This document shows, in pieces, positions 1 to 34,799 of a DNA stretch of 34,799 nt. Numbering within the stretch: position 1 is the first letter of the stretch; each line of letters begins with the position of its first letter. The stretch covers positions 1 to 34,799 of the forward strand of contig QHYJ01000066.1 in assembly GCA_003223255.1 (NCBI GenBank), read 5' to 3'. Under the pieces are notes generated by a model, which was given only the letters and a program-made list of their open reading frames with translations, made no database searches and was not told the DNA's origin. The position numbers were made by a program, and so were the translations under genes. This stretch comes from Acidobacteriota bacterium (GTDB lineage: Bacteria > Acidobacteriota > Terriglobia > Acidiferrales > UBA7541).

Positions 1-1258
1 CTGACGTAAAGGTGTAATTGTTGTTGATGTGGCAGTCCGTGCAGGCGTTCACCTTGCCCGCCGGCGCCATTTGATGCGACCCCAGCAACGGCCACCCCGT
101 CGTGGCGTGGTCGAAGGTCGCCGTCAAGAACGACACTGTGTTGTGACAGTTCGCGCAATTCGCCGCCGCGAACGCGGTCCCCGCCGAGGAGTGCACCGGA
201 TCGTTGGTCCCTTGCCAGCCGCCTCCGTAGTTCGTATTCAAGTGGCACTGGGAGTTCGCGCAATCGGTCGGTTGGATTTGCAGGTTGTAATTGTTGTTGA
301 TATGGCAGTCGGTGCAGGCGTTCACCTTGCCCGCCGGCGCCATTTGATGCGAATTGGCCAGCGGGAAACCTGTGGTGGCGTGGTCAAAACTCGCGGTCAG
401 CCACGAGACCGTATTGTGGCAGTTGGAGCAAGTCGCGATCGGGAACACCGTGGGCGCAGCCGAGTGCTGCGGATTCGTGGTCTGCTGCCAGGTCGTCAGA
501 TGGCAACCCGCATGCCCGCAATCGGTGGCTGCAATCTGCAGGTTGTAGTTGCCGCCCACGTGGCAACTTGCGCAAGGAACACTTGCGTGTCCGTTGGTCA
601 AAGGGAAATTGATTGGAGGCGCAGCGTGGTTGACGCTTGCGCCCATCCAGCTGTCGAACGTGTGGCAGCTTTCGCAGGTCTGTGGGAACTGAGCCGCGAC
701 GTGGTTGGGCACACTGCCGCCCATCGTTTGCGTTTGCTGGTAATCCTTCAGGTGACACGAGACACAGGCGGTCGAGAGCCCCTGGAACTGGCCGACCGCC
801 GCACCCTTGTGACAATCCTCGCATTGCACGGCCGCATGCGCCCCCAGCAGCGGGAACCGGTTCTGGTGATCCTTTACCTGTTGCACGGCGATATTCCAGC
901 CCTGCACCGTGTGGCATTGCGCGCAATTCGTGCCCATCTTTTTCTGGTGCACGTCGGTATGGCAATCCTGGCAGTTCTTCCCCACATCCGTGAAAACCGG
1001 CTTCACATGGCACTGCGTGCACTCCACTTTTTCGTGCATGCCCCGCAGCGGATACTTCGTTTTATTGTGGTCAAACTCGGGAACAGCCTTGATGGGCCGC
1101 CAAGCCGTGGCCGTGTGACAGTTCTCACACGGAATTGCCAGCTCCCCGTGCGGACTACGCGTAGTCTGCCGCTGAGGCGCTGGAGCCGGAGCGTTGGCTG
1201 GCCATGCAAACAGCAAGAGCCAGCTTAGGACTTGAAGTAGCGCGTTCGTAACCGCCCC
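1..1258 (-). CDS. multihaem cytochrome c, 3' end outside window
   Basis: The minus strand is open from an in-frame TAG at 1261-1259 to the window edge, so the C-terminus is missing. The visible part has 12 CXXCH haem sites and two CX4CH sites (CGHAGCH near 500, CANSQCH near 250), so at least 14 haems. Repeats of the form FDHxxTxxPLxGxHxxxxCxxCH resemble the larger cytochrome upstream. This predicts a periplasmic or outer-surface electron-transfer protein. The start is unclear. After the TAG the frame reads GAVTNALLQVLSWLLLFAW, a good secretion signal ending around PANA, but it contains no ATG or GTG. An ACG at 1249 sits five bases after AGGGGG and may be a mutated ATG. A TTG at 1216 is the only ordinary start codon and would remove most of the signal. 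The end given is the maximal open frame. Substrate unknown. Confidence 0.85.
29..559 (-). repeat. tandem repeat inside the cytochrome gene
   Basis: Two adjacent units of about 86 residues (302-559) and 91 residues (29-301) share the order NYNLQI, a CX4CH site, a CXNCHNTVS site, FDHATTG and HQMAPAGKVNACTDCH. The DNA around 20-80 and 290-350 is nearly identical. A third unit begins at the window edge. This suggests growth of the haem chain by recent tandem duplication. Confidence 0.8.
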
Positions 1259-1632
1259 CTAACCTACAAGATACCCTCAACTTGTTGCTGGGCCGGGAGT
1301 CAGTCGTTCAAGGGATGACCTGATTCTAGTACTAGGAAAAGACCTCAACAACTGTACGCTTGGACAGTTCTAGGCCAGCGAGTAGGGCACCCTTGGAATG
1401 CGACTCAGTACAGCATCGACCCAAACTGAGCATGTAACATTGGTGGCAGATTGAAATCTGCGCCGTGCCCTGGTTTGGAGGTTTGGAGTTGGGGGAAGAA
1501 GACTGAAGCGACTTAATTAGCCAGAGCGAAGTTAGTTAGTTAGTTAGTTAGTTAGTTAGCCCGTCCCGCAGCCGCAAGAAGGAGTAAGCGTACTACAACC
1601 GGATTCTTATCTGCTGGCGTGTGCGATTACCT
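1259..1632. other. non-coding gap between the two cytochrome genes
   Basis: No convincing gene is seen on either strand. The gap holds a 16-base near-palindrome at 1446-1461 (GCAGATT, two bases, AATCTGC) and a GTTA microsatellite at 1531-1558. As both flanking cytochromes are on the minus strand, this is the promoter or leader region of the downstream one. No clear rho-independent terminator was found after the 23-haem gene. Confidence 0.6.
1531..1558. repeat. (GTTA)7 tetranucleotide microsatellite
   Basis: Seven perfect GTTA copies lie in the gap upstream of the truncated cytochrome, about 270 bases before its presumed start. Tetranucleotide tracts are prone to slippage; a regulatory effect here is only possible. 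Confidence 0.95.
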
Positions 1633-3600
1633 CTAGGACGGTTTCACGTCGGGGCCATGGCAGTCCGCGCACTTCGACGGTGCCTTCTTGTAGATAATAA
1701 CGGGCTTGCCCGCGACAAGCTGCGTTTGCATGTGACATTTATCACACGGCACCTTTTCATGGGCCCCTTTCAAGGAAAAGTTCGTCTGCGTCTCGTGGTT
1801 AAAGATAGACGGAACCCAGCGCTGCGAATTGTGACAATCCGCGCAATGAGTTTTCCCGGACTTCGCAAATTGGCCGGCATGAGCATCCTTGTGGCAATCC
1901 TCGCAAATCTGTGAGGTGCCCTTGAATTGCACTTTCGTGGCTCCTGGCGGAATCTTGTGGCAATCCCCACACTTCACCGAGCGATGCGCGCCGAGAAGGG
2001 GAAACTTTGTCTTCGAGTGGTCAAAGCCGCTGATATTCGCCCAGGACCTCGTGTCGTGGCAAGCTTCGCAGCCTAGAGGTGTGCCGTCGGAGCGGCGTTG
2101 GGCCATCTTATCGTTGAATTCGCCGTGATGCGGGTCCTTGTGACACGCCGTACAGCTCATGTCTTTGAAACGGAAAGGCAGAATCTTATCGGTCCTGCCA
2201 GCCAGCCCTACTTTGTGGCAATCAGAGCAGGGGACCGCCAGGTGTGCCCCCGTCAGGGGGAAGTGGGTCTTCTTGTGCATCACTACAGTGAAGGTCGACT
2301 GATGGAAATCCTTGACGGTATGGCAGTCCTCGCACTTATTCTGATACGGCGCGGCGGCAAACTGGCCGTCGTGGGCATCTTTGTGGCAATCCGTGCAGGC
2401 TGCGAACTTAACTTTGTAAATCGTATCCTTGCCCGCCGGTAGATGGCACTTATCGCATTCCACCTTGATGTGCTTGCCCCGTAGCGGGTACTTAGAAGTG
2501 TCATGCTCTTTTGCGCCAAAGAGCGATGGCTTCCAGCCCTGGACCGTATGGCATTCCGCGCATTCCCCCTTCTTCGGCCGCGATGCAAACTGGCCTTTAT
2601 GCGGGTCCGGCTTGTGGCAGTCGGCACAATTCGCAAATGGCAACTGTTTCTTAAAGTCGCCGTTCACATGGCACTGCGTGCAGGCCACGGTTGCGTGTTT
2701 CCCTAGCAAAGGATATTTCGTCTTTGAGTGGTCGAAGGAAAACGCGGGGAGCAATTTCTTCCATCCTGCCGTGGTGTGGCAAACTTCGCAACGCTGTTTG
2801 AATGAGCCTTTGTGCGGATCGATATGACAATCGATGCAGGCCGAAAACTTCATGTCCTTGTAGCGCACCGGCCCGCCGGGGAAATCTGGCTTATGGCATT
2901 TCTCACAGGCCACCTTCATGTGCTCGCCGGTCAACGGATAACGTGTCTTCGAGTGGTCGAATTGCTTGGCGGCCTTCCAATCCGTAAAGTTGTGACATTG
3001 CAGGCAGTTGTTGCCTAGCTGCCCTTTGTGCGGATCCTTATGACACGTCACGCAATCCTGGGACAGACCAAAGAAAGATTTGGAAAGATCCTTTATCTTA
3101 ATGAGGGAACGTTCCGCGGACACCATGTACATCGGTGAGTGACACTTTTCGCAGGGAGTCTCGGCGTGCTTCCCCTCCAGCTTGTAACCCGTTAGCCGGT
3201 GGTCAAATTGCTTTTGCGACGGCTCCCAGTGGATTAGGTTGAAATCCTCACCGTTATGTTCCAGATGGCAGCGAACGCAGTCCTTCCCGTTGGGGTTGGC
3301 CATTTGCAGCTGGTAGTGATAGCCGTGCTTGGCGCTGAGGCGCCCGGCAATCTCCTTGTGGCAATCCAGACACTTAAAAGTCGGGGTGCTAGTACCGAAT
3401 TGGTGACAACTCGCGCATTGGGTGGTGCCGGTTAGAGATTGATGTGCTTTGGAAAGCGGTCCCGGTGAGATTTGGGCATGCAGGGGAACTGCGGTTACTA
3501 AAAAAAATATAAGAAAACACGCCGACCCAAATGCCCCTTGCAAGAAGATCTGCCAGGGCCATTTGAATACGCCCTTCGTGCCGCTTTCGAAGTACTGCAA
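1633..3600 (-). CDS. 23-haem periplasmic/extracellular cytochrome c
   Basis: The 655-residue protein has 23 CXXCH sites, from CASCH near residue 60 to CADCH near the C-terminus. An N-terminal hydrophobic segment, roughly residues 22-42 and ending VPLHA, looks like a signal peptide or anchor. The body repeats a three-haem block: CXXCHKDPHKGQF, then CXXCH and a Trp, then FDHSKTxxPLxGxHxxVxCxxCH. This is typical of class III/c7-like multihaem proteins and predicts a long haem wire for electron transfer across the periplasm or outer membrane. The start is TTG at 3600, supported by GGAGG at 3606-3610 five bases away. No porin or quinol-oxidising partner lies in the window, so direction and partner are unknown. 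It is upstream of, and related to, the truncated cytochrome. Confidence 0.93.
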   Translation of the reverse strand: MQYFESGTKGVFKWPWQIFLQGAFGSACFLIFFLVTAVPLHAQISPGPLSKAHQSLTGTTQCASCHQFGTSTPTFKCLDCHKEIAGRLSAKHGYHYQLQMANPNGKDCVRCHLEHNGEDFNLIHWEPSQKQFDHRLTGYKLEGKHAETPCEKCHSPMYMVSAERSLIKIKDLSKSFFGLSQDCVTCHKDPHKGQLGNNCLQCHNFTDWKAAKQFDHSKTRYPLTGEHMKVACEKCHKPDFPGGPVRYKDMKFSACIDCHIDPHKGSFKQRCEVCHTTAGWKKLLPAFSFDHSKTKYPLLGKHATVACTQCHVNGDFKKQLPFANCADCHKPDPHKGQFASRPKKGECAECHTVQGWKPSLFGAKEHDTSKYPLRGKHIKVECDKCHLPAGKDTIYKVKFAACTDCHKDAHDGQFAAAPYQNKCEDCHTVKDFHQSTFTVVMHKKTHFPLTGAHLAVPCSDCHKVGLAGRTDKILPFRFKDMSCTACHKDPHHGEFNDKMAQRRSDGTPLGCEACHDTRSWANISGFDHSKTKFPLLGAHRSVKCGDCHKIPPGATKVQFKGTSQICEDCHKDAHAGQFAKSGKTHCADCHNSQRWVPSIFNHETQTNFSLKGAHEKVPCDKCHMQTQLVAGKPVIIYKKAPSKCADCHGPDVKPS

Positions 3601-3820
3601 GCAATCCTCCGTTTAGATCGGGCATGGGGTTCGAACCAGGATTCCGCGACTTGGGTACAACACAATAGCACGACCGCAAGCAATCCGAGTCACGGAGTTC
3701 CGTCGGTACTTATTCTGGAATAGTTGTCCGTCCAGCCGGTCGCGGGCAACTTGCATTTAAGAATACTTAAGGCTCAGATTCAAGCGCGGGCAGACCTGCC
3801 TGATTTATCCTGAAGAATTA

Positions 3821-3897
3821 TGGCGCGCCCGGGGCGATTTGAACGCCCGACCTCTGGTTCCGGAGACCAGCGCTCTATCCAGCTGAGCTACGGGCGC
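3821..3897 (-). tRNA. tRNA-Arg (anticodon CCG)
   Basis: Reverse-complement reading gives a full cloverleaf: acceptor GCGCCCG paired with CGGGCGC, D arm GCTC/GAGC, anticodon stem CTGGT/ACCAG around loop CTCCGGA, and T arm GGGCG/CGCCC around TTCAAAT. Discriminator G and an encoded CCA (3821-3823) follow. Anticodon CCG reads the Arg codon CGG. The length is 77 bases. Confidence 0.97.
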
Positions 3898-4054
3898 GCG
3901 GTGAGCGCTCCTCAGAAAAGGTTGAGCGAGCGCGCAACGAGAAAGAAGCCCATTGAACCTAGACATTCTATCCTGTCTAATGCGCTCGCGCCAGGACGCA
4001 TTCCCCTGGCCATTCTGTCCTCACTCTTTGCTTTCGCAAATCGAGAGCGCCAGA

Positions 4055-4402
4055 TTACCCGATCGCGTGGGAACGTATGCTTTTGGCAAGTTTTTCGATT
4101 TCCTCCGCTTTCTTGAGCATAGGTACGGAAAGTACCTGAACGGAATCGGTTTTTTCCACCTCGGCTTTCAATTCGCTAGCCAATTGAAAAAGCCGCTCGA
4201 TACTTTTTCTGATGTCCTTCTGGTTGGCCTCCAGCATGGCCTTCGAGTCGATCTTGGGCTCGCCAGTGTCTTCGTCTCGCAGCTGTGGCTTGGGAGTAGG
4301 TTTAGGCGGGGCTTCTTGGGCGCGTATGGTATAGCTCGCGAGCCCAAGAGACGCACTCGAAACCACAAACATGCTCAGAAATCTTCGTCTCGAATCTGTC
4401 AT
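4055..4402 (-). CDS. small exported protein with Tat-type signal
   Basis: The 115-residue product begins MTDSRRRFLSMFVV and has a hydrophobic stretch ending near SYTIRAQE, a twin-arginine (Tat) signal with a likely cleavage after Ala28. The mature part is about 85 residues: a Pro-rich linker, then a charged, probably helical segment rich in Lys, Glu and Leu. No cofactor or catalytic motif is visible. It is divergent from the MscS gene, with 85 bases between the two starts. I do not recognise the family. The Tat signal argues for a folded or complexed periplasmic protein, but the short size leaves its role open. Confidence 0.7.
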   Translation of the reverse strand: MTDSRRRFLSMFVVSSASLGLASYTIRAQEAPPKPTPKPQLRDEDTGEPKIDSKAMLEANQKDIRKSIERLFQLASELKAEVEKTDSVQVLSVPMLKKAEEIEKLAKSIRSHAIG

Positions 4403-4487
4403 TTTAACAAGCTCCCTTTGTGACCACCGATCTCCACCCCATCCGCAACTGCGCTTCCAATGTTATACTCCCCCCTTCATAGAAATC

Positions 4488-5363
4488 ATGCCTAGTTCTT
4501 TGAATCATTGGGTGGAATTGACCCTTTCTCATGCCCTGCGATTGTTGGGCATCCTTGTCATTGCGCTAGTACTGAACCGTCTGCTCCGGGCAGCAAGCAA
4601 ACTGATCGTCAAGCCGGCAACGGGACAAACACGGCAGTCGCAACTCCGCGAGCAACAAACCCGCACTTTAGCAGGGATCGTTTATAGCGCGGGGAGCAAG
4701 GTGGTCTGGACGGTCGCGCTGCTGATGGCGCTGCACGAGTTCATGGACGTAACGCCCGCCGTGGCGCTCGCAGGGCTTGCCATCCTGTCTTTGGGACTTG
4801 GCGCGCAAAACTTGGTTCGCGACGTGATTAGCGGGTTCTACATTGTGTTAGAGGACCAATTTGTAGTGGGCGACACGGTTCAGATTTCTGATTACACAGG
4901 TAGGGTGGAACATCTTACGTTGCGCCGGACAGTCCTTCGCGATGCCCGCGGGGCGCTAGTGACCATCGCCAACGGCGAGATCCGTAGCGTTAGCAACCTC
5001 AACCGCGACTGGTCGCAGGCTTTTGTGGACGTTTCCTTGTCGCCCGAAACTCCTGTCGAGAAAGCGCTAAAGGCCCTGGAAGTCGCCGCCGCAGCATTGC
5101 GTGCCGATCCGGCATGGTCGCAAGCGCTTGTGGATGTGCCACGGATCTTGGGCGTTCAAGATTTCGACCGACATGCTTCCACGATTCGACTGCAGGTGCG
5201 AACCGCGCCGACGCGCCAGGATGAAGTGGCGCGGGAGCTGAGGCGCCGCATTCAAGCGGAGCTTCTCAAGCAAGGCATACCCGTATCGAGCGTGCAGCGC
5301 ATCGAACTTACCGGCGTATCTGATTCGTTGCAGAAAGCCGCGCAGTCGGATCCTGCAAGTTAG
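4488..5363 (+). CDS. MscS-family small mechanosensitive channel
   Basis: The 291-residue membrane protein has three predicted helices: residues about 10-32, about 65-88, and a pore-type helix around 95-112 rich in Gly and Ala (ALAGLAILSLGLGAQNLVRD). The family-typical segment FVVGDTVQI follows, then the beta domain with a G-x-V-x-x-x-x-LRRT pattern, and a mixed alpha/beta C-terminal domain. The order and length fit compact MscS/YbdG-like channels, which release solutes on hypo-osmotic shock. ATG at 4488 is chosen because the in-frame extension upstream overlaps the divergent promoter region and has no membrane or domain signal. No strong Shine-Dalgarno precedes it. The next gene starts 16 bases after its stop and is probably cotranscribed. 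Confidence 0.9.
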   Translation: MPSSLNHWVELTLSHALRLLGILVIALVLNRLLRAASKLIVKPATGQTRQSQLREQQTRTLAGIVYSAGSKVVWTVALLMALHEFMDVTPAVALAGLAILSLGLGAQNLVRDVISGFYIVLEDQFVVGDTVQISDYTGRVEHLTLRRTVLRDARGALVTIANGEIRSVSNLNRDWSQAFVDVSLSPETPVEKALKALEVAAAALRADPAWSQALVDVPRILGVQDFDRHASTIRLQVRTAPTRQDEVARELRRRIQAELLKQGIPVSSVQRIELTGVSDSLQKAAQSDPAS

Positions 5364-5379
5364 CCCAGGAGGATTCGCC

Positions 5380-5835
5380 ATGGCCCAGATTACGTACGAC
5401 GAAGTAAACCTTATGCTTCGGCTGTACGACTTGCGCCGCGAGCCACGCCTGCGGCAGGCGCGCGCCTGGTTTACCGACAACTTCCATCCCACCTCTCCGG
5501 AAGACATGGTAGAGAAATACCCGCAAGGCAGCGAAGAGAACACCTACATTCGCATGGTCATCAGTTATTGGGAAATGGTCGCGAGCATCGTGAATCGCGG
5601 CCTCATCAACGATGAACTTTTTTTTGAAAGCAATGGAGAAATCTGGGTAGTGTGGGATCGCATGCGCACCATCGTTCCCACCTGGCGTGCGGCCTTCAAG
5701 AACCCTCACCTGTTCCAGAACATTGAAGAAACCTGCAAGCGCTTGGAAGCTTGGAGAGAGAGGCGGGCTCCCGGGTCTACAGCCGCGATGCGTCAGATGC
5801 TGGGCCAGTCGAAATCCAAGACAAAGGCAATCTGA
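5380..5835 (+). CDS. small soluble protein of unknown function
   Basis: The 151-residue protein has no signal peptide or membrane segment. AGGAGG at 5367-5372 lies seven bases before the ATG, an excellent ribosome site. Its sequence is mostly amphipathic helix, with motifs such as LYDLRREPRLRQARAW near the start, an aromatic-rich middle (ISYWEMVASIV) and a basic C-terminal tail. It has the general look of small helical DUF proteins found near membrane transporters, but I do not recognise the family. The 16-base spacing suggests cotranscription with the MscS channel. A link with osmotic response is only inferred from position. Confidence 0.8.
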   Translation: MAQITYDEVNLMLRLYDLRREPRLRQARAWFTDNFHPTSPEDMVEKYPQGSEENTYIRMVISYWEMVASIVNRGLINDELFFESNGEIWVVWDRMRTIVPTWRAAFKNPHLFQNIEETCKRLEAWRERRAPGSTAAMRQMLGQSKSKTKAI

Positions 5836-5892
5836 ACTTTTATGGGCGCGGCCCCGGGACATCGCCATTATAGAGCATTGCGTTCGGTTGCA

Positions 5893-6490
5893 TTATTGCC
5901 TGCGGCGCATGAGTTCGCGAGCCACAAGCGCATGGTCCGGTGGCGTTTGGGGAATTGCCGTTTTGACGCAGTTTCGTCCTGCGGCCCTTGCGCTGTAGAG
6001 AGCGGTATTCACCTCGTGAAGCAATTCCACCACGGACAGATAACCCACTCCTAGCTTACCAATGGCCCAAAGCTCATGGAAATGGAAACGCTACCGGCAG
6101 AAGTCTCCACTGCACGCTCGCAGATGGTCCTTTTGAATTTTTTCGGCGCGCGCCAAACCGTAAGCCGGATCACAGTTTTCCTCTCGCGCTTCGATGAGCC
6201 GGTCTTCGAGGTCCAGGATACGCATTCCCGTGCCCAAACTTGTTCCGCCCTAAGCGTTCGAGCTTTCGCCACGGCCTCGGCCGCTTCGCCAGCAGCAAGG
6301 TTCGAGAGCATGCCCTTCAAGCCGCGGGCCTCCAAAACAACGCGCGATGCGTCCACAGAACGGCCTCACGCAAGGCCTGATGACGCTGTGGGAACTCTTC
6401 CTGGAAGATCGATAGCAGGTCCCTGGCCAGTTCCCGGTCGTGTTCCGAGCGCGCGAGCAACTCCTCGAGGTCTATGAAGTACTCCGTCAT
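5893..6490 (-). pseudogene. decayed HPt domain fused to a GGDEF remnant
   Basis: An ATG at 6490, preceded by AGGGGAG, opens a frame starting MTEYFIDLEELLARSEHDRE, a typical histidine-phosphotransfer (HPt) domain. The match continues only by changing frame near 6350 (VVLEARGLKGMLSNLAA) and again near 6262 (LERLGR). The phospho-accepting His, expected as AHGLKG, is Arg (ARGLKG). After RILDLEDRLIEAREE the sequence passes straight into the last third of a GGDEF domain: DPAYGLARAEKI, TSAGSVSISMSFG, then LYSARAAGRNC. This tail is also frame-broken and ends at TAA 5895-5893. The GGDEF core itself is absent. I read this as an HPt gene joined by internal deletion to a diguanylate-cyclase fragment, now inactive. 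It lies downstream of the HD-GYP gene on the same strand. Confidence 0.75.
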
Positions 6491-6739
6491 CGGGTTCTCC
6501 CCTTCCTCGGCGCGCCCACGGAAGACGCGAACCTCCGAATTCATAAGTTTTGGCGCAAACACCAACCCACTTAGGCAAGGGCAAGACGGTGCCCACAGCG
6601 GCCCACCTCCCAGTCCCCTATTTGATTGACGGGATTGGAGTTCGCTTCTGAATTGCGGATTCTGGGAAAAGCTACTAAATTTGCAGCGGTGGAACAAAAC
6701 GAAAGAACTTGGTTCAATCTGAAACGTCGGACGAGGAGA

Positions 6740-7441
6740 TCAAAGAGCCGTGCCGACCGAGGTGCCGGCCGCAGCAAAGACTGTGGGCATCTCCTCTTGG
6801 GCAAACGAGAGGAAGCATTTCACGACGGTCGGGTCGAACTGGGTGCCGCTCGACTCCGATAGCCGGCGCATGGCCTCTTCGAAGGGCAAGCCTTTGCGGT
6901 AGGGACGGGAAGATACCATGGCATCGAAGGCGTCGGTGACAGAAACGATCCTCGATACAATCGGGATTTCCGTCCCCTTAAGTCCTGCAGGATAGCCCTT
7001 CCCGTCGAAGAACTCGTGATGATGGAGAATGTCGAGAGCAGCGCGCTCAAATCCTGGAAGCATACGAAGAACCGCCCAGCCGTATTCGGGGTGTTTCTTC
7101 ATCAGCGCGTATTCTTGGTCGTCGAGGCGGCCCGGCTTACGCAGGATGGAATCTGGGATTCCCACTTTGCCGATATCGTGAAGAAGAGCCGCAACTTCAA
7201 GATTTTGAAGCGATGTTTCTTCGAGACCGAGCTCTTGTCCCACGCGCATCCCCCATTCGGCGAGGCGCGTGCTGTGTACTCCGGTGTTAAGATCCTTTAA
7301 GTCGAGCAGTTGGTTGAAGGCGCAGATGACGGAATTGCGCAACGCCAAAGCCTGCTCTTCAAGCTGCTTGATCCGGAGGGACTCCGGCGCCAAAAGAAGC
7401 TGGGAGCTTGCCGTTGGCGCCGGAATTTGCCCCTTGAACAT
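6740..7441 (-). CDS. HD-GYP domain protein (probable c-di-GMP phosphodiesterase)
   Basis: The 233-residue protein has a short N-terminal helical lead (about residues 1-50) and then a complete HD-GYP domain. Visible motifs are HSTRLAEW, the metal-binding HD in LLHDIGKVGIPD, HHEFFDGKGYP (the GYP signature), and DAFDAMVSSRPYR. All key residues appear present, so c-di-GMP hydrolysis is plausible. There is no receiver or sensor domain, so regulation must come from partners. The start is ATG 7441, six bases after the subtilase stop, with no clear ribosome site, suggesting translational coupling. It closes the sigma/CHAT/protease gene run and lies just upstream of the HPt-GGDEF relic, perhaps the leftover of a former signalling pair. 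Confidence 0.92.
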   Translation of the reverse strand: MFKGQIPAPTASSQLLLAPESLRIKQLEEQALALRNSVICAFNQLLDLKDLNTGVHSTRLAEWGMRVGQELGLEETSLQNLEVAALLHDIGKVGIPDSILRKPGRLDDQEYALMKKHPEYGWAVLRMLPGFERAALDILHHHEFFDGKGYPAGLKGTEIPIVSRIVSVTDAFDAMVSSRPYRKGLPFEEAMRRLSESSGTQFDPTVVKCFLSFAQEEMPTVFAAAGTSVGTAL

Positions 7442-7447
7442 CAGCTG

Positions 7448-8815
7448 TTAGAAGCAGAGCCACGAACAGGAACAGGAACTGGAAGTTGAGCTGGAGCCGT
7501 TCACCCACGCAGAAACGGCTTGATAGACATTGAGACGGCCGTGGTTCAGGTCCGGCGTGAGAAGCTGTGCGTTCGCCAAGGCATTAGCGGCCTGCGATTG
7601 ATTGAGGCTGGACTGCTTGGCACTGAGGAGCAGCGCCACCGTGCCGGCCACCATCGGCGAACTGAATGATGTACCCGATTCGCTGGCATACGTACCACCA
7701 GGATAGGTGCTGATGACGTTTTCTCCGGGAGCCGCAATCCAGACATCCGTGGACCCGTAATTGGAGAAGGAGGAGCGGCTGTCCCAATCGGTGGTTGAAG
7801 CAATTCCAACAACGTTACCCTTCATGGCCGCGGGGTAGACCGGCGCGCTCGTGTTTTCGTTACCGGCGGCCGCCACGAGAACAACTCCGGCCTTATTGGC
7901 GTAGGAGACGGCTCGATTCAAGGCGGACGACGAAGAGCTTAGGTCGAAGCTCATGTTCACGACATTGGCGTGATTCTGGACCGCGTAGTAGAGAGCAGCG
8001 ATGATGTTCGAAAGATAGCCTGTCCCTTTCGCTGAGAAGGCCTTGAGCGGGAGGATCTTGGCCTTGGGAGCGACGAGGTGGACGAGCCCGGAAGTCATCG
8101 TGCCGTGCCCGAAAGCAACATATGGAGAGCCATCCAGAACCGCGGCCGTGGACTGATCCAAGACGGCAGCGGTGGATTGCTGGACGTAGCCGGACTGTTG
8201 ATCCTGAGCGTTGGTATCCGTGTCCCCACTCTGCATCCCGGTCACATCCAGCCATTCGGAGGCGCCTGGCTGGTTTCGCGTAAAGTCGTAGCCTTGCAGG
8301 AGGACCGGATACAGAGCTGGGTGATTGGGGTCGACGCCGGTATCAATGACCGCGACTATTCCCGTACCAGAAATCCCAAAACCATTCTGCGCATCCCGAA
8401 GCCGAATGATCTGCGCTGCGGGCTGCGCCGCATAGCCATGCCAAACTACTGTTCCGTAGTAATTCACTAGAGGCGTGTCATAGAGACCGGACGGGATGCT
8501 GGGCAGGTTTGGCGCCGGAATCGGGAGGAGGCTGTCCGCCTCCACGCTGACAATCCCGAGCAGCGATTCCGTGAGTGTGAGCGTGCCATTCACAAGATTG
8601 GCCAGCAAATTATTGGTCGAGGTCACCAAGAAGGTCTGGCCGACCGGGCCATCCAGCGATCCCTGGACCTGACAACTCAGGAGGTTGCAAAGATTTAGGA
8701 CGGAGGACAAGCCGCCCGTGGATACGACGACATAGCGTTGCTGCGCAGCGGCCGGCCGTGACGAAGCCAGCGTCAGGACAATCATGGCAAGGAGTATGGC
8801 GGTCCTGCGTTTCAT
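7448..8815 (-). CDS. secreted S8 (subtilisin-like) serine protease
   Basis: The 455-residue protein has a signal peptide (MKRRTAILLAMIVLTLASS, cleavage near PAAAQ), a prodomain-like region at 27-100, and a full S8 catalytic domain. The triad is Asp158 in VIDTGVD, His237 in GHGTMTSG and Ser383 in GTSFSSPMVAG, with oxyanion Asn319 in AAAGNE. Active secreted endopeptidase is therefore likely. Two oddities stand out: a direct repeat QSTAAVLD at about 213-228, just before the catalytic His, and a Ser/Cys-rich C-terminus ending CSCSWLCF. The gene lies in the sigma/CHAT run, 195 bases after the zinc-finger gene and six before HD-GYP. It could be an effector released or activated by the cassette. The substrate is unknown. 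Confidence 0.93.
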   Translation of the reverse strand: MKRRTAILLAMIVLTLASSRPAAAQQRYVVVSTGGLSSVLNLCNLLSCQVQGSLDGPVGQTFLVTSTNNLLANLVNGTLTLTESLLGIVSVEADSLLPIPAPNLPSIPSGLYDTPLVNYYGTVVWHGYAAQPAAQIIRLRDAQNGFGISGTGIVAVIDTGVDPNHPALYPVLLQGYDFTRNQPGASEWLDVTGMQSGDTDTNAQDQQSGYVQQSTAAVLDQSTAAVLDGSPYVAFGHGTMTSGLVHLVAPKAKILPLKAFSAKGTGYLSNIIAALYYAVQNHANVVNMSFDLSSSSSALNRAVSYANKAGVVLVAAAGNENTSAPVYPAAMKGNVVGIASTTDWDSRSSFSNYGSTDVWIAAPGENVISTYPGGTYASESGTSFSSPMVAGTVALLLSAKQSSLNQSQAANALANAQLLTPDLNHGRLNVYQAVSAWVNGSSSTSSSCSCSWLCF

Positions 8816-8913
8816 AGGTCACGACCCGAAAAGGGCCTCCTAGATGTGAATTCCTCAGCTATCGGTCGATGGATTTCCGGCAAGTTTCGCGGGAGAAACC
8901 CACCGTTCCAATA

Positions 8914-8996
8914 GTACGATCAGGCCTTCGTACCCAACCAAATTTGCCAGGCGGCCCCGGTACTTCCGTACCAACGCCGCACTGCGGAGCAAATTT
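8914..8996. repeat. cluster of inverted repeats between zinc-finger and subtilase genes
   Basis: Three nested or adjacent dyads lie in the 195-base gap: GTACGA (8914-8919) with TCGTAC (8928-8933); AAATTTGC (8940-8947) with GCAAATTT (8989-8996); and inside it GGTAC-TTCC-GTACC (8959-8972). No T-run follows, so this is not a classical terminator. An mRNA structure, processing site or operator is possible. Confidence 0.6.
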
Positions 8997-9010
8997 GAGG
9001 GTGGCGGACA

Positions 9011-9649
9011 TCATTTGTCATCCTGCGAAAGACGGCCAAGCGCGTCGCGGAGCGAAATCACAATGGGCTCGCCACGCGAGCCTGCAAACGTGATTCGCAG
9101 GTCACCGCTGTTCTTGATCTCGCAAGTGAACTCTCCATGCTGATTGCTCACCGCATGTACCACATGACCGCACAGATTGGAGAGCGTGACGTTCACGTCT
9201 TTGCCGACGATCCCGGGATTGCTCAAATCCAGCAACTGGCCGGTGACCAGGAGATCGTTGCTGCCGGGTTTGGCTTCAATCTGCAAGTCAATTTGAAATG
9301 GATCCGCGCGATAGAGCATCTGTCTTGAATCCGTAGCCGCCGACCGAGCTCCTTCGACAACGGGCTGCAAAAAGCTGTCGAAGAGGACCGAAATCCGGCT
9401 CCGGGATTCCTTTCTTTGACCCTGCCAGCCAGAGGCCGCAAAAGCCGCCTTGACGACTCTCAGGCTGTCAGCCGGCGGCTGGTAGTTCTTTTCGGCGGCC
9501 GCCGATTTCTGCACGCGCTGCCACATCGACGCCGTTTCTTGGCAACGCCTGCATCCCTGTTTCAGATGGTTCTCCATTTCTGTCTGATCCCTCGGAGAGA
9601 CCGTCCGATTCACAAAATCGATCCACTCCTTCGTCGTAAAATGCTTCAT
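9011..9649 (-). CDS. zinc-finger anti-sigma-like protein with carboxypeptidase-regulatory-like domain
   Basis: The 212-residue protein begins MKHFTTKEWIDFVN. An HxxxCxxC motif (HLKQGCRRC, about residues 28-36) is typical of zf-HC2/ZAS anti-sigma proteins. Residues about 45-125 are charged and linker-like with no clear membrane segment. Residues about 130-205 form a beta-rich domain (LLDLSNPG, NVTLSNLCGHVV, GEFTCEI, LRITFAG) resembling carboxypeptidase-regulatory or Big-type folds. ATG 9649 is preferred over 9688 because homology to zinc-finger starts begins there. It lies 124 bases after the CHAT gene and two genes after the ECF sigma factor. Binding and restraining that sigma factor is the natural inference. 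The lack of a transmembrane helix suggests a soluble, cytosolic restraint. Confidence 0.75.
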   Translation of the reverse strand: MKHFTTKEWIDFVNRTVSPRDQTEMENHLKQGCRRCQETASMWQRVQKSAAAEKNYQPPADSLRVVKAAFAASGWQGQRKESRSRISVLFDSFLQPVVEGARSAATDSRQMLYRADPFQIDLQIEAKPGSNDLLVTGQLLDLSNPGIVGKDVNVTLSNLCGHVVHAVSNQHGEFTCEIKNSGDLRITFAGSRGEPIVISLRDALGRLSQDDK

Positions 9650-9773
9650 GGTCGCCCCCAAAGTCCTTCTCCGTCCCAGCCACTCCACAGTAGTCGGGCA
9701 GCCCTTACCAACGCTCGTTGTATAAGGGCACAGAAAGGGTCAAAAAATACGTGAAACGGTAAGGCAGAGATTT

Positions 9774-12659
9774 TTAATTAAGTCCATTCGAATCAGTCAG
9801 TTTGCCGACAAGGACGAACGGCGCCCAATAAAAGGGATGGGGTTTTTTCTGACGCAGTTCCTGCATGGCGATTTGCAAAGCCCCCGCCATGTCGGTCCCC
9901 TGAATGTAACGCTCGTAGAAATGACCCATCAGCTGGGCGGTGCTCTCATCATGAACGTCCCACAGCGAGAGCAGCAAAGTGGTCGCCCCGGCGCAGAACA
10001 GGCCGCGCTGAAGGCCCAACAGCTCGTCGCCGGCGGCCACAAAGTTCATGCCGGTGGCGCAGCCACTCAAAGTGACCAGCCGAGCGTTCAACTTCATCTG
10101 GTAGAGGTCATACAAATTGAGGTATCCATCGCCCAAACGGATGCCCGAAAACATGGGGTTATCCTGGCGATACACCCCGTGCGTGGCGATGTGCAGAATC
10201 CCGCTCTCCTGGCCCTTTTCGCGAAGCAAGGAAGAAGTAGCCTGTTCGCCTAGATGGAGCGACGAGTGCGGCAATAGCGAGTTCACGCAACGCACCTCGT
10301 CCAGGATCAGCGGCGCCCGCTCATCGGCTATGCCGAGCACGAGCGAGGCGGGTGCAGGGCTCGCTGCTTTCTGCTGACAGAGGGAGAAAACCGTCGCGCT
10401 TGGCGCATAAGACATCGTGAAGCTGTCGCAGAGGTATTCGTCCCCATTTCTCAAGGCATGGAAGGGCAGGAAATGAAGAGGGCCGTGAGGCACAAAAATG
10501 AGATGGTTCCCCTGAAAAAACATCCTGAGCGGTGCAATCAGCTCGCTGTAGAGCGATTCCAGATGGCTTTGCGTGGCTCGCAAGAGCGGTTCTTCGAATC
10601 GCCGCACATAATTATTGCCCATGCGGAATTTAGAGACTTGAAAGCGGAGCAATTGCAGCAAATGAGCTACCCGGGAAAGCATGGTCAGCGTAAGGATTCG
10701 GGCGGTATCGCGTGAGATGACGACGGCCACCAACTGTTCGCCGGCAATGATATACTCGACGAGCGTCGTGTTTTGCGGCAGGGTCGCCTGGAGTTTCTTT
10801 AGGGAAAAGTCAGCCGGAGCCTCGAGAGTGGCGTTTTCGCGTTCGTTAGCCGGCAGTTCGCGCAAGGTGCGGCGCAGCTCTTTTTCGTGCGATTGTGCGA
10901 CCTCCTGAAGATTTTCAAGCTTCTGGCGGGATTGCGCTTCCGGCCGCAATTGTTCGAGTTCGATGCGGTGGTAATACCAATTGAGTTCTTCGCGCAGGTC
11001 GCGAATCCGCCGGACCAGATCGCTCTGCCCCGCCTCCCCGAGGGGAAGGCTCTGCCCGCTCTGGAAAATCATTTCGATCATGTTGCGGGACTTCGCCGCT
11101 TCAATGCAGGCAAAAGCCTCTTCCTCGGAAGCTCCCGCATCGCCATCGCTGAGGTACAGAGCGACCAGCGCCTCATAGACTTGCATGCGGTTTTTCACGA
11201 AGGAGATCTTGAGCTCTTCCCCCTGGAGCCGGCTGCGCAGCGTTTCCAGCGCCTTTCTCGCCTCCAAGTAAGCCCGGTGGGCGGCTTGCCGGTCACCGCG
11301 AGCCCGAGCGATCTCCCCTTCCAGAAAATGCGCTTGGTAAATCAGCACAGGAGTCTGGAGTCCGGAAAGCTTGGCAATGGCAGCCTGCGTTTCCTGGCCG
11401 GCCGTGGCAAGATCGTCGACATGGAGCGCGATTTGGGCGAGGAGAAGATGCGCCAGAACGGCTTTTCCCGAAAGCGCCGACAGGTCGAAGAAAGCCGCAG
11501 CCGAACTGCACAACCGTCTGGCTTCGAAATAGCGGCCTTCCTGGAAGAGCAACAAACCTTGGTACAAGTCAATAAGCCAGGGCCAAACCAGATTGTCTTC
11601 GCGCACAAAGATCTCGCGAGCCTTTGCAAAGCGCTCCAGCGCCTGCACGGTTTTTCCTTGCTGGCCGTAAGCGGTGGCCTCATTGGCAAGAGTCTTCGCC
11701 GCCTCGTAACCCATACTCAGCTTCTCGAAACGAAGAAAGCCTTCGTGGGCCATCTCGCGCGCCTCTTCGCTTAGATTCAGCTCGAGGTAAATGTCGGAGA
11801 GGTCTAAATGGCAGAGCGCAAGATGGTAAGCGTCTCCAGTGGCCTCGCAAGCGCGTCTGGCGGCGTAGAGTGCCTCAATGGCGCGACTGTATTCCCCGCG
11901 CAGGTAATACAAATAGGCGATGTTATAGTCCGCTTGCGCGACTAGCAGAGGCATGTTGTGCTGCTGGCAAAAAGAGCGGGCCCGCTGGTAAGTCGCCAGG
12001 GCGCGGGGAAAGTCGTTCAGACTGATTAAGCAGACCGCCATGTTGCTCAGCACAACCGCGATGCCTTCCACATCCTTGTACGGCATCAGCCCTTGGTAGG
12101 CGCGCTCGTAGTGCGCGATCGATTCTTCAAACCGGTCCTGGCGGTGATAGATGTTTCCGACGTTGATTTCCAGACGCGCCAGCCGCCGCTGATCATCGAG
12201 GCGCGTGAATATTTCTCGAGCGCGCTCCGCGGCTTGGAAAGCTTGATCGTATTCGCCAAGTAGGATCAACGGCTGAATGGAAGTGCTCAGAGTGCGCGCC
12301 GCCTCTTTCCAATCGCCCAGCGATTCGTACAATTGGAAGGCTTGCTGGTGATGCTCCATAGCCGCGCGGTTGTCGCCCGAGAGGTACAGCGCGTTGGCCT
12401 TGGCACGTAAGCTGAGCGCCAAAGCGTCTTTACGTTTCAAACGACGCGCGATGAGGATCGCCGCTTCCGCAAGGTGCAGTGCTTCCTGAGTGCTGACGCG
12501 GACTCTTTCGACCACCTGCTCGGCAAGCTGCTCGACAGATTCCTTGCGAATCAGGCCGCGGTTCCCCGAAAGAAACTTGCGACGATCGGCCTCGGTGGAA
12601 AGTTGGGCCAGTTGCGCGACCCACTCTTTCGTGGAAGCTTTGCTGCGGGTTGCGGGCAT
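9774..12659 (-). CDS. TPR-CHAT protein, caspase-like cysteine protease
   Basis: The 961-residue protein has a long helical N-terminal half with at least eight tetratricopeptide-type repeats (about residues 60-480). A coiled-coil-like linker (about 530-620) and a C-terminal CHAT domain (about 650-955) follow. CHAT landmarks are clear: FVPHGPLHFLPFHAL, catalytic His in HIATHG (about 827), catalytic Cys in TLSGCATG (about 867) and the C-terminal FYWAPFVLVG. CHAT domains are separase/caspase-clan peptidases that act after a signal reaches the repeat region. The start ATG at 12659 shares its A with the TGA stop of the sigma factor gene, so translation is coupled. The TPR half probably binds a partner such as the zinc-finger protein or sigma factor. 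Both catalytic residues are intact; targets are unknown. Confidence 0.94.
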   Translation of the reverse strand: MPATRSKASTKEWVAQLAQLSTEADRRKFLSGNRGLIRKESVEQLAEQVVERVRVSTQEALHLAEAAILIARRLKRKDALALSLRAKANALYLSGDNRAAMEHHQQAFQLYESLGDWKEAARTLSTSIQPLILLGEYDQAFQAAERAREIFTRLDDQRRLARLEINVGNIYHRQDRFEESIAHYERAYQGLMPYKDVEGIAVVLSNMAVCLISLNDFPRALATYQRARSFCQQHNMPLLVAQADYNIAYLYYLRGEYSRAIEALYAARRACEATGDAYHLALCHLDLSDIYLELNLSEEAREMAHEGFLRFEKLSMGYEAAKTLANEATAYGQQGKTVQALERFAKAREIFVREDNLVWPWLIDLYQGLLLFQEGRYFEARRLCSSAAAFFDLSALSGKAVLAHLLLAQIALHVDDLATAGQETQAAIAKLSGLQTPVLIYQAHFLEGEIARARGDRQAAHRAYLEARKALETLRSRLQGEELKISFVKNRMQVYEALVALYLSDGDAGASEEEAFACIEAAKSRNMIEMIFQSGQSLPLGEAGQSDLVRRIRDLREELNWYYHRIELEQLRPEAQSRQKLENLQEVAQSHEKELRRTLRELPANERENATLEAPADFSLKKLQATLPQNTTLVEYIIAGEQLVAVVISRDTARILTLTMLSRVAHLLQLLRFQVSKFRMGNNYVRRFEEPLLRATQSHLESLYSELIAPLRMFFQGNHLIFVPHGPLHFLPFHALRNGDEYLCDSFTMSYAPSATVFSLCQQKAASPAPASLVLGIADERAPLILDEVRCVNSLLPHSSLHLGEQATSSLLREKGQESGILHIATHGVYRQDNPMFSGIRLGDGYLNLYDLYQMKLNARLVTLSGCATGMNFVAAGDELLGLQRGLFCAGATTLLLSLWDVHDESTAQLMGHFYERYIQGTDMAGALQIAMQELRQKKPHPFYWAPFVLVGKLTDSNGLN

Positions 12660-13252
12660 CAGGAAAAACCCAAATCCTCGAGTTGCCGGCGAAGCCGCTC
12701 GATGCATCGCTGGCGCGTGAATCCAATCGAACCTACGGCGAGTCCCAACTCCTTAGCAACTTCCGTGTACGGCCGCGCGGGAACTTCATAAAAAAGCAGC
12801 TCCACCAGGCGGCGGCACTGCGGGCTGAGCGCCGCCATCGCTTCACGCAGGATCTGCTCTTCCTGGGTCTGCTGCACGAGATCTTCTGCCATCGCCGGAA
12901 TTCCCGGCTCTGGCAGGTCGTGATCCGAGTCGCGGCTGACCACGCGCTGGCCCTGCCGCTTCCATCGATAGCTTTCGTGGTGCGCCACCTGCATCAGCCA
13001 TTTCGGCAGTGCCCGCGGCTCCCGTAGCTCCGGCAAGCGCATCAGCAGCTCTGTGCACGTTGCCTGAAAAACGTCCGCCGCCTCTTGTGACGAAAGCCCG
13101 TATTTCACGGGGATGGAATAAATCAAGGCCTTGTATTTATCGATGAGCAGCGACCAAGCCTCTTCGTTGCCGGCAAGGCACTCTTTGACCAGGAGCGTGT
13201 CATCCCAAGTGACCGCCTCCTTTTTCCCTGTTTTTGAGCTTGCAGGACTCAT
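12659..13252 (-). CDS. ECF-type RNA polymerase sigma factor
   Basis: The 197-residue protein has sigma region 2 at about residues 20-100 (CLAGNEEAWSLLIDKY, AADVFQATCTELL, LPKWLMQVAHHESYRW) and sigma region 4 at about 133-193 (LREAMAALSPQCRRLVELLF, then a helix-turn-helix around YTEVAKELGLAVGSIGFTRQ). Regions 1 and 3 are absent, as expected for extracytoplasmic-function sigma factors. Its ATG overlaps the stop of the peptide-binding protein (ATGA), and its TGA overlaps the start of the CHAT gene (TGATG). It is therefore translated in step with both. It probably directs transcription of its own cassette, restrained by the zinc-finger protein. The promoter motif it reads cannot be read from one locus. 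Confidence 0.93.
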   Translation of the reverse strand: MSPASSKTGKKEAVTWDDTLLVKECLAGNEEAWSLLIDKYKALIYSIPVKYGLSSQEAADVFQATCTELLMRLPELREPRALPKWLMQVAHHESYRWKRQGQRVVSRDSDHDLPEPGIPAMAEDLVQQTQEEQILREAMAALSPQCRRLVELLFYEVPARPYTEVAKELGLAVGSIGFTRQRCIERLRRQLEDLGFS

Positions 13253-15051
13253 CGAGTAGCGTTTACCGCTTCATTCCTGAGATAAAGCTGTTCCACGTTC
13301 CAAAGCACATAAGGTTCGAGCACCGCTGGGCGAAAGTTGCCAACCGACTTCTTGGCTCCCGTTAGGATATCCGGGCTGGCCAGAAAAATCATGGGCTGGT
13401 TTTCCCAAAGGATTTCCTGCGCCCGGTCGTAGAGTTTCTTTCGTTCTTCGAACGTGCGCGCGTACATCTGCGCGTTGAACAGGCGATCGATCTCCGCCTC
13501 CCAGGGAGTCGCAGGATGGGTTTGCGAGGGATTCCAGAGATGTAGGCCACCACTTGAGAGCCAAACGTTAATGTCGACATTCGGATCGGCATCCGTGCTC
13601 GCAGCTCCCAGAACGCAGGCGTCGTATTCTTTTGTCTCGGTGACGCGATCGAGCAGCGACCGAGACTCGAGCGGCACAACTTGTACGCGCATCCCAAGTT
13701 GCTTCAAATCGTCTTGGATCAAGGCCGCCATCTTGGAACGTTCGGCGCTCGACGATTGGGTGATGATGGAGAATTCCACGGGCTTGCCGCCGGAGTCCTG
13801 AAGCCAGGAATCGCCATTCCCCGCGGCGCCCCAGGAAAAGCCCGCTTCCTTCACAAGCTCGCGTGCCCTTTCAACCGATCGCGGGGGATGCGGCAGCTTC
13901 TCATCCGCCCAGCGGCGGTTGCCGGGCGTAACCAAACCCCACAAAGCGGCGCCGCGTCCCTGATAAACCAGCCGCACGATGGCTTCGCGGTCCACGGCTG
14001 AGGAAACGGCTTGCCGGAACTTCACGTCCCGGAACCATTTCTGTCTCTGCACGATGTCAGCAGGTGTTTTCTCCGTGGGATCACTCAAATTAAAGAAAAG
14101 AAAGTTGTACTCCAACCCTGGTCCGGCATCTACCATCGTGTAATCCTTTTGCTGCCGCGAGAGTACGGAAAAGTTTTCCGCGGCCAGCCGGCTGATCACG
14201 TCGGTTTCGCCGGACTGAAACCGCAAAACCTGCGCATCCGCGCTCGGCACAAAAAGAAAAACCAATTCGTCTAGGTAGGGCAGCCGATTCCCTTTTGTGT
14301 CCGTTTTCCAGTAATAAGGATTGCGCTCCAGCGCCAGGCGTTGCCCGGCCACGTATTCCTTCAATCGGAAGGGGCCGAGACCCGCCCATTGATTCGGCGC
14401 AGTGGTCAGCGCTCCGAGCTGGGCAATCTTCCCTTCCTTGTAGGGTTTTTCGAGCAAATGTCTGGGCAAGATCGCGCATCCATCAAACATTCTTTCTGCC
14501 ACGGCATAGGGCTTCGGCACCTGGAAGACAATCGTCTGTGAATCCACCTTTTGTAGCGAAATAGGCTTGCCATCAAAAATCAGTAAAGCGCGTTGCGGTG
14601 CATGTACTTTTTCATCGAGATACACGCGGAAGGTGAACTGCACATCATCCGCATCCATCGGAGAACCATCCGAGAACTTTAGCCCCCGCCTCAGGACCAA
14701 GGTGTATTGCAATCCGTCCGGCGAAATCTTCCAGGACTTCGCCAGAGCAGGCTCCGTTGACAGTGTCGCGCGGTTGATGTGCACCAGGTCCGCTTGCATT
14801 GCGCCAATGACCTCGCGCGAGGATATGTCCGGCGCGTTCAAAGGATTCAGGGTTTTGGGCTCAGCGCGCAGGGAAACCACAAGCCTTCCCCCGGAACGGC
14901 CAATCTCTCCGGGGAGTACCAGCAGTTCTTCTTTAGAATTTTTCTGCTGGGGAGACGCGGCAACAGGCAGGGTAAACAGCGCTGCAAGGACGAAGAGCAG
15001 AACGAAGATGATTCGCCAGGACGAGCAATTTGCTCTCGCAGTTCGCACCAT
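13249..15051 (-). CDS. periplasmic peptide-binding protein of ABC importer (SBP_bac_5)
   Basis: The 600-residue protein has a signal peptide (hydrophobic residues about 14-32, ending PVAASP). The body matches the OppA/DppA solute-binding family: RAEPKTLNPLN, ALAKSWKISPDGLQYTLVLR, FSDGSPMDADDVQFTF, and FRLKEYVAGQRLALERNPYYW. It captures oligopeptides or similar solutes for the adjacent permeases. There is no lipobox Cys, so it is probably soluble. ATG 15051 follows GGGAG at good spacing. The gene lies 11 bases after the broken dppC and overlaps the sigma factor by four bases. This overlap joins a transport operon to the signalling cassette. The binding protein itself is intact although two importer parts are not. 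Confidence 0.93.
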   Translation of the reverse strand: MVRTARANCSSWRIIFVLLFVLAALFTLPVAASPQQKNSKEELLVLPGEIGRSGGRLVVSLRAEPKTLNPLNAPDISSREVIGAMQADLVHINRATLSTEPALAKSWKISPDGLQYTLVLRRGLKFSDGSPMDADDVQFTFRVYLDEKVHAPQRALLIFDGKPISLQKVDSQTIVFQVPKPYAVAERMFDGCAILPRHLLEKPYKEGKIAQLGALTTAPNQWAGLGPFRLKEYVAGQRLALERNPYYWKTDTKGNRLPYLDELVFLFVPSADAQVLRFQSGETDVISRLAAENFSVLSRQQKDYTMVDAGPGLEYNFLFFNLSDPTEKTPADIVQRQKWFRDVKFRQAVSSAVDREAIVRLVYQGRGAALWGLVTPGNRRWADEKLPHPPRSVERARELVKEAGFSWGAAGNGDSWLQDSGGKPVEFSIITQSSSAERSKMAALIQDDLKQLGMRVQVVPLESRSLLDRVTETKEYDACVLGAASTDADPNVDINVWLSSGGLHLWNPSQTHPATPWEAEIDRLFNAQMYARTFEERKKLYDRAQEILWENQPMIFLASPDILTGAKKSVGNFRPAVLEPYVLWNVEQLYLRNEAVNATR

Positions 15052-15062
15052 AAGCTCCCAAG

Positions 15063-16039
15063 TTACCTCCCTATCTTGGACGGCTCTGCGCGTTGCTGCA
15101 ACACGCTGCCGAGCCCCAAGTATCCCACGAAAAACGGCAGCATAATCACAGAAGATTCCCCCAACTGGGGACCGGCTCAGGAACTCCGAGGCCGAGAAAC
15201 GAGAGGGTCATCTCCGCGAGCACAAACTGCGGCACGAGAATCGCCGCCTGCGTCAGGAGCACACTCGACGTTTCTGGAAGAATGTGGCGCCGCAACAACT
15301 ATCCGTCCGTGGCTCCGAAGCCACGCGCAGCGCGGACGAAGTCCCGCTCCTTGGCGCTCAGAACAACTCCGCGAACCAGCCGCGCCGGGCGCGCCCATCC
15401 TACCATCCCGAGTACCGCAACGATGAGGAAGAAGGCCTGCAGTGGACCAACCGCCAGGGGCAAAAACGCACGAAGCGCAAAAAGCAAGTAGAGCCAAGGC
15501 AAGGCCAAGAAGAGCTCCGCGAGGCGCATGAGCAAGTCATCTCTCCAGCCCCCGTAATAGCCCGCCACCGCACCGACGAACAAGCCAAGGAACAGGGTGA
15601 CGCCAGCCCCCAAGAGGCCGGTAAACAGCGAGATTCGTCCACCATAGAGAAAGCGCGACAATTGGTCGCGTCCAAACGAATCACTACCTAGCAGATAGAT
15701 TCTTTCGTTGTCTGCTCCAAATAGGTGCCACCGACTCGGAACAAGCCCCAGCAACCGATAGTTCGCTCCGAGGACGAAAAACTTCACCGGAAGAAGCCGT
15801 GCCGTATCCTCCTCATACTGGTCGAAAGAGCCTTCGCGCAAGTTCAGGGCGTACGCAAACGGACGCAGGTGAAAATGCCCTTGGCTGTCCACGCAATGAA
15901 GCCGCATCGGAGGCAGGTAGGGGTTCTTGCGCTCCTGTTCTGTCGGATCGTAAGGCGCAAAGAAGCCAGCAAAGATCACTATGGCGTGCAGCGCGACGAG
16001 CAGGACAAGCCATCGCGAGATTGCGTGCCCCGCTCTCAT
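15063..16039 (-). pseudogene. broken ABC peptide permease (DppC-like)
   Basis: Start ATG 16039 overlaps the dppB stop (ATGA). The first 246 residues fit DppC/OppC: an N-terminal membrane helix, GSDSFGRDQLSRFLYGGR, then permease helices and the EAA region RAARGFGATDG. There an in-frame TAG (15301-15299) interrupts. The same frame carries on with LLRRHILPETSS, TLSFLGLGV and PSWGNLL, then ends at TGA 15148-15146. The last helix (LPFFVGYLGLGSVLQQRAE) lies in another frame and stops at TAA 15065-15063, just before the binding-protein gene. So there is one amber codon inside the conserved EAA motif, and an apparent short deletion with frameshift after PSWGNLL. Function is very likely lost, unless the errors are in the assembly. 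Confidence 0.82.
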
Positions 16040-17010
16040 GCATTGCTCTCCGTTCGAATCCGTGGATCGGCCCAGTACAAAAGCAGGTCCGCCAGGAAAT
16101 TCCCGCCAACTAAGAAAAGTGTGGAGAGCAAAACGCCGCCGATCACCACGTAAATATCGCGCGCCAAGATGGCTTCCAGCAGGAATGGCCCGACCCCGGG
16201 CCAACTCATCACCACCTCGACGAGCAGCGACCCGCTCAACAGCGTCCCCATACTGAATCCAAAGAGAGAAATAAGCGGATTGGCAGCCGCAGGCAGCGCG
16301 TACCGATAAAGCAGCGTTCGTCGGGGAATGCCATGTCCTTCCGCGGCCAAAAGAAATGGAGCACCGAGCACTTCCGCCACTGCGGCACGGACATGCTCGA
16401 CGAGCAGGGGCAGAACGGACAGTACGAGCGCGGTAACCGGCAAAGCCATGTGGAAGCCTAAGTCGCGAAGCTTGCCTGCCAACGAGAGGTTTTCGAAATT
16501 CAGCGATACCATGCCTCCGATCGGAAACCGTCCCATTTTCACTGCAATCACCAACAAGCCTAGCGCGAGAGCCAGGTCCGGAATGACGAGCAGCGCCGCT
16601 GTCCCCCACGAAACCAAACGATCGGATAAGCGCCCAAAACGCTCGGCGCTCCAAATACCCAGCGGCAAAGCAATCCCCCAGGCAAGCAGCATCGCCGTTA
16701 CGGTCAAGAGCAGAGTGTTCCGCGCGCGAACCAACAAAAGTGGCGCAACAGGAGTGTTGTAGGCAAATGAAAAGCCCATGTTGCCGTGGAGCACGGAACT
16801 CACCCAATGGACGTAGCGGATGGGCAGCGGCTGATTTAATTCATATTGCGCGCGCAGCGCCGCAATCGTTTCCGGCGTAATCTGCGGGTTGAGGCGCATT
16901 TCGTCGAAATAGTTTCCGGGGGCAAGAACAGTAAACGCGAAGGCAAGCAGGGATACTCCGATGAGCAGGAAAACAGCGTGAACGGATCTCCGCAGCAAAT
17001 AATGCATCAT
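16036..17010 (-). CDS. dppB: ABC peptide importer permease (DppB-like)
   Basis: The 324-residue inner-membrane protein begins MMHYLLRRSVHAVFLLIGVSLL, the classic DppB/OppB first helix. Family marks follow: NPQITPETIAALRAQYELNQPLP shortened here to its PETIAALRAQYELNQP core, then GNMGFSFAYNTPV, and an EAA-type loop around VAEVLGAPFLLAAEGHGIPR. Near the C-terminus come helices around SLLVEVVMSWPGVGPFLLEA. It forms half of the membrane channel with DppC. Both ends overlap neighbours by four bases (ATGA at 17010 and at 16039). The gene shows no lesion. Because dppC and dppD are broken, the complex may no longer assemble. Confidence 0.92.
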   Translation of the reverse strand: MMHYLLRRSVHAVFLLIGVSLLAFAFTVLAPGNYFDEMRLNPQITPETIAALRAQYELNQPLPIRYVHWVSSVLHGNMGFSFAYNTPVAPLLLVRARNTLLLTVTAMLLAWGIALPLGIWSAERFGRLSDRLVSWGTAALLVIPDLALALGLLVIAVKMGRFPIGGMVSLNFENLSLAGKLRDLGFHMALPVTALVLSVLPLLVEHVRAAVAEVLGAPFLLAAEGHGIPRRTLLYRYALPAAANPLISLFGFSMGTLLSGSLLVEVVMSWPGVGPFLLEAILARDIYVVIGGVLLSTLFLVGGNFLADLLLYWADPRIRTESNA

Positions 17011-17840
17011 GATTCCGCCATCCCAGGCCGCGAGAAATTCAGGCGTGGCACCGCCGCTAAAAGTTCGCGGGTGACCCTGCTTTCCGGCTCTTTCAGAATT
17101 TTGTCAGGCGGTCCCTGTTCGACAATCTGCCCGCGGCTCATCACTGCAATCTCGTCTGCTAAATGCGCGGCCATGGCCAGATCGTGTGAGATGAACAGAC
17201 AGGTCATGCCAAGCGAGTCTTGCAATTCCAGCAAAAGATTTGCGATTTGTGCTTGCACGGAACAATCGAGAGCCGACAGCGCTTCGTCGAGAATGAGCAG
17301 CTTCGGCTCAAGGGTTAGCGCTCGAGCAATCGCCAACCGCTGCCGCTGTCCGCCGCTTAGCTCCGCCGGGATTCTTCCTTCCATTTCCGGAGAAAGCCCA
17401 ACTTGTTCGAGTAAGACATGCGCCCTGGCTCGCATTTCGTCGCGCCTGACGTTTCCCTGCAGGGCCAAAGGTTCGGTCAGGATCTCCAGCATAGTCCAAC
17501 TTGCATGGAAAGAGTTTACGGGATCTTGAAAAATAAGCTGGATCTGTCGACGGATTCTTCGATACTCCTTTTCGGTAAGCTGCGTGATGTCCGTTTCCTC
17601 GAACCAGATGCTTCCTGACGTGGCTTTTTCCAAGCAGGCAAGGCAGAGCGCCAGCGTGCTCTTTCCTGAGCCCGATTGACCCACAATCGCGAGTGTGGTC
17701 CCTTTAAGAATGGAAAAAGAGACACCATCGAGCGCCCGCACCTCTGCGCCCGGGCCCGCGAGCTTTTTCTTCGAATAGCGCTTCACCAGGTTTTCCACCC
17801 TGACGACTGGCCGCGCGGTTTTTTCGCTCCTGGCAGTCAT
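17007..17840 (-). CDS. ABC peptide importer ATPase (DppF/OppF-like)
   Basis: The 277-residue ATPase starts at ATG 17840, which overlaps the dppD stop (ATGA), and ends in an ATGA overlap with dppB. Longer starts upstream lie inside dppD. Motifs are complete: Walker A GQSGSGKST, Q-loop LIFQDPVNSF, signature LSGGQRQRLAIARAL, Walker B LLILDEALSALD and switch His in FISHDLA. It normally pairs with DppD to hydrolyse ATP during uptake. The oligopeptide C-terminal region is short, so it may be DppF-type lacking the extended tail. The gene looks intact. Confidence 0.92.
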   Translation of the reverse strand: MTARSEKTARPVVRVENLVKRYSKKKLAGPGAEVRALDGVSFSILKGTTLAIVGQSGSGKSTLALCLACLEKATSGSIWFEETDITQLTEKEYRRIRRQIQLIFQDPVNSFHASWTMLEILTEPLALQGNVRRDEMRARAHVLLEQVGLSPEMEGRIPAELSGGQRQRLAIARALTLEPKLLILDEALSALDCSVQAQIANLLLELQDSLGMTCLFISHDLAMAAHLADEIAVMSRGQIVEQGPPDKILKEPESRVTRELLAAVPRLNFSRPGMAES

Positions 17841-18786
17841 TCCTGGCCTTCGTACCGGAAGCAAGAAACTACGTGCGCCTCGCTCAATTTCACCAATCCA
17901 GGCTCCTGAGATTTGCAAACATCCATCCGCTCCGGGCACCTGGGTTCGAAGGGACAGCCTTCCCGGGGCAGCGAGGAAGCAAGCGAATCTCCCGGAATCG
18001 CGGCCAATTTTTTCTTGTGAGCGCTGTGCGTCTCGCTGAGAAACGGCGGAATCGCTTGGAAAAGGGACCGCGTGTAAGGATGCCTTGGCGAAGCCAACAC
18101 TTTCTCTGCCGGCCCTAATTCCACAATTCGTCCGGCATATAAAACCAAAACGCGGTCGGCAAATCCCCCCAGCAACGCCGGATTGTGTGTGATGAAGATC
18201 ATGGCAAGGCCAAGATTTTTTCGCAGCGTTCGAAAGACTCCCAAAATCTCCATTTGCGTCGTGGGATCGAGCGAGGCCGTGGGCTCGTCCGCAATCACCA
18301 CGGAGGGCCCACAGGCAATCGCTTGTGCAATGAGAATGCGCTGGCGCTGTCCTCCGCTGAGTTGATGCGGATAGGAGCGCGCGATGCGCTCTGCTTCCTC
18401 CGCAAGAAAAAGCATTTTACGCCATGCGCGGCCAATACCTGGCGAACCTGCCGGCCTGTTCGCATGGTCGGGTGAAGCGCAACCGAAGGCTCCTGAAAAA
18501 TCAAGGAAATGCACTTGCCACGGATTTTCTCAAGCTCTTCAAGCTTCGCTTGAAGAAGGTTCCTTCCCTCCAATAAGACTTCTCCGGATACAGCGACAGC
18601 ATTCGCGTGGAAGAGTCCCAAAAGCGATGTGGCCAGCGTGCTTTTCCCCGATCCGGATTCCCCGAGGACACCCATTACCTCGCCGGGCTCCAGATGAAAA
18701 CTGACTCCGTCGAGCGCCCGGTGGCTACCGCCCTTGGGTGGGTGATAGGTGACTCGGAGATCCCGAACTTCCAGAATGGCCCCCAT
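17837..18786 (-). pseudogene. frameshifted ABC peptide importer ATPase (DppD-like)
   Basis: Starting at ATG 18786, one frame encodes Walker A (GESGSGKST) and the Q-loop region (LIFQEPSVALHP) as far as VLAAHG near 18427. The remainder continues in a second frame from about 18420: AEEAERIARSYPHQ, signature LSGGQRQRILIAQAIA, Walker B VVIADEPTASLD, switch His in FITHNPA and the oligopeptide-binding C-terminal CPFEPRCPER. About ten residues normally found between the two halves are missing, so an apparent deletion of roughly 30 bases plus a frame change separates Walker A from the signature. Each half alone cannot bind and hydrolyse ATP normally. It is the first gene of the importer run. Confidence 0.82.
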
Positions 18787-19396
18787 GCACCGCATGTTGA
18801 AGCAGGATGGCGGAGGGGACAAGACAAACCTGCTCATCCGCTAACCACAGGTAATTCTTTGCGGCTGACTCGCAGGCTTCGGAAACGCCTCAGGGAGGCA
18901 TTTCCACCTGAGAATCGAAGCTCTACGGCGCACAAGCCCAAGCGAGTTGGGAATTACCATCTTCATAAGACCTTCGCACGTCTGACTTCGAGACGCCGTT
19001 GATTCCTTGCCAGGGTGACGGTTTCTATCACTTTCGAATAATCGGGCAAATGCCCGAGGCGCATTATGTGGTCTTTACCCGAGTATTGCTATAACCTCAT
19101 TCACTCCCTTTAGTGTTGTACAGGAGATCTAAATAGCTGTATTTGAAGGAGATAGTTCTGCCTAAACAGACAAAGTGCATTACAGACTTTAGCTGTTTCA
19201 AGCTGAGATGGGTTAGGGCTGGGGTTCAGCGCTATCCATATTCGGTACAAAATTAGGGTCTTTACCTGAGGGGCTTTCAGGGGTTTACTTGCTTGAGGTC
19301 ACCTAGGTTCCGATGATATTAGCCTATCCTGTTTTCTGCGCCAGCGGGGGTGTGAGCCGCCAGGTCCCTTGCGCTTCAGACGAGGAGAATAATCTT
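18787..19396. other. divergent non-coding region between importer and stressosome operons
   Basis: This gap of about 610 bases lies between two divergent operons, so it should hold promoters for both. No gene with recognisable homology is visible. Short hairpins occur at 19043-19056 (CGGGCA-AA-TGCCCG) and 18889-18912 (CTCAGG and CCTGAG). A possible sigma70-type promoter for rsbR is listed separately. Otherwise I see nothing definite. Confidence 0.5.
19293..19322 (+). promoter_or_regulatory. possible sigma70-type promoter for the rsb operon
   Basis: TTGAGG (19293-19298) and TATTAG (19317-19322) are separated by 18 bases, 75 bases before the rsbR ATG. The match is moderate, and in this base composition such pairs occur by chance. 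Confidence 0.25.
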
Positions 19397-20251
19397 ATGG
19401 TCAAGCGAGATGAATCGTCCGAGCTGCTTCGTGAACTGGTGGCACACCTCCGCCAGAACAGAACGCAACTCCGCGAGGAATGGGTCGGCCGCATTTCTGA
19501 AACGCGACTGCTCACGGCCATGACCAAAGAAGAGATCTTCGCAGAAGCTACTTCCGTGTACGACAGCTACGTCGAAGCTCTCGAGACGGAAACCTTCGAA
19601 GCGCTGCAGGCTTACGCACGCAATCTCTCGGAACGCATCATTCCGCGCGGCGTCGAAACGCACGAAGTCGTGGGAATCGTCCTCCTCCTGCGCGACGTCC
19701 TGGCGCGCTCCCTCTTCGCGAAGTACCAGACGGATTTCAAGAAGCTGAACGGCATCCTGGACGCCTACGAGCCCGCCGCGAACCGCATCGCCAACACCGT
19801 GGCCGTCGGTTTCGTCCAGGAACGCGAGCGCGTCATTCGCCAGCAGCAGGAAGCCATCCGCGAACTCTCTACGCCGGTCTTGCAGGTGCGCGAGCGCCTG
19901 CTGATTCTGCCCATCATCGGCGTGATCGATCCCCAACGCGCACGACAGTTGACCGAGCAGTTGCTCCGCGGGATCCGCACCAATCGCGCCAAGGTGGTGG
20001 TCATCGATATCACCGGCGTGGCCGCGATGGACGTTACCGTCGCCAACCACTTGGTGCAAACGGTAGAAGCTTCGCGGTTGCTCGGCGCCACTGTCATCGT
20101 CACTGGCCTGTCTCCGGAGATTGCTCAGACTCTGGTAACCATCGGCGTCGACCTCGGCAAGATGAACACGGTCGGCGACCTGCAGGGCGGCATCGAGCAG
20201 GCTGAGCGGCTCCTGGGTTACAAAGTCATGGCGTTGGCGGAGACGAGCTGA
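19397..20251 (+). CDS. rsbR: stressosome scaffold protein RsbR (RsbRD-type N-terminus plus STAS)
   Basis: The 284-residue protein has an all-helical N-terminal domain (residues about 1-150) matching the RsbRD N-terminal type. A coiled linker (ERERVIRQQQEAIRELSTPV) and a C-terminal STAS domain (about 165-280: LILPIIGVID, VVVIDITGVAAMDV, GATVIVTGLSP) follow. RsbR and RsbS build the stressosome, which holds RsbT until stress. The STAS loop includes a Thr that may be phosphorylated by RsbT. ATG 19397 follows AGGAGA with good spacing. Longer upstream starts have no ribosome site. It is the first gene of a tightly packed operon. Confidence 0.93.
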   Translation: MVKRDESSELLRELVAHLRQNRTQLREEWVGRISETRLLTAMTKEEIFAEATSVYDSYVEALETETFEALQAYARNLSERIIPRGVETHEVVGIVLLLRDVLARSLFAKYQTDFKKLNGILDAYEPAANRIANTVAVGFVQERERVIRQQQEAIRELSTPVLQVRERLLILPIIGVIDPQRARQLTEQLLRGIRTNRAKVVVIDITGVAAMDVTVANHLVQTVEASRLLGATVIVTGLSPEIAQTLVTIGVDLGKMNTVGDLQGGIEQAERLLGYKVMALAETS

Positions 20252-20278
20252 GCAGATTAGCCAAGGGAAAAGGGCAAC

Positions 20279-20641
20279 GTGGAAGTTCCTATTCTCAAGC
20301 AGGGGCAGGTCCTGATCGCAACGTTTCAGGCTGCTCTCTCTGACGCAGACCTCAATCAACTGCGTAGCGCCCTTGTGCAACAAGTCGTCAGATTCCGCTC
20401 GCGCGCCGTCATCGTGGATGTGACGGCAATGGATGTGATGGACTCGTTTGCCTCACGAACGTTGCGTGAGATTGCTCACATGATCCGCTTGCGCGGTGCG
20501 GAAACCGTCATCGTTGGAATCCAGCCGGAAGTCGCCTTTGCGATGGTGCAGCTCGGCTTAACCTTGGAAGGTGTTGCCACGGCTCTCGACTTGGAAGAGG
20601 GCCTGGCTTATTTGAATCAGAAATTCAAGATCATGAAGTGA
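20279..20641 (+). CDS. rsbS: stressosome STAS protein RsbS
   Basis: The 120-residue single STAS domain starts at GTG 20279, four bases after an AAAAGGG ribosome site. It contains VIVDVTAMDVMDSFASR, whose Ser in the DSFASR loop is the RsbT phosphorylation site of the family. RsbS holds RsbT in the stressosome and lets it go once phosphorylated. It lies 27 bases after rsbR and 12 bases before rsbT. No transmembrane or extra domain is present. Confidence 0.94.
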   Translation: MEVPILKQGQVLIATFQAALSDADLNQLRSALVQQVVRFRSRAVIVDVTAMDVMDSFASRTLREIAHMIRLRGAETVIVGIQPEVAFAMVQLGLTLEGVATALDLEEGLAYLNQKFKIMK

Positions 20642-20653
20642 GAGTGAGCTTCC

Positions 20654-21058
20654 GTGTCCCGCGTGGAAATCCGGGTGACCATTAGTTCTGACCAGGACAT
20701 TGTCTTAGCTCGACAGAAAGGACGGTCCTTAGCACTGGAACTCGGTTTTTCCTCAGGCGATGCCACCCTCATTGCCACCGCCATCTCAGAACTTGCGCGA
20801 AACATCGTATCTTACGCCGGCAACGGCCAGATCCTCTTGAGAGACATCCAAAACAGCACTCGGGTTGGCATCTCCGTCACGGCTTCTGACGATGGTCCAG
20901 GCATTCCCAACATTAGCCAAGCCTTGCGAGACGGCTTTTCGACTTCAGGGAGTCTGGGATTGGGATTGCCCGGAGTGCGCCGCTTGATGGACGAGTTCGA
21001 GATAAATTCCAAACCTGGCCAGGGAACCAAAGTCGGGGTGAAAAAGTGGAGACCATAA
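20654..21058 (+). CDS. rsbT: serine kinase and switch protein RsbT
   Basis: The 134-residue GHKL-type kinase starts at GTG 20654. It shows the N box ELARNIVSYAG, the G1 box DDGPGI and the G2 region LGLGLPGVRRLMDEF, all needed for ATP binding. RsbT phosphorylates RsbR/RsbS and, when released, activates its downstream partner by binding an N-terminal helical domain (RsbU in Bacillus). No rsbU phosphatase or sigma-B gene follows here, which matters for the histidine kinase two genes downstream. The 3' end overlaps rsbX by 13 bases. Confidence 0.94.
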   Translation: MSRVEIRVTISSDQDIVLARQKGRSLALELGFSSGDATLIATAISELARNIVSYAGNGQILLRDIQNSTRVGISVTASDDGPGIPNISQALRDGFSTSGSLGLGLPGVRRLMDEFEINSKPGQGTKVGVKKWRP

Positions 21059-21663
21059 AAAGCCTGATGGCCGAGTACGGTGTGGCAAAGTTAGCTCTCC
21101 CGGGCGAAGGGGAGTCCGGGGATCACTACCTAGTGTGCTGCAATCAGGGCAGCATCCTGGCTGCGGCCATCGATGGGATCGGTCACGGAGCTGAGGCCGC
21201 CAGTGCGGCCAAGGCGGCAACAGCCGCCCTGAGGAACGGCATCGGCGAGCCCATCATCCGCCTGGTGGCAGCGTGCCACGAGAAACTGCGATCAACACGC
21301 GGGGTTGTCTTGAGCCTCGCTTCCATTGACGTAAAACATGGTCTCATGACTTGGCTCGGCGTGGGGAATGTACACGGCGTGTTGGTGCGTGCCAACAACA
21401 AGAAGGGCGCGGCACAGGAAACCCTCATGCTGCGTGGGGGCGTCGTTGGTGACCATTTGCCACAGTTGCAGGCCGCAGTGCTTCCGGTGGGGCAGGGCGA
21501 CCTGCTCGTTTTCGCCACCGATGGCATTCGCCCGGATTTCCCCGCAGGTCTTTCGGCTCTTGAGAATCCGCAAAGAGCCGCAGACAGAATTTTGAAAGGC
21601 TTTGGCAATGGAAGTGATGACGCCCTGGTCCTGGCCCTGCGGATTACGGGAATTCAGTCATGA
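21046..21663 (+). CDS. rsbX: RsbX-like PP2C serine phosphatase
   Basis: The 205-residue protein has a SpoIIE/PP2C-type fold with AAAIDGIGHG near residue 40, GVGNVHG, VFATDGI and a C-terminal DDALVLALR. The Asp residues typical of metal binding are present. RsbX removes phosphate from RsbR and RsbS, resetting the stressosome. The start is GTG 21046 inside the last codons of rsbT, so translation is probably coupled. Its TGA overlaps the start of the histidine kinase (ATGA). Confidence 0.92.
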   Translation: METIKSLMAEYGVAKLALPGEGESGDHYLVCCNQGSILAAAIDGIGHGAEAASAAKAATAALRNGIGEPIIRLVAACHEKLRSTRGVVLSLASIDVKHGLMTWLGVGNVHGVLVRANNKKGAAQETLMLRGGVVGDHLPQLQAAVLPVGQGDLLVFATDGIRPDFPAGLSALENPQRAADRILKGFGNGSDDALVLALRITGIQS

Positions 21664-22637
21664 AGACAGAAGTGGGACAAAAAAAGGGACAGCGAACGGA
21701 CCTGGAAGCCGAGTACGCCGCTGCCTTGCGTGAATACGCAACGGGGGGAGGCGAAGCGGTGCTGGGCCGAGCCTACGAACTTGGCCGCCGCGCGATTGCG
21801 GAACGCAAAAGCCTCCTGGAACTGGTCTCGCTTCACCACAAGACTCTGAAGGAATTGTTTCAGAATTCGGTCGACAGGAGATCCCCAGGACACTTGGTCC
21901 AAGCGAGCTGTGATTTCTTTTCGGAGTGCGTTTCTCCTTACGAGATGGCCCAGCGGGGATTTCAAGACGCCGTGAAGGCCCTGCGCCAGCTGAATGAAAC
22001 ACTCGAAGAAGAAATCAAACGTATCGCTTACTCGGTCCACGATGAAGCCGGACAATTGTTGGTGGCCGTGCACCTGGCTCTGGCGAATCTCGGCCAGGAA
22101 CTGCCGCAGGGAAAGCAATCGCAAATCGCCGAAATCGAGGGCTTGCTTACCGAAGTCGAAAAGCATTTGCGCCGCTATTCCCATGAACTTCGCCCCACCA
22201 TCCTTGACGATCTGGGCTGGATTCCTGCCATTCGTTTCCTGGCCGAAGGAGTTTCCAAGCGCTCGAATCTGCAGATCCACATCGAGGCAAAGATTTCCGG
22301 CCGGCTGCCAAGCACCATCGAAACCGCCCTCTATCGCGTGGTGCAAGAGGCATTGACCAATGCCGTCAAGCACGCTAAGGCCAAGAGTGTCTGGATTCGC
22401 GCCTGGATTAAGGATCAGGTGCTGCATTGCTCGATCCGGGATGATGGCACGGGTTTTGATGCCCAGGCCGTTCAAGCGGGCACCGGGCGCAAGGGATTGG
22501 GGTTAATTGCGATGCGCGAGCGTTTGAGCGCCATCGGCGGAACCCTTTGGATTGAATCATCGCAGAAACGTGGTACCGAACTACTAATCAGACTTCCCAG
22601 GGAGGGCGATAATGTCAATTCGAGTAGTGCTCGCTGA
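21660..22637 (+). CDS. histidine kinase with RsbU-like N-terminal domain
   Basis: The 325-residue soluble kinase has three parts. Residues about 15-100 are helical and resemble the N-terminal RsbT-binding domain of RsbU, with the motif AIAERKSLLELVSLHHKTLK corresponding to the RsbU helix ending IHRKVLKEL. Residues about 110-190 form a HisKA_3 dimerisation domain with the likely phospho-His127 in AYSVHDEAGQL. Residues about 220-320 form the ATPase domain (VVQEALTNAVKHA, DDGTGFD, KGLGLIAMRERL). There is no sensor or membrane segment. It overlaps rsbX by four bases and the response regulator by 26. The inferred role is that RsbT freed from the stressosome switches on this kinase, which phosphorylates the adjacent regulator. 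Confidence 0.9.
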   Translation: MKTEVGQKKGQRTDLEAEYAAALREYATGGGEAVLGRAYELGRRAIAERKSLLELVSLHHKTLKELFQNSVDRRSPGHLVQASCDFFSECVSPYEMAQRGFQDAVKALRQLNETLEEEIKRIAYSVHDEAGQLLVAVHLALANLGQELPQGKQSQIAEIEGLLTEVEKHLRRYSHELRPTILDDLGWIPAIRFLAEGVSKRSNLQIHIEAKISGRLPSTIETALYRVVQEALTNAVKHAKAKSVWIRAWIKDQVLHCSIRDDGTGFDAQAVQAGTGRKGLGLIAMRERLSAIGGTLWIESSQKRGTELLIRLPREGDNVNSSSAR

Positions 22638-23244
22638 CGATCATGTCTTGGTGCGGCAGGGCCTCAAATCCCTGCTCGAACGGGAAAACTTTCAGGTAAT
22701 TGCAGAAGCCTCCGATGGCCAGGAAGCGGTTCGTTATTCGGAGTCGCTGCATCCGGACATCGCCGTCGTGGACATCAGCATGCCGACTCTGAACGGCATC
22801 GACGCCATCCGCGAGATGGGCCGGTGCTCCCCAAAGACGAAAACCATTCTGCTCACGCAACATGAAGAAGATCAGTACATCCGAGAAGCTTTGGAAGCCG
22901 GCGTGAGGGGATACGTCCTGAAAAGTCAGGCGGCGAACGATCTGGTTCACGCCATTCAGCAAGTCTCGCGCGGCCAATTCTATTTGAGTCCGGGCGTTTC
23001 GAAGGCTGTCGTTGAAGCCTATCGCACGAAATCGCAAATGCCCGTGGATCCCCTGACCGTTCGTGAGCGCCAAGTGCTGCAACTGATTGCCGAGGGCAGG
23101 TCCACGAAGGATGTGGCTTCGCTTCTGGGGATCAGCGTGAAAACCGCCGAGTCGCATCGCACAAGGCTCATGCAAAAACTAGACATTCATGAAACCGCCA
23201 GCCTGGTGCGCTACGCTGTGCGTCGCGGCTTAGTCCAACCGTAA
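22612..23244 (+). CDS. LuxR/NarL-type response regulator
   Basis: The 210-residue regulator has a receiver domain with acidic pocket DD (9-10), phospho-acceptor Asp54 (AVVDISMP) and Lys in YVLKSQA. A LuxR-type helix-turn-helix (LTVRERQVLQLIAEG, LLGISVKTAESHRTRL) follows at about residues 145-205. It overlaps the kinase by 26 bases and is almost certainly its partner. It is probably the transcriptional output of the stressosome operon. It is close to identical in layout to the second regulator at 24759. Confidence 0.95.
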   Translation: MSIRVVLADDHVLVRQGLKSLLERENFQVIAEASDGQEAVRYSESLHPDIAVVDISMPTLNGIDAIREMGRCSPKTKTILLTQHEEDQYIREALEAGVRGYVLKSQAANDLVHAIQQVSRGQFYLSPGVSKAVVEAYRTKSQMPVDPLTVRERQVLQLIAEGRSTKDVASLLGISVKTAESHRTRLMQKLDIHETASLVRYAVRRGLVQP

Positions 23245-23269
23245 TACCGTCAAGGATTTCGCCTCGGGA

Positions 23270-24472
23270 TTACCAGCAGCCGTTTCTGCGCAGCTTTTGC
23301 AATTGCCGCCGAGCTTCGCGGCTCCCATTCTTAACGGCGGCTCGCAGAAGGATTCTTGCCTGCTCGCAATTTCGGGCAACGCCCTCGCCCTTCAAGTAAA
23401 GCCGCGCTAAATCCACTTCCGCTGACGAGTCACCGGCTCCAACTGCGGACCAGAGGCGCATCACCTCCGCGCTTCTATCTTGTGTGGGAGCACGGCCGTA
23501 GGACGGCTCTCGGGCGGTTTCTCTTGGGCGAGGGATTGCCGGGCCTGCAGCTGGCGCGCTATCCTGGGCGTAAGCATTAGGCGGGGCGGAATTTTCCTGC
23601 GACTCTTGCGGAGGCGCGTTTGGTATTGGTTTCGCTGCGGCCGGCGTCTGTGCCGGTACTTGAGCCGAACCCTGCGGCGGAGTAGAGCTCTCAGGCTGCA
23701 AATCCCGCTTTCCGCTGAGTTTCTCGCCTAAACGTATTAGCGCATTCCCGACCTTCGGCCGCAATTTCTCAAAAAGCCCAAAATTCTCGAAGAGCACAAC
23801 AGGCGCCAGCACAATCACACCCATGAGAAACCCCGTCGCAACGCTGCGCACGAATCCGCCAGTCCTTCGAGAATCTTGAGACGGCCCACTCGCATGCGGC
23901 GAAAAAAGGGGAGGCACAACGGAAGCAAAGGGTGACCCGACCGGCCGTTGCTCTTCCCGAGCCGCAAGGCGGGGTGGCTGTGCCACCGTCGGCGATGCTT
24001 TCTTCACTTCCTGCGGGTGGCTGTTCCTGCTAGGCGTAACGCACGCTTCTTCTACCGCCCAGGCCGGCAGCGGGTACTCTCGATTGTGGCGGGAGCCTTC
24101 TGATTCGCCGGGCTGCTTAAGCCAGTTACGAATTCGGTTACCGCCATCAGCGCTCGGCGCCGTGAAACGCAAGCCTCCGGCTTTTTTTGACTTGTCCGTC
24201 CATACTACGTCGCCGTTCAGCTCGATCCGCTCCGCTGGATGGGGAGAGATACAAATTCGCCGGGGGCCCAATTGGTGAACTGCGACGGCCGATTGGAATC
24301 CAAGCCCCTTTTCCGAAGCATCGACTACGATTCCGCCGCTTCCCGCCTCAAACTCGAAGTAGGAAATCCCTCCTGGCCTCTTTCTCTCGACACTGCGACG
24401 TTCGGTCCCCACGGCCGTTTGTGCCGTCAGCGAATTTGGCCAGCTTTTCGGTTGAATTGGTTTCGGCTCCAC
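23270..24472 (-). CDS. PilZ-like membrane protein with C-terminal Sel1 repeat
   Basis: The 400-residue protein begins at GTG 24472 and runs convergently towards the response regulator, with only 25 bases between stops. Residues about 23-110 form a PilZ-like domain (ERRSVERKRPGG, VVDASEKGLGF) of the c-di-GMP-binding kind. A single hydrophobic helix lies at about 207-228 (VATGFLMGVIVLAPVVLF). A low-complexity Pro/Ala/Gln-rich stretch at about 250-335 precedes a Sel1-like repeat at about 335-395 (AEVDLARLYLKGEGVARN). The topology suggests a cytosolic nucleotide sensor and a periplasmic protein-binding end. The canonical RxxxR is only partly matched, so ligand binding is uncertain. Confidence 0.82.
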   Translation of the reverse strand: MEPKPIQPKSWPNSLTAQTAVGTERRSVERKRPGGISYFEFEAGSGGIVVDASEKGLGFQSAVAVHQLGPRRICISPHPAERIELNGDVVWTDKSKKAGGLRFTAPSADGGNRIRNWLKQPGESEGSRHNREYPLPAWAVEEACVTPSRNSHPQEVKKASPTVAQPPRLAAREEQRPVGSPFASVVPPLFSPHASGPSQDSRRTGGFVRSVATGFLMGVIVLAPVVLFENFGLFEKLRPKVGNALIRLGEKLSGKRDLQPESSTPPQGSAQVPAQTPAAAKPIPNAPPQESQENSAPPNAYAQDSAPAAGPAIPRPRETAREPSYGRAPTQDRSAEVMRLWSAVGAGDSSAEVDLARLYLKGEGVARNCEQARILLRAAVKNGSREARRQLQKLRRNGCW

Positions 24473-24758
24473 TGGCGCTCTGGCTCTGCCACCCGCAAGC
24501 GCTCCGCATTCGACAATGGTCAGTCTACAGCCGTCATTCTACAACCTACAATTTTGTACCTATTCGCATCCCACAAAGACCGCAGGCCTCGCGAGATTCC
24601 TTTCCTCGCTAGGCTGCTTGTAAACGAGTTAGATTCAACAAGATAGAAGAATTTCACGCAGCCCTTTTCCTTTTCGCTTAGGGTGTTCGCCTCATGTGAA
24701 AGAAAGCAACAACCTGATTGCCTGCAGTTGCACTTCCTCCATAACCTGCGACCGTACG

Positions 24759-25391
24759 ATGCCCACTCGTGTCTTGCTTGCGGATGATCATGCGTTGGTC
24801 CGTCAGGGTCTAAAGGCCTTGTTGGAGAAGCAGGGCATCCAAGTAGTTACGGAGGCTTCTGACGGACAGGAAGCCGTACGTCTGGCCGAAAAGGCCCAGC
24901 CTGAGGTGGCTATTCTGGACATTACCATGCCGCTTTTGAACGGCGTCGATGCCGCCCGCGAGTTGATGAAGTCCACGCCGAAGACCAAGGTGATTCTTCT
25001 TACCCAACATGACGAGGACCAATATGTGACCGAGGCCCTTCGCGCGGGCGTAAAGGGGTATGTACTAAAGAGCCAAGCTGCCGAGGATTTAGTCCATGCT
25101 ATACGAGAAGTCTGCAAGGGATCCGTTTATCTGAGCCCGAGCATATCGCGAGCCGTCGTCGACGCATACCTGTCAAAAACCTACGTGTCACCGGATCCTC
25201 TCTCTACGCGCGAGCGCCAAGTCCTTCAACTGGTCGGCGAAGGCAAGTCCACCAAGGACATCGCCCTGCAACTGGGCATCAGTGTAAAAACCGCCGAGTC
25301 GCACCGAGCCAGACTCATGCGTAAGCTGGACATTCACGAAACTGCCAGTCTGGTTCGCTATGCCATCCGGCGCGGGTTAATCCAAGCTTAA
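24759..25391 (+). CDS. second LuxR/NarL-type response regulator
   Basis: The 210-residue regulator has receiver Asp54 (AILDITMP), conserved DD and Lys residues, and a C-terminal helix-turn-helix (STRERQVLQLVGEG, LGISVKTAESHRARL). It matches the regulator at 22612 along its length, at roughly 70% identity by eye, so the two are paralogues. Its start is set at ATG 24759 by alignment with that paralogue; the GTG at 24696 would add 21 unmatched residues. No kinase is adjacent, so it may be fed by the stressosome kinase or another one. The 286-base gap upstream is shared with the divergent PilZ-Sel1 gene and should hold both promoters. Confidence 0.92.
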   Translation: MPTRVLLADDHALVRQGLKALLEKQGIQVVTEASDGQEAVRLAEKAQPEVAILDITMPLLNGVDAARELMKSTPKTKVILLTQHDEDQYVTEALRAGVKGYVLKSQAAEDLVHAIREVCKGSVYLSPSISRAVVDAYLSKTYVSPDPLSTRERQVLQLVGEGKSTKDIALQLGISVKTAESHRARLMRKLDIHETASLVRYAIRRGLIQA

Positions 25392-25648
25392 CCTCCTGCG
25401 AAATCAACCATTTCGTCCCCGCTTCGCTCAATCATTCTCCTAGGGGCGTTTCGGTGATTCACCGGATTGTTTTAAAAAGCCAAGAAGCTATCGTGCACTC
25501 AGGAGGGGGGCTGCCTCCGAGTTCAGGGCCCCGCCTGAAACACCCCAACATCCCTTTGCCCTGGAAGGGAGGCGGCCCATCCCAAATTCGTTGGGAGGAT
25601 GCGGTTAAGTCAGGAGAGTTCGAATTAGGAGTAAGAGCCGGGGAGACC

Positions 25649-26509
25649 ATGCCCTTAGAGCGAGACAAACCCAGCAGGGGCTCACAGACTCACTGGGGAG
25701 TACAGCAGGCCGCCAGCAAGCTGAAAGATTTTGCCAAGCTGATCGTCCCGATTGACTCCAAGAGCGCCTTTCATTTTGCAGACAGGAGACGGCGCTCGCG
25801 CGGACCGGACGAGACTCTCGATAACGTATTTCACGGCATGCTGCGCGAGGCCAATCGGGAACTGGCCAGGCTGCTTAAGGACGTACACGCGGGGTCTGAC
25901 ACCGCACTGCGCAATGGAGCTGCAAGCAACGCCACTCGCGACCTTCTTCTTCGTGCCCTTCAGTGTGCGACCAAGCAATACATGGTGCAAGCCGAACTCA
26001 GCAATCTGGCGCTGAAGGACGAACTCACAGGCCTGTACAATCGCCGTGGATTTTTAGTCTTGGCAGACCGCCAGCTAAAACTCGCACGTCGCTACGGCCG
26101 CAGCCTGCTTCTGTTTTTCCTGGATGTCGATGGCCTGAAGGAGATTAACGACACGCTGGGTCATACCGAGGGCGATGCGGCTTTGAAGCGCATGGCCGAG
26201 GCTTTGGAGAGCACTTTTCGTGACTCGGACCTCACCGCTCGGTTAGGAGGCGACGAGTTTGCCGCTCTGGCCATCGAAGCCTCCGGCAACAATGAAGTCT
26301 CGATCCGCGCTCGCTTGACCGAGTATCTGAATTTGGCAAGCCACAAGGACTCTTTCAAGTTTTCTGTCAGTTTGGGAACCGCAAGGTTTGATCCTTTGAA
26401 ACCCTCTTCGATTCGAGAACTAATCGCTCAAGCGGATCACGCCATGTACGACCAAAAGCGGTGCCGTTGCTTACCGCGGCTCACAAACGCGGTTTGTTAT
26501 CAATCCTAG
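25649..26509 (+). CDS. GGDEF-domain diguanylate cyclase
   Basis: The 286-residue protein has a helical N-terminal region of about 110 residues and then a GGDEF domain. The A-site reads GGDEF exactly (ARLGGDEFAAL), and RDSD five residues before it is the inhibitory I-site for product c-di-GMP. Other marks are DELTGLYNRRGF and DVDGLKEINDTLGH. It therefore looks active and feedback-controlled. ATG 25649 with GGGGAG four bases upstream is preferred to the GTG at 25454, whose extra 65 residues are low in order. The upstream stretch holds two short hairpins (25502-25518 and 25522-25539). The C-terminal tail after DQKR is short and odd. It may supply c-di-GMP for the two PilZ proteins around it. Confidence 0.92.
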   Translation: MPLERDKPSRGSQTHWGVQQAASKLKDFAKLIVPIDSKSAFHFADRRRRSRGPDETLDNVFHGMLREANRELARLLKDVHAGSDTALRNGAASNATRDLLLRALQCATKQYMVQAELSNLALKDELTGLYNRRGFLVLADRQLKLARRYGRSLLLFFLDVDGLKEINDTLGHTEGDAALKRMAEALESTFRDSDLTARLGGDEFAALAIEASGNNEVSIRARLTEYLNLASHKDSFKFSVSLGTARFDPLKPSSIRELIAQADHAMYDQKRCRCLPRLTNAVCYQS

Positions 26510-26636
26510 ATAGGACGGGAGCTTGCAGTTTATGTTTAAAAGAGGCAGCTTGGCGCGCAAGGCAGATTTTACAAATTCATTACATCTCCTGCCTTTATAA
26601 GATAGAGCAGAATTCGATTGAAAGGTCGAAACACTC

Positions 26637-26954
26637 ATGGCAGTGCGGTCCGGTCGACTCGAAAAGCGCGTCCAGCTGTCCTTACCTGTGCAGATCTCTA
26701 GCCTGTATGATCCCGCCACGGCGGAGCGCAGCACCACCGAGAATGTGTGCTCCCTGGGAATGCGCGTCGTTACGCAAAAAGCCAAACAGTTGAACGAGCG
26801 GTTGATGATTAGTTCCTCGGTGGGGAACCTGCGAGCTATGGCTCGCGTTGTTTACTGCCAACGGCTCCCGGATGGGCGCTTTGGCGTCGGGATTCAGTTT
26901 CAGGGACAGTCGGTCAACTGGACAACCGGATCGCTCGCCGGCGCGAGCGATTAA
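26637..26954 (+). CDS. small single-domain PilZ protein
   Basis: The 105-residue protein has the layout of a stand-alone PilZ domain: an RxxxR-type lead (RSGRLEKRVQLSLPVQ), then ENVCSLGMRVVT in place of the usual D/NxSxxG loop, and a beta-rich end (GRFGVGIQF). PilZ proteins bind cyclic di-GMP and adjust motility or polysaccharide export. The start is ATG 26637 with GAAAGG about ten bases before it. It follows the cyclase by 127 bases. The loop is not a perfect consensus, so binding may be weak. Confidence 0.85.
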   Translation: MAVRSGRLEKRVQLSLPVQISSLYDPATAERSTTENVCSLGMRVVTQKAKQLNERLMISSSVGNLRAMARVVYCQRLPDGRFGVGIQFQGQSVNWTTGSLAGASD

Positions 26955-27081
26955 GGCACGGCACACCGGAACCCGCCGGAACCGTGTCGCTTTTGCCTGC
27001 GTAAAACAGTGTGACATGGGTCCTGGAAAGATTCCTCGAAGGGACCGTGGACCAGCCACTGTTTCAAAGAACGGCCTTCGA

Positions 27082-27933
27082 ATGAGTCGCACGACAGTGA
27101 TCCTGCTTTTTCTTGCCCTGCTGCTTCTTGCCGTCGGCCTGCACAACCAGATCGGTAGGGCCTTCCCTGCTGGGATTTTTCGCGCCAAAACTTCCCAACC
27201 TTCCGGCACAGCTTCTTCCCCGCCGCTAGGCAGGGTTCTCTGGTCCGCGGACATGGAAACCGGCGATCTCTCGCAGTGGAGTGTTCCCGATGCCCCGGGC
27301 GGTCGCAACCAGGGGGGAGGCGTCTTCAACAGCGGCTTTGCGACCGCCAGCGTGGACACGGTCAGCTTCGCCCACAGCGGCCTTCATGCGGCCAAACTCT
27401 TTGTGAATGCGCTCGACACCGGCGACTTGCCCACCAGCGGGACCCGCTTATTCCGCTGGCTGGAGCCGGAAAGATATTCGGAACTCTATTACCGTGTCTG
27501 GTTCTACTTCCCCCAGCGCTACACTCCAAATGGCAATCCTCCCTGGTGGAACATCTCTCAGTGGAAATCCAAGCGCGCTTCGACGAACGACCCCTTCCTC
27601 GCCTTGAATGTCGGCAATCGCCCGGACGGAGCCATGTATTTCTACCTGTACGACAAGAACGCCAGCCACTCCCATGGCCAATCCATCAAAAACATTCCCG
27701 AAGGTCAGTGGTTTGAGGTCGAGGCCTACTACCAATGCTCAGGGGAAAAGAATGGGCACGTCACTTTCTGGCAGGACGGCGTCCAGATCCTGGACGTTTC
27801 CAATATGCAGACCCGCTATCCCGATGGCAACTGCGCTTGGAGCGTCAACAACTATTCCACCAGCCTGAATCCCAATCCCGCGACCATTTACGTCGACGAT
27901 GCCGCCATCTGTCTTGGCGGTCGCTGCCCGTAA
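27082..27933 (+). CDS. secreted polysaccharide-lyase-like protein
   Basis: The 283-residue protein has an N-terminal hydrophobic segment (VILLFLALLLLAVGL) acting as signal or anchor. A beta-rich jelly-roll type domain follows, with DMETGDLSQWS near residue 55, YYRVWFYFPQRY, PPWWNISQWKS, IPEGQWFEVEAYYQ and VDDAAICLGG near the end. These features fit concanavalin-like polysaccharide lyases or carbohydrate-binding proteins (heparin-lyase-I-like). The start is ATG 27082; upstream in-frame sequence overlaps the PilZ gene and has no signal character. Substrate unknown; neighbours suggest exopolysaccharide handling. Confidence 0.72.
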   Translation: MSRTTVILLFLALLLLAVGLHNQIGRAFPAGIFRAKTSQPSGTASSPPLGRVLWSADMETGDLSQWSVPDAPGGRNQGGGVFNSGFATASVDTVSFAHSGLHAAKLFVNALDTGDLPTSGTRLFRWLEPERYSELYYRVWFYFPQRYTPNGNPPWWNISQWKSKRASTNDPFLALNVGNRPDGAMYFYLYDKNASHSHGQSIKNIPEGQWFEVEAYYQCSGEKNGHVTFWQDGVQILDVSNMQTRYPDGNCAWSVNNYSTSLNPNPATIYVDDAAICLGGRCP

Positions 27934-28538
27934 TCGCCATGTGCAGCTTATATCCGTGCAACCCATAAAGCCCGGACCCATAAGGGTTCCTAAGTCCGAT
28001 AAGCAAACTGCCCCAATGCCCTGCCCTCAAGAAATCCGCACCCTGGATACGGCTACGCAGTCTCTGCACAATCATCCCAGCCTCTCTCAAGTCCTTTACC
28101 ATGCAATCCAGAAATTCCTGGCCGGGCCCTCTCGCCCCTTGGGTTTCACCAACCGGCTGCCGTAGTCCACCGAGTACACCTCAAGACAATAACTATCCTT
28201 GACGTGGCCCCCAGTCCGGGCAACCCGGCAACTTCTGCAATTGGGATTGAGAAAGATTACGAAGGGGAAATCGTCACACAACTGCCCCTTAGACTTAGAA
28301 GAGCGCTCGCGCCGTCTGACCTGCAAGGGTATCTACCTGCGTTATTTTGAGGGTTTCCCAACCGCCAAGCTGGGTGATTTCCCGATTGTCCGCGCCGCGC
28401 GCCTTTCGGTAACTTTAACTCAGTCTTTGTATTATGCCCGAGGACAAGTACCTAGAAAGAGAAGGTCAGAGCTGGAATGCCCGATTTGGGAACGTTCGAT
28501 TTCGCATGGAGTAAACCACTTTTGGATTGCACCGATCA
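27934..28538. other. non-coding region, nothing recognised
   Basis: These 605 bases hold a few short open frames on both strands, none with a ribosome site plus recognisable sequence. No tRNA, terminator or repeat stands out. It may hold the promoter of the oxidoreductase and ligase pair, or degraded coding sequence. Confidence 0.45.
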
Positions 28539-29732
28539 ATGACTGCCTGTGATGTTGCCATCGTCGGCGCAGGTCCCTACGGCCTCTCCGTCGCCGCGCA
28601 TTTGAGAGCTGCCAATGGGCTGGACATCCGCGTTTTCGGCGAACCCATGTCCTTTTGGGAAAGGCATATGCCTAAGTGGATGCTGCTTCGCTCTCCCTTA
28701 GCGGGCTCGCATCTTTCTGACCCCGACAAAGCTCTTACCCTGCAAGCCTATCAGGCGGCTACCGGAAAGGCGATCACTGCTCCCCTGCCCTTGTCCCGCT
28801 TTATCGACTACGGTCGCTGGTTTCAATCTCAAGTCGTGCCGGACACCGATCCCCGAAAAGTGGAGTGCATTGACAAAAACGGATTCGGCTTTCGGCTATT
28901 GCTCGAGGGCGGGGAGGTCTGGAAAGCGCGCCGCGTAATTGTTGCGGCGGGAATCGAAACATTTGCCTGGAAGCCTGAAGAATTTTGGCATGTTCCGCGG
29001 GAACTGGCGTCTCATTCCTGCGATCACTGTGACCTCAGCCGCTTTGCCGAGAAAAAAGTCGCGGTCATTGGCGCTGGACAAAGCGCTTTGGAATCAGCCG
29101 CATTGCTTCATGAAGCTGGAGCTGAAGTGGAAGTCCTTGCTCGCGCTCCTTTTGTGCGCTGGCTCTGGCGGCAAAAGTGGTTCCATACCTTTCAGCCCGT
29201 CGCTCGTTTGTTGTACGCGCCCCCCGATGTGGGCCAAGCGGGGCTCAGCCACCTCGTGGCGCGGCCAAATCTATTCCGACGCCTGCCTCGCTCGACTCAA
29301 GATCGCTGGGGGAAGCGCGCCATTCGTCCCGCTGGCGCGGCTTGGCTGCATCCACGCTGCGAACCGATTCGCATCACTACCGGACGCGCCGTCACTTCCG
29401 CGGTTCCCCGCGGAGGACGCCTCACCCTGACCTTGAACGACGGCACCTCCCGTCATGTGGACTACGCCTTACTCGCCACTGGTTACCGGGTCGACATTGC
29501 CCGCTATCCCTTTCTCGCCTCTCCGTTGCTCAAAGCCATTCCGCGTGTCGACGGTTATCCAAAACTCAATGACCGCTTCGAGTGCTCCGTCCCTGGGCTT
29601 CACTTTCTCGGCGCTCCTGCGGCACGGAGCTTTGGTCCGCTGATGCGCTTTGTTGCCGGCGCGGAGTTTGCATCTCGTAATTTGACGCGCGGGGTCCTGG
29701 GCAACGTCAAATCCAATTCGCTTCACAACTAA
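28539..29732 (+). CDS. FAD-dependent oxidoreductase, flavin monooxygenase-like
   Basis: The 397-residue protein has an N-terminal FAD-binding Rossmann motif (VAIVGAGPYGLSVAAHL) and a second dinucleotide motif (VAVIGAGQSALESAALL, about residue 175), the layout of flavin monooxygenases and pyridine-nucleotide oxidoreductases. A C-terminal LLATGY motif also fits. ATG 28539 is chosen over TTG 28527, as the flavin motif starts right after it. No clear ribosome site is seen. The stop lies two bases before the next gene's start, so the two are cotranscribed and probably act on related substrates. The true substrate is unknown. Confidence 0.88.
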   Translation: MTACDVAIVGAGPYGLSVAAHLRAANGLDIRVFGEPMSFWERHMPKWMLLRSPLAGSHLSDPDKALTLQAYQAATGKAITAPLPLSRFIDYGRWFQSQVVPDTDPRKVECIDKNGFGFRLLLEGGEVWKARRVIVAAGIETFAWKPEEFWHVPRELASHSCDHCDLSRFAEKKVAVIGAGQSALESAALLHEAGAEVEVLARAPFVRWLWRQKWFHTFQPVARLLYAPPDVGQAGLSHLVARPNLFRRLPRSTQDRWGKRAIRPAGAAWLHPRCEPIRITTGRAVTSAVPRGGRLTLTLNDGTSRHVDYALLATGYRVDIARYPFLASPLLKAIPRVDGYPKLNDRFECSVPGLHFLGAPAARSFGPLMRFVAGAEFASRNLTRGVLGNVKSNSLHN

Positions 29733-29734
29733 TC

Positions 29735-30985
29735 TTGGCAGCGGCAGCCTCCATTCCGATTCTCGCAGAACCTTCGGCGACAGCGCCCGAAAAGGCCATC
29801 GGCTCGCTCGGCGCCCTCATCATGGGAGCGGACTATCGCGCGCTCGGTGTCGTGCGCAGCCTCGGCCGCCGCGGAATATCCGTTTGGCTGATCAAGCAGG
29901 GGGGACACCTGGTGGCAGCTACCTCGCGGTATGTGACTCGCAGAGTTCCCTGGCCTGAAGGCGAAGACGCCCGCAGAATTGACTTCCTCCTGGACCTCAG
30001 CGTCAAGAACAGCCTCCAAGGATGGGTGCTAATTCCCACCGATGATTACACTGTGAATTTGGCGTCCGTTTATCACGAGCTCCTTTCCAAGCAATACCGT
30101 GTAACCGTTCCGCGCTGGGAAAAATTGCGTTGGGCCTGCGACAAGCGCCAGCTTCACCGATTGGCCGGTGAATTAGGAGTCCATCAGCCCTGGACAAGAT
30201 GTCTCTCTTCGCGCGAGCCTCTTGCCGATCTTCAGGTCCCTTTCCCCGTCATTCTCAAACCCGCGACTCGCCTGAAGCCTACCAGTCTCGCAATTCCCAA
30301 AGCCTGGCGTGCCGACGATCGTCAATCTTTGCTTGCGCAATTCCAACAAGCCAGTAAGTGGATCCCGCCGGAAAACCTGATGCTCCAGGAAATGGTGCCC
30401 GGAGGGGGAGAAAACCAGTTTTCTTACGCCGCACTTTGCAAAGACGGCGTTCCCCTGTCCTCCGTCGTCGCCAGGCGCCTTCGGCAGTACCCCAAGGATT
30501 TCGGCCAGTTCAGCACCTTTGTCGAAACTGTGGATGAGCCTCAGGTCGTCGAGCCTGCCGAGCGCCTACTGGCGGCAACTCGTTACACCGGTCTTGTCGA
30601 AGTGGAGTTCAAGAAAGATCCTCGTAACGGCCAGTTCAAAGTCCTGGATATCAATCCGCGCGTCTGGGGCTGGCATACTCTTTCGGTGCGCGCGGGCGTC
30701 GACTTCTGTTATCTTTTATGGCTTCTCGCTCGAGGCGAGCCGGTTCCGCAGTTGCGGGGCCGCGCCGGCGAGCGCTGGGTTCATCGGAGTGCGGACCTGC
30801 GCGTGGCCGTCGAAGAGATTTTGTCAGGCGGGTTTTCGCTGGCGTCTTACTTGAGCTCCATCCGTGGAGGGATCGAATCGGCCTTGTTCTCTTGGGATGA
30901 TCCTCTGCCTGCGCTTCTGGATCTTCCGCTGTTTGCTTGCTCGGCGGGCAAGCGTGCTTTAGCGCCAAAAGATTCCTCGGCCTGA
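29735..30985 (+). CDS. ATP-grasp carboxylate-amine ligase-like protein
   Basis: The 416-residue protein has a preATP-grasp region (GALIMGADYRALGVVRSLG, about residues 26-44) and an ATP-grasp fold: FPVILKPATR, NLMLQEMVPGGGENQFSY, and the metal-binding VLDINPRVWGWHTL. Such enzymes join a carboxylate to an amine or thiol via acyl phosphate. The start is TTG 29735, two bases after the previous stop; no better start is seen before the fold begins. The C-terminal 80 residues are variable. Together with the flavin enzyme it could decorate a surface polymer or a small metabolite; this is inferred from position only. Confidence 0.88.
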   Translation: MAAAASIPILAEPSATAPEKAIGSLGALIMGADYRALGVVRSLGRRGISVWLIKQGGHLVAATSRYVTRRVPWPEGEDARRIDFLLDLSVKNSLQGWVLIPTDDYTVNLASVYHELLSKQYRVTVPRWEKLRWACDKRQLHRLAGELGVHQPWTRCLSSREPLADLQVPFPVILKPATRLKPTSLAIPKAWRADDRQSLLAQFQQASKWIPPENLMLQEMVPGGGENQFSYAALCKDGVPLSSVVARRLRQYPKDFGQFSTFVETVDEPQVVEPAERLLAATRYTGLVEVEFKKDPRNGQFKVLDINPRVWGWHTLSVRAGVDFCYLLWLLARGEPVPQLRGRAGERWVHRSADLRVAVEEILSGGFSLASYLSSIRGGIESALFSWDDPLPALLDLPLFACSAGKRALAPKDSSA

Positions 30986-31133
30986 CCGGCAGCTTTGCGT
31001 TCATCTACAAGGTATGTTTCAGGGAATCTACTCCTTCCATTTTGCGGTACTTACTTGATTGAGCGGTGATGCGGAATTGTTTAGTTTCTTTTGCTGGATG
31101 CAATTGCAATTCTGATTTCTTGGGAGGTTCAAA

Positions 31134-32503
31134 TTGCGGATCACGATTATTGGTTGTGGCTATGTCGGGACAACGATCCGGAGCGCATCGCAACACTGAA
31201 AGCCGGCGTCATTCCCATCTACGAGCAACACCTCGACGCCTTGCTAACTTCCAACACCCGCGCGAATCGTCTCTCGTTTACTTGTGACGCCGCCGCCGCC
31301 GTGAAGTTTGGCGATGCCATCTTCATTTGCGTCGGCACGCCTCCGAAGGAAAACGGCGAGGCCGATCTTTCCGCGATCGATAATGTGGCGCGCTTGATTG
31401 CCACCGAGGCGCAAACTTCAAAACTCATCGTCGAAAAAAGCACGGTGCCCGCACAAACAGGTCAGCAATTGAAGCGCGTGCTGAGTGTCTACCGCCGGGA
31501 TCCCTCCGTGGAATTCCGCGTGGCCTCCAATCCGGAATTTCTGCGCGAAGGCACTGCCGTCGAGGATTTTCTGCATCCCGACCGCATCGTGCTCGGCGTC
31601 GAGGACCATCACTGCGAAAAATAGCTCCGCGAAATCTACCGCCCCATCCTGGAGACAAAGTTTCACTGCCCCGTGCATTTGAGCGGCTGCCCCTCGGCGA
31701 AACCGCCAAAACTGGTCGTTACCACCATCAACAGCGCCGAACTCATCAAGCACGCCTCCAATTCGTTCCTCGCCTTGAAAATTTCCTACGCCAACATGAT
31801 TGCCGATTTGTGCGAAAAAGTTGGCGCTGATATCCAGGAAGTCGTCCATGCCATGGGCCTCGACCCGCGCATCGGCCCGCAATTTCTGAGCGCGGGACTC
31901 GGTTTTGGCGGCTTCTGCTTGCCCAAAGACGTTCAAGCGTTTGTCCGCCTCGCGGAGCGTTCTGGCGTGAACTTCAACATGCTCAAAGACGCCGAGCAGG
32001 TCAACAAGCGCCGCATCGATTTGTTCCTCGAGAAGATCCGCCACGCCTTGTGGGTGATTAAAGACAAGCGAATTGGCATCTTGGGTTTGGCGTTCAAGGC
32101 CCACACCGACGACATTCGCTTCGCGCCATCGCTCGAAGTGATTCGAAGGCTCTTGGACGAAGGCGTGCAAATTCGCGCTTACGACCAGGAGGCCATGGAC
32201 AAGACCGCCGCCATCTTCCCCCAGGTGAAGTTCTGCCGCGAACCCCTCGACGTCGCTCGCGATGCCGATGCCTTGCTCATCCTCACCGAGTGGCCCGAAT
32301 TCCGGCAACTTGATTGGACTCGCATTGGCGACTCGATGAGCAGACCCCTGGTCATCGATGGCCGCAACCTTCTCGATCCGGACGCCATGAGGGAACGCGG
32401 TTTCGAATATCATTGCTTCGGCCGGCCTCTGGAGAGGCCGCTGCCGCAATCCGTGCCGGCCTCGATCCACGGAGTGGTATCAGCAACGGCGCCACCAGCC
32501 TAG
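31134..32503 (+). pseudogene. broken UDP-glucose/GDP-mannose dehydrogenase
   Basis: TTG 31134, with GGGAGG at 31122-31127, opens RITIIGCGYVG, the first strand and glycine loop of a sugar-nucleotide dehydrogenase. The next normal residues (about 17, reaching the Rossmann Asp) are missing, and the sequence resumes in another frame at DNDPERIATLKAG. That frame continues through FICVGTPPKENG and NPEFLREGTAVEDF to an in-frame TAG at 31622-31624, then goes on in the same frame with LREIYRPILE. The central helix (NSAELIKHASNSFLALK), the catalytic Cys in GFGGFCLPKDV and the C-terminal domain are intact. So there is one apparent deletion of roughly 52 bases and one amber codon. The stop at 32501-32503 coincides with the insertion-sequence end. 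Enzyme lost, unless the assembly is wrong. Confidence 0.87.
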
Positions 32504-32532
32504 TACTTCGTCCGGTTAGTTCCTTATATTAT
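32501..32532 (+). repeat. left terminal inverted repeat of IS630 element
   Basis: It starts TAGTACTTCGTC and ends TTATATTAT. It matches the reverse complement of 33661-33692 at 25 of 32 positions. Confidence 0.85.
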
Positions 32533-32578
32533 GACTGAGCCGGCGGCGCTTTCTTGGTTTGCGCGGGTGCGCGGCTTG

Positions 32579-33634
32579 CTATTGTTTCGTCGCCTCGATG
32601 ATGCGTTGCAGCTGCTCCGGTCCCTTGGTCCATACAAAGGGCCTGGGATTCTCGTTGTTGCGGGCAATGAAGTCCAACAGGAATTCCTTCAGTTCTCTCT
32701 TCGAGGTATGCACACATTGCGACAAGCCCTGCTTGCCCAGGATGCTGAAAAAAACTTCCACCAGGTTGACCCAAGAAGCGTGGGTCGGGGTGTAGTGGAA
32801 ATGCGCGCGGGGATGCCGCTTCAGCCAGCGCCGCGCTGCTTCGTTCTTGTGGATGTTGAGATTGTCGAGAATCATGTGCAACTCTCGCTCCGGGAAAGCG
32901 CTGACCACATCGTTGAGGAAGCGCAGGAAGTTGACCGAAGTGCGGCGTTGTTTGACATGGGCCACGACTTTACCAGTGGCAATCTCCAGAGCCGCCAGCA
33001 AGGTCTGCGTGCCGTGACGAACGTACTCATTGGTCCAGCTGCGCGGCTTCTTGGCGCCTAAGGGCAGCAAGGGCTGCGTGCGATCTAAGGCCCGAATGCC
33101 TGTCTTTTCGTCCACACACAACACCAGCGCATTTTCGGGGGGATTCAAATAGATGCCGACAATGTCCAGCAGCTTGGCTTCAAAATCAGGATCCGGGCTG
33201 AACGTAAAGGTGCGAATCCGATGAGGCTGTAGATGCGAAGCAACCAGGATCTGGTGCACGGTGCTGCGCGGCAGCCTCAAGTCCTTGGCGAGCGTTCGTA
33301 CACTCCAGCGGCTGTAGTGCTCCGGCTGTTGGCAGGCTCGGGTCTGCACCCGCTGCACCACTTCCTGGCCATATTTTGCAGGTCGACCGGAACGAGGGGC
33401 ATCCTGGAGACCCTCCAGCCCTTGGTTGGCAAAACAACGGCGCCATTTGCCAACGGTCACTTCGGGCATTTCGAGCTCGTCAGCGATTTGCTGATTGCTC
33501 TTGCCGGCAACAGCCGCCAAAACAATCCGACATCGCTGCACTAGACCCTGCCGAGTGGATGGTGACCGCACCAGCTGACGCAGCTTGGCCTGCGTAGTCC
33601 GGTCCATCGAGACAGCGGGAGCGACTCTCGGCAT
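32579..33634 (-). CDS. IS630-family DDE transposase
   Basis: The 351-residue protein has an N-terminal helix-turn-helix of the homeodomain-like kind (NQQIADELEMPEVTVGKWRR, then GLQDAPRSGRP) and a DDE catalytic core: Asp in CVDEKTGI, Asp in MILDNLNIH and Glu in WVNLVEVFFSIL. All three residues are present and the frame is whole, so the transposase may be active. It starts at ATG 33634, or at an internal Met nine residues in. The gene is opposite in strand to the dehydrogenase. It is the only clear mobile gene in the window. Confidence 0.95.
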   Translation of the reverse strand: MPRVAPAVSMDRTTQAKLRQLVRSPSTRQGLVQRCRIVLAAVAGKSNQQIADELEMPEVTVGKWRRCFANQGLEGLQDAPRSGRPAKYGQEVVQRVQTRACQQPEHYSRWSVRTLAKDLRLPRSTVHQILVASHLQPHRIRTFTFSPDPDFEAKLLDIVGIYLNPPENALVLCVDEKTGIRALDRTQPLLPLGAKKPRSWTNEYVRHGTQTLLAALEIATGKVVAHVKQRRTSVNFLRFLNDVVSAFPERELHMILDNLNIHKNEAARRWLKRHPRAHFHYTPTHASWVNLVEVFFSILGKQGLSQCVHTSKRELKEFLLDFIARNNENPRPFVWTKGPEQLQRIIEATKQ

Positions 33635-33660
33635 CCCCGCAACTATAGCTCAGAACTGAA

Positions 33661-33692
33661 ATAATATAAAGAACTATTTAGACGATATACTA
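33661..33692 (-). repeat. right terminal inverted repeat of IS630 element
   Basis: Read on the minus strand it begins TAGTATATCGTC and ends TTATATTAT, mirroring the left end. It lies 27 bases outside the transposase start and so probably contains its promoter. Confidence 0.85.
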
Positions 33693-34042
33693 GTGGGCGA
33701 CGTCATTTAACGAGAAGCAAAATCACACGAGGCGCTGCTACGGGCCCATTCTATGCCGTCCTTCGCGCGCTTCTACAACCCATTTCTCCCTAACCAGTGG
33801 CATTATTTTGGATTGTCCTTTAGTACCACTGTAGGACAGATCCTCACTACCCCATTTCACAGAAACCTCATGCCCGCTTTCTGACCCGGCGAGCAGTTGT
33901 TGTACCCAACTTTTTCCCATTAGTGTCTCTGTATTGCTGTCGAGCGCTCTGCGAGCCCGCCGTTGGCTCCGAATGCTCCCCCGGCCTGGTTCCCTTTCCC
34001 TTCCCACGAACCACGCCGGAATTCAGCTCGGAGAGACACGGT
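33693..34042. other. non-coding stretch after the insertion sequence
   Basis: There is no recognised gene in these 350 bases. A minus-strand open frame of 89 codons exists but has no ribosome site or known motif. The lipoprotein promoter should be here; GGAGA just before 34043 is its likely ribosome site. Confidence 0.45.
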
Positions 34043-34799
34043 GTGACTCGTTGCGGCAAGGTTTCCTTTGTCCTCTTATTGGCGCTTGCGGTGACGGGGT
34101 GCACCGCAATGGTTTCCGGTGTGAACGGTCCCACTAGTCCCATACCGCTACCTTCACCGTCGTGGCGAATGGCACCGCACCGCTCACCTACCAGTGGCAG
34201 AAGAACGGCGCGAACATTGCCGGTGCAACTTCGGCGAGTTACACCACCTCGGCGACCACCACCTCCGATAGCGGCTCGACCTTCGACGTCGTCGTAAGCA
34301 ACAGCGCAGGAACCGCCGCGAGCAATTCCGCCACGCTGACCGTAAACGCAGCGCCCGTCGCACCAACCATCACGACGCAACCCTCCAACCAAACGGTAAC
34401 AGCGGGCCAGACCGCCACTTTCTCCGTGGCCGCCTCCGGCACCGCTCCTCTGAGCTATCAATGGAACAAAAATGGTGCGCCCATCAGCGGCGCCAGCTCC
34501 TCTTCTTACACCACGCCGACGACCACTACCTCGGACAACGGCGCGCTCTTCACCGTGGTGCTCAGCAACGCCATCGGAAGTGTAACCAGCAATGCCGCGA
34601 CTCTTAACGTCAACGCTGTTTCTGCGACTGTGCAGGTCACGACGACGCAGCTGCCCGGGGCGACTTGGTCCGGTGCTTATAACGCCCCGCTTGCGGCTTC
34701 CGGCGGGACCACTCCTTATGCCTGGTCGCTCGCCAGCGGTTCGCTGCCAAATGGACTCAGTCTAAGTTCCAGCGGCGCCATTTCCGGCACGCCTTCCGT
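34043..34799 (+). pseudogene. Ig-like repeat surface lipoprotein, frame-broken near start and cut by window edge
   Basis: GTG 34043 opens VTRCGKVSFVLLLALAVTGC, a lipoprotein signal with lipobox AVTGC; lipidation Cys is expected. About 13 residues later the coding match leaves this frame. From about 34147 another frame encodes two Ig-like domains (TFTVVANGTAPLTYQWQKNG; ITTQPSNQTVTAGQTATFS) and then a putative-Ig (He_PIG) domain around LAASGGTTPYAWSLASG, open to the window end. That second frame has a stop at 34135-34137, so it cannot reach the signal. The first Ig domain lacks its usual opening strand, so an apparent short deletion with frameshift is likely. Such proteins sit on the cell surface for adhesion or polymer binding. 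Confidence 0.65.

Follow-up and report, generated by a model that had tools for sequence, protein, structure and literature searches.

The window, i.e., the whole stretch of 34,799 nucleotides of acidobacterial DNA analysed, contains closely spaced genes for the stressosome proteins RsbR, RsbS, RsbT and RsbX, for a histidine kinase (HK) and for a NarL-type response regulator (RR1), all located within positions 19397 to 23244, where the first-pass annotation had placed them (Table 1). From rsbR to RR1, consecutive genes are separated by 27, 12, −13, −4 and −26 nt. The gene set that defines an RsbRST module is thus present in one operon: a sensor protein with a STAS domain (RsbR), a STAS protein (RsbS) and a GHKL ATPase (RsbT). 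In RsbR, the Pfam scores are 24.8 bits for RsbRD_N (cut-off 24.3) and 56.6 bits for STAS. An alternative rsbR start at position 19313 is possible, but the start at 19397 is favoured because four close relatives (L027, L028, L031 and L046) encode proteins of 284 amino acids. RsbT is presumed to be the messenger to HK and RsbX the feedback phosphatase. Scans for promoters and terminators in this region returned site numbers no higher than about the shuffled mean.

Table 1. Features of the stressosome locus and its downstream neighbours (positions in the window).
Feature	Position	Strand	Description and basis
rsbR	19397..20251	+	Sensor subunit; RsbRD_N-like sensor domain and STAS domain (Pfam)
rsbS	20279..20641	+	Scaffold subunit; STAS 54.6 bits, E = 1e-14
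rsbT	20654..21058	+	GHKL switch kinase/ATPase; HATPase_c E = 5e-12
rsbX	21046..21663	+	SpoIIE/PP2C-type phosphatase; SpoIIE 43.2 bits
HK	21660..22637	+	RsbU_N-HisKA_3 histidine kinase, 325 aa, phospho-acceptor His127; Pfam, 30-kinase alignment A1
RsbU_N domain of HK (residues 18-97)	21711..21950	+	Pfam, profile search, model
HK linker residues 109-112	21984..21995	+	Conservation, profile HMM alignment to RsbU
RR1	22612..23244	+	NarL/LuxR-type response regulator; Response_reg 100.7 bits, GerE 63.1 bits
RR2	24759..25391	+	A further NarL-type regulator with 69% identity to RR1
GGDEF	25454..26509	+	Diguanylate cyclase; GGDEF motif and RxxD I-site present
PilZ	26637..26954	+	PilZ-domain protein adjoining the GGDEF gene; 22.5 bits, at cut-off

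Pfam divides HK into RsbU_N (residues 18–97), HisKA_3 (120–181) and HATPase_c (221–315). RsbU_N is the only input domain detected, and the SpoIIE/PP2C catalytic domain is absent from the chain, the two kinase domains standing in its place. The first-pass annotation had likened the first ~100 residues of the kinase to RsbU and had named a missing RsbU_N match, together with a missing predicted RsbT interface, as the observation that would speak against it. HK matches the RsbU_N profile (PF08673) with 45.1 bits and E = 1.1e-11, well above the curated cut-off of 25.5 bits, and residues 1–124 alone score 47.9 bits. Conversely, a profile of 30 aligned kinases retrieves the RsbU N-domain structures 2j70, 2j6z, 1w53 and 2j6y from the PDB (E = 4.4e-8 to 8.3e-7), and the single further match has E = 0.9. 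A mere chance resemblance is contradicted by both results, i.e., by the PDB matches and by a Pfam score that exceeds the cut-off by about 20 bits, and is hardly conceivable, even though the fold search with the N-domain alone gave no specific best match. For this search the N-domain was modelled separately, because the matches of the whole-kinase model lay mainly in the kinase core (residues 109–316). The model of residues 1–127 (pLDDT 88.9) contains helices at 14–27, 32–47, 52–69 and 76–126 and matches RsbU (2j6y_D) with Z 6.1, rmsd 4.6 and 26% identity over 70 aligned residues; this match is outscored by other helical bundles, namely the C-domain of KaiA, helices of corrinoid proteins and the N-domains of RsbR. 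A non-specific ranking of this kind can occur with a small helical bundle. Since the fold search is not decisive, the family assignment is based on sequence.

RsbU_N of HK is presumed to serve as both the RsbT-docking and the dimerisation domain. Within it, E32, Y39, G42, R43 and E89 are invariant in the 30 aligned kinases. The alignments (A1 and A2) exclude a near copy of another locus (L040, copy of L039) and a locus cut by the contig end (L044), and two further loci whose PF08673 scores do not exceed the cut-off and in which RsbT is absent nearby (L080 and L081) were kept outside the kinase alignments. Five residues of B. subtilis RsbU have been implicated in RsbT binding. E24 corresponds to E32 of HK and is kept in 30/30 kinases and R91 can be matched only with an alignment gap, while three are not kept: the Y28 position is occupied by G, Q, S, R, E, H or M, the I74 position mostly by A or S, and the I78 position by S in 28/30 kinases.

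The kinase core of HK scores 29.2 bits against HisKA_3 (cut-off 24). H127, N234, D261, G263, G265 and G279-L280-G281, which make up the phospho-acceptor histidine, the N box and the D-x-G-x-G and G-L-G motifs of HisKA_3 kinases, are invariant in 30/30 kinases. The core resembles DesK and VraS, whose chains lead both the sequence and the structure searches of the PDB. In the AlphaFold model of the whole protein (mean pLDDT 77.5), a single predicted helix spans residues 76–147, and the spacing of 38 residues between E89 and His127, constant in all 30 kinases, fits this one helix. Two residues of the helix, R109 and N112, are also invariant in 30/30 RsbU_N-HisKA_3 kinases. The profile HMM aligns them with R91 and Q94 of RsbU by means of a four-residue gap, whereas without the gap R91 and Q94 match V105 and L108. 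As a control, 35 HisKA_3 loci located away from RsbU_N kinases were inspected; 31 contain the searched His motif, and four (L104, L106, L120 and L130) were dropped because the pattern was not matched. None of the 31 has an arginine at His-18 or an asparagine at His-15, and R109/N112 was rejected as a general HisKA_3 motif. In 26 of these controls, which look like one orthologue family, His-18 is a histidine and His-15 an alanine, so that the control represents about six independent families. HK thus shares the DHp and catalytic domains with DesK/VraS-type kinases but differs from them in its RsbU_N input domain and in R109/N112.

RsbT was compared with its B. subtilis counterpart, in which the relevant residues are R19, R23, N24 and D92. 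Equivalents of R19, R23 and D92 are present in the protein encoded here and that of N24 is absent; across the 51 rows compared, R19 is kept in 49, R23 in 48 and N24 in 2. Of the 30 kinase loci, seven (L067, L069, L071, L074, L076, L077 and L079) have no D92 equivalent in RsbT while their kinases retain R109, so that an R91–D92 bridge is not conserved in these loci. Compensation between D92 of RsbT and R109 of the kinase was looked for and not found.

The genomic context argues in the same direction as the domain assignment. Within its genome, HK is the sole RsbU_N match found, the 13 SpoIIE-domain places (rsbX included) all lie on proteins other than this one, and none of the 13 matches to the SigB/F/G sigma factor model TIGR02980 exceeds the cut-off in this 97% complete assembly; among 14 control genomes, one exceeds it. 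Of 36 genomes of the genus, 23 carry RsbT, and exactly these 23 carry RsbU_N. The other 13 are without a strong RsbT or RsbU_N match, and some of these absences may be assembly gaps, since in two of the genomes (G015 and G017) fragments of rsbR lie on or close to a contig end. Each of these four observations strengthens the reading that the stressosome has been rewired to a two-component system. In the larger set of 43 loci, which includes L080 and L081, 41 have RsbT encoded ahead of the RsbU_N gene and 39 have the full RSTX set; 19 loci of named Acidobacteria, many of them on the same contigs, were not pooled with the 43. The RsbU_N proteins downstream of RsbT belong to several output types. 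Outputs of acidobacterial stressosome loci also include a sigma-54 one.

RsbU_N might instead serve in dimerisation only, with the kinase and the stressosome sharing an operon and working separately. Consistent with this, RsbU_N is the least conserved of eight segments compared (median identity 52% in the genus, L044 excluded) and has lost three of the five implicated RsbU residues. The strict co-occurrence of RsbT and RsbU_N, the position of RsbT ahead of RsbU_N proteins with different outputs, and the invariance of E32, R109 and N112 render this explanation quite unlikely. Instead, RsbU_N on HK, the co-occurrence with RsbT and the lack of a SigB/F/G match over the cut-off in the genome favour the rewiring that the first-pass annotation had proposed. 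The genes are thus read as a complete RsbRSTX stressosome whose output would be a two-component system reached through docking of RsbT on RsbU_N of HK, with a probability of roughly 0.63. Domains, gene order, conservation and co-occurrence are the part of this reading that sequence comparison carries.

In the proposed mechanism, stress perceived by the sensor domain of RsbR would cause RsbT to phosphorylate RsbR and RsbS and to leave the complex, as is established in Bacillus and assumed here. Free RsbT would then dock on the dimeric RsbU_N of HK and on the helix predicted to continue into the DHp helix, and the ensuing change in the coiled coil would lead HK to phosphorylate RR1 and, possibly, RR2, which is similar to it. 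Both would alter transcription, with the linked GGDEF cyclase as likely effector or target, while RsbX would reset the stressosome. We infer that RsbT would bind and activate HK, rather than inhibit it, that phosphotransfer would extend to both regulators and that c-di-GMP would be affected.

RsbT could also act as a brake that shifts HisKA_3 to the phosphatase state, so that stress turns the regulators off. The present evidence is compatible with either sign of the RsbT effect on HK, and the titles of solved DesK complexes name both phosphotransfer and phosphatase states of this match of the kinase core. RsbT activates RsbU, however, and in Moorella thermoacetica it is reported to control the RsbU_N-GAF-GGDEF protein MtG (cited in the available parts of PMC12143880 and PMC4976288); a precedent for inhibition by RsbT was not found in the accessible portions of the stressosome literature, which makes a brake rather unlikely. 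A further alternative, RsbT-dependent phosphorylation in place of stable docking as the means of control over the kinase, is quite unlikely. Excerpts of PMC9237108 propose such phosphorylation for outputs that lack RsbU_N, VvD1 among them, and in Moorella the RsbT homologue acts by phosphorylation according to an excerpt of PMC4976288. For RsbU, however, excerpts of PMC12143880 favour activation through binding at the N-domain and linker, and HK carries this very domain. Docking on RsbU_N and the linker is therefore preferred.

Excerpts of Baral 2025 (PMC12143880) and Heinz 2022 (PMC9237108) describe RsbU_N on kinases and other downstream signalling proteins of proteobacterial stressosome operons, and the former models an NreB-type RsbU_N kinase (MBI3545564.1). 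The idea that RsbT addresses a kinase is thus already published for Proteobacteria, and the acidobacterial locus is a well-supported further example. Both groups share an RsbU_N-HK fusion beside rsbT and other stressosome genes, with the fusion as proposed RsbT target; the present locus differs in belonging to Acidobacteriota, in its non-globin, RsbRD-type sensor and in the linked second regulator and GGDEF gene. This difference is small, because a gammaproteobacterial locus (L101) also has the order RSTX-HK-RR-GGDEF. Nor is the gene order rsbRSTX a novelty, since the accessible text of PMC9237108 reports species with a globin-type RsbR in which RsbX comes directly behind RST. Compared with the B. 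subtilis RsbRST-RsbU-SigB pathway, the homologues of RsbR, RsbS, RsbT and RsbX and the RsbU_N domain are retained, whereas here rsbX comes after rsbT, a kinase takes the place of the phosphatase as output, and the genome and residue differences described above apply. Moorella MtG resembles the present system in that RsbT is reported to control a non-phosphatase RsbU_N output with a link to c-di-GMP, but there RsbU_N is located on the cyclase itself, while here the kinase carries it and the cyclase is encoded separately by a linked gene. In Vibrio vulnificus, RSTX is followed by the two-component system VvD1-VvD2, thought to affect c-di-GMP according to the available part of PMC10014275; in contrast to HK, VvD1 has no detected RsbU_N, and the Vibrio RsbR is treated as a globin-coupled sensor in excerpts of PMC9237108. 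In the portions of the stressosome literature available to us, we found no description of the acidobacterial module, of its linkage to a second regulator or one GGDEF clade, of a sigma-54 output, of a near-invariant RsbR sensor or of its fusion to another kinase.

RR1 and RR2 both contain a receiver domain and a GerE helix-turn-helix, which identifies them as NarL-type. RR2 has no adjoining kinase gene and is found in 12 of the 23 genus loci, and a full RR1 is missing in two, L041 (only a 30-bit match after the kinase) and L044 (ending at the contig edge). A GGDEF gene of the stressosome-linked clade is present in 19 of the 23 loci; in a tree with 14 of the genome's 15 further GGDEF places (the partial match C356 being omitted), this clade has a support of 100/100. 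The PilZ gene occurs in 17 of the 23 loci, but its linkage is weaker evidence because PilZ genes are common in the genome, with 49 PilZ places, among which the gene beside GGDEF is not counted.

Across 21 genus loci (L044 excluded), the median identity of RsbR is 96.6% for the sensor, which is unusually conserved, and 100% for the STAS domain. The near-invariant sensor domain is also fused to a second kinase in the same genome.

A wider reading is tentative and probably goes too far: the stressosome would be the input of a branched two-component/c-di-GMP circuit, in which RsbT switches the R109/N112 linker (the counterpart of R91/Q94 of RsbU), with two regulators and a dedicated cyclase downstream; the same sensor on the second kinase would provide a direct route beside the buffered one, and RsbRSTX would persist throughout the phylum with exchangeable outputs, a sigma-54 activator being the extreme case. 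How one RsbT drives phosphatases, cyclases and kinases via the same N-terminal domain is a question raised in the accessible part of Baral 2025 (PMC12143880). With only 325 amino acids and no other Pfam input domain, HK makes the docking-and-linker model directly testable, and the operon offers a lead to the stressosome role in bacteria without a recognised SigB.

Among nine loci around RsbT from a plasmid collection, the RsbU_N profile matches three (Lysinibacillus L109 and L110, and Listeria L112) and misses six; L110 is likely a copy of L109.

The gene set reported by the first-pass annotation, rsbR-rsbS-rsbT-rsbX followed by a histidine kinase and a response regulator (RR1), is present on the + strand of the window at 19397-23244, as judged by open reading frames and Pfam (table below). 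The genes overlap or nearly do so, as had been described, with successive gaps of 27, 12, -13, -4 and -26 nt. The kinase N-terminus, likened earlier to RsbU, matches Pfam RsbU_N at E = 1.1e-11 (45.1 bits; the curated cut-off is 25.5). A profile built from residues 1-127 of 30 relatives retrieved the RsbU N-domain chains 2j70, 2j6z, 1w53 and 2j6y from the PDB (E 4.4e-8 to 8.3e-7), and beyond these four a single further match at E = 0.9. Four helices are predicted for the N-domain (AlphaFold, pLDDT 88.9). Its structural comparison with RsbU 2j6y_D (Z 6.1, rmsd 4.6, 70 residues, 26% identity) is non-specific, other helical bundles scoring higher, and membership in RsbU_N therefore rests on sequence. 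The comparison of the kinase core is specific (VraS 4gt8, Z 20.2; DesK entries, Z 15-17). In the full kinase model (AlphaFold, mean pLDDT 77.5, pTM 0.46), a single helix spans residues 76-147 and passes through the phospho-acceptor His127, which is separated from E89 by 38 residues in 30/30 aligned kinases.

Features of the operon and of linked or related genes
Feature	Location	Strand	Domains or remarks
rsbR	window 19397-20251	+	RsbRD_N, STAS
rsbS		+	STAS
rsbT		+	HATPase_c
rsbX		+	SpoIIE
Histidine kinase		+	RsbU_N, HisKA_3, HATPase_c
RR1, response regulator		+	Response_reg, GerE
RR2, NarL-type regulator	window 24759-25391		69% identity with RR1 across 209 residues; no own kinase
Sensor-HisKA_3 fusion kinase	L105:976-2175 (G000:C258, window's own genome)		adjacent NarL-type regulator in L193:5747-6451

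The genome (6.66 Mb, 428 contigs, 97.3% complete) contains no RsbU_N match other than this kinase. SpoIIE domains occur at 13 places, rsbX included, none of them on an RsbU_N protein, and a SigB/F/G sigma factor model gave 13 matches, none above its cut-off, which the same model exceeded in 1 of 14 control genomes. As far as these models see, the genome seems to encode no RsbU phosphatase on which RsbT could act. Metagenome bins of Acidobacteria make up 19 of the 21 named relatives, and 11 of these bins carry the label gp2; depth labels in cm suggest a soil habitat.

RsbU_N was found in 26 of 61 genomes, among them 23 of the 36 from the genus. A phylum-wide sample of 396 genomes showed it in 15 (14 above cut-off), the window's own genome being included in both sets. 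Strong RsbT matches (at least 178 bits) occur in the identical 23 genus genomes, and in two of the remaining 13, fragments of rsbR lie at a contig end or close to one. Altogether 43 loci were read: the window, 25 from the 61-genome set, 15 from the phylum sample and two from other phyla. In 41 of them, rsbT precedes the RsbU_N gene on its strand, usually with rsbX in between, and the RSTX set is complete in 39. The exceptions are L080 and L081, with weak RsbU_N scores and no RsbT nearby, and L068 and L069, where RsbT is present and other Rsb genes were not found. Of the 23 genus loci, 21 show a good match to RR1; in L041 the match reaches just 30 bits, and L044 stops at the contig edge. Homology and co-occurrence support the predicted docking of RsbT on the kinase, and the earlier interpretation of a stressosome rewired to a two-component system is likewise supported. 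The L080 kinase (L080:5902-6927, G150:C42), which is accompanied by a regulator, has its RsbU_N match at or just under the cut-off and no RsbT within the fetched stretch; it is possibly a degenerating or orphan target. In G021, a second RsbT-RsbX pair is found (L162:3396-4585, G021:C8), while the one RsbU_N match detected in that genome is at the main locus. A plasmid record labelled Stenotrophomonas rhizophila (L110, CP065518.1) resembles a Lysinibacillus plasmid (L109) in its rsbT-rsbU layout, the match scores of the two being almost equal, and is possibly mislabelled or contaminated.

Baral 2025 (PMC12143880) implicates four B. subtilis RsbU residues (E24, Y28, I74 and I78) in RsbT binding and three RsbT residues (R19, R23 and N24) in RsbU binding, all of them buried in the predicted interface; RsbU R91 is the predicted partner of RsbT D92, with charge-swap support, and RsbU Q94L leads to independence from RsbT. 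The equivalent of E24, E32, is kept in 30/30 kinases, while Y28 (G36 in 19/30), I74 (A or S at position 88 in 22/30) and I78 (S92 in 28/30) are not. The HMM pairs R91 with R109 and Q94 with N112 via a 4-residue gap; ungapped, they would land on V105 and L108. Both R109 and N112 are invariant in the 30 kinases. They do not belong to the general HisKA_3 motif, either residue standing at its position in 0/31 control kinases, although 26 of these controls resemble one orthologue family. Of eight RsbU_N proteins that have a different output, four carry R109 at equal spacing (L033, L047, L072 and L075) and four do not (L042, L068, L073 and L102); L078 has the shorter spacing of B. subtilis. In RsbT, by B. 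subtilis numbering, R19 is kept in 49/51 rows, R23 in 48/51, D92 in 42/51 and N24 in 2/51, the rows being 50 locus rows plus the window and including one two-copy locus and some plasmid loci without RsbU_N. In 7/30 loci the Asp equivalent to D92 is absent yet R109 is kept, which counts against a conserved salt bridge.

In Bacillus, stress read by RsbR frees RsbT. At this locus, stress sensed by RsbR would likewise release RsbT, which would dock on the RsbU_N dimer and the adjoining helix of the kinase; the helix would transmit the change to the DHp domain, and the kinase would phosphorylate RR1. The probability of this mechanism is put at about 0.6. An activating sign is suggested by the analogous cases of RsbU and the cyclase of Moorella; equal docking with the opposite sign, RsbT inhibiting the kinase, is unlikely. 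Control of the kinase via phosphorylation by RsbT, the mechanism given for Moorella in PMC4976288, is slightly less probable still.

Heinz 2022 (PMC9237108) describes RSTX modules of some Proteobacteria whose downstream signalling proteins bear RsbU_N, as well as phosphorelay outputs, and Baral 2025 describes histidine kinases with RsbU_N in stressosome operons, one of them modelled. An RsbU_N kinase with a stressosome is thus of a known kind, and this operon is a further example. A text search for 'Acidobacter' in the main texts of both papers returned nothing, and titles and abstract openings of the papers listed by full-text searches on stressosomes yielded no report of an acidobacterial RsbU_N-kinase stressosome. 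As an object for testing how RsbT couples to a kinase, the operon is small and clean, and it is surrounded by a wider and less expected pattern of a fixed sensor, swapped outputs, a linked cyclase and a direct sensor-kinase fusion.

The outputs of the 41 RsbT loci are a HisKA_3-type kinase directly joined to RsbU_N in 32 (the 30 aligned kinases, L040 and L044; L069 is counted here though Pfam alone gave no HisKA_3), a PAS-GAF-HisKA kinase in three, a PAS-HisKA_3 kinase in two, and, in one each, a HisKA kinase, a PAS protein truncated at the contig end (L068), a GAF-sigma-54 activator (L078) and, in Mycobacterium colombiense, a PAS-SpoIIE phosphatase (L102). Such interchangeable outputs behind a single input module agree with the toolkit idea published in PMC12143880. 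At L078:4068-5909, in a different family of Acidobacteriota, an RsbU_N-GAF-sigma-54 activator-Fis protein follows a protoglobin stressosome that has two copies of RsbT, a single instance suggesting that RsbT may control sigma-54 transcription; no report of such an output was found among titles and abstract openings of the papers listed by the full-text searches.

Compared with the window, 21 genus loci have median identities of 96.6% for the sensor domain of RsbR, 100% for RsbR STAS, 92.5% for RsbS, 73.9% for RsbT, 68.3% for RsbX, 52.3% for RsbU_N, 70.1% for the kinase core and 83.3% for the regulator. Against the gammaproteobacterial locus L101, the RsbR sensor is 88%, RsbR STAS 97% and RsbT 55% identical; the outlier is L078, whose protoglobin RsbR has an unrelated sensor domain (6%). 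Since identity at the four-fold synonymous sites of rsbR is just 40-61% in the 19 loci tested, this conservation appears to reflect purifying selection rather than recent transfer. PMC4976288 describes the sensing domain at the N-terminus of RsbR as variable, whereas here the sensor is among the most constrained parts. The same genome encodes a HisKA_3 kinase of 399 aa that shares 68% identity with the RsbR sensor in its residues 21-167 (147 aa), and this fusion also occurs in three other genus genomes (G012, G018 and G025). Because the sensor domain is also fused to a HisKA_3 kinase, it would feed both the stressosome and, directly, a kinase.

RR1 and RR2 share a nearly identical alpha-1 helix and KSQAA loop, and RR2 is linked in 12/23 genus loci. 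Branching to two regulators may recur across families, as L067 and L071, from another family, also hold tandem regulator pairs. In the window, RR2 is accompanied by a GGDEF and a PilZ gene in the downstream stretch 24759-26954. Among the 23 genus loci, 19 have a linked GGDEF gene and 17 a linked PilZ gene; of the four loci without GGDEF, the contig ends early in L027 and L044 and the gene is absent in L037 and L043. With 16 GGDEF places in the genome, the linked one included, about 0.03 per 12 kb would be expected by chance arithmetic, the loci sharing descent and not being independent samples. Stronger evidence of linkage is that the linked GGDEFs group in a single clade (20 rows, support 100/100; tree midpoint-rooted for drawing only), which covers both downstream and divergent upstream arrangements, the GGDEF and PilZ genes lying divergently upstream of rsbR in five relatives (L030, L032, L035, L041 and L050). 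Outside the clade fall 14 of the genome's 15 other GGDEF places (the 15th is not in the tree) and two bystanders; the L101 GGDEF falls inside on a long branch, its placement being unsure. PilZ linkage counts for less: the 49 PilZ places given by the genome search do not include the linked one, whose Pfam score lies at the cut-off.

Divergent from rsbR, genes resembling an oligopeptide ABC transporter, named by reading and not by Pfam, occupy 13249-18837 (-) of the window; among the 23 genus loci, the fetched stretches have such genes next to the operon in the window and in its five close relatives L027, L028, L031, L034 and L046. Between RR1 and RR2, a PilZ plus Sel1-like protein (23270-24472, -) is kept in several genus loci. 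The linked PilZ gene is followed by a polysaccharide lyase family ORF (26848-27933; PF14099, 44.8 bits), which is listed from a TTG start that overlaps PilZ and probably lies too far upstream.
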